From contig JACESF010000008.1 in NCBI GenBank assembly GCA_013911975.1, forward strand, positions 1 through 64,000: a stretch of 64,000 bases of DNA, written 5' to 3'. Each line of letters opens with the position of its first letter. Position 1 is the stretch's first letter. Shown here piece by piece: positions 1 through 64,000 of this stretch. The notes below the pieces were generated by a model. It was not told where the DNA came from and did not search any database. It was given only the letters and a program-made list of their open reading frames with translations. A program made the translations under genes and the position numbers. The DNA comes from Hyphomicrobiales bacterium. Lineage in GTDB: Bacteria; Pseudomonadota; Alphaproteobacteria; Rhizobiales; Xanthobacteraceae.

Positions 1-213
1 GGGAAGGGGCGTCTTCGTCCCGCCGGACTGCCTAAGGGAGCGGCGCGAGGGGCGCCGGTCTGCCCGCGGATGCATCGCGCTGCCCCTCTCGTGGCATCGG
101 GCTGGGGATGCGCGCACGCCCCTGTGCAGTTTTCCATTCTTCCCTGCGCGGCATGGGGCCTGCACCTTTTCAGGGTGCGCAGTCCGCGCCCCTCAAAACG
201 GCAAACGAGCCCG

Positions 214-1281
214 ATGACCCTCAGCTATCCCCGCTTCAAGGCCGCCGCCTGCCACGCCTCGTCCGTCTTCCTGGATGCGGAGAAGACCGCCGAGAAGGCC
301 TGCGACCTCATCGCCGAGGCCGCCTCCAACGGGGCGGCGCTGGTGGTGTTCCCCGAATCCTTCCTGCCCGGCTTCCCGGTCTGGGCGGCGCTTCAGGCGC
401 CCATCTACAATCACGGCTTCTTCCGCGCCCTCGCCGCCGAGGCGCAGAAGCTGTCGGACGGCGCGGTGCGCGCCATCCGCATGGCGGCGCGGCGCCACGG
501 CGTGTTCGTCTCGCTGGGCTTCACGGAGGGCACGGATGCCAGCGTCGGCTGCATCTGGAACTCAAACATCCTCATCGGCCCGGACGGCGCCATCCTGAAC
601 CACCACCGCAAGCTCGTTCCCACCTTCTACGAGAAGCTGGTCTGGGCGAACGGCGATGCGCGCGGCCTGCGCGTGACCAACACGGAACTCGGCCGCGTGG
701 GCATGCTGATCTGCGGGGAGAACACCAATCCCCTGTCGCGCTACGCCCTCATGGCCCAGGGCGAGCAGGTGCACATCTCCACCTATCCGCCCATGTGGCC
801 CACCCGCCCGCCGGAAGAAGACGGCGCCTATGACCTGAAGCGCGCCATCGAGATCCGCGCGGGCGCCCATGCCTTCGAGGCCAAGGTGTTCAACATCGTC
901 GCCTCCGGCTTCGTGGACGCCGCCATGCGCGAGGCCATGGGCTCGCTGGGCCGGGAAAGCCTGGAGGTGATGGACAAGTCGCCGCGCGGCATCTCCATGG
1001 TGCTCGACCCGTCCTCCCAGGTGGTGGGCGACGTGCTCTCCGACCACGAGGGCATCCTCTATGCGGACATCGACACCGCGCGCTGCGTGGAGCCCAAGCA
1101 GTTCCACGACGTGGTGGGCTATTACAACCGCTTCGACGTGTTCCACCTCCAGGTGGACCGCACCGCGCGCGAGCCTGCCTATTTCGCGGAATCCGCCGCC
1201 CTGAAGGAGCCGCTGGGCGGCCCGGCGCCCGCCCTCGGCGGCACCGACGACATCTTCGCGGACATGAGCGGCACGCCCTGA
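214..1281 (+). CDS. Nitrilase-family nitrile hydrolase
   Basis: A 355-residue carbon-nitrogen hydrolase. The catalytic triad of the nitrilase superfamily is visible: Glu48 in PESFLPGFP, Lys133 in HHRKLVPT and Cys167 in LICGENTNP. The downstream HISTYPP stretch is typical of true aliphatic or aryl nitrilases rather than amidases, so the expected reaction is nitrile to carboxylate plus ammonia in the cytoplasm. An open frame extends upstream to position 70, but those 48 residues do not resemble the family, which normally begins a few residues before the first beta strand as here. The Shine-Dalgarno before 214 is weak, so the start is not certain. The gene lies just upstream of an ABC transporter and shares a region with an aldoxime dehydratase at 6373-7422, which suits an aldoxime-nitrile pathway. 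The exact nitrile is unknown. Confidence 0.85.
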   Translation: MTLSYPRFKAAACHASSVFLDAEKTAEKACDLIAEAASNGAALVVFPESFLPGFPVWAALQAPIYNHGFFRALAAEAQKLSDGAVRAIRMAARRHGVFVSLGFTEGTDASVGCIWNSNILIGPDGAILNHHRKLVPTFYEKLVWANGDARGLRVTNTELGRVGMLICGENTNPLSRYALMAQGEQVHISTYPPMWPTRPPEEDGAYDLKRAIEIRAGAHAFEAKVFNIVASGFVDAAMREAMGSLGRESLEVMDKSPRGISMVLDPSSQVVGDVLSDHEGILYADIDTARCVEPKQFHDVVGYYNRFDVFHLQVDRTAREPAYFAESAALKEPLGGPAPALGGTDDIFADMSGTP

Positions 1282-1309
1282 GCGGCGTGCGCGACGCGGC
1301 ACGACTTCA

Positions 1310-1328
1310 CCCGGCGCCTGACGCCGGG
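1310..1328 (+). other. Intercistronic hairpin after the nitrilase gene
   Basis: A perfect 7-bp stem (CCCGGCG/CGCCGGG) with a 5-nt loop lies between the nitrilase stop and the binding-protein gene. It is followed by an A-rich stretch rather than a T-run, so it is a poor intrinsic terminator. It may instead protect mRNA ends. Function is inferred. Confidence 0.35.
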
Positions 1329-1373
1329 ATCTAAAAAAGCCAACCAGAACAAACATATCCAGAGGATCGGAAC

Positions 1374-2552
1374 ATGAAGATGAAGAGAAGCCTTTCAGCC
1401 CTCGCGTGCGTCGCCATCGCCGCGCTCGGCGTCACGCCCGCGCTCGCCCAGACCAAGGAGACGGTGAAGATCGCCTTCATCGGCCCGCTCACCGGCGGCA
1501 ACTCGGCCACCGGCCTCGGCGGGCGCAATTCCGCCTCGCTAGCGGTGGACCTCCACAATGCCAAGCCCGGCGGAAAATACACCTACGAACTCGTGCCCTT
1601 CGATGACGAGTGCAAGCCGAACGTGGGCGTGCAGGTGGCCACCAAGGCGGCATCCGACAAGTCCATCATCGCCGGCATCACCCATTATTGCTCGGCGGTC
1701 GCCATCGCGACGGTGGAGACCTACAACCGCTTCGGCCTGCCTGTTGTGGTGTGGGGCGCTGTGCTGCCGGAGATCACCTACGGCAACGACTTCAAGGAGA
1801 TCCACCGCGTCAACGGCACCATGATCAACGAAGGCAAGATGGCGTCCGAGTTCCTGACGCAGCAGGGCTTCAAGACCTTCGTGGTGATCCACGACACCAC
1901 CGATTACGGCAAGGGCCAGAACAAGTATTTCGCGGAGAATCTGAAGCCCAAGGGCGGCGACATCCTCGCCACCTTCGCGGTCTCTCCGGACCAGCAGGAC
2001 TTCACCGCCGAGCTGACCAAGGTGAAGGAGCTGAAGCCCGACGTGGTGTTCATCGGCGGCCTCACCCCGCTCGGCGTGCGCGTGCGCTCGCAGATGGACC
2101 GGCTCGGCATCCCCGCCCAGCTCGCGGGCGTCTCGGGCATCATGAGCGCGGGCTTCATCGAGGGTGCCGGGCAGGCGGCGGAAGGCACTGTCTCGTTCCA
2201 TAACGGCGCGCCGCTGAGCAAGTATGCGGACGGCAAGGCGTTCATGGACGCCTACACCAAGGCGGGCTATCGCGAGGATCCGGACGCCTACGGTCCCTTC
2301 GCCTTCTCCGCCGCCAACCTCGTGATGGACGCCATCGACAAGGTGGGGCCGGACCGCAAGAAGGTGCGCGACGTGCTCAACACCACCAAGGGCTACAAGG
2401 CGCTGGTGGGCGAGGTGAATTTCGACGACCACCGCCAGAACATCGTCTCGGCCAACGTCTACGTGGCCCAGGACGGCAAGTGGGTCTACTGGCCCGAGAG
2501 CGCCTATGCGGCGGGCACGAAGAAGCTGCCCGGAAAGCCGGCAGGCAACTGA
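1374..2552 (+). CDS. ABC transporter substrate-binding protein (Peripla_BP_6, LivK type)
   Basis: A 392-residue periplasmic binding protein of the hydrophobic amino acid uptake (HAAT/LIV) class. Residues 1-25 form a Sec signal peptide (KMKRS, a hydrophobic core, then cleavage after ALA at AQ). The mature start VKIAFIGPLTGGNS is the characteristic first strand of the family, and length is normal. A good Shine-Dalgarno (AGAGGA) precedes the ATG. Permease and ATPase genes of the same transporter follow at 2688-6313. Because the transporter sits between a nitrilase and an aldoxime dehydratase, the ligand may be a nitrile, aldoxime, amide or derived acid rather than leucine. That is inference, as LIV-type binding proteins have very diverse ligands. 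Confidence 0.9.
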   Translation: MKMKRSLSALACVAIAALGVTPALAQTKETVKIAFIGPLTGGNSATGLGGRNSASLAVDLHNAKPGGKYTYELVPFDDECKPNVGVQVATKAASDKSIIAGITHYCSAVAIATVETYNRFGLPVVVWGAVLPEITYGNDFKEIHRVNGTMINEGKMASEFLTQQGFKTFVVIHDTTDYGKGQNKYFAENLKPKGGDILATFAVSPDQQDFTAELTKVKELKPDVVFIGGLTPLGVRVRSQMDRLGIPAQLAGVSGIMSAGFIEGAGQAAEGTVSFHNGAPLSKYADGKAFMDAYTKAGYREDPDAYGPFAFSAANLVMDAIDKVGPDRKKVRDVLNTTKGYKALVGEVNFDDHRQNIVSANVYVAQDGKWVYWPESAYAAGTKKLPGKPAGN

Positions 2553-2559
2553 GACGCGG

Positions 2560-2586
2560 GAGGCCGGTCCCCCGTGGCCCGGCCTC
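2560..2586 (+). other. Hairpin between binding-protein and permease genes
   Basis: An 8-bp perfect stem (GAGGCCGG/CCGGCCTC) with an 11-nt loop starts 8 nt after the binding-protein stop. More G/C-run hairpins follow up to about 2640. Such elements commonly stabilise the upstream transcript so that binding protein is made in excess over the membrane parts. No T-run is present, so read-through is expected. Confidence 0.45.
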
Positions 2587-2687
2587 TCCCCCCGCTCGCG
2601 GCGCCCTTCTTGCAGGGGGTTGCCCCCACAAGCTGGGGCTTGCCCCTCCTGCGGCGCCACCGCCGGTTCATCTCGCGGAGACCATCA

Positions 2688-3608
2688 ATGGATCCCGGCC
2701 TTCTCGCGCAATATCTGTTCAACGGGCTGATGCTCGGCACCATCTACGCCATCGTGGCGGTGGGCTTCTCGCTGTTCTTCGGCGTGCTCGACGTCATCAA
2801 GTTCTCCCACGGCGACGTGGTCACGGTGGGGGCCTTCTCGGCGTTCGGCGCGGCGGGGCTGGTCGCGGCCAGTGTCGCTCTTCCCGGGCCGCTGGCCCTG
2901 GCGCTGGGCCTTCTGGCCGCGCTCGGGGCGGGGGCGGCGTCCGGCATGCTCATCGGCCGCGTGCTGGTGCTGCCCCTCAAGAACGCGCCTGCCGTCAACG
3001 TGCTGCTCGCCACCCTCATGGCCGGCACGGTGCTGCGCGAGGTGATCCGGCTCGGCGTGCCCAATGGCGGCAATCCCAAGCCCTTCCCCGCGCTTCTGCC
3101 GGAGGGCGTGCTGGCCGCCGGCTCCTTCAGCGTGGGCATCGACAGCGTCATCATCCTGGTGGCGGGGCTCGCGGTGGTGGTGGCCACCCATCTCGTCATC
3201 ACCCGCACCCGCCTCGGCCTCGCCATCCGCGCGGTGGCGCAGGACGGGGAGGTGGCCCAGCTCGCCGGTGTCAGCTTCTCGCGCACCGTGCTCGGCACCT
3301 TTGCGCTGGGATCCATGCTCGCCGGCCTCGCGGGGCTGATGCTCGGGCTCTATTACCGGGAAATCAATTTCAACATGGGCGTTCTCCTCGGCATCATCGG
3401 CTTCGCCTGCGCGGTGGTGGGCGGCCTCGGCAGCCTCATCGGCCCCATCCTGGGCGGCTTCCTGTTCGCCGGAATCCAGACCGGCGTCACCGTCGTCCTG
3501 CCCCTCACCAGCGCCTACAAGGACGTGGTGGCCTTCGCCGTCATCATCGCGCTGATCGGGCTGTTCCCCACCGGCCTCATCGCCGAGAAGAGCAGCGAGC
3601 GGGTGTGA
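2688..3608 (+). CDS. livH: Branched-chain-type ABC permease, LivH family
   Basis: A 306-residue inner-membrane permease with about eight hydrophobic segments. The N-terminal part (GLMLGTIYAIVAVGFSLFFG, then FSHGDVV) is the LivH signature. The start at ATG 2688 gives the usual N-terminus; the upstream extension to 2574 runs through a hairpin-rich spacer and is not family-like. It pairs with the LivM-type permease starting 2 nt after its stop to form the translocation pore for the binding protein at 1374. The livH symbol denotes the family only; the substrate is unknown. Confidence 0.88.
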   Translation: MDPGLLAQYLFNGLMLGTIYAIVAVGFSLFFGVLDVIKFSHGDVVTVGAFSAFGAAGLVAASVALPGPLALALGLLAALGAGAASGMLIGRVLVLPLKNAPAVNVLLATLMAGTVLREVIRLGVPNGGNPKPFPALLPEGVLAAGSFSVGIDSVIILVAGLAVVVATHLVITRTRLGLAIRAVAQDGEVAQLAGVSFSRTVLGTFALGSMLAGLAGLMLGLYYREINFNMGVLLGIIGFACAVVGGLGSLIGPILGGFLFAGIQTGVTVVLPLTSAYKDVVAFAVIIALIGLFPTGLIAEKSSERV

Positions 3609-3609
3609 G

Positions 3610-4803
3610 ATGAGCATGATCCAACTCGCCCCCACCCTCGGCGCCGAAAGCGGCCGCGCGGTCGGCCTCCAGCGCCTCGTGGTCGCGCTCACCGTCGCCA
3701 TCCTGTTCGCGGGCGGCGGCCTGCTGCTCCACACCGAGGACCAGATCCAGGTGCTCGTGCTCCTCGCCGCCTTCGTGGCCCTGTTCGCCCTCGGCGAGCG
3801 GCTGGCCGTGGGGCGCCGCATCGCGGCCCTGTGCGTCGCCCATCCCGGCACGGTGAACCTTTCCGCCGCGTTCATGGTGCTCGCCATCGCGGTGGTGCTG
3901 CGGGAAGAGCATTACACCCTCCTGATGATGGCGACCGTCGCCTTGTTCGCCACCGCCGCGGCGGGGCTGACCCTCCAGATGGCGTTCGCGGGCGTGCCCA
4001 ACTTCGCCGGCGCCGCCTTCTTCGCGGTGGGCTCCTATGTGGCCGCCGTGCTGGGGGCGAGCGGCATTCCCCATCTCGTCGTGCTCGCCATCGCGGGCCT
4101 CGCGGCGGCGGTGCTGGGGCTCGCCCTGCTGCTGCCGGTGCTGCGCACGCGGGGCCATTACGCCGCCCTCGTCACCATCGCCTTCGGCCTGCTGCTGCGC
4201 TCCTTCCTGGAGGTGAACGACGTGCTGGGCGGTCCGCAGGGCATGAAGGTGCCGTCCTTCTCCATCTTCGGCCTGTCCTTCAGCCGCATCACCGAGATCG
4301 GCCCCTACGACGTGTCCTTCTACCTGCCCTATGCGCTGGCGGGCTGCGTGCTGTTCGCGCTGGCCTTCGCGCTGGTGCGGCGGCTGGAATTCTCGTTCGC
4401 GGGCGTGGCGCTGGATGCGGTGCGCTCCGACGAGGTGTCGGCCAGCGTGTTCGGCCTCTCCATCGCCCGCTGGAAGGCCACCGCCTTCCTGATGGGCAAC
4501 GCCATGATCGGCGTGGCGGGCGCGCTCTACGGCATGATGAACGGCTTCGTGAACCCCAACAGCGCCAATTTCGGCGACAGCCTCATCATGCTGTCCATCC
4601 TGGTGCTCGGGGGCCTCGGCAATTTGTGGGGCGCGGTGGTGGCCTCGGTGGTGATCCTCGTCATCCCCGAGAAGCTCCAGGCCATCCAGGAATTCCGGCT
4701 GGTCATCTTCGCCCTTCTGGTCATCGCCATCCTGCGCTTCCGCCCCTCCGGCCTCATGCCCCGGGTGACGCGGGACTTCTCCAGCCTCGCGAAGGAGGGG
4801 TGA
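3610..4803 (+). CDS. livM: Branched-chain-type ABC permease, LivM family
   Basis: A 397-residue polytopic permease. The conserved LivM core is visible: LTLQMAFAGVPNFAGAAFFAVGSYVAA near residues 118-144, HYAALVTIAFGLLLR, and a C-terminal VLGGLGNLWGAVVASVVILVIPEKL block. An N-terminal extension of about 95 residues adds further membrane segments. The gene starts in a GTGTGAGATG junction directly after livH and is followed 2 nt later by the ATPase gene, so translation is probably coupled. It is the second half of the transmembrane pore. Confidence 0.88.
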   Translation: MSMIQLAPTLGAESGRAVGLQRLVVALTVAILFAGGGLLLHTEDQIQVLVLLAAFVALFALGERLAVGRRIAALCVAHPGTVNLSAAFMVLAIAVVLREEHYTLLMMATVALFATAAAGLTLQMAFAGVPNFAGAAFFAVGSYVAAVLGASGIPHLVVLAIAGLAAAVLGLALLLPVLRTRGHYAALVTIAFGLLLRSFLEVNDVLGGPQGMKVPSFSIFGLSFSRITEIGPYDVSFYLPYALAGCVLFALAFALVRRLEFSFAGVALDAVRSDEVSASVFGLSIARWKATAFLMGNAMIGVAGALYGMMNGFVNPNSANFGDSLIMLSILVLGGLGNLWGAVVASVVILVIPEKLQAIQEFRLVIFALLVIAILRFRPSGLMPRVTRDFSSLAKEG

Positions 4804-4805
4804 GC

Positions 4806-5582
4806 ATGGACGCGCTCCTGGCCTGCAACGGCCTCACCATGCGCTTCGGCGGCCTGACCGCCCTGGACGCCGTGGACATCGCGGTGGGGAAGGGAGAGAC
4901 GGTGGGGCTCGTCGGCCCCAACGGCTCCGGCAAGACCACGTTCTTCAACGTGCTCACCGGGCTCTACAAGCCCTCGTCCGGGGCCGTGCGGTTCGGCGCG
5001 CAGGACCTGTTCGCCCGCTCCCCGCAGGAGATCGGCCGGGCCGGGGTGGCGCGGACCTTCCAGCGCTCGCGCCTGATGCTGGACCAGACGGTGTTCGACA
5101 ATGTGGCGGTGGGCGCCCTCGGGCGGCTGGACCTCGGCCTGATGACGGCGCTGGTGCGGCGCGGGCGGTTCCGCCGCCAGCTCGCGGCGCTGGTGGAGCA
5201 GGCCACCGCGCTCACCCGAAGGTTCAATCCGCAGATCGCGGCGAACCTGTTCCGCCCGGCGGGCAGCTTCACCATGATCGACCGGCGGCGCATCGAGATC
5301 TGCCGGGCGCTCATCGGCGCGCCGCGCCTCCTGCTGCTGGACGAGCCGTCCGCCGGCATGACCCATGACGAGACCCGCCAGCTCATGGACGACCTGCTGG
5401 CGTTCCGGGAGGAGATGCCGGACCTCGCCATCGTTCTGGTGGAACACGAGATGGACGTGATCCGCCGCATCTCGGACCGCTGCATCGTGCTGAATTTTGG
5501 CAAGAAGATCTTCGAGGGGCCGTTCGACGCGCTCCTGGCCGACCGCGAGGTCCAGACCGCCTATCTGGGAGGCAGCCAATGA
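4806..5582 (+). CDS. livG: Branched-chain-type ABC ATPase, LivG family
   Basis: A 258-residue ATP-binding subunit. Walker A is GPNGSGKTT near residue 37 and Walker B is LLLLDEPSAGM, followed by the H-loop VEHEMD. The usual LSGGQ signature is degenerate here: the matching place reads FTMIDRRRIEICRAL, lacking the glycine pair. This variant also occurs in the second transporter of this window (ELAQADRRRLEIARAL), so it is probably a subfamily trait. The real start at 4806 lies inside a longer frame that overlaps livM in another phase. The 3' end overlaps livF by 4 nt (ATGA). Confidence 0.9.
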   Translation: MDALLACNGLTMRFGGLTALDAVDIAVGKGETVGLVGPNGSGKTTFFNVLTGLYKPSSGAVRFGAQDLFARSPQEIGRAGVARTFQRSRLMLDQTVFDNVAVGALGRLDLGLMTALVRRGRFRRQLAALVEQATALTRRFNPQIAANLFRPAGSFTMIDRRRIEICRALIGAPRLLLLDEPSAGMTHDETRQLMDDLLAFREEMPDLAIVLVEHEMDVIRRISDRCIVLNFGKKIFEGPFDALLADREVQTAYLGGSQ

Positions 5583-6313
5583 GCGCGCAGCCGAAGGGCG
5601 ACCGCCGCCTGTCCGTCATGGGCGTCACCACGGGTTATGACGGCGCGGACGTGCTGCACGACGTGTCCATCGAGGCGAAGCCGGGGCGCATCACCTGCAT
5701 CCTGGGGGCCAACGGGGCGGGCAAATCCACGCTTATCCGCTCCATCCTCGGCCTCACGCCCGTCCGGCGGGGCGCGGTGGCGTTCGGGGGCGACACCATC
5801 ACCAACCTCGCCACCCACCGCATCGCCGCCAAGGGGATCGCCACGGTGCCGGAGGGCAACCGCGTGCTGCCGCGCATGACCGTGCTGGAGAACCTCCAGG
5901 TGGGCGGATTGCTGGAGAAGGACCGCCACCGCCTCGCGGCGCGCATGGAGGCCCTGTTCGAGACCTTCCCGCGCCTCAAGGAACGGCGCAACCAGCTCGC
6001 GGGCACGCTCTCGGGCGGCGAGCGCTCCATGCTCTCCATCGCGCGCGGGCTGATGACCGACCCGGAGCTGATCGTCTTCGACGAGCCCTCCCTCGGCCTC
6101 TCGCCGCTGTTCGTCTCGGAGGTGTTCCGCATCGTCCGGCGGCTGAAGGAGGAGGGCTACACCATCCTCCTCGTGGAACAGAATGTGCGCCAGACGCTGG
6201 ACGTGGCGGATGACGGCTACGTGCTCGCCCAGGGCCGCGTGGTGGCCTCCGGCACCAGCGCTGCGCTCGCCGAGGACCAGGAACTCCACAAAGCCTATTT
6301 CGGCGTGCACTGA
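5579..6313 (+). CDS. livF: Branched-chain-type ABC ATPase, LivF family
   Basis: A 244-residue ATPase with Walker A GANGAGKST, the LivF-type signature TLSGGERSMLSIARGL, Walker B ELIVFDEPSLGLSP and the Q/H-loop LLVEQNV. It forms a heterodimer with the LivG protein encoded immediately upstream (ATGA overlap). The LivF signature is canonical whereas the LivG partner has lost LSGGQ, so one of the two composite ATP sites may be weak. It is the last gene of the first transporter, and the aldoxime dehydratase gene starts 60 bp downstream in the same direction. Confidence 0.9.
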   Translation: MSAQPKGDRRLSVMGVTTGYDGADVLHDVSIEAKPGRITCILGANGAGKSTLIRSILGLTPVRRGAVAFGGDTITNLATHRIAAKGIATVPEGNRVLPRMTVLENLQVGGLLEKDRHRLAARMEALFETFPRLKERRNQLAGTLSGGERSMLSIARGLMTDPELIVFDEPSLGLSPLFVSEVFRIVRRLKEEGYTILLVEQNVRQTLDVADDGYVLAQGRVVASGTSAALAEDQELHKAYFGVH

Positions 6314-6372
6314 GACCGTCGGCATACCGGACGCAGGCCGGAAAACAGGCAAGGAAAGCCAAGGAAGGAAAC

Positions 6373-7422
6373 ATGGGACTTCCCGTCTATGAACGCATCA
6401 ACCCGCTGCGCAAGCCCAAGGGGTTCGAGCCGGTGGTGCAGCGCTGGTCAGCGGCCTTCCCGAACCGCTGCCGCACCCTGTGCGTGGCCTTCCACGGCAT
6501 CCAGGGCGAGAGCCCCGAGGTGGTCTATGCCTCGCCCTTCTTCCCCTGGATCGACGCCGCGTTGGCGGGGCCGGACGCGCCCACCATGAGCGACCATGCC
6601 TGGTTCGTGGATCCGAACGGCCTCTATACCCACATCGTCGCCGCCTATTGGGTGGACGAGGCGCGGCGCGACCGCTTCCTCGCCTCGCCCCTGGTGCGCG
6701 ACTGGTGGGACGACGCGGCGCGCCTGACGGAGCCGACAGGCTATTTCCGCGAGAGCCTGACCGTGCCCCTGGAGCGGCAGGAAACGCTCTATTGGCAGGA
6801 TTATGCGGGCGGCCTCTCCGCCTCGCCCGACATCGGCATCTATCCCACCCCCTGGTGCGGCTATTACGGCGCCATGCGCGACCGGATTCCTCTCGCGGCT
6901 GTGGACGGGCTGGAAAGCCCGCTGGCGGAACTTACCCCCGTGGAGCGGGAGACGAGGGGCAAGCGCTGGCGGCTGACGGCGCCGCACAATCTGGCGGTCA
7001 TCCGCTCCGCCGCCTTCTGGGGCCGCTGCGATCCCGGGCAGGCGGAGGACTACATGCGCGACCTTCGCGCGCCGCTGCTGCGGGGCATGGACTTCCTGAA
7101 GGAGAATCCCGAGGCCACCGGCTGCGCCTCGCTCCGCTTCCAGCAGACCTGCGACGCGGCGGGCGAGCCGGTGCTGGAAACCCATGCGCTCGGCTATTTC
7201 CTGTCGCTGAGCCACATGGAGCATTGGGCGGAACACCACCCGACCCACGAGGCCATCTTCACGGCGGCCATCGCCCGCTATCGCAAGTACGGCGCGGCCA
7301 ACCAGCTCCGCACCTGGCACGAGGTGTTCATCCTGCCGGAGACGGAGGCGCAGGCGTTCGAATACGTGAACTGCGCGCCCGGCACCGGCCTGCTCGGCTT
7401 CCTGCCGGGGGAGAGCGCCTGA
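6373..7422 (+). CDS. oxd: Haem-containing aldoxime dehydratase
   Basis: A 349-residue protein matching phenylacetaldoxime/aliphatic aldoxime dehydratases, which remove water from an aldoxime to give a nitrile at a ferrous haem. Family landmarks are the N-terminal VYERINPL region, SLSHMEHWAEHHPTHEAIF near 278-296, WHEVFILP near 315 and FEYVNCAPGTGLLGF near 329. From memory of the OxdRE numbering, the proximal haem ligand should be His292, with Arg171, Ser212 and His316 as distal residues; the first three keep a constant offset, which supports this. A strong Shine-Dalgarno (AAGGAAGG) precedes the ATG. Same-strand position behind the transporter suggests co-transcription with 1374-6313. Nitrilase at 214 would consume its product. 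Confidence 0.88.
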   Translation: MGLPVYERINPLRKPKGFEPVVQRWSAAFPNRCRTLCVAFHGIQGESPEVVYASPFFPWIDAALAGPDAPTMSDHAWFVDPNGLYTHIVAAYWVDEARRDRFLASPLVRDWWDDAARLTEPTGYFRESLTVPLERQETLYWQDYAGGLSASPDIGIYPTPWCGYYGAMRDRIPLAAVDGLESPLAELTPVERETRGKRWRLTAPHNLAVIRSAAFWGRCDPGQAEDYMRDLRAPLLRGMDFLKENPEATGCASLRFQQTCDAAGEPVLETHALGYFLSLSHMEHWAEHHPTHEAIFTAAIARYRKYGAANQLRTWHEVFILPETEAQAFEYVNCAPGTGLLGFLPGESA

Positions 7423-7484
7423 GCCGCGCGTGCCCCTTCCGCTGACGCGGCCGGTTGCCTCGTGCGGGGACCGTCTCGTTCGCG

Positions 7485-7920
7485 CCTCCCTCTCCCCTCG
7501 CGGGAGAGGGCTGGGGTGAGGGGGCTTTGCCGCCAGCTCGGACCTTCGAGGTCAATCCAGGCGGCGCCCGACCCCTCACCCGCCTCACTGCGCTCTGCAC
7601 CCTCTCCCGCAAGGGGAGAGGGGCGCCCCCGCTGGGCGGGCCCGCTCCGTTGCTTGTCGGTGAAGACCCTTCCGTTCGTGGCCCCCTCTCCCCTCGCGGG
7701 AGAGGGCTGGGGTGAGGGGGCCGTGCCGGTGGTTCGGACCTTCGAGGTCCATCCCGGCGGCGCCCGACCCCTCACCCGCCTCGCTGCGCTCGGCACCCTC
7801 TCCCGCAAGGGGAGAGGGGCGCCCCGCTGGGGCGGGCCCGCTCGGTTGCTGGTCGGTGAAGACCCTTCCGTTCGCGCCTCCCTCTCCCCCCGCGGGAGAG
7901 GGCTGGGGTGAGGGGGCCCC
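7485..7920. repeat. Tandem 196-bp intergenic palindromic repeats
   Basis: The 536-bp gap between the oxd stop and the convergent LysR gene contains no credible gene. It holds a repeat of exact period 196 bp: the CGGGAGAGGGCTGGGGTGAG core occurs at 7501, 7697 and 7893. Two units are complete and a third is partial. Each unit has two palindromes, CCCTCTCCCCTCGCGGGAGAGGG and a GAGAGGG-ended one flanked by ACCCCTCACCCGCCTC. The same family recurs once at 45775-45913. Short open frames here on both strands are composed of the repeat and are not genes. Confidence 0.85.
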
Positions 7921-7958
7921 GCCGCCAGCTCGGACCTTTGAGTTCAGGACGTGCGGCG

Positions 7959-8852
7959 TCAGAATTCCGTCAGGTAGGCCGCGTCGCGCCGGACCACCTC
8001 GGTGAGGTGCTGGAGCACGGCCCGGAAGCGGCCCATGAATTCCAGGTCCTCGTGGACGCTCACATAGATGTCGCGCATCACCACCACCTCGTCGGGCAGG
8101 ATGGGGATGAGGCGCGGATTGCTCTTGGCGGAGAAGAGCGGCAGCAGGCCGATGCCCGCGCCGCGCGCCACGGCATTCTGCTGGGCGTGCATGGAGGTGG
8201 AGCGGAAGGAGACCTTGGCGGGATCCAGCACGTCCAGCAGCCAGTGGACCGGCTGGATGGCGACGAGATCCTCCACATAGTCCACGAACAGGTGGGACGG
8301 CAGTTCCTCGCGGGTTCGGGGCATGCCGAAGCGGCGCACATAGTCCGGCGCGGCGTAGAGGGCGAGGCGGAACGCGCCGATCTTGCGCACCGCGAGGCGC
8401 TGGCCCTGGGGCGGCACGAAGGAGACGAACACGTCCGCCTCGCGCTTGGTGAGGTTGATGAGGTGGCGCTCCGTGACCAGCTCCACCACGAGGCCGGGTT
8501 CCTTCTCCGCCAGTTCCGCGAAGCAGCCCGCGAGATAGAAGGCGCCGATCCCCTCCATGGAGGCCACCCGCACCGCGCCCTTGGGCGCGCTCGGCACCGC
8601 CTGGATGGTCTCCTCGATGGCGACCGCCTCCTGCTCGATGCGCTCGGCCATGGCGAACAGGCGGTGGCCCACTTCCGTGAGCACGAAGCCGTCGGGCTTG
8701 CGGTCGAACAGCTTGAGGGCGAGGTCGCGCTCCAGCTCGCTGATGCGGCGCGAGACGGTGGTGTGGTCCACCTTCAACCGGCGGGCGACGGGCAGCAGAC
8801 GGCCCTGACGCGCCAGTTCCAGGAAGAAGATCAGATCGTTCCAGTTGAACAT
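7959..8852 (-). CDS. LysR-family transcriptional regulator
   Basis: A 297-residue LysR-type regulator. The N-terminal winged helix-turn-helix (residues about 3-62, NWNDLIFFLELARQGRLLPV then DHTTVSRRISELE) is followed by a LysR substrate-binding domain starting near residue 90. The DHTTVSRRI recognition helix is the variant seen in a subgroup of the family. A longer frame reaching 8940 is in another phase and is not the gene. It faces the oxd gene and lies downstream of the monooxygenase gene on the same strand, so it is a candidate regulator for either. The inducer is unknown. Confidence 0.87.
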   Translation of the reverse strand: MFNWNDLIFFLELARQGRLLPVARRLKVDHTTVSRRISELERDLALKLFDRKPDGFVLTEVGHRLFAMAERIEQEAVAIEETIQAVPSAPKGAVRVASMEGIGAFYLAGCFAELAEKEPGLVVELVTERHLINLTKREADVFVSFVPPQGQRLAVRKIGAFRLALYAAPDYVRRFGMPRTREELPSHLFVDYVEDLVAIQPVHWLLDVLDPAKVSFRSTSMHAQQNAVARGAGIGLLPLFSAKSNPRLIPILPDEVVVMRDIYVSVHEDLEFMGRFRAVLQHLTEVVRRDAAYLTEF

Positions 8853-8997
8853 GGTGTCCCCGGGCGCGACCCGCGCGCCGGGAGGACGATAGGAAAAATA
8901 GCCGGTCCGATAAAGTATCTAGACCGCACGCGGCCCCCAAAACGCCTGTCCGAAACAGAGTCGTCCGGGGCGCCGCGCGGGAGATCCGTCCGCCGGG

Positions 8998-10269
8998 TCA
9001 GGCCCGGCAGGATTCGTCGTAGGCGGTGTAGGCGCGCTGGATGGAGATCTGGTCCGCCAGATATTTGGCGTCGTGCCACACGCCCCAGATGAAGCTGGAG
9101 CCGCGACGCGACTGCCAGGGCAGGCCGAGGAAATAGATGCCCGGCTCGCACGACACGCCGCGCTGGTGGCGCGGCTTTCCGGCGGCGTCGAAGGCATCCA
9201 CCTTCATCCAGCTATAATCCACCGCGAAGCCGGTGGCCCAGATGATGGTGGAGACGCCCGCGGCCTTCAGGTCCAGCGATAGCAGCGGGTTGCGCACGCA
9301 ATCGGCGTCCGGAACCGTCGCGCGGGCCTCCGGGTCCTCCGGCAGGTCCAGGCCGTTACGGGCCACATAGGCGTCCGCTTCGTCCAAGAGGGCGCGGTTG
9401 TTGGTATCGCCGCCGTTCAGGTTCGCCACGAGGTCGGGCGCGAAGCGGATCACGCCGTCAGCATAGGAGGCGGTGAGACCCACGAGCGTCATGCCGTCGG
9501 CCGCGAGGCGGCGGAAATCGATGGTGTGGCCGCCATTGGCGCCGCTCACCGCGATGGTCACATGCTCCTTGCCGGGCTCCTGCGCGGCAGCGTCCCACTT
9601 GCCGAGCACGCCCAGCCACCACACGAAGTCGCGGCCGCGATAGGCGCGGGGCGGGCGGTCATGGGGACCGACGGAGAGATAGACCGTGCGGCCGGCGCGC
9701 AGCAATTCCTCGGCGATCTGCACGCCCGAGGAGCCCGCGCCCACAACCAGCACCGCGCCGTCCGGCAACTGGCCGGGATTGCGATAGCCGGTGGAATGGA
9801 TCTGGAGCACGCCGGCCTCGGCAGGCACCACGGGGGGGATGATGGGCTTCTGGAACGGGCCGGTGGCGGCCACCACGCGCTTCGCCTCGATGACGCCGTT
9901 CGAGGTCTCCACCCGGAAGCCGGGACGGCCGGGGAGACGCTCCAGCTTCGTCACCTCGACGCCGCAGCGGATGGGGGCCGCGATCTTCTCGGCATAGGCC
10001 ACGAAATAATCCGCCACCTGCTCCTTGGCCGGGAAATCGTCCGGGCCGATGGCGGCGTTGAAGTCTGTGAAGGTGAGGCCGGGGAAGCGGTCGTGCCAGG
10101 CGGGGCCGTTGGCCACCAGCGAATCCCACCGCTCCGAGCGCCAGCGCTCGGCGATCCGGCTGCGCTCCAGGACGAGATGCGGCACGCCGGCCTTGCCCAG
10201 ATGCTCGCTCATGGCCAGACCGGCCTGCCCGGCGCCGATGACCAGCGTGTCGATCGTCTCAACTGACAT
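8998..10269 (-). CDS. FAD/NADPH-dependent flavin monooxygenase (CzcO/FMO-like)
   Basis: A 423-residue two-dinucleotide-binding flavoprotein. GAGQAGLAMSEHLG at residues 13-26 binds FAD and VVGAGSSGVQIAEELL near 180 binds NADPH. IIWATGF near 353 matches the FATGY-type motif of class B flavin monooxygenases, and the region QIHSTGYRNP replaces the FMO/BVMO fingerprint in a degenerate form. Such enzymes oxygenate N, S or ketone groups, and some convert amines to oximes. Given the oxd and nitrilase genes nearby, amine N-oxygenation is attractive but unproven. Other options are a YUCCA-like decarboxylating monooxygenase or an uncharacterised CzcO-like oxidoreductase. Confidence 0.8.
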   Translation of the reverse strand: MSVETIDTLVIGAGQAGLAMSEHLGKAGVPHLVLERSRIAERWRSERWDSLVANGPAWHDRFPGLTFTDFNAAIGPDDFPAKEQVADYFVAYAEKIAAPIRCGVEVTKLERLPGRPGFRVETSNGVIEAKRVVAATGPFQKPIIPPVVPAEAGVLQIHSTGYRNPGQLPDGAVLVVGAGSSGVQIAEELLRAGRTVYLSVGPHDRPPRAYRGRDFVWWLGVLGKWDAAAQEPGKEHVTIAVSGANGGHTIDFRRLAADGMTLVGLTASYADGVIRFAPDLVANLNGGDTNNRALLDEADAYVARNGLDLPEDPEARATVPDADCVRNPLLSLDLKAAGVSTIIWATGFAVDYSWMKVDAFDAAGKPRHQRGVSCEPGIYFLGLPWQSRRGSSFIWGVWHDAKYLADQISIQRAYTAYDESCRA

Positions 10270-10360
10270 ATTCGGTCCCTTTTCTGGCGTGTCCGGCGCC
10301 GGATTCGGCTTTCGCCGAAGACTTCGTTTTCAACCTAGGGGCAGGACTTGCATCGTTAAA

Positions 10361-10417
10361 TAATTAAACGAATTAGCATTGCTTAGAAAATATTGAAGTA
10401 CACATCGGAATATTGAA
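10361..10417. promoter_or_regulatory. AT-rich control region upstream of the flavin monooxygenase gene
   Basis: An AT-rich island in otherwise GC-rich DNA about 90-150 bp upstream of the monooxygenase start. It contains an inverted repeat TAATT-AAACG-AATTA (10361-10375) and a 9-bp direct repeat AATATTGAA at 10389 and 10409, exactly 20 bp apart. Direct repeats two helical turns apart are typical of regulator binding. No matching gene lies on the plus strand, so it most likely serves the minus-strand monooxygenase. Operator function is inferred. Confidence 0.45.
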
Positions 10418-10521
10418 CGAAACCCGTGCCTTCACGACGCGCCGAGGCAATATGCGAAGGCGCCGCCCCGCGAACACGCCGCCTTTCGGCGGGCGTGGTC
10501 TTGGGCGTTGCGCAAAGGTAA

Positions 10522-10557
10522 GCGGGCGGCGGGCGCGGGGAAGCGCCCGCCGCTCGC
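10522..10557 (-). terminator. Strong hairpin directly after the second binding-protein gene
   Basis: A 14-bp stem with one G-T wobble (GCGGGCGGCGGGCG against CGCCCGCCGCTCGC) and an 8-nt loop begins 3 nt beyond the minus-strand stop codon at 10560. There is no T-run, as is frequent in GC-rich genomes, so it may be a terminator or a 3'-end-protecting structure. Confidence 0.55.
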
Positions 10558-10559
10558 CA

Positions 10560-11717
10560 TCACTGGCGGGTGGTCCAGGCGCCGTCCTTCACTTCGCGCA
10601 GCTCAAGCACCACTTCGCGCTTGGTCTGGCCGTTCTCGTCGAAGGTGGTGCGGCCCATGGCGCCGTCGAAGTCGATGGCGCGGATGGCCTTGGCGATGGC
10701 GGCCTTGTCCGTGGTGCCGGCGGTCTTCAGCGCCTGGATGATGATGTTCGTCGCGTCATAGGCGTTCTTCGTGTAGGAGCCCACCGGCTCGGCGAAGTTC
10801 GCGGCCTGGTAGGCCTTGGTCATGGCGTCCAGCTTCGGGTTGCCCACTTCCTTGGCGATGCCGGAAATGGTGCCGTTGGCAGCCGGGCCGGCGATCTTCA
10901 GGAACTCGCTGTCATAGAAGCCGTCCACGCCGATCATGGGCTGGCTCATGCCGAGTTGCACCATCTGCTGGCGCACCAGGCCGGCTTCCGCCACCACGCC
11001 GCCGAAATAGATGGCGTCGGGAGTGGTGCCCTTGATCTTGGTGAGGAGGGCGCGGAAGTCGGTGGTGCCCACAGGCGCGCTCTCGGCCGCGACGATGGTG
11101 CCGCCCGCCGCCTCGAAGAACTTGCGGAAATTGTCGGTGTTGGCCACGCCGTAATCGCTGGTGTCGGACACGATGGCGATGCGCTTGCCGATGTTCGCGG
11201 CGGCCCACTTGGCCAGCGGGGCGTTGGTGTTCACGAGCGTGGTCACCACGCGCGAGACCATGGGGTTATTCTTCTCGGTGATCTTCGGGCTGATCGCGCC
11301 CCACACCACGAACGGCACGTTGGCGCGGCTGAACACCGGGATGGTGGCGAGCGCGACGCCGCTGTTCCAGTGGCCGGTGGCCGCGACCACCTTCGGGTCG
11401 TTGGTGAGCTTCAGGGCGGCGGCGACGCCGGTCTGCGGGTTGGCGGCGTCATCGAGGATGACCGGCTCGATCTTGAAGGGCAGGCCGCCGGACGCGTTGG
11501 CCTGGTCGATGGCGAGCTGGAAGCCGTTGCGCGCCGCGATGCCCTGCTGGGCATTGCCGCCGCTCAGCGGGCCGATGAAGCCGATCTTCACGGTCTCCTG
11601 CGCGTGCGCGGGGAGAGCGGAGCCGAAGCTCGCGACGGCGAGGGCGCCCGCGAACGCGGCGAGGCCCAGGGAAAAGGTGCGGCGGTGCGTCAGCCGCTCG
11701 GCGGGCGTGAGGGCCAT
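10560..11717 (-). CDS. ABC transporter substrate-binding protein (LivK type), divergent from its transporter operon
   Basis: A 385-residue periplasmic binding protein. The N-terminus has a basic stretch with two arginines (HRRTFSLGL), a hydrophobic core and cleavage after AHA before QETVKIGFIGPLSGG. The mature start is like that of the binding protein at 1374. The start at 11717 was chosen because it supplies the signal peptide; an open frame continues 62 codons further but is not family-like. The gene reads away from the livH-livM-livG-livF set at 12013-15602 across a 295-bp shared control region, so it is the likely receptor for that transporter. The ligand is unknown; the linked deacylase suggests an N-acylated or cyclic amino compound (inference). 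Confidence 0.88.
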   Translation of the reverse strand: MALTPAERLTHRRTFSLGLAAFAGALAVASFGSALPAHAQETVKIGFIGPLSGGNAQQGIAARNGFQLAIDQANASGGLPFKIEPVILDDAANPQTGVAAALKLTNDPKVVAATGHWNSGVALATIPVFSRANVPFVVWGAISPKITEKNNPMVSRVVTTLVNTNAPLAKWAAANIGKRIAIVSDTSDYGVANTDNFRKFFEAAGGTIVAAESAPVGTTDFRALLTKIKGTTPDAIYFGGVVAEAGLVRQQMVQLGMSQPMIGVDGFYDSEFLKIAGPAANGTISGIAKEVGNPKLDAMTKAYQAANFAEPVGSYTKNAYDATNIIIQALKTAGTTDKAAIAKAIRAIDFDGAMGRTTFDENGQTKREVVLELREVKDGAWTTRQ

Positions 11718-12012
11718 GATGTCGTAACTCCTCTGGACCGGCCTTGAGGCGGCCATGCGTGGTTGGTCGGGAGGCCGGAGCATCCCACGGGAGAAGTCTG
11801 AACCCGCCCGCAGCGGGAGGAAAATCGGAACTTCTGAACCTTTGACGTTGGATTTTCCGAACCAAGGCCGGGCGCGCCTGACGTTGGGGACGCGGCAGCG
11901 CACTTCAAAACATCGGACCCATTGATTTGGAAAAAACTATTCTGAACGAAGGCTGCTTTGGGGCACATTCGCGCGATGGGCTAACGAAAGCAGAGCCAGA
12001 AAGAGGCCGTAC
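11718..12012. promoter_or_regulatory. Divergent promoter region between binding protein and permease operon
   Basis: A 295-bp gap separates the starts of the minus-strand binding-protein gene and the plus-strand livH. No gene is seen in it. The half nearest livH (about 11905-11960) is clearly more AT-rich than the surroundings, with an A-run near 11930. Promoters for both directions must lie here. No convincing sigma-70 or sigma-54 element could be fixed by eye. The LysR gene at the end of the operon (17941) is a candidate regulator. Confidence 0.5.
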
Positions 12013-12930
12013 GTGAGTGAACTCTTCTTCCAGCAGATCCTCAACTGGATAACATTGGGAAGCATTTACGCGCTTATCGCGGTCGGCTTCAGCCTGCTTT
12101 TCGGCGTCCTCAACATCATCCACTTCTCCCATGGCGATGTCTCCCTGCTGGGGCCGTTCCTGGCGCTCGCCGTTGTTTCCGCCATCGGTACGGCGCTGGG
12201 CGACGCGAACTCGCTCATGGCGCTTCTTCTTGCCCTGGTGGTGGCGATCGCGCTCACGGGGGTCATCGGCATCCTGCTGGATCTCGTGGTGATCCAGCGC
12301 TTCCGCAAGGCGCCCGCCATGATGGCCCTGGTGGCCACCGTGGCGCTGGGCATCGTGCTGCGCGAGCTGATCCGCCACCTCTTCCCCAATGGCAGCAATC
12401 CCCACGCCTTCCCGCGCCTCGTGGACGGCGAGGTGGTGGTGGGCGGCTTCCCCATTCCGGTGTTCAGCCTCACGGTCATCGCGGTATCCGCGCTGTCCGT
12501 GTGCGCCCTGTTCTACATGCTGAACAACACCCGCCTCGGCCTGCACATCAAGGCGGTGTCGCAGGATCGCGACGCGGCCCGGCTCATGGCCATCAGCCCC
12601 GGCCGCATCTTCCGCGCCACCTTCTTCGTCGCCTCCGCCATCGGCGCGGTGGGCGGCTTGTTCTTCTCCTCCTATGCCGGCATGGCGCGCTTCGATTTCA
12701 GCATCGACGTGGGCCTCATCGGCTTCTCGGCGGCGGTGGTCGGCGGGCTCGGCTCCATGCCGGGCGCCATCATCGGCAGCCTGCTCATCGCGGGGCTCGA
12801 CACGCTGGTGCAGGCGACGGTGCCGAACGGCGCGTCCTACCGCCTCGTCTTCGTGTTCCTGCTGGTCATCGGCGTGCTGGTGTTCCGCCCCTCGGGCCTG
12901 CTGGGCCGCACCCTGGTGGAGAAGGTGTGA
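12013..12930 (+). CDS. livH: Branched-chain-type ABC permease, LivH family (second system)
   Basis: A 305-residue permease starting at GTG 12013 with the LivH signature ITLGSIYALIAVGFSLLFGVLNIIHFSHGDVS. It aligns along its length with the permease at 2688, including LREL/EVIRLxPNGxNPxxFP and FSAAVVGGLGS-type blocks, so the two transporters are paralogous. Its stop overlaps the ATG of the next gene (TGATG), indicating translational coupling. It probably forms the pore with the LivM protein encoded next. Confidence 0.88.
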   Translation: MSELFFQQILNWITLGSIYALIAVGFSLLFGVLNIIHFSHGDVSLLGPFLALAVVSAIGTALGDANSLMALLLALVVAIALTGVIGILLDLVVIQRFRKAPAMMALVATVALGIVLRELIRHLFPNGSNPHAFPRLVDGEVVVGGFPIPVFSLTVIAVSALSVCALFYMLNNTRLGLHIKAVSQDRDAARLMAISPGRIFRATFFVASAIGAVGGLFFSSYAGMARFDFSIDVGLIGFSAAVVGGLGSMPGAIIGSLLIAGLDTLVQATVPNGASYRLVFVFLLVIGVLVFRPSGLLGRTLVEKV

Positions 12931-14102
12931 TGGCGCACGCGGCCTCCCCCTCCGCCTCGGGCAATCCGGTGTCCGGCATGCTCACCGTCATCGCCGTGCA
13001 GGTGGCGGGCGCGCTCTATCTGCGCCAGTTCCTGCTCATCGACGACTGGCGCTTCGTGCTCGGCCTGCTGGCGCTGTTCGCGGCCGTGCTGGTGTTCCTG
13101 GAGCGCGTGCCCTCCGTGGAGACGCGCATCGAGGCGGCCTTCGCCCGCCATTCGCGCCTCGCCTTGCTGCTGGGCATCGTGCTGGTCCTGGGCTTTCCCT
13201 TCGTTCTGGAGGGCAACACCTATGCGCTGCACCTGTGCGTCATCTCCATGCTCTATGCGGTGCTCGCGCTGGCGCTGAACTTCCAGCTCGGTAGCGCCAA
13301 TATCCCGAACTTCGCCACCGGCGCCTCCTACGGCATCGGGGCCTATGCCTCGGCGCTGCTGGCGTTGAATTTCGGGGTGAGCTTCTGGCTGGCGCTGCCC
13401 GCCGCCGCCGTGGTGGCCACCATCTTCGGCTTCCTGCTGGGCATCCCGTCCATGCGCACGCGGGACAGCTACCTCGCCCTCGTGACCATCGCGTTCGGCG
13501 TGGTGGTGCACCAGCTTCTGAACAATCTGGAATTCACCGGCGGCCCCAACGGCCTCGTGGGCATTCCCGTGCCGGAACTGTTCGGCCATGCCTTCAGCGA
13601 TCCGCTGGTCATTCTCGGCCATTCGCTGCCGCCGCAGGCGAACTTCTATTATCTGTCGGCGCTGCTGGTGTTTATCTCCATCGTGTTCGCCGAGCGCCTG
13701 CATGATTCCCGCGTGGGCCTCGCTTGGAACGCGCTCCGGGCCGATGAACTGGCGGCGCGCTGCCAGGGCATCAACGTCACCTGGTACAAGGTGCTGGCCT
13801 TCGCGGTGGATGCGTTCCTCGCGGGCTTCGCGGGCACCATCTACGCCTTCTATGTGGGCTTCATCTCGCCCGACAATTTCACCTTCCTCGTCTCCGTCAC
13901 CATCATGACCATGGTGATCGCCGGGGGCATGGACAACATCCTGGGCGTCATCGTGGGCGCCTTCCTGCTGACCATGCTGCCCGAGAAGCTCAGGGCCTTC
14001 TCCGACTACCGGATCCTGTTCTTCGGCGTCACCGTCATCCTGTTCCTGATGATCCGGCCCCAGGGCCTCTTCCCCCAGCGCCTGCGACGCTACGGAGGCT
14101 GA
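12930..14102 (+). CDS. livM: Branched-chain-type ABC permease, LivM family (second system)
   Basis: A 390-residue polytopic permease. It starts at ATG 12930, overlapping the livH stop; a longer in-phase frame upstream is a shadow of livH. The LivM core is present (ALNFQLGSANIPNFATGASYGIGAYASALL; SYLALVTIAFGVVVHQLL; a C-terminal IIVGAFLLTMLPEKL block). An N-terminal extension of about 90 residues carries extra membrane segments, as in the first system. It is followed 2 nt later by livG. Confidence 0.88.
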   Translation: MAHAASPSASGNPVSGMLTVIAVQVAGALYLRQFLLIDDWRFVLGLLALFAAVLVFLERVPSVETRIEAAFARHSRLALLLGIVLVLGFPFVLEGNTYALHLCVISMLYAVLALALNFQLGSANIPNFATGASYGIGAYASALLALNFGVSFWLALPAAAVVATIFGFLLGIPSMRTRDSYLALVTIAFGVVVHQLLNNLEFTGGPNGLVGIPVPELFGHAFSDPLVILGHSLPPQANFYYLSALLVFISIVFAERLHDSRVGLAWNALRADELAARCQGINVTWYKVLAFAVDAFLAGFAGTIYAFYVGFISPDNFTFLVSVTIMTMVIAGGMDNILGVIVGAFLLTMLPEKLRAFSDYRILFFGVTVILFLMIRPQGLFPQRLRRYGG

Positions 14103-14104
14103 CC

Positions 14105-14917
14105 ATGGGCATTTCCGCATCCTCCCCCACCGTCCTGGAGGGCGAGAACCTCACCATGCGCTTCGGCGGCCTCGTCGCCATGGCGGAGGTGGCGTTCACC
14201 CTCAAGCGCGGCGAGATCCTCGGCATCATCGGCCCCAACGGCGCGGGCAAGTCCACGCTGCTCAACATCATCACGGGCATCTACATCCCCTCCTCGGGGG
14301 AGGTGCGCCTGGAAGGCCAGCGGCTCAACGGCGTGCCCGCCCACAGGATCGTGGCGCGGGGCATCGCCCGCACCTTCCAGTCGAGCCGCCTGTTCGGGGA
14401 CCTGAGCGTCCTCGACAACGTGGTGATCGGCCGCCACACCCACACCAAGGCGGGCGTGTTCGACGCCATCTTCCGGCGCGGGCGGGCGAAGGCCGAGCTT
14501 GAGGCCGCCGCCGCCCATGCGGAGGGGCTGCTGAAAAGCGTCTCACGCGGCCTCTATGACCAGCGCCACCGCCCGGCGGGCGAACTGGCCCAGGCCGACC
14601 GCCGCCGCCTGGAGATCGCCCGCGCGCTCGCCACCGATCCCAAGGTGCTGCTGCTGGACGAGCCGTCCTCCGGCATGGACGACGCGGACACGGACGCGCT
14701 GATGGACGACATCCGCGCCGTGTGCGCCCAGCGCCCGGACCTCGCGCTCATGATCATCGAGCACGACATGCGCCTCGTCGCGAGCCTGCCGCACCGCGTG
14801 ATGGTGCTGGACTATGGGCAGAAGCTCGCCGACGGGCCCTATGAGGAGATCCGCAAGATCCCGCGGGTCCAGGAAGCCTATCTCGGACGCAAGGCGACGC
14901 AGCATGCTGGAGCTTGA
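14105..14917 (+). CDS. livG: Branched-chain-type ABC ATPase, LivG family (second system)
   Basis: A 270-residue ATPase with Walker A GPNGAGKST, Walker B KVLLLDEPSSGMD and the H-loop IIEHDM. As in the first LivG of this window, the LSGGQ signature is missing and the segment reads ELAQADRRRLEIARAL. The shared loss in two paralogous transporters points to a distinct LIV subfamily. The 3' end overlaps livF by 14 nt. Confidence 0.88.
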   Translation: MGISASSPTVLEGENLTMRFGGLVAMAEVAFTLKRGEILGIIGPNGAGKSTLLNIITGIYIPSSGEVRLEGQRLNGVPAHRIVARGIARTFQSSRLFGDLSVLDNVVIGRHTHTKAGVFDAIFRRGRAKAELEAAAAHAEGLLKSVSRGLYDQRHRPAGELAQADRRRLEIARALATDPKVLLLDEPSSGMDDADTDALMDDIRAVCAQRPDLALMIIEHDMRLVASLPHRVMVLDYGQKLADGPYEEIRKIPRVQEAYLGRKATQHAGA

Positions 14918-15602
14918 GAAGGTCGATACCGACTACGGCGTCGTCGCCATGCTGCGCGACGTCTCGTTCAAGGTGTCGGCCGGTGAACTGGTCTGCATCC
15001 TCGGCCCCAACGGGGCGGGGAAGACCACCACCTTCCGCGCCATTTCGGGCCTGCTGCCGCTCTCCGGCGGCTCCGTCCGCATCATGGGCCAGGACCTCGC
15101 CCGCACGCGGACCGAGGCGCTGAGCGCGCTCGGCATCGGCTTCGTGCCGGAGGGCCGCCGCCTGTTCGCGGACGTGAGCGTGCGCGACAATATCCGCCTG
15201 GGCTTCGAGGCCCAGAAGGGGCAGGGGCGCTTCTCCGACAAGCTGGACGGCATGCTGGACCTGTTCCCCCGCGTGCGCGAGCGCATCAACCAGCGCGCGG
15301 GCACGCTGTCGGGCGGCGAGCAGGCCATGGTGGCCCTGGCGCGCGCGCTCATCGGCGAGCCGAAGCTCGTCATCATGGACGAGCCGTCCCTCGGCCTCTC
15401 GCCCAAGCTCATCGACGAGTATTTCGACACGGTGGCCGAGATCAACCGGCGCGGCACCACGGTCCTGCTCATCGAGCAGAATGCGGAGACCGCGCTCTCC
15501 ATCGCCCATCGCGGCATCATGCTGGTGAAGGGGCGCGTCGTGGCCACCGGCAACGCGGCCGAGCTTCTGGCGAACGACGCCGTTCGCCACCTCTACCTAT
15601 GA
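14904..15602 (+). CDS. livF: Branched-chain-type ABC ATPase, LivF family (second system)
   Basis: A 232-residue ATPase with Walker A GPNGAGKTT, signature TLSGGEQAMVALARALIG, Walker B LVIMDEPSLGLSP and LLIEQN. The start at 14904 (MLELEKVDTDYG) matches the usual LivF N-terminus; the 30 codons upstream lie within livG and are not family-like. The stop overlaps the start of the deacylase gene (ATGA), so transporter and enzyme are translationally coupled. Confidence 0.9.
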   Translation: MLELEKVDTDYGVVAMLRDVSFKVSAGELVCILGPNGAGKTTTFRAISGLLPLSGGSVRIMGQDLARTRTEALSALGIGFVPEGRRLFADVSVRDNIRLGFEAQKGQGRFSDKLDGMLDLFPRVRERINQRAGTLSGGEQAMVALARALIGEPKLVIMDEPSLGLSPKLIDEYFDTVAEINRRGTTVLLIEQNAETALSIAHRGIMLVKGRVVATGNAAELLANDAVRHLYL

Positions 15603-16765
15603 AAACGCTCGAAATCCTCGACCGGCTCATCGCCTTTCCCACGGTGAGCCGCGACCCCAACCGCGAGCTGATCGCCTTCGTGGCGGACCTGCTCGCGGCG
15701 CATGGCGTCGCCAGCGAGATCATCGCCACGCCGGACGGGCGCAAGGCCAATCTCTACGCCACCATCGGGCCGACGGACCGGCCCGGCATCCTCCTCTCCG
15801 GCCATACGGACGTGGTGCCGGTGGACGGGCAGGCGTGGAGTGCCGATCCCTTCCGCCTGCGCGTCGCGGACGGGCGCGCCTATGGGCGCGGGGCGGCGGA
15901 CATGAAGGGTTTTCTCGCCTGCGCGCTGGCGCTGGCGCAGCGGGCCGCGGCACAGGACCTGGCCGTGCCGCTCCATCTCGCCTTCAGCCATGACGAGGAA
16001 GTGGGGTGCCTCGGCGTGCGCTCGCTCATCGAGCGGCTGGCGCAGGTGCCGATCCGCCCGCGCATGTGCATCATCGGCGAGCCCACCTCCATGCGCATCG
16101 CCACCGGCCACAAGGGCAAGCTCGCCGCCCGGGCCACCTGCTGCGGCGTGGAGGGGCATTCCGCGCTCGCGCCCAAGGCGCTCAACGCCATCCATCTCGC
16201 CTGCGACTTCGTGGGCGTGCTGCGCGCCGGACAGGAGCGCCTCGCCGCGCAGGGGCCGCGCGATGACGATTACGACATCCCCTACACCACGCTCCATGCG
16301 GGCGTGATCGCGGGCGGCACCGCGCTCAACATCGTGCCGAACCGCTGCACCGTGGATTTCGAGATCCGCAACGTGGCGCAGGACGACGCGTCCGCCATCC
16401 TCAGGGGACTGATGGACGAGGCGGCGCTTCTGGTGGCGGCGCGGCGGGTTGAGTTTCCCCAGGCCGACATCGCCGTGGACGTGGTGAATGCCTATCCCGG
16501 CCTCGCCACCCCCCCCGACGCGGAAGTGGTGTCCTTCGTCCGGGCGCTGGTGGAGGACCCGACCACCTTCAAGGTGGCCTTCGGCACCGAGGGCGGGCTG
16601 TTCGACGGCGCGCTCGCCATTCCCACCGTGGTCTGCGGCCCGGGCTCCATGGACCAGGGCCACAAGCCGGACGAGTTCGTGGCGCTGGACCAGCTCGCCG
16701 CCTGCGACCGGATGATGGACCGCCTCCTGGCGCGCCTGTCCGCCGGGCCTTCCCCTTCACTCTGA
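15599..16765 (+). CDS. M20 metallopeptidase, ArgE/acetylornithine deacetylase-like
   Basis: A 388-residue M20-family amidohydrolase. The metal site is visible: LLSGHTDVVP (His), YGRGAADMKGF (bridging Asp), HDEEVGC (catalytic and metal Glu), GEPTSM, and a late His in MDQGHKPDEF. The closest named family is ArgE, which hydrolyses N-acetylornithine. However, the gene is coupled to a transporter (ATGA overlap with livF) and followed by Rid and DUF1028 genes rather than arginine genes. A catabolic deacylase for the imported compound is therefore more likely. The ArgE label describes similarity, not proven substrate. Confidence 0.85.
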   Translation: MKTLEILDRLIAFPTVSRDPNRELIAFVADLLAAHGVASEIIATPDGRKANLYATIGPTDRPGILLSGHTDVVPVDGQAWSADPFRLRVADGRAYGRGAADMKGFLACALALAQRAAAQDLAVPLHLAFSHDEEVGCLGVRSLIERLAQVPIRPRMCIIGEPTSMRIATGHKGKLAARATCCGVEGHSALAPKALNAIHLACDFVGVLRAGQERLAAQGPRDDDYDIPYTTLHAGVIAGGTALNIVPNRCTVDFEIRNVAQDDASAILRGLMDEAALLVAARRVEFPQADIAVDVVNAYPGLATPPDAEVVSFVRALVEDPTTFKVAFGTEGGLFDGALAIPTVVCGPGSMDQGHKPDEFVALDQLAACDRMMDRLLARLSAGPSPSL

Positions 16766-16774
16766 GGTAACGCC

Positions 16775-17188
16775 ATGATCCACAAGCGTATCCGCCCGTT
16801 CAACACCGCCAAGACCTATCCCGAGCAGAAGCTGGACAACGACCTCGCCCAGGCGGTCGTGGCGCGCGGCACCACCATCTTCCTGCGCGGCCAGTGCCCG
16901 CAGGACCTGGACACGGCGGTGGACGTGGGCATCGGCGATCCCGTCGCCCAGACCCACAAGGTGATGCAGAACATCCGCCAGCTCGTCGAGGAGTCCGGCG
17001 GAACCATGGAGCATGTGTGCAAGCTGGTGGTCTATCTCACCGACGTGCGCCACCGCGAGCCGGTCTACCGCACCATGGGCGAGTACATCAAAGGCGTGCA
17101 CCCGGTCTGCACCGGCCTCGTGGTGGTGGCGCTGGCGCGGCCCACCTGGCTGGTGGAGATCGACGCCACCGCCGTCATCCCCGACTGA
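16775..17188 (+). CDS. Rid/YjgF/UK114-family protein
   Basis: A 137-residue Rid-family protein. The conserved arginine equivalent to RidA Arg105 is Arg122 in LARPTWLVEIDATAV. The loop between it and the following Glu is shorter than in canonical RidA, so it belongs to a divergent Rid subgroup. RidA hydrolyses reactive enamine/imine intermediates to ketoacids and ammonia; divergent members often act in specific catabolic pathways. It starts 9 bp after the deacylase stop and precedes the DUF1028 gene, and its role is probably in the same pathway. Confidence 0.85.
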   Translation: MIHKRIRPFNTAKTYPEQKLDNDLAQAVVARGTTIFLRGQCPQDLDTAVDVGIGDPVAQTHKVMQNIRQLVEESGGTMEHVCKLVVYLTDVRHREPVYRTMGEYIKGVHPVCTGLVVVALARPTWLVEIDATAVIPD

Positions 17189-17200
17189 GCGGAGCCCGGC

Positions 17201-17875
17201 ATGACCTTCTCCCTCGCCGGTCGATGCGCCAGGACAGGCCGCTTCGGCATCGTCATCTCCTCCTCGTCCCCGGCGGTCGCCGCCCGCTGCGCCCATGTGC
17301 GGGCGGGCGTGGGCGCCGTGTGCTCGCAGAACATCACCGACCCGCGCCTCGGCCCGGCGGCGCTGGACCTGATGGCGCTGGGCGCTTCCGCCGCCGCCGC
17401 CGTGGAGATCCTGGTGGCGTCCCGGCCGCACATGGACCACCGCCAGCTCACCGCCGTGGACGGGAAGGGGCGCACCGCCACCTTCTCCGGCTCGGGCACG
17501 CTCGGCACCTGGGCCCTGAAGGAAGGGCGCGACTGCGTCGCGGCCGGAAACCTGCTGGCCCATGACGGCGTGCCCGCCGTGATGGCGGCGGCCTTCGAGG
17601 CGGCCGAGGGCGAGTTGGGCGATCGGCTCATCGCCGCGCTCCAGGCGGGGCATGCCGCCGGCGGCGAGGCGGGGCCGGTCCATTCGGCGGGCCTCGTCAT
17701 GGCGGGCGAGGAAGCCTGGCCCATCACCGACCTGCGGGTGGACTGGGACGAGGCGGACCCCATCGGCCGCCTCGCGGCGCTGTGGGAATTGTGGAAGCCG
17801 CAGATGGACGCCTATGTGCAGCGCGCCCTGGAGCCCGTCGCCGCGCCGAGCTACGGCGTGCCGGGAGACGAGTGA
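17201..17875 (+). CDS. DUF1028 family protein, predicted Ntn-type hydrolase
   Basis: A 224-residue DUF1028 protein. It begins MTFSLAGRCARTGRFGIVISSSSPAVAARC and contains CSQNITDPRLGPAALDLM and GNLLAHDGVPAVMAAAFEA, all standard for the family. The fold is thought to be Ntn-hydrolase-like, which would fit amide-bond cleavage, but the reaction has not been established to my knowledge. The gene sits 12 bp after the Rid gene in the transporter-deacylase operon, so a shared substrate pathway is likely. No signal peptide is visible. Confidence 0.85.
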   Translation: MTFSLAGRCARTGRFGIVISSSSPAVAARCAHVRAGVGAVCSQNITDPRLGPAALDLMALGASAAAAVEILVASRPHMDHRQLTAVDGKGRTATFSGSGTLGTWALKEGRDCVAAGNLLAHDGVPAVMAAAFEAAEGELGDRLIAALQAGHAAGGEAGPVHSAGLVMAGEEAWPITDLRVDWDEADPIGRLAALWELWKPQMDAYVQRALEPVAAPSYGVPGDE

Positions 17876-17940
17876 AGGGCCGTTCGAACCCCGGCCGGGG
17901 CGCCTCGCGCGGCGCCCCGGAAACGGGTATTCAACGCTCC

Positions 17941-18891
17941 ATGCGCTACACGCTGAGGCAGCTCGAATATTTCATCGCCGCCGGGGAGACGGGCTCCATC
18001 ACGCTCGCCTCGGAGCGCATCAGCATCTCCCAGCCCTCCATCTCCACGGCCATCAGCCACCTGGAGCACGAACTGGGGGTGCAGCTCTTCGTGCGCCATC
18101 ACGCGCAAGGGCTGTCGCTGACGCCCGTGGGGCGCAAGCTGCTGGCCGAGGCGAAGCACCTCATCGAGCAGGCGGAAGGGCTCTACGCCGTCGCCTCCGA
18201 GGCCACCGACCAGGTGCGCGGGCAATTGTCCGTGGGCTGCATGATCACGCTCGCGCCCATGATCATCCCGGAACTCTCCCACGGCTTCACCTCCGCCTTT
18301 CCGGGCACGGAGATCCGCCATGTGGAGGCGAACCAGGAATTGCTTCTGGAGGGGCTGCGGCGGGCGGAGATCGACATCGCCGTCACCTATGACCTGAAGA
18401 TCCCGGACGGCATCACCTTCACGCCGCTGGCGAGCCTGCCCGCCCATGTGGTGGTGAGCGAGGCGCACCCCTTCGCGCGCCTGTCCGCCGTGACCCTTCA
18501 GGATCTCGCCGAGGAGCCGCTGATCCTCCTCGACCTGCCCATCAGCGCCGAATATTTCCTCGCCTTGTTCCTCACCGAGGGGCTTCAGCCCAAGATCCAT
18601 TCGCGCTCCGCCCACCAGGAGGTGGTGCGGACCATGGTGGCGAACGGCTACGGCTACACGCTCGCCAATGTGCGCCCGCGTTCCGATCTGGCGCTGGACG
18701 GGCGACGGGTGGTGCGGGTGCGCCTCGCGGGCGAGCACCGGCCCATGGTGGTGGGCACGGCGACGGTGTCGCATTTCAAGAAGTCGCGGCTGCTCCAGGC
18801 GTTCGAAACGCACTGCCGCTCCTTCATCTCGGACGCCTATATCCCAGGCATGGTGGCGCCGGCCATCGACCGGCGCCAGCGCAAGGGGTAG
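17941..18891 (+). CDS. LysR-family transcriptional regulator
   Basis: A 316-residue LysR-type regulator. The N-terminus MRYTLRQLEYFIAAGETGSI with the recognition helix ISISQPSISTAISHLEHELG is canonical, and a LysR substrate-binding domain follows from about residue 90. The start at 17941 gives the standard N-terminus; the 53 codons upstream overlap the DUF1028 gene. It is 65 bp downstream of DUF1028 on the same strand and is the natural candidate to control the 10560-17875 transport and hydrolysis module. Confidence 0.87.
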   Translation: MRYTLRQLEYFIAAGETGSITLASERISISQPSISTAISHLEHELGVQLFVRHHAQGLSLTPVGRKLLAEAKHLIEQAEGLYAVASEATDQVRGQLSVGCMITLAPMIIPELSHGFTSAFPGTEIRHVEANQELLLEGLRRAEIDIAVTYDLKIPDGITFTPLASLPAHVVVSEAHPFARLSAVTLQDLAEEPLILLDLPISAEYFLALFLTEGLQPKIHSRSAHQEVVRTMVANGYGYTLANVRPRSDLALDGRRVVRVRLAGEHRPMVVGTATVSHFKKSRLLQAFETHCRSFISDAYIPGMVAPAIDRRQRKG

Positions 18892-18926
18892 GGGCGCCCG
18901 CAAAAGGAGCGCCCGCAGGCGCCCCT
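18890..18926. terminator. Hairpin between convergent LysR and GH81 genes
   Basis: A 9-bp perfect stem (AGGGGCGCC/GGCGCCCCT) with a 19-nt loop occupies the 48-bp gap between two converging genes and begins in the LysR stop codon. It could act in both directions. No T-run. Confidence 0.5.
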
Positions 18927-18939
18927 CGGGACGTGCCGG

Positions 18940-21900
18940 TCAGACCAGCCACTCGTCGTGCGGCAGGGTGATGGTGGCCCCCGCCGCGAGGGTGACGGTG
19001 GAGCCGCCGAGCACGTTCCAGATCTCGGCGGTGACGCTGCCGCCGGTGAAGTCCTGGAACGCGCCGGTGGCGCTCACGAGGCCGCGCGCGTCGGTATAGG
19101 CTTCGGTGCCCACCGCGTTGTCGGTCTCGAAATACTGGTAGGTCTCCGTCCGGTCCGCCGTGCCGTCCCCGTTGAAGTCGAAGGTGAGGCGCACCTGGGT
19201 GCCGTTGGCGATCCCCGTGCCCGCATCCACGGGAAGGTTGAAGGCGATCCGGCCGCCGTCATAGGACCCGTGAAGATCCTGCGCGGTCAGCACCAGCGCG
19301 TCATGGGGCGCGCCGATATAGCGCCCGTGCCCGGCATCCTCCACCTGCAGGACGGTCGCCGTGGTGAGCGTGAGGCCGGACGGGCCGGACGACACCAGGA
19401 AATCGCCATGCACGGGGACTTCGGGCTCGGGCTCGGGTTCGGGCGTCGGTCCCGGGTCGGTGCCCGGCGTCGAACTGCCGTCGAAGTGGAACGGCAGGCT
19501 CAGCGAGGACGTGTCGAGGTCCACCGTGAGAGCGTGGGTGCCCAGCGCCGACCACAGCTCCACCTTCACCGCTCCCCCGTCCAGATCCCGGAGCGCCGCG
19601 CCGGTCACGGACTTCAGGCCCCAATTGCTGGAATAGGCCTCGGTACCCGCCACGTCGTTGGTGGCGAAATAGGTGTAGGTCTCCACGCGGTCGAACGTGC
19701 CGTCGCCGTCGAAATCGTAGGAGACGGACGCCTGCACTGCATCGCCCGCGCCGCCCGCATCCACATTCAGCAGGAAGCCGGTGGTCTGTCCCGCCACATG
19801 CGCGGCGGTGAGGTTTTCCAGCGTCAGGCTGGTGGCCGCGTGGGGCGTGCCGTCATGGTTCGCGCCGCCCGCCGAGGCGAGGGTGACGACGCCGCGCGCG
19901 GGGTCGAAGTCCGCAGCCCCATCCACCAGGATCAGGCCGTTGCCCACCACGTCCGGGTTGGGTTCGGGCTCCGGCTCCGGCTCGGGTTCCGGCTGGGGAT
20001 CGGGATCCGTGCCGGTGGTGGCCGAGGCGAAGGGCAGGTCGAGGATGGACGCGGCGAGGTCCACCGTCACCGGATGGGTGCCGAGCGCGGTCCACAATTC
20101 GATGGTGATGGTGCCGCCGTCGAGGTCGCGCAGGGCGCCGCCGGAAACCGCGCGCAGGCCGGAGGCGCTGCCATAGGTTTCCCAGCCCGCCACCGGGTCG
20201 GTGGCGAAATAGCGGTAGGTCTCCACCCGGTCCACGATGCCGTCGCCGTCGAAGTCGTAGGAGATGGCCGCCTGCACCGCGTCGCCCGCGCCGCCGGCAT
20301 CCACCTTCAGCGCGAATACCGCCGCCTGCCCGGCCTCATAGCCGGCGGTCACGTTGTCGAGCACCAGCTTGGTGGAGGCGAAGGGCGTGCCGTCCTGGTT
20401 GCGGCCCTCGGCCGAGACCAGGGTGACGACGCCGCGCGCGGGATCGAAGCCGATCTGCCCGCCGGCGAGCACCAGCCCCTCGCCCGTCACCGGGGTCTCG
20501 GGATCGGTGGGCACCTCCGGGTCGGTGGGATCCTCCGGGTCCGTGGGCCCTTCGGGATCGGTGGGCGTGCCGGTGCTGCCCTCGAAGGCGAAGGGCAGGT
20601 CGAGGGAGGAGGCGGCCAGCGCCACGTTCACCGCATGGGTGCCCAGCGCGGTCCACAGCTCCACCTTCACGGTGCCGCCGTCCAGGTCGCGCATGGCGAT
20701 GCCGGTCGCCGACTTCAGGCCCCAGTTCGCCGCGTAATTCTCCCAGCCCGAGGTGGGGTCGGTGGCGAAGTAGCGGTAGATCTCCACCCGGTCGAACGTG
20801 CCGTCGCCGTCGAAATCGTAGGAGATGGCGGCCTGCACCGCGTCGCCCGCGCCCGCCGCGTCGATCATCAGCGAGAAGCCGGCGGCGGAGGCGTCGTAAT
20901 GCCCGGTCACGCCGGTGACGGAGAAGCTGGCGGGGGCATGGGGCGCGCCGTCATGGTTCGCTCCGCCCGCCGAGGCCAGCGTGACGGTGCCCAGCGCCGG
21001 ATCGAACGCGAGCACGCCGCCCGACAGGACGAGGCCCGCGCTCACGGGCGTCTGCGGATCCGTGCCGGGATCCGTGCCCGGGTCCGTCCCCGGATCGGTG
21101 CCGGGGTCCGTTCCGGGATCCGTGCCCGGGTCGGTGCCGTCACCGGGTTCCGCGACGGTGTCGCTGGACAGGTCGAACAGCGTCACCACCCCGTCCCGCA
21201 GGGTGCTCATGGTGTCCGGCTCCACGGTCAGCACGGTGCCGTCCGTGAAATGGACCACGAGGTCCGCCACGCCGGTATTGTAGGCCACATAAGTGTTCAC
21301 GCCGTTCTTGGTGAACACGGCGTGGAACGGGGTGTCGGCGCGCACGTCGGCGTTCAGCGTGCCGAGGGTGCTGAGCGAAGCGATCCAGAACAGGGTCTGG
21401 ACGTAGGAGCCCGAGCCGCCTTCCGTCATGGAATAGTTCGGGTCCGCCATCAGCTCCGCCAGCGCCTGGTCGGGATTGGCGAGGGCGAGGTAGCTCCACT
21501 GGATGTTCTTCCAGTAGCGCGGCTCCCCGCCGCTCTCGGCGGCCATCTCGGCATAATTGGCGAGAATCTCGGCCTGCTCGGTGGCGAGGTGCAGGGAGGT
21601 GGCGGCGCTGAACGGCATCAGGTTGATGCCGTGGATGCGCTCCGGGTCGTCGCTGAACCAGGTGGTGTGGCTGCCGCCGTCGCTCCACACCATGCCGAGG
21701 GCTTCATAGGGGAAGTCCTCGGGGAAGACGGCGTCGTCCACGTCGAACCAATATTGCAGCACCGCCGCGCTCTCCATGGAATGGAGGGCGATGCCGAAGT
21801 CGCGCACCGCGTCCCGCTCCGTCACCGCGCCCCAGAGGGCGACGGCGGCGGCGAAGTTGAGGGATTCGGATGAGGATTCCAGGTTGTTGCCGGAGGCGAA

Positions 21901-23961
21901 CGCCGCGTGCCCGGACGCCCAGCTATGGCCCGCATAGGGGTCGAGGCTGCGCAGATAGGGGAAGAGGTCGCTGTCGCGGTCGGTATTGGCCACGTCGGCG
22001 ATCAGCAGGTCCACCATGCCGCCCCACTGGTCCTGGGAGGCCCAGGCCTGGTCGAACATGCCGAGGGTGGCCGCGGCTTGGACGAAATAGCCGTAGTGGA
22101 AATTGTGGTCGTTGAGCTGCTTCTCGCTGTCGAAGCTGGCGGGGTAGCCGATCAGCGTGCCCCATTCCTCGTTGTAGGCGAAGTGCTTGTCGTCACCCGT
22201 GCCGGCCGTGAACCAGTCCTCCAGCTCGGCCCGGATGACTGAGAGATAGGTGTCGCGGATGGCGGTCTCGCCAAGCTGGTTGGCGATCTGCGCCAGCTCC
22301 GCGAGGCGGCCCAGCTCCTTGCCGGCGGTGTAGGTGTCCTGGAAGGGGATCTTGATGGAGCGGCTGTTCAGCTCCGCCACGTCCGCCAGCAGCAGCTGGC
22401 GCACCTGCGCCGCCAGCGCGCCGTCCAGCAGCGGGAGGACCGGCAGCATGGGGCTCGCTTCGTAGGTGACGGTGAAGCTGGAATCCGAGGCGAGCTTCAT
22501 CTCCCCCTTGGCGGAGGTGTAGCTGAGGTCGGTGAGCGGCTCGTCCGTGTTGATCCACTGGTGGCGATAGAGCGCCGCCAGCGGATCCTCGCCTGTCGTG
22601 GTGGTCACGGAGAAGGTCTGGGTCACGGTGTGCGTGGCCGCGTCATAGTCGAACGCCACCGTGCTGTCGGTGACCACGTCGTCCGCATGGGCGGCGAAAT
22701 ACTGGAGCGTCTCCACGGACCGCTCGGGCAGGACCGCCACGGAGAAGGTCTCCGCGCCGCCGAGGTCGGACTTGAGGCCGGTCTCGGTCATCTCCCAGGT
22801 GGTGCCGGCCGGGCCGAAGATGCCGTAATGCACCCCCTGGATGGTGACGCCCACGACACCGTCCGCGTCGTACCAGATCTCGCCCTTTCCATCCCAGGAC
22901 AGGTTCTGCCCGGTGTCACCCATGGTGTCGGAGCTGGCCGAAGTGCCTGCCACCGGCGAGAGGGTGGAAGGCGTGCCGGGCTCCGCGCCGCCGCGCAGAT
23001 AGAGCGTGTCCACCGCCGCGCCGGACACGGTGAGGCCCGAGAAGGGCAGGGTGATCTTGGACGGGTGGGCCTCGTTGGCGGGCGTGTCGGTGCGCACGCT
23101 GGGCGTGCCCTCGCCGATGGCGTTCCACACCTCCACCTTCACCGAGCCGCCGGTGAAGTTGGCCATGGCGCCGGTGGCGGAGAACAGGCCCGCGCCTTGG
23201 GTATAGGTCTCCCAGCCGTTGACGGCATCGGTGGGGAAGTAATTGTAGGTCTCCACCCGGTCGAACTTGCCGTCGCCGTTGAAATCATAGGAGACGCGCA
23301 CTTGCGGGCCGTTGGCGATGCCGCTGCCGGCGTCGATGGGCAAGGTGAAGGCGGTGGTGCCGCCATTGAAGGCGCCGGTGAGGCCGCCGATCTCATAGAC
23401 CAGCGCCGCCGTGGGGTTGCCCACGCGGCTGATGGGGGCGGCTTCCAGCACGTCGATCACCGCCGCGCCGTCGCCGGAGCGGGTGAAATAGACGAAGGGC
23501 AGGCCGTGGCCGAACGTGGCCTGGAGCCCGCCGTTTGCGTCGGCGTCCGCCCAGTCGGCCGTCACCGTCCAGTCGCCATAGTCGGAGACCGTCACCGTGC
23601 CGTTGCCGAGGTCTTCCACGCCCACATGCAGGCCGGGCGAGAAGAAATACTTGTACTGGATGTTTTCCTCGACCTGCAGACCGGGCCCGTCGATGTAGGT
23701 GACGTTGGTCTGGTAGCCGATCTGGATGCCGGTGCTGTCCGCCTTCAGCGTCATGGGGTCCGCGTAGAGGGGCGCGGAGGTGGCGGATTCGAAATAGTTG
23801 AAGACCAGCGAGGACCACCACTCATTGGTGGGCACCGGCGCCCCGGCGGCGGCGCCGCTCACCTGGGGAACGGCATCCGCCCCGCTCATGGTCTGCGGGG
23901 AGGCGGCGCCGTCGGGCACCACCGTGGAATAGCTGCCGAGACCGACCTTCTTTACCGACAT
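18940..23961 (-). CDS. GH81 endo-1,3-beta-glucanase with five accessory modules
   Basis: A 1673-residue glycoside hydrolase family 81 enzyme, expected to cleave beta-1,3-glucan such as fungal wall glucan, laminarin or callose. The GH81 catalytic residues are visible: Asp618 and His622 in NDHNFHYG and Glu695/Glu699 in NNLESSSES. The Asp-X3-His and Glu-X3-Glu spacings match the family. An accessory module (about 180-307) interrupts the beta-sandwich part of the catalytic region. After it come a DPGT-repeat linker (about 940-970) and four further modules separated by Pro/Glu/Asp linkers. Each module carries a calcium-loop-like DFDGDGxxDR motif. There is no Sec signal peptide (MSVKKVGLGSYS) and no RTX nonapeptide block, so export, probably type I, is only inferred. 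ATG 23961 is preferred over GTG 23976 because a GAGGGTGAGGG Shine-Dalgarno fits it. Confidence 0.9.
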   Translation of the reverse strand: MSVKKVGLGSYSTVVPDGAASPQTMSGADAVPQVSGAAAGAPVPTNEWWSSLVFNYFESATSAPLYADPMTLKADSTGIQIGYQTNVTYIDGPGLQVEENIQYKYFFSPGLHVGVEDLGNGTVTVSDYGDWTVTADWADADANGGLQATFGHGLPFVYFTRSGDGAAVIDVLEAAPISRVGNPTAALVYEIGGLTGAFNGGTTAFTLPIDAGSGIANGPQVRVSYDFNGDGKFDRVETYNYFPTDAVNGWETYTQGAGLFSATGAMANFTGGSVKVEVWNAIGEGTPSVRTDTPANEAHPSKITLPFSGLTVSGAAVDTLYLRGGAEPGTPSTLSPVAGTSASSDTMGDTGQNLSWDGKGEIWYDADGVVGVTIQGVHYGIFGPAGTTWEMTETGLKSDLGGAETFSVAVLPERSVETLQYFAAHADDVVTDSTVAFDYDAATHTVTQTFSVTTTTGEDPLAALYRHQWINTDEPLTDLSYTSAKGEMKLASDSSFTVTYEASPMLPVLPLLDGALAAQVRQLLLADVAELNSRSIKIPFQDTYTAGKELGRLAELAQIANQLGETAIRDTYLSVIRAELEDWFTAGTGDDKHFAYNEEWGTLIGYPASFDSEKQLNDHNFHYGYFVQAAATLGMFDQAWASQDQWGGMVDLLIADVANTDRDSDLFPYLRSLDPYAGHSWASGHAAFASGNNLESSSESLNFAAAVALWGAVTERDAVRDFGIALHSMESAAVLQYWFDVDDAVFPEDFPYEALGMVWSDGGSHTTWFSDDPERIHGINLMPFSAATSLHLATEQAEILANYAEMAAESGGEPRYWKNIQWSYLALANPDQALAELMADPNYSMTEGGSGSYVQTLFWIASLSTLGTLNADVRADTPFHAVFTKNGVNTYVAYNTGVADLVVHFTDGTVLTVEPDTMSTLRDGVVTLFDLSSDTVAEPGDGTDPGTDPGTDPGTDPGTDPGTDPGTDPQTPVSAGLVLSGGVLAFDPALGTVTLASAGGANHDGAPHAPASFSVTGVTGHYDASAAGFSLMIDAAGAGDAVQAAISYDFDGDGTFDRVEIYRYFATDPTSGWENYAANWGLKSATGIAMRDLDGGTVKVELWTALGTHAVNVALAASSLDLPFAFEGSTGTPTDPEGPTDPEDPTDPEVPTDPETPVTGEGLVLAGGQIGFDPARGVVTLVSAEGRNQDGTPFASTKLVLDNVTAGYEAGQAAVFALKVDAGGAGDAVQAAISYDFDGDGIVDRVETYRYFATDPVAGWETYGSASGLRAVSGGALRDLDGGTITIELWTALGTHPVTVDLAASILDLPFASATTGTDPDPQPEPEPEPEPEPNPDVVGNGLILVDGAADFDPARGVVTLASAGGANHDGTPHAATSLTLENLTAAHVAGQTTGFLLNVDAGGAGDAVQASVSYDFDGDGTFDRVETYTYFATNDVAGTEAYSSNWGLKSVTGAALRDLDGGAVKVELWSALGTHALTVDLDTSSLSLPFHFDGSSTPGTDPGPTPEPEPEPEVPVHGDFLVSSGPSGLTLTTATVLQVEDAGHGRYIGAPHDALVLTAQDLHGSYDGGRIAFNLPVDAGTGIANGTQVRLTFDFNGDGTADRTETYQYFETDNAVGTEAYTDARGLVSATGAFQDFTGGSVTAEIWNVLGGSTVTLAAGATITLPHDEWLV
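18950..21036 (-). repeat. Four tandem copies of the accessory module in the GH81 gene
   Basis: In gene order the copies lie at about 21036-20584, 20481-20029, 19941-19486 and 19389-18950; a fifth, internal one is at 23424-23041. Each encodes about 150 residues ending in a DxDGDGxxDRxExYxYFxTD block, then a GWExY and a DLDGGxxxxELWxALG block. The three middle copies share AGGAGDAVQA and are very similar at DNA level. The last copy and the internal copy instead share GIANGxQVR. This suggests two module subtypes and a recent expansion of one. The CBM family is not identified. Confidence 0.85.
21046..21147 (-). repeat. In-frame DPGT codon repeat (linker)
   Basis: Six or seven 12-bp units encode DPGT/TDPG repeats joining the GH81 catalytic region to the first C-terminal module. 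At DNA level the units alternate synonymous codons (GTGCCCGGGTCC / GTTCCGGGATCC type), so they are not perfectly identical. It is a flexible acidic linker and a possible site of length variation. Confidence 0.75.
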
Positions 23962-24380
23962 GACACAGACCCTCACCCTCGAGACCGCGGAAATGGAGCA
24001 ATGCCGGGCGGAGCGGGCACAGGCCCACTCGCCGGTTCACACGTCACGACCGGGGAGGTCGGCTAGTGCTGCCAGATCTCGGTGAAGTAGAGGGGGCGGG
24101 AATCGAAAGTCAGCATGGTTCGGCGGTCATTCGCAGTTGGCAAATGGCTGACCGCCGCCGGACAAAAGCTGCCCGGCGCAAGATCCGCCACATCTGTCGT
24201 AAAAGGAATACACCGCCGCGCCGAAGCTTGGCGTAGAGGAACCATACGAGTCCGGGCCGGACTTGGATATGGCGGCGGCCGTCACAGAGGGTCAACAACG
24301 CGTGAGCGTGGCCGTGATGGGGCCATGCCTCCGATAGGCGCGGCACCGATCCGCCTGGTCCGGCCGCACCGGATCAGATT
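23962..24380. other. Intergenic region upstream of the GH81 gene; no gene seen
   Basis: This 419-bp stretch separates the GH81 start from the stop of the diguanylate cyclase gene, both on the minus strand. Short frames on both strands lack Shine-Dalgarno sequences and family resemblance. It must hold the GH81 promoter. The part from 24100 to 24300 is somewhat less GC-rich, but no element could be fixed by eye. Confidence 0.5.
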
Positions 24381-25940
24381 CTAGAAGGCCGGTACCGCCC
24401 CGTCGTTCCGGTCGGGCCGGCGCGGCTCCCCGTCCGGCTGGGCAATCGTGTCGGTCTGCGGATCGAACACCGCGACGCCGTCCCGGCCGGAGCGCTTGGC
24501 CCGGTAGAGGGCGGCGTCCGCTTCCTGGAACAGCCGGCATCGCTCCTTGGCGTCGCCCGGCACCATGGTGGCGACGCCGAGGCTCACGGTCGCGGCGAGC
24601 AGGCGCCCGTCGTCCAGGGTGATGCGCGAGCGGCTCACCCGGCCGCGGATGTTCTCCGCGACGTTCAGCGCCCCGTCGGGCAGGGTATTGGGCAGGAGCA
24701 CCACGAACTCCTCGCCGCCATAGCGCGCCACGATGTCGCTCGGCCGCCGCAAGGCGCGGCTGAGGCGCTCGGCGATCATCTTCAGCACCATGTCGCCGCC
24801 CGCATGGCCGAACTCGTCGTTGATCGACTTGAAGCGGTCGCCGTCCAGGACGATGAGGCTCAGCGGCGTCTTGTTGCGGTTCGCCCGCTTCCATTCCCGC
24901 TCCAGCGCATCGTCGAAGGCGCGGCGGTTGGCCAGGCTGGTGAGCGGGTCGGTCAGGGCCGCGAGCTGGAGGGTCTCCTCCATGCGGTAGCTGCGCAGCA
25001 GCATGCGCCGCAGCGCCAGAACGAGGGCGACGATGCCCAGGCTCATGGCGAGGGTGACGGCGGAGATGATGATCGCGCGCTCGCTCCAATCGGCCAGCGC
25101 ATCCTCCACGCTGAAGGCGACGGACAGGATCAGGGGGAAGTCGCCGACGCGGGAATGCACGTAATAGCGGGGCGTGCCATCGATGCGGGACGTTTCCTCG
25201 AACGAGGAGGGGTCGCGCAGCATGCGCTGGAACACAGGGCTCCCACCCACGCTCTCGCCCACATAGTCGAAGCCGTCGTCGCTGAGCGGATGCCGGATGA
25301 CGATGGTGCCGTCCGTGAGGACGAGGGAAATCACGTCGCCGGGCCGGAGCTTCACGTCGGTGAAGATGTTGGAGAAGAAGGCGAGCCGCATGGCCGCGAC
25401 GATCACCCCGCCGAACGTCCCCTCTGGGCCGGAGACCCGGCGGCTGAGGGCGATGGTGGGGTCGCCATTGCGCAGGCGGCTGCGGAACGGGTGGCTGACA
25501 TAGGTGCCGACCTCGCGCTCCTTCTGCGCGACGAAGTAGTCGCGGTCGCCGAGATACTGCGCCCGGGGCGTGAGGGAGCCTGAATCGTACTTGATGTGGC
25601 CCCGCGCATCGACGACCAGCAGCGAGCCGAGATATTGCGCGCTTGCCGCGCGGTCGAACAGCATGGCGTTGCGCAGGTGCGGGGGCATGGCGTCGAGCCC
25701 CTCCGCCTTCAGCGTCTCCTGGACGCCGGTCATGGAGAGTTCGAGCAGGGTCAGGTTGCGGTCGATGCTCACGCGCAGCGTGGACTGGATGTTCTCCGCC
25801 GACTGGATCGCGGCATTCCACGCGTCCTGCCGGGCCTGCCACAGGGTGACGCCCTGAAGGACGATGAAGGCGAAGACCAGCGCAAAGGTGAGAACCAGGG
25901 CGGAGCGGCTTGCCACCAGCCGGCGGGACCCCGTCACCAT
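24381..25940 (-). CDS. Diguanylate cyclase with periplasmic Cache sensor (GGEEF)
   Basis: A 519-residue membrane diguanylate cyclase. A first membrane helix (about 12-34) precedes a double-Cache-type periplasmic domain (about 40-285, including YLGDRDYFVAQKEREVGTYVSHPF). A second helix (about 288-312) leads to a C-terminal GGDEF domain (about 335-495). The active loop is RYGGEEF, and an RPSD inhibitory site lies exactly five residues before it, so the enzyme should make c-di-GMP and be product-inhibited. LDGDRFKSINDEFGHAGGD supplies the metal-binding region. The ATG at 25940 gives a complete protein. The gene is upstream of, and parallel to, the GH81 gene and divergent from the histidine kinase. 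The Cache ligand is unknown. Confidence 0.9.
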   Translation of the reverse strand: MVTGSRRLVASRSALVLTFALVFAFIVLQGVTLWQARQDAWNAAIQSAENIQSTLRVSIDRNLTLLELSMTGVQETLKAEGLDAMPPHLRNAMLFDRAASAQYLGSLLVVDARGHIKYDSGSLTPRAQYLGDRDYFVAQKEREVGTYVSHPFRSRLRNGDPTIALSRRVSGPEGTFGGVIVAAMRLAFFSNIFTDVKLRPGDVISLVLTDGTIVIRHPLSDDGFDYVGESVGGSPVFQRMLRDPSSFEETSRIDGTPRYYVHSRVGDFPLILSVAFSVEDALADWSERAIIISAVTLAMSLGIVALVLALRRMLLRSYRMEETLQLAALTDPLTSLANRRAFDDALEREWKRANRNKTPLSLIVLDGDRFKSINDEFGHAGGDMVLKMIAERLSRALRRPSDIVARYGGEEFVVLLPNTLPDGALNVAENIRGRVSRSRITLDDGRLLAATVSLGVATMVPGDAKERCRLFQEADAALYRAKRSGRDGVAVFDPQTDTIAQPDGEPRRPDRNDGAVPAF

Positions 25941-26195
25941 CCCTTCGCCTCCTGCATGTGTTCCGGAGGGCTAAGCCTGCCCGGACTCGTTTTCGCGAAT
26001 TTAGCGCATGCTTTGCGAGGTCGAAAGCGGGGGGCACTCATCGTCTTCCCCAGCGTCATCAATCTTCCATTCACGATCGCGGCGGGTCGTGCCCCGCAAT
26101 GCGCCCGCAAGGCGGGGCCTTAGCGTTCGCTTAAAGCCTGCCGTGCCACGTTCCGAAACGGTTCGGAGGGAGGGCGCGCGGGCGCCGGTGGCAAG

Positions 26196-27683
26196 GTGAG
26201 GAGCTTTCGACCAGAAAGTGCAGGAACGGCATTCCTCGCCCGGTCGGCGCGCGCCTTGCGCCTGACCTTGCCGGAGACGTCCCTCCGCGCGGGCAATCCC
26301 GGCGACCTGGCGGTTTTTTCCGGCCGCGCGGGCCGGGGCCTCCTGATGCTGGCGCTGCTCGCCGGCGGGTCCGGCGGGGCCATGCTGGTGGCGCAGGCGG
26401 CGGGCCTGCTGGTGGGGGCCGGGCCGGAAGCGGGCTGGCTGCTCTCCTGCGGGCTCATCGCGGGCGGGCTCTCCGCCGTGGCTAGCGGCCTGTCCCGGGC
26501 CGCGGCGGCCATGGTGCCGCCCATCGCGGCCGAAGCGCCGATCCCCGTTCGCGACGCCTTCGTCACGTTGCATGCGCGCACCGGCGAGACCCTCGCCGTG
26601 GAGCGCGCGCCCGAGGGCATGGCCGGGCTCACCGCCGACGGCCTTCTCGGCCCCGGATTGTTCGAGCGGATCCAGGTGGCGGACCGTCCCGCCTTCCTCT
26701 CCGCTTTGTCCGCCTGCGCGGCCGATGGTCGGGCGCGCCGCGCGGACCTGCGCCTGCGCTGCGGGGCGCTGGGCGAGCTGCCCCGCTTCGTCGCGCTGGA
26801 GGCGCGCATCGCGGGCGACGCGCAGGGGGCTGCCCGCGTCCAGTGGCAGGAGCCCGCCGATGCGGGCCGCGCCGCCGATACGAACGAGGGCGACGCCCGC
26901 GCCCGTGCCGAGCGCGCCAACGACGCCAAAAGCCGCTTCCTGCGGACCATGAGCCACGAGCTGCGCACGCCGCTCAATTCCATCCTCGGCTTCTCTGAGA
27001 TGCTCACGGGGGATGCGGGCGACATGGATGCCGCCCGGCGGGCGGACTATGCCCGCATCATCCATGAGAGCGGGCAGCACCTGCTGGGCCTCGTGAACGG
27101 CATCCTCGACCTCTCGCGGGTGGAGGCGGGCGCCTATGACCTCGCCTGCGAGGATCTGGACATCCACGGCATCGTCGCGGGCGCCGTCGAAATGATGGCG
27201 CTGGAGGCCGATCGCCGGGGCGTTCATCTTGCGAGCACCCTGCCGGCGCACCTTCCGCCCCTCACGGCGGACCAGCGGGCCGTGCGGCAGGTCTTCCTCA
27301 ATCTCCTGTCCAACGCCGTGAAGTTCACGCCCGCCGGGGGCGAAGTGGTGGTGGATGCTTCCGTCAGTGGCGGCATGATGCACCTGAAGGTCCGCGACAC
27401 CGGGGCCGGCATGCGCGCGGCGGACGTGGAGCGGCTGGGCGAACCCTTCTTCCAGGCCGGGGACATGGACCAGCGCCGCGCGGGCATCGGCCTCGGGCTG
27501 GCGGTGGTGCGGGCCCTGGTGGAGCTGCACCGGGGCGTGTTCCAGGTGGCGAGCGTCCTGGGCGTGGGCACCACCGTCACCGTGGCCCTTCCCCTGTGCG
27601 GTCCCGAGGGCGTGGCGGCCACGCCGCTGCGGCCCGTCCTGCCCCTGTCCGAAGCGGGCATGGATGACCGGAGGTCCGCATGA
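26196..27683 (+). CDS. Membrane sensor histidine kinase (HisKA-HATPase)
   Basis: A 495-residue kinase starting at GTG 26196 after an AAGGTGAGG-like sequence. Two hydrophobic segments (about 47-75 and 80-100) form a membrane hairpin. A PAS-like region (about 118-215) follows. HisKA has the phospho-acceptor His254 in TMSHELRTPLNSILGFSEML. The ATPase domain has RQVFLNLLSNAVKFTP (N box), DTGAGM (G1) and GIGLGLAVV (G2). There is no receiver domain and no response regulator next door, so it is an orphan kinase. The domain order resembles the DivJ/PleC-type kinases of Alphaproteobacteria, but assignment to them is not secure. Its stop overlaps the next gene by 4 nt. Confidence 0.87.
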   Translation: MRSFRPESAGTAFLARSARALRLTLPETSLRAGNPGDLAVFSGRAGRGLLMLALLAGGSGGAMLVAQAAGLLVGAGPEAGWLLSCGLIAGGLSAVASGLSRAAAAMVPPIAAEAPIPVRDAFVTLHARTGETLAVERAPEGMAGLTADGLLGPGLFERIQVADRPAFLSALSACAADGRARRADLRLRCGALGELPRFVALEARIAGDAQGAARVQWQEPADAGRAADTNEGDARARAERANDAKSRFLRTMSHELRTPLNSILGFSEMLTGDAGDMDAARRADYARIIHESGQHLLGLVNGILDLSRVEAGAYDLACEDLDIHGIVAGAVEMMALEADRRGVHLASTLPAHLPPLTADQRAVRQVFLNLLSNAVKFTPAGGEVVVDASVSGGMMHLKVRDTGAGMRAADVERLGEPFFQAGDMDQRRAGIGLGLAVVRALVELHRGVFQVASVLGVGTTVTVALPLCGPEGVAATPLRPVLPLSEAGMDDRRSA

Positions 27684-28654
27684 GCCGAGCCGCCGACGCG
27701 CGTCATTATGCGGATTCGCACCCCGACGAGGAGGACGTCGGCCGCGCCGGGCGCATCGCCCATCGCGTCGCGGACGGGTTCGCCGCGCTCGTCGCCGTGG
27801 CGGCCACCGGCGCGGTGATCGCCAACGTCTTCTTCCTCCAGCATGCCACCCTGCGCTCGGCGTCCACGGGCGCCACCACCGTTTCCGTGGAGCCGAAGGG
27901 CCGCGCCGCCACGTCCGGCGGCGCGCCCGGCACGCCCGCCATGATCTTCGGGCCGCCCGCCGCCGCCACTGCCCCGGCGGCGGCCCAGGCCGCGCGGCCT
28001 CCGGTCGCCGCCGCCCCGCCGCCCGCGCCGCCGTCCCCGGCTGCGAGCGAGGCCGCCGCGCTCCTGCCGCCCGCCAGCCTTCCCACGCCGCGCACGCCCA
28101 CGCCCCTGGTGGCGGAGATCCAGCGCGAGCTGGCCCGTCGCGGCTTCTATGACGGCGCGGTGGACGGCCTCAGCGGGCCGCGCACCGAGGCTGCGGTGCG
28201 CGCCTTCGAGCAGGCCGCGCGCCTCAAGGTATCCAGCGGTGACCCGAACGAGGCCGTGCTGGGCGAGCTGCGCCGCGTCCCGGCGGCTGCCGCCGTGGCG
28301 GCCGCTGCCCCGCCGCCGGCTGCGGCGCGTCCCGCCGCCGCGCCCGCCACCACCGTTCCCGTCGCTGCCGGGCGCCCGATGCTGCCTCCGGCGGCGGTGC
28401 CCGGCGATGCGGGCATCACCGGCTCCGTGCGTCCGCCGGGAGACCTCCAGGCCGGCTCGCCGCGCATCCTGTCGGTGCAGAAGGCCCTGGCGCGGCTCGG
28501 CTACGGACCCATCAAGCTGGACGGGCAGCCGGGCACCGAGACGCGCCTCGCCATCCAGCGCTTCGAGCGGGACAGGAACCTGCCCGCCTCGGGCGAGATC
28601 ACCGACCGCATGGTCCGCGAGCTGGCGGCCGTCTCCGGCGCGCCGATCGAGTGA
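27680..28654 (+). CDS. Membrane-anchored protein with two peptidoglycan-binding domains
   Basis: A 324-residue protein. A single membrane helix lies at about 34-54, so most of the protein is periplasmic. An Ala/Pro-rich linker leads to a PG_binding_1 domain (about 138-196: IQRELARRGFYDGAVDGLSGPRTEAAVRAFE). After a second Ala/Pro-rich linker there is another (about 258-318: VQKALARLGYGPIKLDGQPGTETRLAIQRFE). It has no catalytic domain. It is coupled to the histidine kinase (ATGA overlap) and to the DUF1491 gene, suggesting a cell-envelope role with the kinase. Confidence 0.85.
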   Translation: MSRAADARHYADSHPDEEDVGRAGRIAHRVADGFAALVAVAATGAVIANVFFLQHATLRSASTGATTVSVEPKGRAATSGGAPGTPAMIFGPPAAATAPAAAQAARPPVAAAPPPAPPSPAASEAAALLPPASLPTPRTPTPLVAEIQRELARRGFYDGAVDGLSGPRTEAAVRAFEQAARLKVSSGDPNEAVLGELRRVPAAAAVAAAAPPPAAARPAAAPATTVPVAAGRPMLPPAAVPGDAGITGSVRPPGDLQAGSPRILSVQKALARLGYGPIKLDGQPGTETRLAIQRFERDRNLPASGEITDRMVRELAAVSGAPIE

Positions 28655-29010
28655 TGCGGCTCAAGAGCGCCATCTTCGTCGCCGCCCTGGTGCGCACCGC
28701 CAATGGCGCGGGCGCCTTCGCCGCCGTCCGCCGCCGGGGCTCGGAGGAGGCCGGCGCGGTGTTCGTGAAGGTGGCCACGCTGGACGGGCGCGCGGCGCTC
28801 TATGTGCCCGCGCCCCAGAGCGCGTTCGACGCCTCCTTCCCCGCCGACCGCCTGTTCCGCCTCGCCGTGGGCCCGGAGCGGCAGGAGGCGGACAGCGAGG
28901 AGCGGATGGCCAAGGAAGTGCGCTTCGATCCCGACCTGTGGTTCGTGGAGATCGAGGATCGCGAGGGCCGCAGCTTCATCGACGTGGCCCCGGAGGAGAC
29001 CGGGCCTTAA
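28654..29010 (+). CDS. DUF1491 family protein
   Basis: A 118-residue DUF1491 protein, recognised from RLKSAIFVAALVR, GAGAFAAVRRRGSEEAGAVFVKV and the C-terminal EVRFDPDLWFVEIEDREGRSFIDV. The family is common in Rhizobiales and has no established function. ATG 28654 overlaps the stop of the upstream gene; GTG 28651 is an equally open alternative. It appears to be the third gene of a kinase / peptidoglycan-binding / DUF1491 operon. Confidence 0.85.
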   Translation: MRLKSAIFVAALVRTANGAGAFAAVRRRGSEEAGAVFVKVATLDGRAALYVPAPQSAFDASFPADRLFRLAVGPERQEADSEERMAKEVRFDPDLWFVEIEDREGRSFIDVAPEETGP

Positions 29011-29076
29011 GCTTCGCGAAACCATCCGCGCTTAAAGAGAGTTGTCATCACGCTACTCCCAGATCGGAGACAGGTG

Positions 29077-29259
29077 ATGGGCATGGTGATTGCTTTCCCC
29101 TTCGAGCGTGCCGCGCGCCGAAGTGAGCGCGCGCAGCCGGAACACGGTGCGGACATCGTCATTCTTCCGGTGGTGCGGATCGAGCGCCAGTTCGGGCCTC
29201 TTCCCGCCGCCATTCTCCAGGGCCCGCAGCCCGACACCTCCGGGCGCCGGGTTCGCTGA
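29077..29259 (+). CDS. Small hypothetical protein (60 residues)
   Basis: A short frame encoding MGMVIAFPFERAARR and an ending rich in Pro/Arg, with ADIVILPVVRIERQFG in the middle. A good Shine-Dalgarno (CGGAGACAGG) is placed 6-8 nt before the ATG. It lies 66 bp after DUF1491 and is not a shadow of another gene. The IAFPFERAAR start followed by a VILPVxRIER segment resembles small rhizobial hypotheticals I have seen, but I cannot name a family. No membrane helix is visible. Confidence 0.55.
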   Translation: MGMVIAFPFERAARRSERAQPEHGADIVILPVVRIERQFGPLPAAILQGPQPDTSGRRVR

Positions 29260-29274
29260 TCCGCCTTCGCCGTC

Positions 29275-29940
29275 TCAGTTGGACGGGGTACAGCTTGCCG
29301 CCTCGAGCTGGCGGCGGATCTGGCCGCGCAGGTCCGGATAGCGGGCATAGGCGCGGATCAGCACGATCCCCCGGTCCGAGGGGGATTCCACCACGAGGCG
29401 GTCCGCCGCCGTGATTTCCTCGTCCTCCGGCAACGCCGCCCTCTGGCTGGGGGAGAGCAGGTCCAATTCGATCACGCGGCCCGCCGCCTGGTCGTTGAGC
29501 GCGTAGAAGGCCAGCCCGCGTGCGGTATAGAAGGACACCGACGTGTAATCCTCGGTGGCCGGGACCCGCACCCGCAGCGGCCGCGCGCGCAGGTCATACA
29601 GGCACACGGCGCTGACGAAGGCCGGATCCGTCATGGGCAGGGTCATCTGCGCGGGCGTGGCATCCGCGAGCAGCGTCATCTGGTTCGGCTGCGCGATGTC
29701 CGACAGGCGCTGGTAGGCGCTGCGTTCCGCCAGCAGCGGCATGGCCAGGATCGACACCAGATGCACGATCCCCGCGATCACCAGGATGAATGCGAAGGGC
29801 AGCAGCACATGCTGCGGCAGGGCAGCGCGCATGCGATCGAATGCCCGCCGCAACCGGCGCAGCGGATGCAGGCGCCCGGTGCGGGGAATGAGGCGCTGGC
29901 GACGCAGCGGGGCAAAGAAGTCGGCGACGCTCACGGGCAT
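29275..29940 (-). CDS. DUF1254-like membrane-anchored protein
   Basis: A 221-residue protein with one membrane helix at about 42-66 (LLPFAFILVIAGIVHLVSIL) and a C-terminal extracytoplasmic part. Phrases such as AVCLYDLRARPLRVRVPATEDYTSVSFYT match the short DUF1254-type proteins found next to DUF1214 genes in Rhizobiales. It overlaps the upstream DUF1214 gene by 10 bp, so the two are translated together and may form a complex. Function unknown. Confidence 0.65.
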   Translation of the reverse strand: MPVSVADFFAPLRRQRLIPRTGRLHPLRRLRRAFDRMRAALPQHVLLPFAFILVIAGIVHLVSILAMPLLAERSAYQRLSDIAQPNQMTLLADATPAQMTLPMTDPAFVSAVCLYDLRARPLRVRVPATEDYTSVSFYTARGLAFYALNDQAAGRVIELDLLSPSQRAALPEDEEITAADRLVVESPSDRGIVLIRAYARYPDLRGQIRRQLEAASCTPSN

Positions 29941-30506
29941 AGCTCCGTCGTCACCTGGGGCAGCTTCGAGCTTTCGCCCGTGGCCGAGGAGAAGCTGAAG
30001 GGGGCGTCATAGAGCCGGAGCGCCACCTTGACCCGCCCCTTCGCGCCCGTGGGGAGCCAGTTGCCCGGCCGGGCGCGCGGCGAGAGCACCACGTCGATGG
30101 CGCCGTCGGGCCGGTAGACCAGTTCGTTGCTGGTGAACCCGTAGCGCTGCGCGTCGTTGGGGATCAGGTGGCCCTCCTCGTCCATGAGGGTCACGGTCCA
30201 GACCTGCGCCTGCGGCAGCAGGCCGGAAATGCGGATGTCGCAGCGCCCGTCCAGGGGCGCACCGGCGGAATCCTGCGTGGCGAGGAACAGCAGGCCGTCC
30301 GCCAGCTCCAGCGGGAGCTCGCCGGAGCGGGCGAAGGTCGCACGGGCATAGGGGTCCGCCTGGGTGGTGCCGGAGCGGGGCCAGCCGGTCCAGGCGCCGG
30401 ACCGCACCGCGTCCATGCCCCGCGACTGGGTCACGGACACATAGGTGAGGGCGAGGCCGAGCGTCGCGGCCGCGGCGAGGGTGACGGCGAGGGGCAGGGG
30501 GCGCAC
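29931..30506 (-). CDS. DUF1214 domain protein with N-terminal signal anchor
   Basis: A 191-residue protein with an N-terminal hydrophobic signal or anchor (about 6-25) and a DUF1214 domain (YARATFARSGELPLELADGLLFLATQDSAG, then CDIRISG and WTVTLMDEEGHLI). In larger DUF1254/DUF1214 proteins the two domains are in one chain; here they are two overlapping genes. The penicillin-binding protein 1A gene ends 4 bp upstream on the same strand, so the three genes are probably one transcript. The role is unknown but likely at the cell envelope. Confidence 0.75.
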   Translation of the reverse strand: MRPLPLAVTLAAAATLGLALTYVSVTQSRGMDAVRSGAWTGWPRSGTTQADPYARATFARSGELPLELADGLLFLATQDSAGAPLDGRCDIRISGLLPQAQVWTVTLMDEEGHLIPNDAQRYGFTSNELVYRPDGAIDVVLSPRARPGNWLPTGAKGRVKVALRLYDAPFSFSSATGESSKLPQVTTELCP

Positions 30507-30510
30507 GGCG

Positions 30511-32673
30511 TCAGTTGGCCTTGGTGGTGGCGCCGGGGATGGCGGCGGTCGGCCCCGTGGCGGGCACCGGCGGCACCGTGCGCCGGAACAGCTTCTCCAG
30601 GTCCGTCAGCCGCGCGGCCGAGCGCGGGGACAGGGTGATGGGGCGCGTGGAGGAATCCAGGCCCGGCACGTCCAGCGGCGCGGGCGGCTCGTCCAGCTTC
30701 GGCGCGGGCTGGTTGCCGATGCCGGGAATGTATTTCGGCTCGATGCCCTGGTGGGCATAGGCCATCACCTTCTGCCACGTCATGGCGGGCAGGGAGCCGC
30801 CGGTCATGCGGTTCATGGAGGTGTAGTCGTCGTTTCCAAACCAGACGCCGCCCACATAATTGCCGGTGAAGGCCATGAACCACGCGTCGCGATAGGCATT
30901 GGTGGTGCCGGTCTTGCCCGCCACCTTCACATCAGGCAGGCGCGAGCGGCGGCCCGTGCCGTTCTCGATCACGTTGTTCAGCATGGGGTTGATCATGTCG
31001 ATGACCGAGGGCGGGATGACCTGGAGCGGCTGGGGCGCGTCGCGGTCGTAGCGCCACACCACGTCGCCGGTACCGATGCGCATCTCCACCACCGCGTGGG
31101 GATAGACGCTCTTGCCGCCATTGGCGAACACCGCATAGGCGGTGGTCATGTCCACCACCGTCACCTCCACCGCGCCGAGGGGGAGGGGAGCGGTGAGGGT
31201 GAGGTTGGCGGTGATGCCCATCTTGTGGGCGAGGTCGACGATCTTCTGGCGGCCGAACCGCTCCGCGAGCCGCACCGCCACCGTGTTCAGCGAATGCTGG
31301 AGCGCGGTCTGGAGGGTGATGTTGCCCATATAGGAGCGCCCGTAATTCTGCGGGCACCAGTTGCCGAGGCAGATGGGGGCGTCCTGGACCATGGTGTTGG
31401 GCTTCATGCCGTTCATGAGCGCCACGGTGTAGACGAACGGCTTGAAGGAGGAGCCGGGCTGGCGCAGGGCGTCGGTGGCGCGGTTGAACTGGCTCTCGCC
31501 ATAGTCGCGCCCGCCCACCATGGCCCGCAGCGTGCCGTTCGGCTCCATGATGACGATGGCGCCCTGGTTCACCTTGTAGTCCTTGCCGAACTGGCGCAGC
31601 GAGGAATCCAGCGAGGCTTCCGACACCTTCTGGATGTTCGGGTCGAGCCCGGTGCGCACCACGAAGATGCGCTCCGTGACGGTCTTGGGGAACGCGTCCA
31701 CCAGCCGCCGGACCTCGGAGAAGGCATAGTCGAGATAATAGTCCGGCACCGCCATGTCGCGCCGGTCCATGGGGGTCGCGGGGTTGCGGCGGGCGCCGAA
31801 CACCTGGCCTTCGGTCATGAAGCCCGCGTCCACCAGATTGTCGAGCACGGTGGAGGCGCGCGCGCGGGCGGCGGGCAGGTTGACGTGGGGGGCGAACTTG
31901 GAGGGCGCCTTGAACAGGCCCGCCAGCATGGCGGCTTCCGCGAGATTCACCTCGCGGATGGACTTGCCGAAATAGTATTTCGCCGCCGCGTCCGCCCCAT
32001 AGGCGCCGCCGCCCAGATAGGCGCGGTCGAGATAGAGCTTGAGGATCTGGCTCTTGGTCAGGCGGCTTTCCAGCCACAAGGCGAGGAACGCCTCCTTCAC
32101 CTTGCGCTCGATGGTGCGCTCGTTGGAGAGGAACAGGTTCTTGGCGAGCTGCTGGGAGAGCGAGGACCCGCCCTGCCGCACGCCGCCCGCCCGGGCGTTC
32201 GTGACCACCGCGCGCAGCGTGCCTGCGACATCGATGCCGAAATGCTCGTAGAAGCGCCGGTCCTCGGTGGCGAGCACGGCCTTCAGCATGTAGTCGGGAA
32301 AGTCCTCCAGCGGCACCGTGTCGTTCTGCCGGACCCCGCGCTCGCCGATCACGTTGCCGTAGCGGTCGAGGAAGGTGACGGCGAGTTCCGTGCGCTTCAG
32401 CCAGTCGTCCGACGTCTCCCGGAAGGCGGGGAGGGCGAGCGCGAGCAGGGCGATGGCGCCGAACGTGCCCAGCGTGAATCCCTCGGAGGTCAGGCCCACC
32501 AGCCAGCGCCGCCAGCCCGAGAGCGAAAAGCGCTCCATGAAGGCGGAATAGGCGGAAGCCACCCGCATGAAGGCGGAACCGGCGCGGAACAGCGAGGAAT
32601 CGATGCGCGCATCCGCGTCCAGCCACGCATTGCGCAGCCGCTTCTTCGAGGATGGATCTTCGCTCTCGCTCAC
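30511..32673 (-). CDS. mrcA: Penicillin-binding protein 1A, bifunctional peptidoglycan synthase
   Basis: A 720-residue class A PBP. After a cytoplasmic N-terminus, one membrane helix lies at about 65-85. The GT51 glycosyltransferase domain follows (ATEDRRFYEHFGIDVAGTLRA with the catalytic Glu; GGSSLSQQLAKNLFL; KVKEAFLALWLE). The transpeptidase domain has the serine motif GSSFK, the SxN motif HSLNTVAVRL and KTGTT near 605. It polymerises and cross-links peptidoglycan in the periplasm. All catalytic motifs are intact and length is normal. It is divergent from the UPF0260 gene across a 247-bp gap. Confidence 0.93.
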   Translation of the reverse strand: MSESEDPSSKKRLRNAWLDADARIDSSLFRAGSAFMRVASAYSAFMERFSLSGWRRWLVGLTSEGFTLGTFGAIALLALALPAFRETSDDWLKRTELAVTFLDRYGNVIGERGVRQNDTVPLEDFPDYMLKAVLATEDRRFYEHFGIDVAGTLRAVVTNARAGGVRQGGSSLSQQLAKNLFLSNERTIERKVKEAFLALWLESRLTKSQILKLYLDRAYLGGGAYGADAAAKYYFGKSIREVNLAEAAMLAGLFKAPSKFAPHVNLPAARARASTVLDNLVDAGFMTEGQVFGARRNPATPMDRRDMAVPDYYLDYAFSEVRRLVDAFPKTVTERIFVVRTGLDPNIQKVSEASLDSSLRQFGKDYKVNQGAIVIMEPNGTLRAMVGGRDYGESQFNRATDALRQPGSSFKPFVYTVALMNGMKPNTMVQDAPICLGNWCPQNYGRSYMGNITLQTALQHSLNTVAVRLAERFGRQKIVDLAHKMGITANLTLTAPLPLGAVEVTVVDMTTAYAVFANGGKSVYPHAVVEMRIGTGDVVWRYDRDAPQPLQVIPPSVIDMINPMLNNVIENGTGRRSRLPDVKVAGKTGTTNAYRDAWFMAFTGNYVGGVWFGNDDYTSMNRMTGGSLPAMTWQKVMAYAHQGIEPKYIPGIGNQPAPKLDEPPAPLDVPGLDSSTRPITLSPRSAARLTDLEKLFRRTVPPVPATGPTAAIPGATTKAN

Positions 32674-32920
32674 GTCCCGACGGTCTCGCGTTCGTGGACG
32701 CGCCGCAGCCCAGCGTCCGTCTCGGCCAGCCTGACCCCCGGCCGGCGGCGGTGCCGCGCGGCCTCGGGTCCGTTCACTTCCCGCCCCACATCCTTCATGG
32801 TCGCGATCCGGGGCGGAAACGCGGCAGGAAGGCGCCCTGCCTCGTCTATAGCGCGCGGCGCCGCGAACCGCGAGTCGCGTGCCCCTTTGCGCGGGTGCCC
32901 GGGACCGTTAGGAAGACGGA

Positions 32921-33406
32921 ATGGTTGACGTCCCCTTCTGGCGCCGCAAGGCGCTCGCCGAACTCACGCCCACGGAGTGGGAGAGCCTGTGCGACCGCTG
33001 CGGGCGCTGCTGCCTCGTGAAGCTGGAGGACGAGGACAGCGGCGAGATCGCCTATACGGACGTGGCCTGCCGCCTGTTCGACACCGGCGCCTGCCGCTGC
33101 GCCGATTATGAGAACCGCCAGGCCAAGGTGCCCGATTGCGTGCGGCTGACGCCCGAGACGGTGGAGAGCATCGGCTGGCTGCCGCCCACCTGCGGCTATC
33201 GCCTCGTGGCGGAGGGGCAGGACCTGCCCTGGTGGCATCCCCTGGTCTCCGGCGACCCGGAAACCGTCCACACGGCCGGGATTTCCGTGCGCGGCCGCGT
33301 GGCGGGCCTGGAAGGCGCCTATGCCGTCTTCGAGCTGGTGGACCAGATCGTGTCCTGGCCGCTCAAATGGCCGCGCGGGGCGCGCGGGCGCCGCCGCGCG
33401 CCTTGA
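32921..33406 (+). CDS. UPF0260 (YcgN-type) cysteine-rich protein
   Basis: A 161-residue protein with the Cys cluster CDRCGRCCL near residues 25-33, then [17 protein letters not shown] and PDC, as in the YkgJ/YcgN metal- or zinc-binding families. [19 protein letters not shown] and the [26 protein letters not shown] block are specific for UPF0260. The biochemical role is unknown. It converges tail to tail with the allophanate hydrolase gene, with only 3 bp between them. Confidence 0.88.
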
Positions 33407-33409
33407 GCG

Positions 33410-35200
33410 TCAGGCGCTCTTGGCCCGGCTGGCGGCGAATGCCCGGAAGCCGCCATAGGCGGTGATGTCGGGGCAGCCTTCGGTGCCCGCCGCCTCCGCC
33501 AGGAAGCCCGCCACCTCGCGTCCGTCGGACAGGACCACCCGCCCGAGCCCCAGCGGCGCCGGGATGCGGGCGAGAAGCCGCCCGATGCCCTCGAAGGGCA
33601 GCGACCACACCTCGCCGGCAATGGCGGCGCCTCCGCTCGCGACGCGAGTAACGCCCGGGCGGGGCACCGCGCCCTTGAGCAGCGTCATGCGATAGAGCGG
33701 GGCGGTTTCCACCGGCGCCACGAGGCGGGCGCCCAGTTCCAGCAATTCGCCGTTGAGGCCCATGCCGGAGAGATGGGCGCCGAACACGCACAGGTCCATG
33801 CGGCCGGCTTCCACCAGGGGAGGCAGTTCGGGCGCGGGCGCCCGCGCGCCGCTGGCGCCGAGGGGCAAGTCCCCCGCCGCCACGAAGGCACGGGCGATGG
33901 AGGCCACTTCCGCGTCCCGCCCGGCGGGGGCCAGCAGGGTGATGCCGTAGGGAATGCCGTCGGCCGAGATGGTGTTGGGCACCGCCGTCCCGCACAGGTC
34001 CATCAGGTTCACGAAATTGGTGTAGGTGCCGTTGCGCGAATTGAGGCGGATATTGTCCGCCAACACTGCCTCCAGCGTATAGGCCGTGGGCGCGGTGGGC
34101 AGGAGGATGGCGTCGAGGTCCGCCAGGATGGGATCCACCTTCGCCTTCAGTTCCCGCAGGCGGTAGGTGGCGCGGAAGGCATCCGCCGCGCTCGCCGTGC
34201 CGCCCGGCTCGGTGATGGCGCGGGTGACGGGGTGCACCGCGTCTGGCTGCGTGGTGAGCAGGGGCTCTGCCACGATCCAGCGCTCGGCCACCCACGGCCC
34301 CTCATAGAGAAGCCGGGCGCACTCGGCGAAGGGGGCATAGTCGAACGGTACCAGCTCCGCGCCGAGCGCCTTGAACCGGGCGATGGCCGCCTCGTAGGCG
34401 GCGGCCGCTTCAGGATCACCGAAGAATTCCCGCTGGTCGGGCGGCAGGATGCCGAGCCGGGGCGGGGCGGAAAGGCTGCCCAGTTTGCCCAGCGGGAGCG
34501 GCCGGGAGAAAGCGTCGGCGGCGTCCGGGCCGGCCATCACCTCCAGGGCGGCCATGGCGTCGTCTACCGTGAGAGCGAAGACGGAGATGCAGTCCAGCGT
34601 CTTGCAGGCGGGGACGAGGCCGGTATTGGGCACGAGGCCGAGGCTCGGCTTCACGCCCACGATGTTCTGGAGCATGGCCGGCACGCGGCCCGAGCCGGCG
34701 GTGTCCGTGCCCAGCGCGAGGGGCACGATGCCCGCCGACACCGCGCTCGCGGAACCGGAAGAAGATCCGCCCGGCACCAGCGATGCGTTGAAGGCGTTGC
34801 GGGGCACGCCATAGGGCGAGCGCGTGCCCACGAGGCCGGTGGCGAACTGGTCGAGATTGGTCTTGCCGACGATGAGCGCGCCCGCCGCCTTCAGGCGGGC
34901 CACCACGGTGGCGTTGGCGCTCGCCTCATAGGCGAAGGCGGGGCAGGCGGCGGTGGTGGGCAGGCCCGCCACGTCGATATTGTCCTTTATCGCCATGGGG
35001 ATGCCGTAGAGCGGCAGGTCGGATTTGCCTTCCGCCTCCAGCTTCGCGGCCTCCGCCAGAAGGTCGGCCTCGGGGCGCAGGGTGATGAACAAAGCGGGGT
35101 CGTCATGGGCTGCGATGCGCCGGTAGGTCTCCCGCACGGTCTCGCTCGGCGTGCGCCGTCCTTCGCGGTGGGCGGACAGAAGGGAGGCGAGCGTGTCCAT
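33410..35200 (-). CDS. atzF: Allophanate hydrolase
   Basis: A 596-residue enzyme that hydrolyses allophanate to ammonia and CO2. The N-terminal amidase-signature domain shows the Ser-cisSer-Lys triad in AIKDNIDVAG, GTDTAGSGRVPA and VPGGSSSGSA. The C-terminal allophanate hydrolase domain (about 440-596) contains VFGAHLSGMGLNGELLELGARLV and YRMTLL...GAVPRPGV. Having both domains distinguishes it from generic amidases. ATG 35200 fits the family N-terminus; the longer frame to 35374 covers the AT-rich promoter. No urea carboxylase, cyanuric acid or biuret hydrolase gene is adjacent, so the allophanate source is not shown here. Confidence 0.9.
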   Translation of the reverse strand: MDTLASLLSAHREGRRTPSETVRETYRRIAAHDDPALFITLRPEADLLAEAAKLEAEGKSDLPLYGIPMAIKDNIDVAGLPTTAACPAFAYEASANATVVARLKAAGALIVGKTNLDQFATGLVGTRSPYGVPRNAFNASLVPGGSSSGSASAVSAGIVPLALGTDTAGSGRVPAMLQNIVGVKPSLGLVPNTGLVPACKTLDCISVFALTVDDAMAALEVMAGPDAADAFSRPLPLGKLGSLSAPPRLGILPPDQREFFGDPEAAAAYEAAIARFKALGAELVPFDYAPFAECARLLYEGPWVAERWIVAEPLLTTQPDAVHPVTRAITEPGGTASAADAFRATYRLRELKAKVDPILADLDAILLPTAPTAYTLEAVLADNIRLNSRNGTYTNFVNLMDLCGTAVPNTISADGIPYGITLLAPAGRDAEVASIARAFVAAGDLPLGASGARAPAPELPPLVEAGRMDLCVFGAHLSGMGLNGELLELGARLVAPVETAPLYRMTLLKGAVPRPGVTRVASGGAAIAGEVWSLPFEGIGRLLARIPAPLGLGRVVLSDGREVAGFLAEAAGTEGCPDITAYGGFRAFAASRAKSA

Positions 35201-35387
35201 GGCAACTCCTGAAACCGGTCCGCATCCCGGCGCGCGGCGCCGGTTGCGCATGGAACGATCTAAGCAGGAAGCGCGCCAGTTGGCGCCGAGGCCGGATAAA
35301 ATCGCAAGCCTTTGAGGAATATTTGTTTTTCGCTCGCCTGAGGCGCCTTTTCCGTGCCGGGCAAAAGCATGCAAGAGGTGAAAAACA

Positions 35388-35422
35388 GATTATGAAATAG
35401 GCAAAATGGACATTTCATAATC
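35388..35422. promoter_or_regulatory. AT-rich 11-bp inverted repeat upstream of allophanate hydrolase
   Basis: Perfect inverted arms GATTATGAAAT (35388-35398) and ATTTCATAATC (35412-35422) are separated by 13 nt. They lie 188 bp upstream of the allophanate hydrolase start in a rare AT-rich island. Arms this long and AT-rich suggest an operator for a dimeric regulator. On the minus strand a short T-run follows, so an unusual terminator for the small gene at 35458-35607 is an alternative. Confidence 0.55.
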
Positions 35423-35457
35423 AGAAATCCGCCAGTTGCATGCAGGTGTCGCCATTC

Positions 35458-35607
35458 TTAGCGGGCCGGTGCGGCGGGGCTGGCGGGGACGTTGGCGGGG
35501 GCGCTTTCCGTCGGCTCGGGGATGCCGCGGCCGGAAAACATGACGGCGGCGCCGAGCGCCGCCGCAAAGATGATCGCGCCGAAAACCAAGGTCGTGGTGC
35601 GGGACAT
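35458..35607 (-). CDS. Small single-helix membrane protein (49 residues)
   Basis: A 49-codon gene reading MSRTTTLVFGAIIFAAALG and ending in a Pro/Ala-rich tail (ANVPASPAAPAR). Residues 7-24 form one membrane helix. A Shine-Dalgarno GGAG lies 9 nt before the ATG. It is in the gap between purU and the allophanate hydrolase gene, on the same strand as both. The architecture of one helix plus a short low-complexity periplasmic tail is common in small rhizobial membrane proteins. No family is recognised. Confidence 0.55.
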   Translation of the reverse strand: MSRTTTLVFGAIIFAAALGAAVMFSGRGIPEPTESAPANVPASPAAPAR

Positions 35608-35681
35608 GGTGCGTCACTCCGATGATCTTTCGGACATAACGCTGGGGAAGCGGAGTTGTTTCGCCTCCGCTTCGTGTCCGC

Positions 35682-36551
35682 TCAGTCGCGGAACACCACG
35701 GTCTTGCTGCCGTTCAGCAGCACCCGGTCCTCCAGATGCCAGGAAATGGCCCGCGCCAGCACGCGCCGCTCGATGTCGCGGCCCTTGCGGACCAGATCGT
35801 CGGGCGTGTCCTGGTGGGAGATGCGCTCCACGTCCTGCTCGATGATTGGCCCCTCGTCGAGGTCGGACGTCACGTAATGGGCGGTGGCGCCCATGAGCTT
35901 CACGCCGCGGGCGTGGGCCTGGTGATAGGGCTTGGCGCCCTTGAAGCCGGGCAGGAAGGAATGGTGGATGTTGATGCAGCGCCCGCTCAGCTTGGCGGAC
36001 AGACCATCGGACAGGACCTGCATGTACCGCGCGAGGACCGCCAATTCCGAGCCTGTTTCGCGGAAGATCCGCCAGATCTCCGCTTCCTGTTCCAGCTTCG
36101 TCGCCTTCGTCACCGGCAGGTGATAAAATGGTATCGGTGTAAGGTCGAGATGGGCATAGGTCTCGCGGGGGTGGTTGGAGATGATGCCGGAGATCTCCAT
36201 GGGGATCTCGCCGATGCGCCAGCGATAGAGCAGGTCGGCGAGGCAGTGGTCGAACTTGGAGGCGAGCAGCAGGACGCGGCGCTTCTCCGTCCGGTCGCGC
36301 ATCTGCCAGTTCAGGGCGAACGCCTCGGCCACCTCGGCGAAGCCGGCGCGGATGGCGTCCAGGCTTTCCTCGCCCGCCACCACGTTGAAGACCACGCGCA
36401 TGAAGAAGCGATTGCTCTCCGTGTCGTCATATTGCTGCGCATCGAGGATGTTGCAGCCCTTCTCGAACAGGAAGGTGGACACCCGCGCGACGATGCCGGG
36501 GCGGTTGGTGCAGGAGAGGGTGAGGATGTACTGGCGATCGGGCGCGGTCAT
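35682..36551 (-). CDS. purU: Formyltetrahydrofolate deformylase
   Basis: A 289-residue PurU. An N-terminal ACT domain (about 5-85, [25 protein letters not shown]) is followed by a formyltransferase-type catalytic domain. The latter has [18 protein letters not shown] (catalytic His) and [16 protein letters not shown] (catalytic Asp). It hydrolyses 10-formyl-THF to formate and THF. ATG 36551 gives the standard start; 22 more open codons upstream are not conserved-looking. It lies directly downstream of mgdD. In that context it would remove one-carbon units released from the methyl group of N-methylglutamate and regenerate THF. Confidence 0.93.
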
Positions 36552-36613
36552 GATGCGTCTCGTGAGGAAAGGGATGTGAAGGGGCGGGGAGGGCAGCGCG
36601 CGCCGCGCCGCCG

Positions 36614-37225
36614 TCAACCTCGCGCGGGGCCCACCATGTCGAGGCCGAATTCCGCCGCCGCGCCCGCCAGGGCCCGCAGGAAGGCGGGGCCGAAGGAGCG
36701 GGGCACCGCGAAGCGGTAGGCCGGGGTGTCGTTGAGCTGCCAGAAGGTGAGGGGCATCAGCGCCACGAGGGTCGCGGCGGCATCGCCCGGGCCGAACACG
36801 CTGGGATCGAGGTCCAGCGGCACGAGCTTGGCCAGGGTGGGCGTGACCTGCGGCCCGTAGAGGTCGAGCACCAGATTGGCGTCGCTCTGGTCGGTGAGGG
36901 CCGCGAGGTCGCCGAAGGCGTCGCGCAGCCGCGCCAGGAGGGCGTCCGGCGCCTGCGACGCGCTCACCAGCCAGCGGCCGGGGCCGATGCCGATGAAGGA
37001 GATGTCGCCAAAGAAGCTCACTTTCGGGCCATCCTCCAGCGCGATGCCGAAGGCGCCGAGCGTGGCGGAAGCCACCTGAGGCACCATCCCCTTGCGCGCG
37101 ACGAGGGTGGCGAGGGCGAGGCGCGGCACGGGGTGGGCGATGACACCCGCTTCCCCGTCCGGGCGCCCGTGGCGGCCGGGGGGCACGAGGTCGGTCACGG
37201 CCATGTGGGACAGGATTTCAGACAC
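36614..37225 (-). CDS. mgdD: N-methylglutamate dehydrogenase subunit D / SoxG-like
   Basis: A 203-residue SoxG-type gamma subunit ([30 protein letters not shown] near the middle; [29 protein letters not shown] near the end). The GTG at 37225 overlaps the end of the alpha-subunit gene by 8 bp, typical of this operon; ATG 37204 is an alternative. It is the last subunit gene of a heterotetrameric flavoenzyme. Alone it would be called sarcosine oxidase gamma; the NMG assignment rests on the linked gmaS and mgsABC genes. Confidence 0.8.
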
Positions 37226-40178
37226 GCAGCCGCTCCCCTTCCGGATCGACGAAGGCGGGATTGCAGATTTCCACGGGAATGTCGCCCCCCCGCACCGGGT
37301 CAAAGGCGCGCACCGTCTCGCCGATCCGCTCCGGCCCGCGCGCGATGAGGCCGAGGCCGATCCAGTGGCCGAGCGTGGGCGAATAGGCCACCGAGGTCAT
37401 GTAGCCCTCGTCATTGGCCGTGGTGCCGCTGCGCCCGTGCGGGATGAAGTGGGCCCCCGCGCGCAGGCGGTCGCCCACATTGACGGGCTTGAAGCCCACG
37501 AAGGTCGGACGCTCCGTTTCCAGGAAGGCGGGGCGCTGGGACAGGACGCGGCCCACATAATCCTTCTTGGTGGAGGCCATGCGGCCGAGCCCGAGGTCGC
37601 GGGCGGAGGTCTGCCCGTTCAGTTCGTTGCCCGAGACATGGCCCTTCTCGATGCGCATGACGCCCAGCGCCTCGGTGCCGTAGGGCGTGATGCCGAACGG
37701 CGCCCCGGCGGCCATGAGCGCTTCCGTGAGCCGCCGCCCTTGCCGCGAGGGCACGGCGATCTCGTAGCCCAGTTCCCCCGAGAAGGAGACGCGGAAGATG
37801 CGGGCGGGCACGCCGCCGAGCACCGTGCCCTGGGCGACGCCCATATATGGCAGCGCCGCGTTGGACACGTCGAGGCCGTCCACCACCTGCTCCAGCACCT
37901 TGCGGGCCTGCGGTCCGGCGATGGAGATCTGCGCCCATTGCTCGGAGACCGAGGCCATCTGCACGTCCAGCTCCGGCCACAGCACCTGGAGGCAGAATTC
38001 CAGGTGCTGGTAGACCTTGGCGGCGTTGGCCGTGGTGGTGGTCATCAGGTAATGGCCCTCGCCGAGGCGCGAGGTGGTTCCGTCGTCCATCACGATCCCG
38101 TCCTCGCGCAGCATCACGCCGTAGCGCGCGCGGCCCACGGGAAGGGTCGAGAAGGTGTTGATATAGGCCCGGTCCAGGAAGGCGGCCGCGTCGGGCCCCT
38201 GGATGTCGATCTTGCCGAAGGTGGACACGTCGATGAGGCCGACGCCCGAGCGGGTGGCCGTCACCTCGCGGTTCACCGTCTCCAGCCAGTCCTTTTCCCC
38301 GGCGCGCGGGAAATATTGCGCGCGCAGCCACAGGCCGGCTTCCACGAACACCGCGCCGTTCTCCCGCGCCCAGTCATGGGTGGGGGTGGGGCGGGTGGCC
38401 CGGAAATCCTTGCCGCGATGGTGCCCGGCCAGCGCGCCCACCGCGACGGGCGTGTAGGGCGGGCGGAACAGGGTGGTGCCGGTGGCGCCCACGTCCTGGC
38501 CGGTGAGGGCTGCCATGATGGCAAGGCCGGTCACGCTGGAGGTGCGACCCTGGTCGGTGGCCATGCCGAGCGTGGTGTAGCGCTTCAGCAGTTCCACCGC
38601 CCGGAACCCTTCCGTGTGGGCGATCGCCACGTCCTTCGCCGTCACGTCGTTCTGAAGGTCCACGAAGGCCGGTCCGCGCGAGGCGGCCACATGCCAGAAG
38701 GGCGACACGGTGATGGGATTGTCCCGCGCCTGGGGCACCGGGGTCGCCTGCGCGGCAAAGCCCAGTTCGCCCACGGCATCCGCCGCCTCGGCGGCGCCCG
38801 CCGCGAGGCAGCGGGCGAGGGAATAATCGCCCCGCGCCGCGCCCGCGACCCGCATGCCGGGCGGGCACGCGCCGGGCACGAAGCCGGCGATGTCCGGCCG
38901 GTAGACCGGCTTGCCGCCGAAATGGCTGGTGAGGCCCACATTGGGGCTGGACCCGCCGGAGATAGCCAGCACGTCGGCGGCGATCTTCTCCTCGCCGCGC
39001 GTGGTGCGCACGGTCACGGACGAGAGCAGGCGGCCGGACGTCGCCACCACTTGGCCGCCGGAAATCACCCGCACGCCGCGCTTCCTGGCGCGCTCGATCT
39101 GGATCGGCGGCGCCTCGTCGCGCACGTCCACGATGGCGGCGATCTCCATGCCGGCGGCCGCCGCGTCGAATGCGGCGGACCAGGCATAGCCGTTATTGGC
39201 GAACACCACGGCCCGCTTGCCGGGCGCGGCCGCGTAGCGCACCGCATAGGTGCGCAGCGCCTGGGCCGACATGACGCCGGGCCGGTCGTTGCCGCCGAAC
39301 ACGATGGGCCGGTCGATGGCGCCCGCGCACAGCAGGGAGCGCTTGGCGACGATCTTCCAATAGCGCTGGCGGGCGGTGAAGGCGGCGGGCACGGGCAGGT
39401 GGTCCGACACCCGCTCCACCGCGCCGAACGTGCCGCCGTCATAGGCGCCGAACACGGTCGTGCGCGGCAGCAGGCGCACATTGGGCAGGGCCGCGAGTTC
39501 CGCCACGGCCTTCTCCACGAAGGCCAGCGCCGGGGCGTCGTCGATCTGGTCACGCTCCGCCAGGAGGCGGCCGCCGAAGCGGAAATCCTCGTCCGCGAGG
39601 ATCACCCGCGCGCCGCTGCGGGCGGCGGTGAGCGCGGCCATGAGCCCGGCCGCGCCGCCGCCGATCACCAGCAGGTCGCAGAAGGCGAAGGACTTTTCGT
39701 ACGAGTCCGGGTCCGGCGCCTCGGCGGCGCGCCCGAGGCCCGCCGCGCGGCGGATGACGGGCTCGTAGAGCTTCTCCCACAGCGCCGCCGGCCACATGAA
39801 GGTCTTGTAGTAGAAGCCGGCGCCGAGCAGCGGGCCGAACAGGCCGTTCACCGCCTGGACGTCGAAATCGAGGCTCGGCCAGCGGTTCTGGCTCGCGGCC
39901 GAGAGGCCGTCATACAATTCCACCACGGTGGCGCGGGTGTTGGGCTCGCGCCGGGCGCCCTCGCGCAGCTCCACCAGCGCGTTGGGCTCCTCGGATCCGG
40001 CCGAGAAGATGCCGCGCGGGCGGTGATACTTGAAGGAGCGGCCCACCAGACGCACGTCGTTGGCGAGCAGCGCGGAAGCCAGCGTGTCGCCCGCATAGCC
40101 GCGCATCGCCTTGCCGTCGAATGTGAAGGCGAGGGGCTTGGAGCGGTCGATCAACCCCCCTTCGGACAGGCGGCTCAT
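37218..40178 (-). CDS. mgdC: N-methylglutamate dehydrogenase subunit C / SoxA-like alpha subunit
   Basis: A 986-residue large subunit. An N-terminal ferredoxin-like segment (FTFDGKAMRGYAGDTLASALLANDVRLV, then FKYHRPRGI) precedes a dinucleotide-binding domain with DLLVIGGGAAGLMAALTAARSGARVILADEDF near 171-202. A GCV_T-type folate-binding C-terminal half follows (TDQGRTSSVTG, VGLIDVSTFGKIDIQGPDA, LMRIEKGHVSGNELNG-like region). In sarcosine oxidase this part hands the oxidised methyl group to THF. ATG 40178 overlaps the previous stop (ATGA); the 36 upstream codons lie in mgdB. Its 3' end overlaps mgdD. Confidence 0.85.
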   Translation of the reverse strand: MSRLSEGGLIDRSKPLAFTFDGKAMRGYAGDTLASALLANDVRLVGRSFKYHRPRGIFSAGSEEPNALVELREGARREPNTRATVVELYDGLSAASQNRWPSLDFDVQAVNGLFGPLLGAGFYYKTFMWPAALWEKLYEPVIRRAAGLGRAAEAPDPDSYEKSFAFCDLLVIGGGAAGLMAALTAARSGARVILADEDFRFGGRLLAERDQIDDAPALAFVEKAVAELAALPNVRLLPRTTVFGAYDGGTFGAVERVSDHLPVPAAFTARQRYWKIVAKRSLLCAGAIDRPIVFGGNDRPGVMSAQALRTYAVRYAAAPGKRAVVFANNGYAWSAAFDAAAAGMEIAAIVDVRDEAPPIQIERARKRGVRVISGGQVVATSGRLLSSVTVRTTRGEEKIAADVLAISGGSSPNVGLTSHFGGKPVYRPDIAGFVPGACPPGMRVAGAARGDYSLARCLAAGAAEAADAVGELGFAAQATPVPQARDNPITVSPFWHVAASRGPAFVDLQNDVTAKDVAIAHTEGFRAVELLKRYTTLGMATDQGRTSSVTGLAIMAALTGQDVGATGTTLFRPPYTPVAVGALAGHHRGKDFRATRPTPTHDWARENGAVFVEAGLWLRAQYFPRAGEKDWLETVNREVTATRSGVGLIDVSTFGKIDIQGPDAAAFLDRAYINTFSTLPVGRARYGVMLREDGIVMDDGTTSRLGEGHYLMTTTTANAAKVYQHLEFCLQVLWPELDVQMASVSEQWAQISIAGPQARKVLEQVVDGLDVSNAALPYMGVAQGTVLGGVPARIFRVSFSGELGYEIAVPSRQGRRLTEALMAAGAPFGITPYGTEALGVMRIEKGHVSGNELNGQTSARDLGLGRMASTKKDYVGRVLSQRPAFLETERPTFVGFKPVNVGDRLRAGAHFIPHGRSGTTANDEGYMTSVAYSPTLGHWIGLGLIARGPERIGETVRAFDPVRGGDIPVEICNPAFVDPEGERLRV

Positions 40179-40450
40179 GAGGCGTCTCCCGAAGCGCTGG
40201 CGGCGAAGGTGGCACCCGCAACGGCATGGGTGCGGGTGTCCCGCTCCACCACGATCCAGCGGCGGCAGCCCGCGCCGTGGTACCACAGCTCGCGCAGGGC
40301 GCCCGCCGGGTTGTCGCGCAGATAGACGTAGTCGTGGAAGGCGTCCGCCGCGTCGGGGGCGGCGGGGTCGGGACGGCGCGGGGCGGCATCTCCCAGATAG
40401 GAGAATTCATGGGCGTCGCGCACGCCGCAATAGGGACAGGGAAGGCGCAT
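40175..40450 (-). CDS. mgdB: N-methylglutamate dehydrogenase subunit B / SoxD-like delta subunit
   Basis: A 91-residue subunit starting MRLPCPYCGVRDAHEFSYLGDA and containing FHDYVYLRDNPAGALRELWYHGAGCRRWIVVERDT, which is the SoxD signature. The N-terminal CxxC pair and the later Cys/His belong to a structural zinc site in the family. ATG 40450 is preferred; the open frame upstream passes through a palindromic repeat. It overlaps mgdC by 4 nt. Confidence 0.85.
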   Translation of the reverse strand: MRLPCPYCGVRDAHEFSYLGDAAPRRPDPAAPDAADAFHDYVYLRDNPAGALRELWYHGAGCRRWIVVERDTRTHAVAGATFAASASGDAS

Positions 40451-40469
40451 GGCTCGCGTGCCTCGCTCA

Positions 40470-40519
40470 GAGCACGTTCCGATCTGATTGCTTCGCGAGC
40501 AGATCGGAAAAACGTTCTC
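40470..40519. repeat. REP-like palindrome between mgdA and mgdB
   Basis: Ten-bp perfect arms TTCCGATCTG (40477-40486) and CAGATCGGAA (40500-40509) with a 13-nt spacer extend, with mismatches, to outer GAGCACGTT / AACGTTCTC. The layout resembles the dispersed AGAGCACGTTCCGATC-type palindromes of Rhizobiales. Lying inside an operon, it would form an mRNA stem that may shift subunit expression. Confidence 0.6.
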
Positions 40520-40580
40520 GATCAATGAATTGAGAGACTGATTCACCGATCAGGTTGGTTCACCCTGACCGGATCTGGCC

Positions 40581-41837
40581 TTAGTGAAGGTTCGGCTGCG
40601 CGCCGACCCCCTTCTCGTCGATGATGTGTCCGGTGCGGAAGCGGTCGAGCCGGTAGGCGGCGTTCAGCGCGTGGGGCGCGTCCTTGGCCAGCGTCCAGGC
40701 GAAGCACCAGCCGGAGGCGGGCGTCGCCTTGAAGCCCCCGTAGTTCCAGCCGCAATTCAGATAGAGGCCGGGCAGGGGGCCCACATCGATGATGGGCGAG
40801 CCGTCCATGCTCATGTCCATGATGCCCCCCCAGGTGCGCAGGACGCGCAGGCGGCCGATCTGCGGCATCAGCGCCATGCCCGCCTCGCACACATCCTCCA
40901 CCACGGGGAGGTTGCCGCGCTGGGCATAGGAATTGTAGCCGTCGATGTCGCCGCCGAAGACCAGGCCGCCCTTGTCGGACTGGCTCACATAGAAATGCCC
41001 CGCGCCGAAGGTGACGACACCAGGCACCAGCGGCTTCAGTCCCTCGGACACGAAAGCGGTGAGCACATGGCTCTCGATGGGCATGCGCAGGTCCAGAAGG
41101 CGCGTGAGGCGCGAGGTGGAGCCGGCCACCGCGAGGCCCACCTTGCCCGCGCGGATCGGGCCGCGCGTGGTCTCGACGCCCACCACCACGCCATTCTCGC
41201 GGATGAAGCCCGTGACCTCGCAATTCTGCACGATGTCCACGCCCAGCCGGTCGGCGGCACGGGCATAGCCCCACACCACCGCGTCATGGCGCGCGGTGCC
41301 GCCCCGGCGCTGGAGCAGCCCGCCCTTGATGGGGAAGCGCGCGTCGCTGAAATTCAGGAACGGGGCGTAGGCGCGCACGCCTGCCTCGTCCAGAAGCTCG
41401 CTGTCCGCGCCCGCCATGCGCATGGAATTGGCGCGCCGGGCATAGGCGTCGCGCTGGGCGTCCGTGTGGCACAGGTTGAGCACGCCGCGCTGGGAGACCA
41501 TCGCGTTGTAATTGACGTCCTGCTCCAGCCCTTCCCAGAGCTTCATGGACCATTCGTAGAAGGGCTCGTTGCCCGGCAGCAGGTAGTTGGAGCGGATGAT
41601 GGTGGTGTTGCGCCCCGCATTGCCCGAGCCGATATGGCCCTTCTCCAGCACCGCGACGTTGCGGATGCCGTGTTCCTTGGCGAGGTAATAGGCGGTGGCG
41701 AGCCCATGCCCGCCGCCGCCCACCACGATCACGTCGTAGCTCGGCTTGGGCGTGGCATCGCGCCAGGCCGGGCCCCAGCCCTTGTTGCCGGACAGGGCGT
41801 TGGCGATGAGGGAGAAGACCGAATAGCGGCTCTGCAT
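40581..41837 (-). CDS. mgdA: N-methylglutamate dehydrogenase subunit A / SoxB-like beta subunit
   Basis: A 418-residue flavoprotein subunit with a dinucleotide-binding motif DVIVVGGGGHGLATAYYLA near residue 35 and GNAGRNTTIIRSNYL. The motif LLQRRGGTARHDAVVWGY contains the His that carries covalent FMN in sarcosine oxidase beta subunits. It is the catalytic subunit oxidising the N-methyl group. The gene is first in the mgdABCD-purU set, and its start faces the LysR gene at 41949 across an AT-rich control region. Confidence 0.87.
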   Translation of the reverse strand: MQSRYSVFSLIANALSGNKGWGPAWRDATPKPSYDVIVVGGGGHGLATAYYLAKEHGIRNVAVLEKGHIGSGNAGRNTTIIRSNYLLPGNEPFYEWSMKLWEGLEQDVNYNAMVSQRGVLNLCHTDAQRDAYARRANSMRMAGADSELLDEAGVRAYAPFLNFSDARFPIKGGLLQRRGGTARHDAVVWGYARAADRLGVDIVQNCEVTGFIRENGVVVGVETTRGPIRAGKVGLAVAGSTSRLTRLLDLRMPIESHVLTAFVSEGLKPLVPGVVTFGAGHFYVSQSDKGGLVFGGDIDGYNSYAQRGNLPVVEDVCEAGMALMPQIGRLRVLRTWGGIMDMSMDGSPIIDVGPLPGLYLNCGWNYGGFKATPASGWCFAWTLAKDAPHALNAAYRLDRFRTGHIIDEKGVGAQPNLH

Positions 41838-41948
41838 GGCTCACAGGCTCCGCCGGAAGGGCGTTTCGATGATTACGATTACTGAATATCTCACCTTAAC
41901 TCATGCTATGATATAAAACTTACTTATAGTGTGGCGGGAGGGCCGGAC
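41838..41948. promoter_or_regulatory. Divergent control region between mgdA and lysR with a LysR-type box
   Basis: A 111-bp gap whose 41870-41935 part is strikingly AT-rich. It contains the inverted repeat TCAT-GCT-ATGA at 41901-41911, which fits the short-dyad operators of LysR-type regulators, and a nearby ATATAAAACTTACTTATAG stretch suited to a promoter. The adjacent LysR is expected to bind here and control mgdABCD and itself. Inference from layout and motif. Confidence 0.5.
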
Positions 41949-42920
41949 ATGGCGCGCGGCGAAGCGATTCCGTTCGACCTGCGGACCTTGGACATCTTCC
42001 TGGCGGTCTGCGACGTGGGCTCCATGGCGGGCGCGGCGCGGCACCTGTCGCTCACCCAGCCGGCGGTCTCCCAGTCCATCGCGGAGCTGGAGGCGCGCAC
42101 CGGCGCCATCCTGTTCGACCGCTCCGTCCGGCCTCTCGCCCTCACGCCCGCGGGCGGCGTGCTGCGCCAGCGGGCGAGCGCGCTGCTCACCGAGGCGCGC
42201 CAGATCGCTCCGGCGCTGCGCGACACGGAGCGCTCGCGCTATCCGCTGCTGCGGGTGGGGCTGGTGGATTCGCTCTCCCGCGCGCTGGCCGCGCCGCTGG
42301 GCGCGCACCTCCTGGCGCAGGCGGACGAGGTGTCGGTGCTGGCGGGGCTCACCGCCTCCCATGCCAGCGCGCTCCTCACGCGCCAGCTCGATCTGCTGCT
42401 GGGCGCGGACGAGCTGGACGAGGTGGAGGGCCTGGAGCGCCTGCCCATCCTGACCGAGCCCTATATCCTGCTGGCCCCGCGCGGCACGCCGCGCCCCGCC
42501 CGGCTGGAGGATCTGGCGGCGCTGGCGGGGCGGCTGCCCTTCGTGCGCTATTCGGCGCGCTCCAAGACCGGCATCGAGGTGGAGCGGCATCTGCGGCGGG
42601 TGAAGCTGGACCTGCCGCGCCGCCTGGAATTCGATACCCCTCAAGGCGTGACGGCGGTGGTGCTGCGGGGGGAGGGCTTCGCCATCTCGACGCCCCTGTG
42701 CTGCTACGAGGCGCAGGCGCCCGCCGAGGGCCTCGCCTGCTGGCCCCTGCCGGGCCCGGCGGCGGTTCGGCGCATGATGCTGGTGGCGCGCCGCCAGGAA
42801 CTGGGGCGCCTGCCGCGCGAGGTGGCGGCCTTCTGCCGGGAGGACCTGGAGGCGAATGTGTGCCCCGCGCTGCGCGACGCCATGCCCTGGCTGGGCACGG
42901 CATTGGCGGTGGGCACCTGA
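41949..42920 (+). CDS. LysR-family regulator of the N-methylglutamate genes (predicted)
   Basis: A 323-residue LysR-type regulator. HTH region: LRTLDIFLAVCDVGSMAGAARHLSLTQPAVSQSIAELEARTG. A substrate-binding domain with PLLRVGLVDSLSRALAAPLGAHLL and a C-terminal PGPAAVRRMMLVARR region follows. ATG 41949 has GGGAGGG six nt upstream; GTG 41931 is a weaker alternative. It sits between the divergent mgdABCD set and the convergent gmaS gene, so it most likely senses methylamine-pathway metabolites. The inducer is not known. Confidence 0.87.
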   Translation: MARGEAIPFDLRTLDIFLAVCDVGSMAGAARHLSLTQPAVSQSIAELEARTGAILFDRSVRPLALTPAGGVLRQRASALLTEARQIAPALRDTERSRYPLLRVGLVDSLSRALAAPLGAHLLAQADEVSVLAGLTASHASALLTRQLDLLLGADELDEVEGLERLPILTEPYILLAPRGTPRPARLEDLAALAGRLPFVRYSARSKTGIEVERHLRRVKLDLPRRLEFDTPQGVTAVVLRGEGFAISTPLCCYEAQAPAEGLACWPLPGPAAVRRMMLVARRQELGRLPREVAAFCREDLEANVCPALRDAMPWLGTALAVGT

Positions 42921-42937
42921 GCGGCCGCGCGCCGAAG

Positions 42938-42959
42938 CCGCGCCCCTCGCGGGGCGCGG
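42938..42959. terminator. Bidirectional hairpin between lysR and gmaS
   Basis: A perfect 9-bp stem CCGCGCCCC/GGGGCGCGG with a TCGC tetraloop fills the 45-bp gap between two converging genes. Position and strength suit termination in both directions; a T-run is absent. Confidence 0.65.
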
Positions 42960-42965
42960 TGGATG

Positions 42966-44321
42966 TCAGATGTCCAGCGTGTTGTCCCGCTCCCACTGGG
43001 TGAGGTGGCGGCAATAGGCGTTCCATTCCTCGGTCTTCAGCTTGAGATAGCCGGACACGAAGGCATCGCCCAGCGTGTCCCGCATCACCTTGGACTTCTC
43101 CAGGGCGCGCATGGCGTCCAGCAGGTTGAGGGGCAGCTTCTTGGCGCCCTTCACCTTGTGGCCGTCCGTGTACATGTTGATGTCGAGCCGCTTGCCGGGA
43201 TCGCGGCTGTTGGCGATGCCGTCGAGGCCCGCCGCCAGCATGCCCGCCTGGAGCAGGTAGGGGTTGGCCGCACCGTCCGCGAGGCGGAACTCGAACCGAC
43301 CCGCGTCCGGGATGCGGATCATGTGGGTGCGGTTGTTGCCGGTATAGGTGACGGAATTGGGCGCCCAGGTGGCACCGGAGAGGGTGCGCGGGGCGTTGAT
43401 GCGCTTGTAGGAATTCACCGTGGGATTGGTGAGCGCGCACAGCGCGTCCGCATTGTGGATGAGGCCGCCGATGAAATTGTAGCCGAGCGCCGAGACGCCC
43501 AGCTCGCCCTTGGGATCGGAGAAGGCGTTCTTGCCCTTCTTCCACAGCGACACATGGGCGTGGCAGCCGGAGCCCGTGAGGTTGATGAAGGGCTTGGGCA
43601 TGAAGGTGGCGCGCAGGCCGTGCTTCTCGGCGATGCTCTTCACCATGTATTTGAAGAAGACGTGCCGGTCTGCGGTCAGCAGCGCCTCGTCATAGTTCCA
43701 GTTCATCTCGAACTGGCCGTTGGCGTCCTCGTGGTCGTTCTGGTACGCGCCCCAGCCGAGCGCCAGCATGCTGTCGCAGATTTCCTTGATCACCTCGTAG
43801 CGGCGCATCAGGGCGGACTGGTCGTAGCAGGGCTTCTCCGCCGTGTCGGCGCCGTCCGAGATGGCCTTTCCGTCCGGCGAGATGAGGAAATACTCGCACT
43901 CGACGCCGGTCTTCATCTCGTAGCCGAGGGTGCGCAGCGCGCCGAGCTGGGCCTTGAGCACCGAGCGGGGCGCCTGCGCCACCAATTCGCCGCCCATATA
44001 GAGGTCGGAGGCGAGCCAGCCGATTTCGGGCTTCCAGGGCAGCTGGATGAGCGAGGCGGCGTCCGGCACCGCGAACAGGTCCGGGTCGGCGGGCGTCATG
44101 TCCAGCCAGGTGGCGAAGCCCGCGAAACCCGCGCCGGCGGACTGCATCTCCTTGATGGCGGAGGCGGGCACCAGCTTGGCCCGCAGGCCGCCGAACAGGT
44201 CCACATAGGAGATGAGGAAATATTTGATGCCCTTCTCCTTGGCCACCTTCTCCAAATCGATGGAGGAGGAAGAGGAAGAGCGGCCTTCGGCGTCGCGCGC
44301 GGCTTGAGGAAAGCGGATCAT
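42966..44321 (-). CDS. gmaS: Gamma-glutamylmethylamide synthetase (GlnT-type glutamine synthetase)
   Basis: A 451-residue glutamine-synthetase-fold ligase. Catalytic-domain motifs are VECEYFLISPDGK, WGAYQNDHEDANGQFEMNWNYDEALLTADRH, ATFMPKPFINLTGSGCHAHVSLW, and NSYKRINAPRTLSGATWAPNSVTYTGNNRTHMIRIP. The length and sequence type are those of GlnT/GmaS rather than GlnA. With mgsABC just upstream and mgdABCD beyond the LysR gene, the expected reaction is glutamate plus methylamine plus ATP to gamma-glutamylmethylamide. A short serine run near residues 15-20 precedes the conserved part. A GlnT-type glutamine synthetase is the alternative. Confidence 0.83.
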   Translation of the reverse strand: MIRFPQAARDAEGRSSSSSSIDLEKVAKEKGIKYFLISYVDLFGGLRAKLVPASAIKEMQSAGAGFAGFATWLDMTPADPDLFAVPDAASLIQLPWKPEIGWLASDLYMGGELVAQAPRSVLKAQLGALRTLGYEMKTGVECEYFLISPDGKAISDGADTAEKPCYDQSALMRRYEVIKEICDSMLALGWGAYQNDHEDANGQFEMNWNYDEALLTADRHVFFKYMVKSIAEKHGLRATFMPKPFINLTGSGCHAHVSLWKKGKNAFSDPKGELGVSALGYNFIGGLIHNADALCALTNPTVNSYKRINAPRTLSGATWAPNSVTYTGNNRTHMIRIPDAGRFEFRLADGAANPYLLQAGMLAAGLDGIANSRDPGKRLDINMYTDGHKVKGAKKLPLNLLDAMRALEKSKVMRDTLGDAFVSGYLKLKTEEWNAYCRHLTQWERDNTLDI

Positions 44322-44406
44322 CGTCGGGTTCCCTGGAAGGTCTGGAAGGCGTTATTCGTTGATTGTCATGCAACCGCCGCGCCATCGAGGGCGCGGCGGG
44401 AAGAGG

Positions 44407-45741
44407 TCAGTAGCCGCCGCGGCCGGGAATCCAGTCGGTGCCGGCGAGCGGAACGCCCGCCATGGCCGCGGCTTCCACGGTGAGGGCCACGAGGTCCTCC
44501 GGCTCCAGATTGTGCAGGTGGCTCTTGCCGCAGGCGCGGGCGATGGTCTGCGCCTCCAGCGTCAGCACGCCGAGATAATTGGCGAGGCGGCGGCCCGCCT
44601 TCACGGGGTCGAGCCGGGCCCACAATTCCGGGTCCTGGGTGGTGATGCCGGAGGGGTCGCGGCCCTCGTGCCAGTCGTCATAGGCACCCGCCGTGGACCC
44701 CAGCGCCTGGTAGTCCGCCTCATAGGCCGGGTCGTTGTCGCCCAACGCCACCAAAGCGGCGGTGCCGATGGCCACCGCGTCGGCGCCCAGCGCCAGGGCC
44801 TTCGCCACGTCCGCGCCGGAGCGGATGCCGCCGGAGACGATCAACTGCACCTTGCGGTGCATGCCCAGGTCCCGCAGCGCCTGCACGGCGGGGCGGATGG
44901 CGGAGAGGATCGGGATGCCCACATGTTCGATGAAGACGTCCTGCGTGGCGGCGGTGCCGCCCTGCATGCCGTCCAGCACCACCACGTCAGCGCCGGACTT
45001 CACGGCGAGGGAGATGTCGTAATAGGGCCGCGAGGCGCCCACCTTCACATAGATGGGCTTCTCCCAGTCGGTGATCTCGCGCAATTCCTCGATCTTGATC
45101 TCCAGATCGTCCGGCCCGGTCCAGTCGGGATGGCGGCAGGCGGAGCGCTGGTCGATGCCCTTGGGCAGGGTGCGCATGGCGGCCACGCGGTCGGAGATCT
45201 TCTGGCCCAGCAGCATGCCGCCGCCGCCCGGCTTGGCGCCCTGGCCGATCACCACCTCGATGGCGTCCGCCTTGCGCAAATCGTCCGGGTTCATGCCGTA
45301 GCGCGAGGGGAGATACTGGTAGACGAGGGTGGAGGAATGGCCGCGCTCCTCCGGCGTCATGCCGCCGTCGCCGGTGGTGGTGGAGGTGCCCATGGCGGAG
45401 GCGCCGCGCCCGAGCGCTTCCTTGGCGGGCGCGGAGAGGGCGCCGAAGCTCATGCCCGCGATGGTCACGGGGGTCTTCAGGTGGATGGGCTTCTTGGCGA
45501 AGCGGGTGCCCAGCACCACCTCCGTCCCGCACTTCTCGCGATAGCCCTCCAGCGGATAGCGGGAGACCGAGGCGCCGAGGAACAGCAGGTCGTCGAAATG
45601 GGGCAGCTTGCGCTTCGTGCCGCCGCCCCGGATGTCGTAGATGCCGGTCGCGGCCGCGCGGCGGATCTCCGACAGGGTGTGGGGATCGAAGGTGGAGGAG
45701 AAGCGCGGCAGGGTGCGCGGGATATTGGGATGGGAGGTCAT
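44407..45741 (-). CDS. mgsC: N-methylglutamate synthase subunit C (FMN-binding glutamate synthase domain)
   Basis: A 444-residue protein equivalent to the FMN-binding domain of the glutamate synthase large subunit (GlxD-like). Motifs: MSFGALSAPAKEALGRGASAMGTSTTTGDGGMTPEER, GQGAKPGGGGMLLGQKIS, VVLDGMQGGTAATQDVFIEHVGIP and SGGIRSGADVAKALALGADAVAIGTAAL. Together with MgsA and MgsB it should transfer the methylamine group of gamma-glutamylmethylamide to an acceptor, giving N-methylglutamate. A 200-bp gap holding a palindromic repeat separates it from mgsB; gmaS starts 85 bp downstream. Confidence 0.87.
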   Translation of the reverse strand: MTSHPNIPRTLPRFSSTFDPHTLSEIRRAAATGIYDIRGGGTKRKLPHFDDLLFLGASVSRYPLEGYREKCGTEVVLGTRFAKKPIHLKTPVTIAGMSFGALSAPAKEALGRGASAMGTSTTTGDGGMTPEERGHSSTLVYQYLPSRYGMNPDDLRKADAIEVVIGQGAKPGGGGMLLGQKISDRVAAMRTLPKGIDQRSACRHPDWTGPDDLEIKIEELREITDWEKPIYVKVGASRPYYDISLAVKSGADVVVLDGMQGGTAATQDVFIEHVGIPILSAIRPAVQALRDLGMHRKVQLIVSGGIRSGADVAKALALGADAVAIGTAALVALGDNDPAYEADYQALGSTAGAYDDWHEGRDPSGITTQDPELWARLDPVKAGRRLANYLGVLTLEAQTIARACGKSHLHNLEPEDLVALTVEAAAMAGVPLAGTDWIPGRGGY

Positions 45742-45774
45742 GGGATCCTCACGCGGGAAGAGGGACGGCGACGA

Positions 45775-45913
45775 CCCCTCTCCCCTTGCGGGAGAGGGTG
45801 CCGAGCGGAGCGAGGCGGGTGAGGGGGGCGGTGCCGCTTGGAGGGATCTGTGAGGTCAGCGCGAACGCAAGCGCCCCCTCACCCCATCCCTCTCCCGCGA
45901 GGGGAGAGGGGGC
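45775..45913. repeat. Intergenic palindromic repeat between mgsB and mgsC
   Basis: Arms CCCCTCTCCCCTTGCGGGAGAGGG and CCCTCTCCCGCGAGGGGAGAGGGGG face each other around a spacer containing CCGAGCGGAGCGAGGCGGGTGAGGGG. This is a single copy of the family found in tandem at 7485-7920. It accounts for most of the unusually long mgsB-mgsC spacing and could act as a transcript stability or partial termination element. Confidence 0.8.
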
Positions 45914-45941
45914 CCGTGGCACCAGGCCCTGTGGGCCCGTC

Positions 45942-46649
45942 TCAATACGCATCGGCATTGTCGATGTGGAAATTGTAGAGCTTGCGGGCCGAGCCGTAGC
46001 GCTTGAACTCGCCGATATCGACGGAGCCGGACAGGCCCGCCGCTTCCAGCTTCTCGGCGATCAGCGCCTTGTGCTTGTCGCGCATCGTCTTCTCGATGCA
46101 GTCGGCGCCGAGGCTCTTCACGGTGCCGCGCACGAACAGCTTGGCTTCATAGAGGCTGTCGCCCAGGGCCTCGCCCGCGTCGCCGAACACGATGAGCGCG
46201 CCGGACTGGCCCATGAAGGCGCTCATGTGCCCCACCGAGCCCTGGACGATGATGTCCACGCCCTTCATGGAGATGCCGCAGCGGGCCGAGGCGTTGCCGT
46301 CGATGCGCAGCAGGCCGCCATGGGCGGTGGCGCCCGCCGCCTGGCTGGCATCGCCCATGACATGGACGAAGCCGCTCATCATGTTCTCGGCGACGCCCAC
46401 CCCGGCATTGCCGTGGATGATGACGCGCGCCTGCTGGTTCATGCCCGCGCAATAATAGCCCACATGGCCGTCCACCTCGACGGTGAGGGGGGCGTTGACG
46501 CCCGCCGCCACGGCGTGGCGGCCATTGGGGTTGCGCACGCGCCAGAGCCGCGCATTGCTCTCGCCGCTCGCCTTGTGGAGCGCGGAATTCAATTCGCGCA
46601 GCGGCGTCTCGGCGAGGTCGAAGGTGAGGTCGGGGCTGACGGCGTTCAT
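45942..46649 (-). CDS. mgsB: N-methylglutamate synthase subunit B (GXGXG/GlxC-like)
   Basis: A 235-residue protein of the glutamate synthase alpha-subunit C-terminal (GXGXG beta-helix) type. Repeating short strands are evident (VDGHVGYYCAGMNQQARVIIHGNAGVGVAENMMSG, VMGDASQAAGATAHGGLLRIDGNASARCGISMKGVDIIV). ATG 46649 overlaps the mgsA stop by 4 nt. It is a structural subunit linking the amidotransferase and FMN parts of the synthase. Confidence 0.87.
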   Translation of the reverse strand: MNAVSPDLTFDLAETPLRELNSALHKASGESNARLWRVRNPNGRHAVAAGVNAPLTVEVDGHVGYYCAGMNQQARVIIHGNAGVGVAENMMSGFVHVMGDASQAAGATAHGGLLRIDGNASARCGISMKGVDIIVQGSVGHMSAFMGQSGALIVFGDAGEALGDSLYEAKLFVRGTVKSLGADCIEKTMRDKHKALIAEKLEAAGLSGSVDIGEFKRYGSARKLYNFHIDNADAY

Positions 46650-47542
46650 GCGGCGCGGTCCCAGAAATAGACGGTGGCGGGCTCGGGCTCGAAGACCTTG
46701 GCGTCGGCGATGCCGGGCAGGTCCACCAGCGCGCGGTATTCGGAGCCGAAGGCGACGTAGCGGTCGGTCTCGGCCATGACGGCGGGCTTGCAGGCGATGG
46801 GGTCGCGGAGCACGCCGAAGCCGCTCTCGGTGCCCACCACGAAGGTGAAGAAGCCGTCCAGGTCCTTCAGGCCCGCTTCCAGCGCCTCGCCCAGCGACGC
46901 ACCCTGGCGCATGCGCCAGGTGAGATAGCCGGCGGCCACCTCGCTGTCGTTGTCGGTGGCGAAGGCGATGCCCTCGCGGCGCAGCGAACGGCGCAGGTCG
47001 TTGTGGTTGGAGAGCGAGCCGTTGTGCACCAGGCACTGGTCGGCGCCGGTGGAGAAGGGATGGGCGCCCGCCGTGGTCACGGCGCTTTCCGTGGCCATGC
47101 GGGTGTGGCCGATGCCGTGGGTGCCGCGCATGCCCGACAGGCCGAAGCGCCCGGCCACGTCGCGCGGCAGGCCGATCTCCTTGAAGATCTCCATGCGCGC
47201 CCCGGCGCCCACCACCGCCACATCGGGATGGGCGGCGAGGGCGGCGCGCACCTCGGCCTCGTGGGCGGCGGGCACCTCGATGACCGCATGGGTGGAGCGC
47301 ACGCTCACCTTGGGCGCGCCGCCGGAAGTGAGGGACAGGGAATTGGCGAGGCCCTGGAAATCATAGCCCTCGGCCGCGCGCAGGGAGAGCTTCACATGCC
47401 CCGGCGCGCCCTCGCCATAGACCGCGAAGCCGGCGCTGTCCGGCCCCCGGTCCGTCATCACGCAGAGCATGGACGCGAGCATGGCGCCCAGTTCAGGCTC
47501 CAGCTTCGGGTCCTTCAGGAAGATACCGACAATTCCGCACAT
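46646..47542 (-). CDS. mgsA: N-methylglutamate synthase subunit A (class II amidotransferase-like)
   Basis: A 298-residue class II glutamine amidotransferase domain (GlxB-like). It begins MCGIVGIFLKD, giving the catalytic Cys after Met removal, and contains GIGHTRMATESAVTTAGAHPFSTGADQCLVHNGSLSNHNDLRR, the standard substrate loop. It would release methylamine (rather than ammonia) from gamma-glutamylmethylamide for transfer within MgsABC. It is first in the mgsABC-gmaS set; the XRE-cupin regulator gene ends 126 bp upstream on the same strand. Confidence 0.87.
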   Translation of the reverse strand: MCGIVGIFLKDPKLEPELGAMLASMLCVMTDRGPDSAGFAVYGEGAPGHVKLSLRAAEGYDFQGLANSLSLTSGGAPKVSVRSTHAVIEVPAAHEAEVRAALAAHPDVAVVGAGARMEIFKEIGLPRDVAGRFGLSGMRGTHGIGHTRMATESAVTTAGAHPFSTGADQCLVHNGSLSNHNDLRRSLRREGIAFATDNDSEVAAGYLTWRMRQGASLGEALEAGLKDLDGFFTFVVGTESGFGVLRDPIACKPAVMAETDRYVAFGSEYRALVDLPGIADAKVFEPEPATVYFWDRAA

Positions 47543-47651
47543 ACCGCGCTCCCGCGCCCCAGACGGCGTCCCGGTCGGGGACTTCAGAGGGGGCTTTCGG
47601 GAAAAGTGGTACGGCGGGCCGCGAGGGCCGTCAATGCATCAGGAATAATTT

Positions 47652-47666
47652 TTTCTTGGAAAGAAA
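47652..47666. promoter_or_regulatory. Palindrome TTTCTT-GGA-AAGAAA upstream of mgsA
   Basis: Perfect 6-bp arms around 3 nt, in an AT-rich patch that starts 2 bp beyond the XRE-cupin stop codon and lies about 110 bp upstream of mgsA. On the minus strand it is followed by A residues, not T, so it is unlikely to be a terminator. It is a candidate operator for the XRE-cupin or LysR regulator. Inference. Confidence 0.45.
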
Positions 47667-47667
47667 C

Positions 47668-48360
47668 TCAGCGTCGCTCGTCTCGGGCATAGACGATGAC
47701 GGACAGGTAGCTCATGGGCCGCACCAGCAGCGCCTCCGGGCCGTGGGCGGCGCCGGAATCGAACATGAGGGAATCGCCGGGCCGCAGGTGGTAGGCGCGG
47801 TCGGCGTGCCGGTACATGACCTCGCCGGACAGCATGAAGAGGAACTCCACCCCCGCGTGCCGGAACTCGGTGTAGGGCACCGCTTCCTCGGACAGGGTGA
47901 TGAGATAGGGCTCGATGACGATGTCGCCGCCGAGCCCGTGGCCCAGCAACTCATACTGGTGGCCGACCTTGGTGCCGCGCCGCTCGATCACCACGCCCTG
48001 GCCCGCCCGCACGAAGGAACAGTCGCGCCGCTCCTCGAAGGCGGAGAACAGGGTGGTGATGGGCACGTTCAGCGCCTTGGCGATGGACTGGAGCGTGGCG
48101 AGGGACGGCGAGATCTGGCCGTTCTCGATCTTGGAGAGCATGCCCACCGAGATGCCCGCCGCGCCCGCGAGATCGGAGACCGTGAGGTCGAGCTGGCGCC
48201 GCAGAACGCGCACCTGCGCGCCCAGGGCACCTTCCAGCGTGCCTTCCCGCGCCGCGGGTGCCCCGGAGCCGGTGTGATAGGTCGCGGGCTCCGCCTCGGC
48301 CGCCGCCGCCTTCGATCCGCCCGCCCGCGATCCGTCCGCCTTCGCCTTGCGCTCCGCCAC
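47668..48360 (-). CDS. XRE-cupin transcriptional regulator
   Basis: A 230-residue regulator. After an Ala-rich N-terminal stretch, an XRE helix-turn-helix domain (about 42-98) reads QVRVLRRQLDLTVSDLAGAAGISVGMLSKIENGQISPSLATLQSIAKALNVPI. A C-terminal cupin (about 155-225) reads YTEFRHAGVEFLFMLSGEVMYRHADRAYHLRPGDSLMFDSGAAHGP. Such proteins sense small nitrogenous or acid ligands through the cupin. GTG 48360 is chosen; an in-phase ATG at 48435 would overlap the sigma-factor gene. Its position directly upstream of mgsA makes it a likely controller of mgsABC-gmaS. Confidence 0.85.
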   Translation of the reverse strand: MAERKAKADGSRAGGSKAAAAEAEPATYHTGSGAPAAREGTLEGALGAQVRVLRRQLDLTVSDLAGAAGISVGMLSKIENGQISPSLATLQSIAKALNVPITTLFSAFEERRDCSFVRAGQGVVIERRGTKVGHQYELLGHGLGGDIVIEPYLITLSEEAVPYTEFRHAGVEFLFMLSGEVMYRHADRAYHLRPGDSLMFDSGAAHGPEALLVRPMSYLSVIVYARDERR

Positions 48361-48431
48361 GCGATCCCATCCTTGTTTCCGCACAGGAAAACTATCCGCG
48401 ATGGCGCGGGGTGGGAAGGGCTTCGCCCGCG

Positions 48432-49703
48432 TCATCCCATGCGGCGGTCCGCCTCTTGCGCGCATTCCCGCTCCAGCCGGTCCAGATGGGTGCGGATATG
48501 GGCCGCCTCGGCGGGGGTGTTGGCGAGTGCGATGGCTTGCCCGAAGGCGGTGCGCGCCTCCGCGCTGCGGCCGAGCTGAAGCAGGAGCGCGCCGCGCAGG
48601 CCGTGGAAATGGAAATAGCCGGACAGCCGGTCGCCCAGAGGCTCCACCATGTCGAGCGCGGCCTGCGGCCCGCGCACCTTCGAGACCGCCACCGCCCGGT
48701 TGAGCCGCACCACGGGGGAGGGCTCGAACCGTTCCAGCGCCCCGTAGAGCAGCTCGATCTGCGCCCAGTCGGTCTCCTGCGGGCGCGCCGCGCGGGCATG
48801 CAGGGCCGCGATGGCCGCCTGGAGCTGGTAGGGCCCGGGGCTGCGGTGGCGCATGGCCTTGTCGATGAGCGCCAGCCCCTCGGTCGTCGCCTTGCGGTCC
48901 CACAAAGCGCGGTCCTGCTCCTCCAGCACGATCACCTCGCCGGAGGGCGCGAAGCGCGCGGGCAGGCGGGCATGCTGGATCAGCATCAGCGCGGCGAGGC
49001 CGAGGATCTCAGGCTCGGAGGGGAACAGGCGCAGCAGCAGGCGGGCGAGGCGGATCGCCTCCTCGCACAGCGGCGCGCGCGCCGCCTGCTCCTGCGCCAC
49101 CACCGAATAGCCCTCGTTGAAGATGAGGTAGATGACCGCCGCCACCGCCGCGAGGCGCTCGGCCCGCTCCACGGCGCCCGGCGCCTCGAACGGCACGTCC
49201 GCCGCCGCGATGCGCGCCTTGGCGCGGGTGATGCGCTGCTCCATGGCCGCCTCGGACACCAGGAAGGCGCGGGCGATCTGGCGCACCGACAGGCCGCATA
49301 CGATGCGCAGCGCCAAGGCCACCTGGTGGGTGGCCTGGAGGTCCGGGTGGCAGCACACGAACAGCAGCCGCAGGATGTCGTCGCGGAAATGGGCTTCGTC
49401 CAGCCGGTCCGCCAGCGGCGCCTCCGCGTCGTCCAGGTCGGAGAGCGCGGTGTCCTCCGGCAGCGCCACATGGCGCGACCGCTTGCGCACCGCGTCGAGG
49501 GCGGCATTGCGGCCCACCAGGATCAGCCACGCCGCCGGATCGCGCGGCGGGCCGTTGAGCGGCCAGGAGGACAGGGCCCGCAGGCAGGCTTCCTGGAATG
49601 CCTCCTCCGCCGTGTCCAGGTCGCGGAAATAGCGCAGTAGCGCCGCCACCGCCTTGGGCCGCGCGCCGGTCAGCGAGGCGGCGATCCAGGCGGTGTCGCT
49701 CAT
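48432..49703 (-). CDS. ECF42-type extracytoplasmic-function sigma factor
   Basis: A 423-residue sigma factor, much longer than ordinary ECF factors. Region 2 includes YFRDLDTAEEAFQEACLRALSSWP, and region 4 includes LRIVCGLSVRQIARAFLVSEAAMEQRITRAK. A C-terminal extension of about 220 residues (IYLIFNEGYSV, then helical TPR-like repeats around HGLRGALLLQLGRSAEARTAFGQAI) is the mark of the ECF42/DUF6596 group. That group is paired with DGPF/YCII proteins rather than classical anti-sigma factors, and such a gene precedes it with a 4-nt overlap. Target promoters are unknown. Confidence 0.85.
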   Translation of the reverse strand: MSDTAWIAASLTGARPKAVAALLRYFRDLDTAEEAFQEACLRALSSWPLNGPPRDPAAWLILVGRNAALDAVRKRSRHVALPEDTALSDLDDAEAPLADRLDEAHFRDDILRLLFVCCHPDLQATHQVALALRIVCGLSVRQIARAFLVSEAAMEQRITRAKARIAAADVPFEAPGAVERAERLAAVAAVIYLIFNEGYSVVAQEQAARAPLCEEAIRLARLLLRLFPSEPEILGLAALMLIQHARLPARFAPSGEVIVLEEQDRALWDRKATTEGLALIDKAMRHRSPGPYQLQAAIAALHARAARPQETDWAQIELLYGALERFEPSPVVRLNRAVAVSKVRGPQAALDMVEPLGDRLSGYFHFHGLRGALLLQLGRSAEARTAFGQAIALANTPAEAAHIRTHLDRLERECAQEADRRMG

Positions 49704-50086
49704 GCCGCGCCCTCGACGGCGCCGGGCGTGCCGGGGAAGAATAGGCCCACGGGGCGGATCTCGTACGACCCGCCGGGATTGGCCCGCCCCAGCTCGCGGG
49801 CGATCTCCAGCGCCTCCTCCAGGTTCGCGCAGTCGATGATGTAGAAGCCGAGCAACTGCTCCTTGGTCTCCGCGAACGGCCCGTCCAGCACCAGAGCGGG
49901 CTCGGTGTGCTTGCGCAGGGTGGTGGCGGCGGAGGTGGGCAGCAGGCGCGCTACGGGGCCGAGCTTGCCCTCGCGGGCGAGCTTCTCGTGCACCACCATC
50001 AGCCGGGCCATGACGGCGTCGTCCTCTTCCTTGCTCCAGGCGCAGACGACATCTTCCGAGTGGTAGCACAGGATCGCATAATGCAT
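49700..50086 (-). CDS. YCII-related (DGPF) protein, partner of the ECF42 sigma factor
   Basis: A 128-residue DGPF/YCII protein with the hallmark VLDGPFAETKEQLLGFYIIDCANLEEAL. ATG 50086 (MHYAILCYHSEDVV) is the usual family start; an upstream extension to 50179 is not family-like. YCII-type domains have a ferredoxin-like fold, and some are enzymes, but the role of DGPF proteins next to ECF42 factors is not settled. Overlap with the sigma-factor start (ATGA) indicates co-translation. Confidence 0.87.
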   Translation of the reverse strand: MHYAILCYHSEDVVCAWSKEEDDAVMARLMVVHEKLAREGKLGPVARLLPTSAATTLRKHTEPALVLDGPFAETKEQLLGFYIIDCANLEEALEIARELGRANPGGSYEIRPVGLFFPGTPGAVEGAA

Positions 50087-50260
50087 GGCGGGGCTCCGTT
50101 TCCTCCAAGGACGCGGACGCGAGGTTAGCCCCGACACGTGCATGAAAAAATGCCCCGGCCCCCGTTGCATGTCGGTCATGGGCGGTGCCTAGAGCATGGT
50201 TCGGCCCGGTCGCACTTTTTTGGAGTGCTGTGGTACCGTGCGCCGTCGGCGGGGGGAGTG

Positions 50261-51550
50261 ATGCGGCGTCCGTTCTACAAGATCCTCTACGTGCAGGTGC
50301 TGATGGCGGTGGTGGCGGGCATTCTGCTCGGCCACTTCGTGCCCCATGTGGGCGAGGCCATGAAGCCGCTCGGGGACGGCTTCATCAAGCTGGTGAAGAT
50401 GATCATCGCGCCGGTGGTGTTCTGCACCGTGGTGGTGGGCATCGCCAATATGGGCGACGTGAAGAAGGTGGGCCGGGTGGGCGGCAAGGCGCTCATCTAT
50501 TTCGAGGTGGTCTCCTCCATCGCCCTGGTGATCGGCCTGCTCGTGGGCAAGATCGTGCAGCCCGGCGCAGGCTTCAACGTGGACGCCACCAAGCTGGACG
50601 CCAAGTCCGTCTCCGCCTTCACCAGTGGGGCGTCCCATTCCTCCTTCACCGACTTCGTGCTGCACATCATCCCGGACACGATCGTGGGCGCGCTGGCGCA
50701 GGGAGAGATCCTCCAGGTGCTGTTCGTGGCGATCCTCACCGGCTTCGCGCTGAGCGCCATGGGCCCGGCGGGCGAGCCGGTATTGCGGGCGGTGAAGGCG
50801 GCCGAGCAGGTGATCTTCACCATCGTCGGCATCGTCATGCGCGCCGCGCCCGTGGGCGCGTTCGGCGCCATGGCCTTCACCATCGGCGCCTACGGCCTCG
50901 CCTCCATCGGCAACCTCCTGGAGCTGATCGCCACCTTCTACCTCACGGCCCTGCTGTTCGTGCTGCTGGTGCTGGGGCTGATCGGGCGCGTGGTCGGCTT
51001 CAGCATCCTGAAGCTGCTGCGCTACATCAAGGAGGAGCTGCTGATCGTGCTCGGCACCTCCTCCTCGGAAAGCGCGCTGCCGGCGCTCATGCGCAAGCTG
51101 GAGCATGCCGGGGCGCCCAAGGGCGTGGTCTCCCTCGTGGTGCCGACCGGCTATTCCTTCAATCTCGACGGCACCAACATCTACATGACCCTGGCGACGC
51201 TGTTCATCGCCCAGGCCACCAACACGCCGCTGACGCTGGAGCATGAACTCATGATCCTGGCGGTGGCCATGCTCACCTCCAAGGGGGCGGCGGCGGTGGC
51301 AGGCGGTGGATTCATCACGCTTGCCGCCACGCTCCAGGTGGTGCCGGAGATCCCCGTGGTGGGCATCGCGCTGATCCTCGGCGTGGACCGCTTCATGTCG
51401 GAATGCCGCTCGCTCACCAATTTCGTGGGCAATGCGGTGGCGACGCTGGTGGTGGCGCGCTGGGAAGGCGAACTGGACGTGGAGCGCCTGAACGCGGTGC
51501 TGAACGGTACCGGGGATCTTCCGGCCGTCCCGGAGGCGCACAGGTCCTAA
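50261..51550 (+). CDS. dctA: C4-dicarboxylate:cation symporter (DctA family)
   Basis: A 429-residue sodium/proton:dicarboxylate symporter. Family motifs: [29 protein letters not shown] near the N-terminus, the serine-rich re-entrant loop [19 protein letters not shown], and [22 protein letters not shown]. It imports succinate, fumarate or malate across the inner membrane. ATG 50261 has a GGGGGGAG Shine-Dalgarno; 41 codons upstream are open but not family-like. No dctBD regulators are nearby. Confidence 0.92.
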
Positions 51551-51575
51551 GCAGGCCGCTCCGGCTTTGCGCGGC

Positions 51576-51590
51576 GGGGGCGGCGCCCCC
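51576..51590. terminator. Hairpin between convergent dctA and moaE
   Basis: Stem GGGGGC/GCCCCC with a 3-nt loop ends one nt before the minus-strand moaE stop codon. It sits in the 41-bp gap between two converging genes. Small but very stable; no T-run. Confidence 0.4.
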
Positions 51591-51591
51591 G

Positions 51592-52074
51592 TCAGTCGGC
51601 CAGCCAGCGCGCGGCCGCGTGGTCGTCGGCGTCCTTCGCCGCCACCCAGTCGCCGCCGTCCGCGCGCTCCTCCTTCTTCCAGAAGGGCGCGCTGGTCTTC
51701 AGCCAGTCCATGAGGAAGCTCGCGGCGCTGAACGCCGCCTCCCGATGGGCGGAAGCCGTCACCACGAGGACGATCTGCTCGCCCGGAACGATGCGGCCGA
51801 AACGGTGGATGACGCGCGCGCCCAGCAGCGGCCAGCGGGCGCGGGCCTCGTCCAGCAGGCGTTCCATCTCCGCTTCCGCCATGCCGGGATAATGCTCCAG
51901 CACCAGGGCCGTGAGCGGCGGCGCGTCGTTCCCGGCGCCCTTGTCCGCCCGGCAGAAGCCGGTGAAGGAGACCACGGCCCCCACATCCCCGGTGCCCGAG
52001 AGCGCGGCGATCTCGCCCGCCGGGTCGAACGGCTCCGCCTGCACGCGGACGGAGAAGGGGAGGGGGCCGGCCAT
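51592..52074 (-). CDS. moaE: Molybdopterin synthase catalytic subunit MoaE
   Basis: A 160-residue MoaE. Motifs: GAVVSFTGFCRADKG near 33-47, LVLEHYPGMAEAEM, VIHRFGRIVPGEQIVLVVTASAHREAAFSAASFLMDWLKTSAPFWKKE. The final lysines are catalytic in the family. With MoaD it adds two sulfurs to precursor Z to form molybdopterin. ATG 52074 is 2 bp from the end of moaD; the longer frame to 52227 is a shadow. Confidence 0.93.
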   Translation of the reverse strand: MAGPLPFSVRVQAEPFDPAGEIAALSGTGDVGAVVSFTGFCRADKGAGNDAPPLTALVLEHYPGMAEAEMERLLDEARARWPLLGARVIHRFGRIVPGEQIVLVVTASAHREAAFSAASFLMDWLKTSAPFWKKEERADGGDWVAAKDADDHAAARWLAD

Positions 52075-52076
52075 GG

Positions 52077-52328
52077 TCAGCCCCCGGTCATGGGCGGGAA
52101 GAACGCCACTTCGCGCGCGCCGGCGATGGGAGCGGTGGGCTTCACATGGCGCCGGTCCAGCGCCGCGCGCACCACGCCCGGCGTCTCGAAGGCATGGGCA
52201 TGGCCCGGGCCCCGGCCCGCCAGCCACGTCGCGAGATCGGCCACCGTGTGCACGCTGTCGGGCGGACTCACCTCTTCTTCCGCGAGGCCCACGCGCTCGC
52301 GCAGCCAGGCGAAATAGAGAATCTTCAT
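52077..52328 (-). CDS. moaD: Molybdopterin synthase sulfur-carrier subunit MoaD
   Basis: An 83-residue ubiquitin-like protein starting MKILYFAWLRERVGLAEEEV and ending FFPPMTGG, whose C-terminal Gly-Gly becomes the thiocarboxylate sulfur donor. It overlaps the pgsA stop by one nt and precedes moaE by 2 bp, so the two subunits are made together. The frame continuing upstream to 52511 lies within pgsA and is spurious. Confidence 0.92.
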   Translation of the reverse strand: MKILYFAWLRERVGLAEEEVSPPDSVHTVADLATWLAGRGPGHAHAFETPGVVRAALDRRHVKPTAPIAGAREVAFFPPMTGG

Positions 52329-52960
52329 CACGGCTCCTCCACGAGGTGGCGCGCGCCCGCCCGGAAATAGTCGAAGCCGGTATAAAGCGTGAGCACCGCC
52401 GAGACCCAGAGCAGGATCAGGCCGAGAAGGGTGATGCCGGGCACCAGCTTGTCGCCCGCCGGGCCCGCCAGCAGCACGCCCACGGACACGAGCTGGAGGG
52501 TGGTCTTCCACTTGGCGAGCCGGGAAACCGGCACGCTCACCCGCAGCTCCGCCAGGAACTCCCGAAGTCCCGAGACGAGGATCTCACGGCACAGGATGAC
52601 CACCGCCGCCCAGAGCGACCAGCCGCGGATGGTGCCGTCCGAGGCCAGCATGAGCAGGCTGGTGGAGACCAGCAGCTTGTCGGCGATGGGGTCCAGCATG
52701 CGGCCGATGGCCGATTGCTGCGACAGGGCGCGGGCGAGGTATCCGTCGAAGAAGTCCGTCACCGCCGCCGCGATGAACAGGCCGAGCGCCACCCAGCGCA
52801 GCCAGACGCCGCCATGGAGGATGTCGGCCCAGAACAGGCACGCGGCCACCAGCGGAACGGCCGCGCAGCGGGAATAGGTGAGGAGGTTCGGCAGCGACAG
52901 GGCGCTTCCCCGCCCGGCAGGGCGTTCTGAGGGGCGTGTCGTGGCGTTGGCCATGTCCAT
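52328..52960 (-). CDS. pgsA: CDP-diacylglycerol-glycerol-3-phosphate 3-phosphatidyltransferase
   Basis: A 210-residue CDP-alcohol phosphatidyltransferase that makes phosphatidylglycerol phosphate at the inner membrane. The catalytic signature DFFDGYLARALSQQSAIGRMLDPIADK is intact, and NLLTYSRCAAVPL and CREILVSGLREFL match PgsA. Several membrane helices follow. ATG 52960 and ATG 52954 are both possible; the longer frame to 53071 overlaps uvrC and is not family-like. The uvrC-pgsA-moaD-moaE order is common in Alphaproteobacteria. Confidence 0.92.
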   Translation of the reverse strand: MDMANATTRPSERPAGRGSALSLPNLLTYSRCAAVPLVAACLFWADILHGGVWLRWVALGLFIAAAVTDFFDGYLARALSQQSAIGRMLDPIADKLLVSTSLLMLASDGTIRGWSLWAAVVILCREILVSGLREFLAELRVSVPVSRLAKWKTTLQLVSVGVLLAGPAGDKLVPGITLLGLILLWVSAVLTLYTGFDYFRAGARHLVEEP

Positions 52961-53067
52961 TCGGTCTGCTCTTCTGCTGCGGGCGGGCAGCGAGGGGAAC
53001 TGGGCGGAAATCTGCACCCGGAAGCGGGCGCGGTCGAGGCGGCTGAGCCGGCCTCGACCGGTTTCCG

Positions 53068-55155
53068 TCATTGCGGCGGCTGTTCGTGGAAATAGCCGTA
53101 GATGGCCAGTGCCGTCGAGGCATTGATTCCGGCGACCTGCTCAAGATCGGCCAGGGAGGCGCGCTCGATGGCCTTCAGGGTGCCGAAATGGCGCAGCAAA
53201 GCGCGCTTGCGCGTGGGGCCGACGCCGGGGATCGCCTGGAGGCCAGCTTCGCTGATGGCCTTCTTCCGCCGCGCCCGGTGGGAGCCGATGGCGAAGCGGT
53301 GGGCCTCGTCGCGCAGGCGCTGGATGAAATAAAGCACGGGGTCGCGCGGCTCCATGCGGAACGGCGCGCGGCCGGGCATGTGGAACAGCTCGCGCCCCGC
53401 CTCGCGGTCCATGCCCTTGGCGACGCCCACCATGGGCACATGGGTGACGCCCAATTCCCGCGCCACCTCCAGCGCCGCGTTGAGCTGGCCCTGGCCGCCG
53501 TCGATGAGCACGAGGTCGGGCCAGCCCGTGGCCTCCTCGGGCGCGACGTCCACCGCAGGGACATCGCCCGCCACCACGTCCTCGGCCACCACGTCCCCGA
53601 CCATCTCGGCGTTCTCCTCGGCCGCCGCCGGGGCGGCCTGGGGCGCTTCCTTCAGCAGGCGGGAGAAGCGGCGGTGGAGCACCTCCCGCATCATGCCGTA
53701 ATCGTCGCCCGGGGTGATGTGCGCCGACTTGATGTTGAACTTGCGGTACTGATTCTTCCGGAAGCCCTCGGGCCCGGCCACGATCATGCCGCCCACCGCA
53801 TTGGTGCCCATGATGTGGGAATTGTCGTAGACCTCGATGCGGCGCGGCGTGGCCGGCAGCCCGAAGGCGGCGGCGACGCCCTCCAGCAGGCGGGTCTGGG
53901 TGGCGGTCTCCGCGAGCTTGCGGCCCAGCGCCTCGCGCGCGTTCTGAAGCGCATGGTCCACGAGGTCGCGCTTCTCGCCCCGCTTGGGCGCGGCGATCTC
54001 CACCTTGTAGCCGGACCGGGCGGACAGCGCCTCGGAGAGCAGCGCCTGCTCCTCCACGTCGTGGCTCAGCAGCACGAGGCGCGGGCAGGGCTTGTCCTCG
54101 TAGAATTGCGCCAGGAATGCCCCCAGCACCTCCGCTTCGCTGAGCGAGCGGTCGGCGCGCGGATAATAGGCGCGGTTGCCCCAGTTCTGGCCGGTGCGGA
54201 AGAAGAAGACCTCCACGCAGGTGGCCCCGCCCTCCTGGTGGCAGGCGAACACGTCCGCTTCCTCCACCGAGCGCGGATTGATGCCCTGGCTGCCCTGCAC
54301 GGCGGACAAGGCGGCGAGGCGATCGCGCAGGCGCGCGGCGCGCTCGAATTCCAGCGCCTCGGACGCCGCCTCCATCTCGTGGGCCAGCTCCTCCTTCACG
54401 GCGCGCGAGCGGCCGGAGAGGAAGGCCCGCGCCTCGCGCACCAGCTCGGCATAGTCGGAATGGCTCAGCTCGCCGGTGCAGGGGCCGGAGCAGCGCTTGA
54501 TCTGGAACAGCAGGCAGGGGCGCGTGCGATTCTCGTAATAGCTGTCCGAGCAGGAGCGCAGCAGGAAGGCGCGCTGGAGCGCGTTGATGGTGCGGTCCAC
54601 CGCCCAGACGCTGGCGAAGGGGCCGTAATAATCCCCTGGCCGGCTGCGCGCCCCCCGGTGCTTGGCGATCTGCGGGGAGACGTGGTCGGCGGTGATGAGG
54701 ATGTAGGGAAACGACTTGTCGTCGCGCAGCAGCACGTTGAAGCGCGGCTTCAACTGCTTGATGAGGTTGGCTTCCAGCAGCAGCGCCTCGGGCTCCGTGC
54801 GGGTGGAGACGAACTCCATGGCGCAGGTGGCCGCGATCATCCGGGCGATGCGATTCGTATGGCCGATGGGGCGCGTGTAGCTCAGTACCCGCTTCTTGAT
54901 GCTCTTGGCCTTGCCCACATAAAGGACAGACCCGTCCGCTGCGATCATGCGGTAGACGCCGGGGCCGAGAGGCGCATGGCGCGCCGCCTGGGCGATGGCC
55001 GCACGGCCCACTGCCAGCGGGCCATCCTCCACCAGGACGTCTTCTTCAGATTCGATGAGAAGCGGCGCGTCCTCCTCCGCGTCTGGCGCGTCGGGGGCGA
55101 GGGCGGTGGGGTCGATCTCTTCGGCCGGCGGAGACAGGGGAGGGCGGGCGGTCAT
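53068..55155 (-). CDS. uvrC: Excinuclease ABC subunit C
   Basis: A 695-residue UvrC, the dual-incision nuclease of nucleotide excision repair. The GIY-YIG domain begins near residue 62 ([29 protein letters not shown]). A Cys-containing region ([18 protein letters not shown]) follows. UVR and RNase-H-like domains are next ([41 protein letters not shown]). C-terminal helix-hairpin-helix elements read [20 protein letters not shown] and [19 protein letters not shown]. An acidic N-terminal extension of about 55 residues and an Ala/Glu/Val-rich insertion near 510-550 make it slightly longer than typical. Confidence 0.94.
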
Positions 55156-55369
55156 GCCCCAGAAGTAAGGCGTCGGGCCCGCGAGGGCCAGAGGCGCCCC
55201 GCCGGGGCCTGCGCCTTAACCGACTGTTCACCCCAGCTTCTAACCGCTGATTCACCACGCTTTCTCATGGTGCGCCGCAAACGCTTGGTGGCCAGATTTC
55301 GTTTGCGATTTCGCCCTAATCCTGGCGGCACGTCACGCGGCACTGCCGTCGGGCTTAAAGGAGTTGACG

Positions 55370-55984
55370 ATGAAACACCGTCTCGTGGCGGGCCTGGCCA
55401 CGCTGGGGGCGCTGGCGCTTCCCGCCGCCGCCGCCGACATGAACGGCGGCTATGGCTACGGCTACGCCCCCGCGGCGGCGTCGGCGCCCATGTCGTGGAC
55501 CGGATTCTATATCGGCGCCAATGCCGGCTACGGCTGGGGCACGGCGGGTCCTTATTCCCCCGGTGGTTTCCTGGGCGGGCTGCAGGCCGGCTATAACTGG
55601 CAGTTCACGGGCTCGGCCTTCGTGGCCGGCCTGGAGACGGACTTCGCCTGGACGGGCATGAACGAGGGGCCGTACAGCGTCAGCTATATCGGCACCGTGC
55701 GGGCGCGCCTCGGATTCGCGTTCGACCGCTTCCTCGCCTACGGCACCGCGGGCCTCGCTTATGGTGCGGGACAATATGAAATCGCAGGTCTGAGCAACGA
55801 TCAGACCCATACTGGCTGGACGCTCGGCGTGGGTGGCGAGTTTGCCCTTGATCGTAACTGGAGCGCTCGCGCTGAATATCTGTACGTTGATCTTGGTAGT
55901 TCGACATACAATTCTTTAACCGGTCCCGCGTCCCTGGGCTTTGATGGAAACATCATCAGGGGCGGCGTGAACTATCGTTTCTGA
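55370..55984 (+). CDS. Outer-membrane beta-barrel protein (Omp31/porin-like)
   Basis: A 204-residue eight-strand barrel protein. A Sec signal peptide ends at AAA before ADMNGGYGYGYAP. The barrel begins SWTGFYIGANAGYGWG and ends with the terminal aromatic strand GGVNYRF. Phrases GTVRARLGFAFDRFLAYGTAGLAYG and LGVGGEFALDRNWSARAEYLYVDLG are family standards. AAGGAG precedes ATG 55370. From about 55765 onward the codons become clearly less GC-rich than in the first two thirds, unlike its neighbours. Such proteins are structural or adhesive outer-membrane components in Rhizobiales. Confidence 0.9.
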   Translation: MKHRLVAGLATLGALALPAAAADMNGGYGYGYAPAAASAPMSWTGFYIGANAGYGWGTAGPYSPGGFLGGLQAGYNWQFTGSAFVAGLETDFAWTGMNEGPYSVSYIGTVRARLGFAFDRFLAYGTAGLAYGAGQYEIAGLSNDQTHTGWTLGVGGEFALDRNWSARAEYLYVDLGSSTYNSLTGPASLGFDGNIIRGGVNYRF

Positions 55985-56043
55985 ACTATTAACGCTGTTA
56001 ACGTGCGCGGAAGTGACTGTCTGCGAACGATTTGTGACCGGCC

Positions 56044-56072
56044 TTGAACGCTTTTGTGTTCACATGTAGGCT
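56044..56072 (+). promoter_or_regulatory. Possible sigma-70 promoter of the second barrel gene
   Basis: TTGAAC (56044-56049) and TAGGCT (56067-56072) are separated by 17 bp, about 120 bp before the ATG at 56193. The -35 element is good and the -10 weak. It lies in a less GC-rich stretch between two barrel genes. The call is tentative. Confidence 0.35.
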
Positions 56073-56192
56073 GTTAACCACATTCCCGCCTCGTTTTCTT
56101 GGGGTGGGTGTTGCGGAAGAGTGACAGACGACCAAGCCGGCCCGGTGTATATCCGAGCCATCGTGTTTCGTATCTCAACGAAGGGTGTATCC

Positions 56193-56900
56193 ATGTTGAA
56201 GCGCGCTCTCGCCGGGGTCTCCGCCCTGGCTCTCCTCGGCGGTGCGGCCTCTGCGGCTGACCTCGCCACCAAGTATCCGGTGAAGGCGCCGGTGGTGGTC
56301 CCCGTGTTCTCCTGGACCGGCTTCTATATCGGCGCGAACGTCGGCTGGGCCTGGCAGAACAACGACCTCTCCGTGTCTCCGTCGTTCGGCATCCCTGCCA
56401 CGAACATCAATGTCGGCTCGTCCAACGGCTTCACCGGTGGTCTGCAGGCTGGCTACAACTGGCAGTTCGCCAACAACGTGGTGCTCGGCCTCGAGGCTGA
56501 CATCAACTGGACCGACCTCGGCAGCAACGGCGTCGTCGTCGTGAGCCCCGGCTTCGGTGTGGCTTCCGGCCTCGCCACCGGCTCGATGGACTACCTCGGC
56601 ACGATCCGCGCTCGCCTCGGCTACGCGTTCGATCGCGTTCTGCCGTACATCACCGGCGGTGTCGCTTACGGCAAGACCGACTTCGGCAACATCTATGGTC
56701 TCTCCACCTCCGAGACCAACTGGGGCTGGACGATCGGCGCTGGCGTCGAGTACGCCTTCACCAACAACATCACCGCCAAGCTCGAGTACCTGTACGTCGA
56801 TCTGAACGGTTCCAACTACACGATCCCGAGCACCCTCGGTTCCGTGGAAGCCGACACCAACACCTCGCTCCTCAAGGTCGGCGTGAACTACAAGTTCTGA
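56193..56900 (+). CDS. Outer-membrane beta-barrel protein (Omp31/porin-like), probably abundant
   Basis: A 235-residue barrel protein. The signal peptide (MLKRALAGVSALALLGGAASA) is followed by ADLATKYPVKAPVVVPV and the barrel start FSWTGFYIGANVGWAW; it ends LLKVGVNYKF. Codon use is distinctive: AAC, GGC, CTC and GTC nearly exclusively with few rare codons, as in highly expressed genes. A textbook intrinsic terminator follows 26 bp after the stop. It is paralogous to the barrel genes on both sides. ATG 56193 was chosen for the signal peptide. Confidence 0.92.
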   Translation: MLKRALAGVSALALLGGAASAADLATKYPVKAPVVVPVFSWTGFYIGANVGWAWQNNDLSVSPSFGIPATNINVGSSNGFTGGLQAGYNWQFANNVVLGLEADINWTDLGSNGVVVVSPGFGVASGLATGSMDYLGTIRARLGYAFDRVLPYITGGVAYGKTDFGNIYGLSTSETNWGWTIGAGVEYAFTNNITAKLEYLYVDLNGSNYTIPSTLGSVEADTNTSLLKVGVNYKF

Positions 56901-56926
56901 TCGCTGCCTTTTCGAGACGTGTTGAG

Positions 56927-56954
56927 AACCCCGGGCGAAAGCCCGGGGTTTTTT
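56927..56954 (+). terminator. Intrinsic terminator after the second barrel gene
   Basis: A perfect 10-bp stem AACCCCGGGC/GCCCGGGGTT with a GAAA loop runs directly into TTTTTT. It is the clearest rho-independent terminator in the window and fits a strongly transcribed outer-membrane protein gene. Confidence 0.93.
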
Positions 56955-57110
56955 GTTGCGCGCCGGAACGAACGCCCTCCATCGCGGGTTGGCCGACACG
57001 GAGAGACCCCGTGGCCGCCACCGCTTCGCCACGCGTGGGTCACGGACCTGCCGAGGTGAAGGTGCATGGATGGCACCAGAGCCTGGAATGGCCTGGAAGA
57101 GGTGCGTGGA

Positions 57111-57746
57111 ATGAAATCGGTTTTCCTGATCGGGGCAGTGGCGGGCGTGCTGGCGGCTGGACCGGCCTTCGCCGCCGACCTTGCCCCCGCTGCCGCGATG
57201 CCCGTGAAGGCGCCGGTGGCCCAGCCCGCGCCGGTCTTCTCCTGGACCGGATTCTATATCGGCGGCAATGCCGGCTATAGCTGGGGCTCCGGCAAGGCCG
57301 GCCTCAGCGGCGTCGATCCCGACGGATGGCTGGCCGGCGGCCAGCTCGGCTACAATTACCAGTTCCAGAACAACGTGCTGGTGGGCCTCGAGGCCGACAT
57401 CCAGGGCGGCGACGTGAGCGGGAGCACGCTGGGGCTCGACAGCAATCTGGACTATCTCGGCACCGTGCGCGCGCGCCTCGGCTACGCCATGGACCGCGTG
57501 CTGCCTTATGTGACGGGCGGCCTCGCCTATGGGCGCAACTCCATCACCGATTACGGGTTCGAATCGGCTAAGACCCATGTGGGCTGGACCGCGGGCGCCG
57601 GCATCGAGTATGCGCTGACCAACAACTGGACCGCGCGCGCCGAATATCTCTATACGGACCTTGGTTCGAAGACCTACGACAATATCGGCACCGATGCGGG
57701 ACTGACGAGTTCCAGCGCCAGGCTCGGAATCAATTATAAGTTCTGA
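57111..57746 (+). CDS. Outer-membrane beta-barrel protein (Omp31/porin-like)
   Basis: A 211-residue barrel protein. Signal peptide MKSVFLIGAVAGVLAAGPAFA, then ADLAPAAAMPVKAPV. The barrel starts FSWTGFYIGGNAGYSWGSG and ends SSSARLGINYKF. It shares GTVRARLGYAMDRVLPYVTGGLAYG and AGIEYALTNNWTARAEYLYTDLGS with the neighbours, so the three genes at 55370-57746 form a paralogous tandem. ATG 57111 follows GGAAGAGG; an in-phase extension upstream is not credible. Confidence 0.9.
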   Translation: MKSVFLIGAVAGVLAAGPAFAADLAPAAAMPVKAPVAQPAPVFSWTGFYIGGNAGYSWGSGKAGLSGVDPDGWLAGGQLGYNYQFQNNVLVGLEADIQGGDVSGSTLGLDSNLDYLGTVRARLGYAMDRVLPYVTGGLAYGRNSITDYGFESAKTHVGWTAGAGIEYALTNNWTARAEYLYTDLGSKTYDNIGTDAGLTSSSARLGINYKF

Positions 57747-57765
57747 TGCCGTAAGGGTCGGTACG

Positions 57766-57795
57766 GGGCGCGTCGGATCCCGGGCGCGCCCTTTT
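57766..57795 (+). terminator. Intrinsic terminator after the third barrel gene
   Basis: Stem GGGCGCG/CGCGCCC (7 bp) with a 12-nt loop followed by TTTT, 19 bp after the stop codon. Separates the barrel genes from the dehydrogenase-aminotransferase pair. Confidence 0.65.
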
Positions 57796-57952
57796 GCTGT
57801 CCGCCGTCCCCGGGATGCCCCGGCGCCGCCGGTAATATGCCGACGCAATTGTTGAACGTTTCCGCACAGCCGGGGGACGGCCTGCGTCTCGCTTGCGCCC
57901 CGCCTCCCGTGATAGAGCCGGGACAAGTGATTTGTCAGACATGAGGATCGAC

Positions 57953-58939
57953 ATGGCTCAGACCGACACCGCGCGTCCGCTCCGCGTGGGCGTGGCGGGA
58001 ATCGGGATCATGGGATCCAACCACGCCCGCGTGCTGGCCGAGCTTCCCGGCGCCGAGCTGGTGGCGATCGCCGATCCGGACATGGCCCAGGCGGGCCGGG
58101 TGGCGAACTTCCTGGGCTGCGAGGCGGTGGAGGACCATCACGCGCTCATCGCGCGCGGGCTCGACGCCATCATCGTGGCCGCGCCCACCCACCTGCATCA
58201 TCCGGTGGCGCTGGACATCATCAATTCCGGCACCTCGGTGCTGGTGGAGAAGCCGGTGGCCTCCACGGTGGAGGAGGGGCGCGAGATCGTGCAGGCCGCG
58301 CGGGCGAAGAACGTCACGCTCATGGTCGGCCATGTGGAGCGCTTCAACCCGGCGGTCCAGGCGGTGAAGAAGGCCATCGCCAACGAGGAGCTCCTGTCCA
58401 TCGCCATCACGCGGGTCGGCCCGTTCCCGCCGCGCATGTCCAATGTGGGCGTGGTGATCGACCTCGCGGTGCACGACATCGACCTGATCCGCTGGTTCAC
58501 CGGCTCGGATATCATCGAGGTGCAGCCGCAGACCTCCTCCGCCGTGGCGGAGCGGGAGGACATCGCGCTGCTCCAGTTCCGCACCGCCTCCGGCGTGCTG
58601 GCGCACATCAACACCAACTGGCTCACGCCCTTCAAGGCGCGCACGGTGCATGTCGCCACGCGCAAGAAGTATGTGATCGGCGATCTTCTCACCCGTCAGG
58701 TGACGGAGTGCTTCGACTACCGGCCCGACGGCTCCTATTCCATGCGCCACCTGCCGGTGGCCTATGCGGAGCCGCTGCGCGCGGAGCTGGAGCAGTTCCT
58801 CGACGCGGTGCGCGGCGGCAAACCGCCGGCCGTGACCGGCGACGAGGGCGTCGCCAGCCTGGAGATCGCCATTTCCTGCCTCACTGGCCGCTCAGAGGCC
58901 AGCCGCTCCTCCGCCGACCGCCGCCGCGCGGTGGGCTGA
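57953..58939 (+). CDS. Gfo/Idh/MocA-family NAD(P)-dependent dehydrogenase
   Basis: A 328-residue sugar-type oxidoreductase. The Rossmann motif is VGVAGIGIMGSNHARVLAELPGAELVAIADPD. The family signature LVEKPVAST contains the catalytic-region Lys, and the active-site His lies in IDLAVHDIDLIRWFTG. ATG 57953 has GAGG seven nt upstream; ATG 57941 is an alternative. It is followed 21 bp later by a DegT aminotransferase, the same pairing as WbpB/WbpE-type enzymes. Together they turn a nucleotide-sugar hydroxyl into an amino group for surface polysaccharide. The specific sugar is not known. Confidence 0.87.
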   Translation: MAQTDTARPLRVGVAGIGIMGSNHARVLAELPGAELVAIADPDMAQAGRVANFLGCEAVEDHHALIARGLDAIIVAAPTHLHHPVALDIINSGTSVLVEKPVASTVEEGREIVQAARAKNVTLMVGHVERFNPAVQAVKKAIANEELLSIAITRVGPFPPRMSNVGVVIDLAVHDIDLIRWFTGSDIIEVQPQTSSAVAEREDIALLQFRTASGVLAHINTNWLTPFKARTVHVATRKKYVIGDLLTRQVTECFDYRPDGSYSMRHLPVAYAEPLRAELEQFLDAVRGGKPPAVTGDEGVASLEIAISCLTGRSEASRSSADRRRAVG

Positions 58940-58960
58940 CAACCGAGAATCGAAGGCCGA

Positions 58961-60109
58961 ATGACCACGCATGTGACCAGCCAGATGGCCCCCATTCCCT
59001 TCATCGACGTCGCCACCCAGCGCGCCCGCCTCGGCGCGCGTATCGACCGGGCGGTGGGCGCGGTCCTGGAAAGCTGCCGCTTCATCAACGGCCCGGAAGT
59101 CTCGATCCTGGAAGAGCAGCTCGCCGCCTTCGCGGGCGCGAAGCACGCCATCGCCTGTTCCAGCGGCACCGATGCGCTGGCCATGCTCCTGATGGCCTGG
59201 GGCATCGGCAAGGGCGACGCGGTGTTCTGCCCGGCCTTCACCTTCTGCGCCACCGCCGAGGTGGTGCCGTGGGTGGGCGCGACCCCGGTGTTCGTGGACG
59301 TGAAGCCCGACACCTTCAACATGGACGCGGACAGCCTGGATCGCGCCGTGGCGGTGGCCAAGGCGGCGGGGCTCAGCCCCAAGGTGGTCATTCCCGTGGA
59401 CCTGTTCGGTCAGGCGGCGGACTATGACGCGATCCTGCCGGTGGCGCAGAAGCATGGCCTGAAGGTGCTGTGCGACACTGCTCAGGGCTTCGGCGCCGAA
59501 TGGCATGGCCGGCGCACGGGCAGCATCGGCGATGCCTCCGCCACCTCCTTCTTCCCCGCCAAGCCGCTCGGCTGCTACGGCGACGGCGGCGCGGTCTTCA
59601 CCGATGACGACGCCCTCGTGCCGGTGCTCAAGAGCGTGCGCGAGCACGGGCAGGGCGTGGACAAGTACGAGAATGTCCGGATCGGCATGACCGCCCGCCT
59701 CGACACCATCCAGGCGGCGGTGCTGATCGAGAAGCTGGACATCTTCCCCGACGAGATCGCCGCCCGCGCGCGCATCGCGGCGCGCTACAACACGCTCCTG
59801 GCGGACGTTGCCATCGTTCCCGCTTTGGCGGAGGGCGCCACTTCCACCTGGGCGCAATACACGATCCGCCTCGCCCCCGGCCGCCGCGACGCCCTCGCGG
59901 ACGCGCTGCGCAAGGAGGGCGTGCCCACGGCGGTCTATTACCGGATCCCCATGCACAAGCAGCCGGCCTATGCGTCGTTCCCGGGGGACAGCCTGCCGGT
60001 GAGCGAGGCGCTGTGCGCGGAAGTCATCAGCCTGCCCATGCATGCCTATCTGGACGACGCCACCCAGGACCGCATCGTCGCCGCCGTCCGCCGCGCTTTG
60101 GCGGCGTGA
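58961..60109 (+). CDS. DegT/DnrJ/EryC1/StrS-family sugar aminotransferase
   Basis: A 382-residue PLP-dependent aminotransferase. IPFIDVATQRARLGARIDRAV and HAIACSSGTDALAMLLMAWGIGKGD are family starts. CDTAQGFGAEWHGRRTGSIGDASATSFFPAKPLGCYGDGGAVF includes the PLP-binding Lys. MTARLDTIQAAVLIEKL follows. It would transaminate a keto sugar made by the dehydrogenase upstream. Similar to WbpE-type enzymes of UDP-amino-sugar synthesis; substrate not proven. Confidence 0.9.
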   Translation: MTTHVTSQMAPIPFIDVATQRARLGARIDRAVGAVLESCRFINGPEVSILEEQLAAFAGAKHAIACSSGTDALAMLLMAWGIGKGDAVFCPAFTFCATAEVVPWVGATPVFVDVKPDTFNMDADSLDRAVAVAKAAGLSPKVVIPVDLFGQAADYDAILPVAQKHGLKVLCDTAQGFGAEWHGRRTGSIGDASATSFFPAKPLGCYGDGGAVFTDDDALVPVLKSVREHGQGVDKYENVRIGMTARLDTIQAAVLIEKLDIFPDEIAARARIAARYNTLLADVAIVPALAEGATSTWAQYTIRLAPGRRDALADALRKEGVPTAVYYRIPMHKQPAYASFPGDSLPVSEALCAEVISLPMHAYLDDATQDRIVAAVRRALAA

Positions 60110-60173
60110 GGGCAGGGGGCGCTGGACGGCGGCCTCTCCCGGTCTCGCCCCTTTCCCCCTCCCAACCCTCCCC

Positions 60174-60975
60174 CGCTTTCCCAGGTCATGGCCGGGCTTG
60201 TCCCGGCCATCCACGCGGCTCCGCCTTGTGGTGACGAACGGAAGGGCGTGGATGCCCGGGACAAGCCCGGGCATGACGGCTGCAACGGATCGGGACCAGC
60301 GGGTTCCTGACTTGCGATGCGTCGGTTCGCTCACCGCTTTCCCATGTCATGGCCGGGCTTGTCCCGGCCATCCACGCGGCTCCGCCTTGTGGTGGCGAAG
60401 GGGAGGGCGTGGATGCCCGGGACAAGCCCGGGCATGACGGCTGCGACGGATCGGGACCAGCGGGTTCCTGATTTGCGATGCGTCGGTTCGCTCACCGCTT
60501 TCCCATGTCATGGCGGGGCTTGTCCCGGCCATCCACGCGGCTCCGCCTTGTGGTGACGAACGGGAGGGCGTGGATGCCCGGGACAGGCCCGGGCATGACG
60601 GCTGCGACGGATCGGGACCGGCGGGTTCCTGACTTGCGATGCGTCAGTTCGCTTACCGCTTTCCCAGGTCATGGCCGGGCTTGTCCCGGCCATCCACGCG
60701 GCTCCGCCTTGTGGTGACGAACGGGAGGGCGTGGGTGCCCGGGTCAAGTCCGGGCATGACGCATGCGACGGATCGGGACCAGCGGGTTCCTGACTTGCGA
60801 TGCGTCGGTTCGCTCACCGCTTTCCCAGGTCATGGCCGGGCTTATCCCGACCATCCACGCGGCTCCGCCATGTGGGGCGAAGGGGGGAGGGCGTGGATGC
60901 CCGGGTCAAGCCCGGGCATGACGGCTGCGACCACAATGACGGCGGCGACGGATCGGAACCGGCGGGTTTCTGAGC
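60174..60975. repeat. Five tandem 161-bp palindromic repeats in a gene-free kilobase
   Basis: The 1091-bp gap between the aminotransferase and murJ holds five units with exact 161-bp spacing; the GTCATGGC core is at 60185, 60346, 60507, 60668 and 60829. Within each unit, CATGGCCGGGCTTGTCCCGG and CCGGGACAAGCCCGGGCATG form a long inverted repeat around CCATCCACGCGGCTCCGCC / GGGCGTGGATG. The fifth unit is the most diverged and has a small insertion near 60935. Frames in both strands here only translate the repeat. The last 220 bp before murJ show no clear feature. Confidence 0.92.
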
Positions 60976-61200
60976 GGAGATCCCTCCTCGCCCGGCGGCG
61001 CATGCCTGCCCGGCATGAGCGCGGGATTGAAGGGCGAGCTGTCCAGAAGAGGGCAGGCGGCGGGCGACGGGCTCGATCCTGACCGTTCCGAGACCCGCGC
61101 CGCGCGGGGCGCCCTCCACGCCCGGGGCAGATTGCAGCTACACTCCACACCCTGCCTGTTCTAGGCATGTGAGACCAAGCCACCCCGCGAATCGCGAACC

Positions 61201-62763
61201 ATGCTGCGCTCCATTCTTTCCGTCGGCGGATTGACGCTGGTCTCGCGGCTGGCGGGGTTCGTGCGCGACGTGGTCATGGCGGCGGTGCTGGGCGCGGGGC
61301 CGGTGGCGGACGCCTTCCTCGTGGCGTTCCGCCTGCCCAACCATTTCCGGGCCATCTTCGCGGAAGGCGCCTTCAACGCCGCTTTCGTGCCCACCTATGC
61401 CCGGCTGAAAGAGCAGGACGGCATCCCCGTGGCCCGTGGCTTCGCCGACGAGGTGCTCACCGCCATGGCGATGGTGCACGGCGTGCTGCTGGCGCTGGCG
61501 CTGGGCCTGACCCCGCAATTCGTCGGCCTGCTGGCGCCGGGCCTCGCCGAGGATCCGGCGCGGTTCGACCTCGCCGTGACGCTCACGCGCATCACCTTTC
61601 CCTATCTCGCCCTCATCTCGGTGGCGACGCTGGCCTCCGGCGCCCTGAACGCGGTCGATCGCTTCGCCATGGCGGCGGCCTCGCCCATCCTGCTCAACAT
61701 CTGCATGATCGGCACGCTCCTGTGCGCGGGCCTGTTCCCCACCGCCGGGCATGCGGCGGCGTGGGGCGTGCTCCTGTCGGGCGTAGGGCAGGTGCTGCTG
61801 CTGCTGTGGGACGCGGAGCGCTCCGGCATCGGGCTGAGGCTCGCCCGGCCGAAGCTCGATCCCGGCACCAAGCGGTTCCTGAAGGCGCTCGGCCCGGCCA
61901 TCATCGGCTCGGCGGGGGTGCAGATCGCGCTGTTCGCGGACACGATCATCGCCACCTTCCTGCCTTCGGGAGCGCTCTCCGCCCTCTATTACGCCGACCG
62001 CATCAACCAATTGCCCATCGGGGTGGTGGGGATCGCGGTGGGCACCGTGCTGCTGCCCGAAATGTCCCGGCGCCTCGCCGCGAAGGACGATGTGGGCGCC
62101 GCCAAGGCGCAGGCGCGGGCAGTGGAGTTCGCCGTGCTGCTGGCCGCGCCCTTCGTGGTCGCCTCGCTGATGATTCCCGACCTCACCATGCGCGCCCTGT
62201 TCGCGCGCGGCGCCTTCACGGCGGGTGACGCGGCGGCGGCGGCGGCGACGCTCCAGGCCTATGCGGTCGGCCTCATCGCCTTCGTGGTGCTGCGCGGCTT
62301 CATCGCGCCGTTCCACGCGCGCAGCGACACCACCACGCCCATGATCGCCTCGCTGAGCGCGGTGGCGGTGAACGTGGCGCTGAAATTCGCGCTCATGGGC
62401 ACGCTGGCCCAGGTGGGGCTCGCGCTGGCCACCGCCATCGGCGGCTGGATCAACCTCGCGCTGCTCATCATCTTCGCCCGCCGCCAGGGCTTGCCGCTGG
62501 GCGACGACCTGCTGGCGGGACGGCTGGTGCGGCTGTTCATCTGCGCCCTGGTCCTCGCCGGGACGCTGTGGGGCGTGCTCCCCTTCGCCCGGTCTCTCGC
62601 CGCCCGCCTGCCGGACGCACGCGAGGAGGTGACGCTGCTGCTTGTGGTTGCCGCCGGCGGCTTTGCCTATATAGTTGCGGTCATTGCCCTTTTGGGACGT
62701 GGCGTGCTGCGCCCGCTGTTGCGGCGGGCCGGCGGCAAGCCGCCTCAAACTCCTGCGAATTGA
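61201..62763 (+). CDS. murJ: Lipid II flippase MurJ (MviN)
   Basis: A 520-residue polytopic protein with about 14 membrane helices. The start MLRSILSVGGLTLVSRLAGFVRDVVMAAVLGAGPVADAFLVAFRLPNHFRAIFAEGAFNAAFVP is highly characteristic of MurJ. It moves the peptidoglycan precursor lipid II across the inner membrane. Later conserved parts include YYADRINQLPIGVVGIAVGTVLLPEMSR and RGFIAPFHARSDTTTPM. The length is normal and the gene appears intact and monocistronic. Confidence 0.94.
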   Translation: MLRSILSVGGLTLVSRLAGFVRDVVMAAVLGAGPVADAFLVAFRLPNHFRAIFAEGAFNAAFVPTYARLKEQDGIPVARGFADEVLTAMAMVHGVLLALALGLTPQFVGLLAPGLAEDPARFDLAVTLTRITFPYLALISVATLASGALNAVDRFAMAAASPILLNICMIGTLLCAGLFPTAGHAAAWGVLLSGVGQVLLLLWDAERSGIGLRLARPKLDPGTKRFLKALGPAIIGSAGVQIALFADTIIATFLPSGALSALYYADRINQLPIGVVGIAVGTVLLPEMSRRLAAKDDVGAAKAQARAVEFAVLLAAPFVVASLMIPDLTMRALFARGAFTAGDAAAAAATLQAYAVGLIAFVVLRGFIAPFHARSDTTTPMIASLSAVAVNVALKFALMGTLAQVGLALATAIGGWINLALLIIFARRQGLPLGDDLLAGRLVRLFICALVLAGTLWGVLPFARSLAARLPDAREEVTLLLVVAAGGFAYIVAVIALLGRGVLRPLLRRAGGKPPQTPAN

Positions 62764-62900
62764 ACGCAACTGGCATTTTGCACCGCAAAGAAGCTGTGCT
62801 ATGCGACGCGAGCGGAACCGGCTCGACAGTTGCGGGAGATGTCGATTTCGCCACTGACACCCCTCGCGGCGCTTCAAGGTGCCCGATCGGAGCCACGAGA

Positions 62901-64000
62901 ATGCTGGTTTCCCCGCGCCTGATCAAATCGCTCGCGTTCCTCGCCCCCGCGCTTCTTCTGGCCGCCTGCGGCCAGCCGCAGCAGCAGCAGGGCGGCGGCG
63001 CCCCGCCTCCGCCGACCGTGACGGTCGCGAAGCCGGTGTCCCGCGACATCACCGAATATGACGAGTATGTGGGCCGGTTCGTGGCCATCAACCACGTCCA
63101 GGTGAACGCGCGCGTCTCCGGATACCTGGAGAAGATCAGCTTCACCGACGGCCAGATGGTGAAGGAGGGAGACCTGCTCTTCACCCTCGACCAGCGGCCC
63201 TACAAGATCGCGCTCCAGCAGGCCGAGGCGAACCTCGCGCAGGCGAAGGCCAATCTCGACTTCGCCACCACCGACCTCGAACGCGCCCGCACGCTGATCG
63301 AGGATAAGAATTCCAACGCCATCTCGAAGCAGGCGTTCGACCAGCGCACCCAGACCCAGCGGACCGCCACGGCCACCGTGCAGGCGCAGGAGGCGGCGGT
63401 CGCGCAGGCGAAGCTCGACCTTCAGTTCACCGAGCTGCGCGCGCCCGTGTCCGGCCGCATCGGCGACCGGCGGGTGTCCATCGGCAATTACGTCATCGGC
63501 GGCACGGGCGCCTCGCCCACGCTGCTGGCGCTGATCGTCTCCACCGATCCCATCTATTTCGAGTTCACCTTCGACGAAGCCTCCCTGCTGCGCTACCAGC
63601 GCGCCATGCAGAGCGGGGGCATCGACGGCTCCGCGGTCGATCTCAAGCTGATCGACGACAAGGGCTGGCCCTACAAGGGCAAGATGGACTTCCTGAACAA
63701 CGTGGTGGACCGGGAGACCGGCACCATCCGCGGCCGCGCCGTGTTCGAGAACAAGAGCGAGCTGTTCCGCCCCGGCATGTTCGCCCGCGTCCGCCTGCCG
63801 GCCAGCGCGCCGTACAAGGCGCTGACCGTGCCGGATGTCGCCATCGGCAGCGAGCAGACCCAGAAGTTCGTCTATGTGGTGGGACCGGAGAACACCGTGC
63901 AGATCCGCCCGGTGGTGCTCGGCCCGCTGGACGGGACGCGCCGCGTGGTGAAGTCCGGCCTCACGGCCGACGACGTGGTCGTGGTGAACGGCCTCATGCG
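62901..64000 (+). CDS. RND efflux periplasmic adaptor lipoprotein (AcrA family), 3' end outside window
   Basis: An open frame of 366 codons that continues past the end of the window. Residues 1-22 form a lipoprotein signal with lipobox LLAAC (Cys23), followed by a Gln/Gly/Pro-rich linker. The adaptor core starts PTVTVAKPVSRDITEYDEYVGRFVA. The lipoyl half-motif VNARVSGYLEKISFTDGQMVKEGDLLFTLD precedes an alpha-helical hairpin (QQAEANLAQAKANLDF...) and the second half ELRAPVSGRIGDRRVSIGNYV. Beta-barrel and membrane-proximal domains follow (GKMDFLNNVVDRETGTIRGRAVFENKSELFRPGMFARVRL). A GGAG site precedes the ATG. It should bridge an RND pump and an outer-membrane channel encoded downstream. Confidence 0.9.
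   Translation, partial: MLVSPRLIKSLAFLAPALLLAACGQPQQQQGGGAPPPPTVTVAKPVSRDITEYDEYVGRFVAINHVQVNARVSGYLEKISFTDGQMVKEGDLLFTLDQRPYKIALQQAEANLAQAKANLDFATTDLERARTLIEDKNSNAISKQAFDQRTQTQRTATATVQAQEAAVAQAKLDLQFTELRAPVSGRIGDRRVSIGNYVIGGTGASPTLLALIVSTDPIYFEFTFDEASLLRYQRAMQSGGIDGSAVDLKLIDDKGWPYKGKMDFLNNVVDRETGTIRGRAVFENKSELFRPGMFARVRLPASAPYKALTVPDVAIGSEQTQKFVYVVGPENTVQIRPVVLGPLDGTRRVVKSGLTADDVVVVNGLM

Follow-up and report, generated by a model that had tools for sequence, protein, structure and literature searches.

A LIV-type ABC importer encoded between nitrilase and aldoxime dehydratase genes: recurrence in relatives and a likely role in aldoxime or nitrile uptake

The ABC importer encoded between a nitrilase and a haem aldoxime dehydratase (Oxd) at 214–7422 of the window, which is the whole stretch of 64,000 nucleotides analysed, likely imports an aldoxime or a nitrile that the two enzymes would turn into acid and ammonia (rough probability 0.6). 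Import of some compound of the pathway by this importer is well supported. What was observed is the set of genes with their catalytic residues, an operon-like spacing, conservation of the cluster, inheritance of the enzymes together with the importer, and pairing of the enzymes with other importers; the repeated pairing of Oxd and nitrilase with different importers is new here and was unexpected.

Seven genes make up the row, all on the plus strand. The nitrilase (214–1281; CN_hydrolase, Pfam 135.9 bits), for which 214 is the likelier start though the frame is open from 70, carries the Glu-Lys-Cys triad noted for it earlier, located at E48, K133 and C167. It is followed by the substrate-binding protein SBP1 (1374–2552; Peripla_BP_6, 155.5 bits), which is predicted to be periplasmic, by two BPD_transp_2 permeases of LivH type (2688–3608; 146.3 bits) and LivM type (3610–4803; 106.5 bits), by two ABC_tran ATPases of LivG type (4800–5582; 84.4 bits) and LivF type (5579–6313; 102.9 bits), and by Oxd (6373–7422; Dehydratase_hem, 238.7 bits against a cut-off of 25). 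On reading, the N-terminus of SBP1 looks like a signal peptide. The ATG at 2688 is the likely start of the LivH-type permease, the frame being open from 2574. The gaps from nitrilase to Oxd were found to be 92, 135 (to 2688), 1, −4, −4 and 59 bases, an operon-like spacing. Binding protein, two permeases and two ATPases thus lie in one unit as a complete LIV-type ABC importer, with the linked nitrilase and Oxd of an aldoxime–nitrile cluster at opposite ends of the row, and the earlier note, which had described exactly this arrangement, was borne out for all seven genes and their order.

Residues R171, S212, H316 and H292 of Oxd align with R178, S219, H320 and H299 of OxdRE (3a15), of which we take the first three to be active-site residues and the last to be the haem ligand (proximal His). 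With 200.7 bits against the NCBIfam aliphatic OxdA equivalog (cut-off 600), the protein is predicted to be an Oxd and was given no aliphatic OxdA subtype. For the nitrilase, the best matches among solved nitrilases and cyanide dihydratases reach 168.4 bits, and the score against the Nit6803 family (TIGR04048) was 197.1 bits, below the cut-off of 502.6.

The association was followed through 391 genomes of the family, in which all 103 places with an Oxd were inspected. An ABC importer adjoins Oxd at 27 of them, 26 of 32 outside the genus g24 (Bradyrhizobium) and one of 71 inside it, from which it follows that the adjacency is not due to chance. The earlier reading had been made to depend on the gene order being conserved in some relative, and a search of genomes for the five-gene transporter between nitrilase and oxd had been proposed; the exact order of the window was found at 6 of the 103 places, and the gene set was rearranged at five more. 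Xanthobacter sp. YC-JY1 and X. aminoxidans share the gene order of the window. The link also holds in the other direction. Among twelve binding proteins at least 71% identical to SBP1, 11 have Oxd 3.9–4.1 kb away, while the twelfth (G351, L118) stands with a LivM cut short in a genome without an Oxd match. Similarly, Oxd lies downstream in nine of nine plasmid records with a binding protein at least 74.7% identical; with the clade B protein as query, only two plasmid records were found, both below 60% identity. More distant cousins (50–63% identical) number 34, and the 19 inspected are LIV genes with no Oxd or nitrilase in the stretch examined. In the genome of the window both Oxd genes adjoin a LIV operon, clusters A and B being both present. 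Inside g24, 69 of 71 Oxd places consist of nitrilase and Oxd without an adjacent LIV gene or any other profiled ABC gene, and the importer is therefore not essential to the pathway. By eye, the regulator of these plain clusters is AraC-like. Outside the family, a directly adjoining LIV operon was found at none of eight Oxd places (eight of the nine above cut-off, G615 with 26.4 bits being left out), one operon lying 2.7 kb off on the opposite strand in L139.

These counts bear on the suggestion that the enzymes have a LIV operon beside them simply because such operons are abundant in these genomes. The genome of the window does hold 38 Peripla_BP_6 genes in 4.39 Mb, and a second, unrelated LIV operon starts 3 kb downstream of the cluster, from 10560, such an operon being likewise nearby in L050, L057, L064 and L070. 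However, only about 0.10 Peripla_BP_6 genes would be expected by chance within 6 kb either side of a given gene, the link is reciprocal (11/12 and 9/9), enzymes and importer co-diverge, and the 69 g24 places have no link in spite of 40–86 first-look binding-protein candidates in seven g24 genomes. The conservation already contradicts abundance as a general account, which is considered extremely improbable.

Oxd and nitrilase trees follow the type of importer. LIV lineage A goes with Oxd clade A and a different LIV lineage with Oxd clade B/C, and the binding-protein clades A and B/C are separate, a single common clade being rejected (AU p 0.00013). Binding-protein and Oxd distances were correlated in clade A (r 0.84, 16 loci) and in clade B/C (r 0.92, 12 loci), with none of 5000 permutations reaching the observed value in either clade. 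In Oxd clade D, a NitT-type importer occupies the same slot between nitrilase and Oxd at three loci (L057, L067 and L069), a third LIV set stands beside Oxd in L061, and a sodium:solute symporter (SSF) adjoins nitrilase and Oxd in L176 and L242, one a Halomonas plasmid and the other a near relative. The NitT-type and SSF loci thus share the enzyme neighbours of the window but have transporters of unrelated classes, which by appearance points to separate recruitments or replacements. When importer labels were placed on the trees, the changes were the minimum possible, four for Oxd and five for nitrilase, and altogether five lineages of importer, drawn from three classes of transporter, accompany the enzyme pair. 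That several related versions of this pair each have their own importer genes next to them makes it likely that the importer supplies the substrate of the pathway. The wider proposal, held at about even chances, is that dedicated aldoxime or nitrile importers are a functional part of the pathway and were recruited or exchanged separately at least four and probably five times (the two demonstrably separate LIV lineages, the NitT-type ABC importer, the sodium:solute symporter and probably the third LIV set), each being co-inherited with its own Oxd and nitrilase, and that they carry a polar aldoxime or nitrile of plant type, unable simply to diffuse in. An importer that serves to recover or take up the acid product, or takes up a co-used carbon source, and shares only regulation with the enzymes would fit the aromatic- and keto-acid binders among the top structural matches of SBP1, but it would hardly account for five lineages of three classes accompanying Oxd and nitrilase, and a constant acid-degrading gene set was not recognised in a partial scan of cluster neighbours; this explanation seems quite improbable.

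The binding protein itself was compared with known structures, the leading ones being 23–25% identical. Binders of leucine, alanine and isoleucine head its matches, proteins that bind hydroxybenzoate, keto acids, pyroglutamate and amides (AmiC) come next, and the Foldseek and VIA matches name no ligand for it. Of the E. coli LivK residues S79, T102, Y202 and E226, which we take to be the main-chain anchors of leucine, only S79 is kept in SBP1, the others being replaced by V, L and S, respectively. LIV membership by structure holds, and amino acid specificity does not follow from it; the loss of three of four anchors, as read from the alignment, speaks against an ordinary leucine-type ligand. 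Set against the LIV/HAAT branched-chain amino acid ABC transporters (LivKHMGF of E. coli; UrtABCDE for urea), the importer differs in these LivK residues, in its partner genes, which are Oxd and nitrilase, and in its profile scores, none of the five subunits reaching an NCBIfam cut-off for a Liv or Urt protein. The same three anchors are likewise lost in 15 of 15 aligned cousins, none with Oxd found adjoining, so that the loss is no marker of a switch to aldoximes, and the pocket was dropped as specific evidence of a new ligand. Twenty-three positions distinguish 16 clade A binding proteins from 13 cousins, some of them pocket-adjacent (251 and 253) and several common to the two nearest cousins, and are no more than suggestive. 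The earlier claim of a dedicated importer was hence upheld for its membership in the pathway cluster, through the conserved order and the reciprocal link, and was not secured for aldoximes, nitriles or plant compounds as the cargo.

The leucine, alanine and isoleucine binders among the best matches, with the pyroglutamate and amide binders after them, would also suit uptake of a precursor or parent compound (amino acid-like, an amide or a glycosylated plant compound) from which the aldoxime or nitrile forms inside the cell, as would the retention in SBP1, as tyrosines, of residues Y150 and Y276 of LivK. Against this stand the replaced leucine anchors, and no aldoxime-forming enzyme was recognised among the cluster neighbours in the partial scan; uptake of such a precursor is considered unlikely. 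Under the preferred reading, import of the aldoxime or nitrile itself, the direction of transport, ligand, regulation and role of the cluster are what we infer. Binding-protein-dependent systems are importers, and simple aldoximes probably cross membranes unaided, for which reason the likeliest cargo would be an aldoxime, nitrile or direct precursor that is polar or charged. The binding protein would take up the compound in the periplasm and LivHMGF would pump it into the cell using ATP, whereupon Oxd would dehydrate R-CH=NOH to R-CN at its haem and nitrilase would hydrolyse R-CN to R-COOH and NH3. A LysR protein may turn the unit on in the presence of the substrate. The LysR-type gene (7959–8852, minus strand) has relatives beside the cluster in other loci, namely L004–L006 and L010 (87–98%), and after the nitrilase in L007–L009 (68–69%).

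To our knowledge, natural substrates have not been established for most bacterial aldoxime dehydratases. An importer co-inherited with its version of the enzyme pair offers a direct handle, as the ligands of the purified binding proteins would name the natural substrate, and these proteins could yield the first transporters for aldoximes or nitriles. If the reading is true, these bacteria collect such compounds from their surroundings, with plants as one possible source, and do not only detoxify what leaks in. Far more putative than assayed aldoxime dehydratases are listed in the reviews consulted.

The known aldoxime–nitrile clusters presented in PMC8955678 (Bacillus sp. OxB-1, Bradyrhizobium sp. 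LTSPM299, Pseudomonas chlororaphis B23 and Rhodococcus erythropolis N-771) resemble the window in that Oxd is linked to a regulator and to an enzyme that hydrolyses nitriles. A nitrilase directly adjoining Oxd, as at the 69 g24 places, is a further likeness, and the earlier note had remarked that the two are sometimes linked. The window differs from these clusters in the complete ABC importer between the two enzymes; the cluster figure legend names regulators, NHase and a P47K activator, and the main text of the review uses none of the terms transporter, uptake or permease. No transporter in the pathway is described in the available parts of PMC8955678, PMC11568032, PMC1199592, PMC9367139 and PMC9346032 or in the open-licence literature searched, which is not proof of absence and matches the earlier note, to which no described transporter for aldoximes or nitriles was known. 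Literature searches on 8WCH and on the LivK anchors found no source.

The Nit1C cluster, as given by Podar et al. 2005 (PMC1199592), groups a nitrilase with genes for a radical SAM protein, an acetyltransferase, an AIR synthase and a flavoprotein. The likeness lies in a nitrilase with a flavin monooxygenase-type gene, the counterpart in the window being at 8998–10269; this flavoprotein, which resembles the MSMEG_0569 flavoprotein below cut-off (363.7 bits against 498.35), was the only such gene among ten scanned (214–11903, the contig ending upstream of 214). In contrast, Oxd and importer do not figure in the gene order given for Nit1C, and the nitrilase is below the Nit6803 cut-off. The flavoprotein was rejected as a part of the cluster, since of the loci annotated just two, those of the window and of Aquabacter cavernae (L004/L043), have it beside the cluster. 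The second LIV operon was rejected as a member of the unit because it has the same distribution, its binding protein is 33% identical to SBP1, and an M20 hydrolase and a RidA-type protein accompany it. Neighbours of nitronate monooxygenase and MmsA type were seen in pCW1_1 and, by eye, in L118, the neighbourhood of which reads like that of pCW1_1, with an MmsA-like gene also in L050; a Val-derived or 3-nitropropionate chemistry drawn from these neighbours was set aside, since they do not occur throughout the clade. Repeats with 196-base spacing and palindromic arms (7469–7963) lie where Oxd and the LysR gene converge, and overlap the end of the LysR gene by five bases.

The earlier reading of a nitrilase and a haem aldoxime dehydratase (Oxd) flanking a full LIV-type transporter on the plus strand was confirmed by profile matches to all seven genes (214-7422), in the order nitrilase, binding protein (SBP1), two BPD_transp_2 permeases, two ABC ATPases and Oxd. 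The genome measures 4.39 Mb, and the row lies at the beginning of its contig C111, with intergenic gaps of 92, 135, 1, -4, -4 and 59 bases, and residue alignment found the active-site residues of nitrilase and Oxd all present. That the importer is functionally part of the aldoxime-nitrile pathway is considered very probable (about 0.85). In the open-licence literature searched, the parts were known and their combination was not found described. A LysR gene is convergent to Oxd, 3' of repeats with 196-base spacing; in these, at the operon 3' end (7469-7963), a 103-base unit occurs three times, together with strong palindromes.

Within the family, matches to PF13816 (Oxd) were found in 94 of 391 genomes at 103 places, nine genomes having two. 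The surroundings of all 103 were annotated with profiles built from the window genes, neighbours separated by less than 1.5 kb being joined into one chain, mostly over about 20 kb, with some stretches limited by contig ends (L049, L071 and L220 below 5 kb). Of the transporter classes, these profiles could recognise LIV-type genes and ABC ATPases rather than all. An ABC importer adjoined Oxd at 27 places, 26 of the 32 outside Bradyrhizobium (g24) and one of the 71 within it (L072); those of clade D and L061 were recognised later than the chain count. The gene order by which the earlier note placed the importer inside the pathway was found conserved, exactly so at 6 of the 103 places (the window, L043, L044, L053, L056 and L065), and the same genes were rearranged at L050, L052, L055, L064 and L072, giving 11 places where clade A Oxd occurs with its LIV set. 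Clade B/C accounted for 12 places (L003, L042, L045, L046, L048, L049, L054, L060, L062, L063, L068 and L070), counting L045, where the contig ends after two SBP genes with no permease visible. At the three clade D places (L057, L067 and L069) a NitT-type ABC importer lies between nitrilase and Oxd, and at L061 Oxd is paired with another LIV set. Pfam checks covered two BPD_transp_1 permeases, the ATPase and the NMT1 binding protein at L067, the NMT1 protein at L057 and L069, and SBP and LivM at L061, the remaining subunits being profile-based; 1.7 kb downstream of the L057 Oxd there is also a LIV operon, distinct from the NitT-type importer. With the window-gene profiles, no importer was found at five places outside g24 (L047, L051, L058, L059 and L066), and the fragment L071, with an SBP match, was not counted among the 27. 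Nitrilase and Oxd stood alone at 69 of the 71 g24 places, with no importer gene by the LIV-type and ABC ATPase profiles, and at L074 Oxd is broken into pieces. The L074/L011 Oxd (Bradyrhizobium forestalis), 66% identical to that of the window, is interrupted by stops, with no importer in the stretch examined. The gene retained at plain nitrilase-Oxd loci reads as AraC-like by eye (14 loci compared), and a TrmB-family regulator adjoins clade B/C clusters (L042:977-1816, L048:2251-3045) where clade A has LysR.

The link also held from the binding protein. In the same 391 genomes SBP1 had 12 matches of at least 71% identity, 11 of them with Oxd 3.9-4.1 kb away; at the twelfth (genome G351) LivM is cut short and the genome has no Oxd match. 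The next-closest group comprised 34 places at 50-63% identity (two short G030 pieces not counted), and neither Oxd nor nitrilase was present near the 19 examined, some in short stretches. Among plasmids, SBP matches occurred in 16 records, nine at 74.7% or more, and in each of these nine an Oxd follows downstream in the same orientation. The remaining seven, with weaker matches (51-66%), were not among the 34 plasmid records with an Oxd match.

In a tree of 72 SBPs, clade A (16 rows, 15 adjoining Oxd plus G351) had a support of 100 and clade B/C (20 rows, all adjoining Oxd) of 99. Forcing the two together cost 104 log-likelihood units (AU p 0.00013), in quick trees of 26 chosen rows without bootstrap and with long outgroup branches. 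On the Oxd tree (54 rows; L074 excluded as too short), five importer labels required 4 changes, the minimum possible; A, B/C and D formed one group each and the no-importer places did not (3 changes). The nitrilase tree (43 rows) placed six labels, including a symporter, with the minimum of 5 changes, support for clade A being weak (63). This sodium:solute (SSF) symporter directly precedes nitrilase and Oxd on a Halomonas plasmid (L242) and at the near-identical L176, labelled 'none' in the Oxd tree, where its Oxd is placed next to B/C; the L242 Oxd appears as two overlapping matches in different frames. Oxd and SBP distances correlated within A (r 0.84) and within B/C (r 0.92), so importer and enzyme have been inherited together. 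The combination is conserved, and importers were joined to Oxd separately on more than one occasion, by gain or by exchange, two routes that look alike in these unrooted trees. The L061 binding protein has a very long branch and an unsure position in the SBP tree; LivM and nitrilase there are read in one open frame, 696 codons long and matching the Pfam domains of both (L061:7215-9305; one genome, unconfirmed), which may represent a fusion or a lost stop.

The window's genome itself appears to carry two such clusters. A second Oxd, just 39% identical to the first, lies on contig C51 (cluster at 4408-6734; L003) 3' of its own SBP, alongside a divergent SBP-LivH-LivM-LivG, so that two divergent SBP genes are present; at the end of contig C120 are a nitrilase, sharing 95% identity with its counterpart in the Aquabacter cavernae cluster, and a LivF-type ATPase. 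Aligned to the A. cavernae locus, the matching parts of these two contig ends are separated by about 30 bases, pointing to one cluster split between them.

The cargo is predicted, with moderate confidence, to be the aldoxime or nitrile itself. SBP1 is predicted with confidence (mean pLDDT 87.1) to adopt the fold of a LIV-type binding protein; the structures nearest to it are of proteins that bind leucine, alanine or isoleucine, and other matches bind aromatic acids, keto acids or amides. Relative to the leucine binder LivK, S79 and two cysteines are retained, with T102 replaced by V, Y202 by L and E226 by S. All 16 rows of clade A share these replacements (the first being V or I), as do all 15 aligned cousins, none of which had an Oxd found next to it, so the change predates the link with Oxd. 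In clade B/C, E226 is A in 20 of 20 rows and T102 aligns with F; E226 is likewise absent from all eight further SBPs of the window's genome that were aligned (two have D), which makes the argument from this residue weak for B/C. A plant origin of the putative cargo is plausible; aldoximes of plants are treated in the introduction of PMC8955678.

Several neighbouring genes were also noted. At L241 (pCW1_1, 2639-8608) of Bradyrhizobium sp. CW1, sourced from Acmispon strigosus, bulk soil, a nitronate monooxygenase, an MFS transporter, two LysR genes and an MmsA-annotated aldehyde dehydrogenase adjoin the cluster, a set that we take to resemble a nitro-compound cassette; L118 has a similar neighbourhood by eye. 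In the window, a flavin oxidoreductase (8998-10269) resembles the MSMEG_0569 family (363.7 bits against a cut-off of 498.35), and Nit1C nitrilase clusters include a flavoprotein of the same broad type. A second LIV operon (10560-17188), with an M20 hydrolase, a RidA-type protein and a divergent SBP, was found elsewhere only in A. cavernae among the annotated loci. Genes of the sarcosine oxidase alpha and beta families, a type III glutamate-ammonia ligase, and glutamate-synthase-like and glutamine-amidotransferase-like genes (37218-47542) presumably form an N-methylglutamate (methylamine) pathway. A 1678-residue protein (18940-23976) matches the glycoside hydrolase family 81 C-terminal domain mid-protein and has a long tail.
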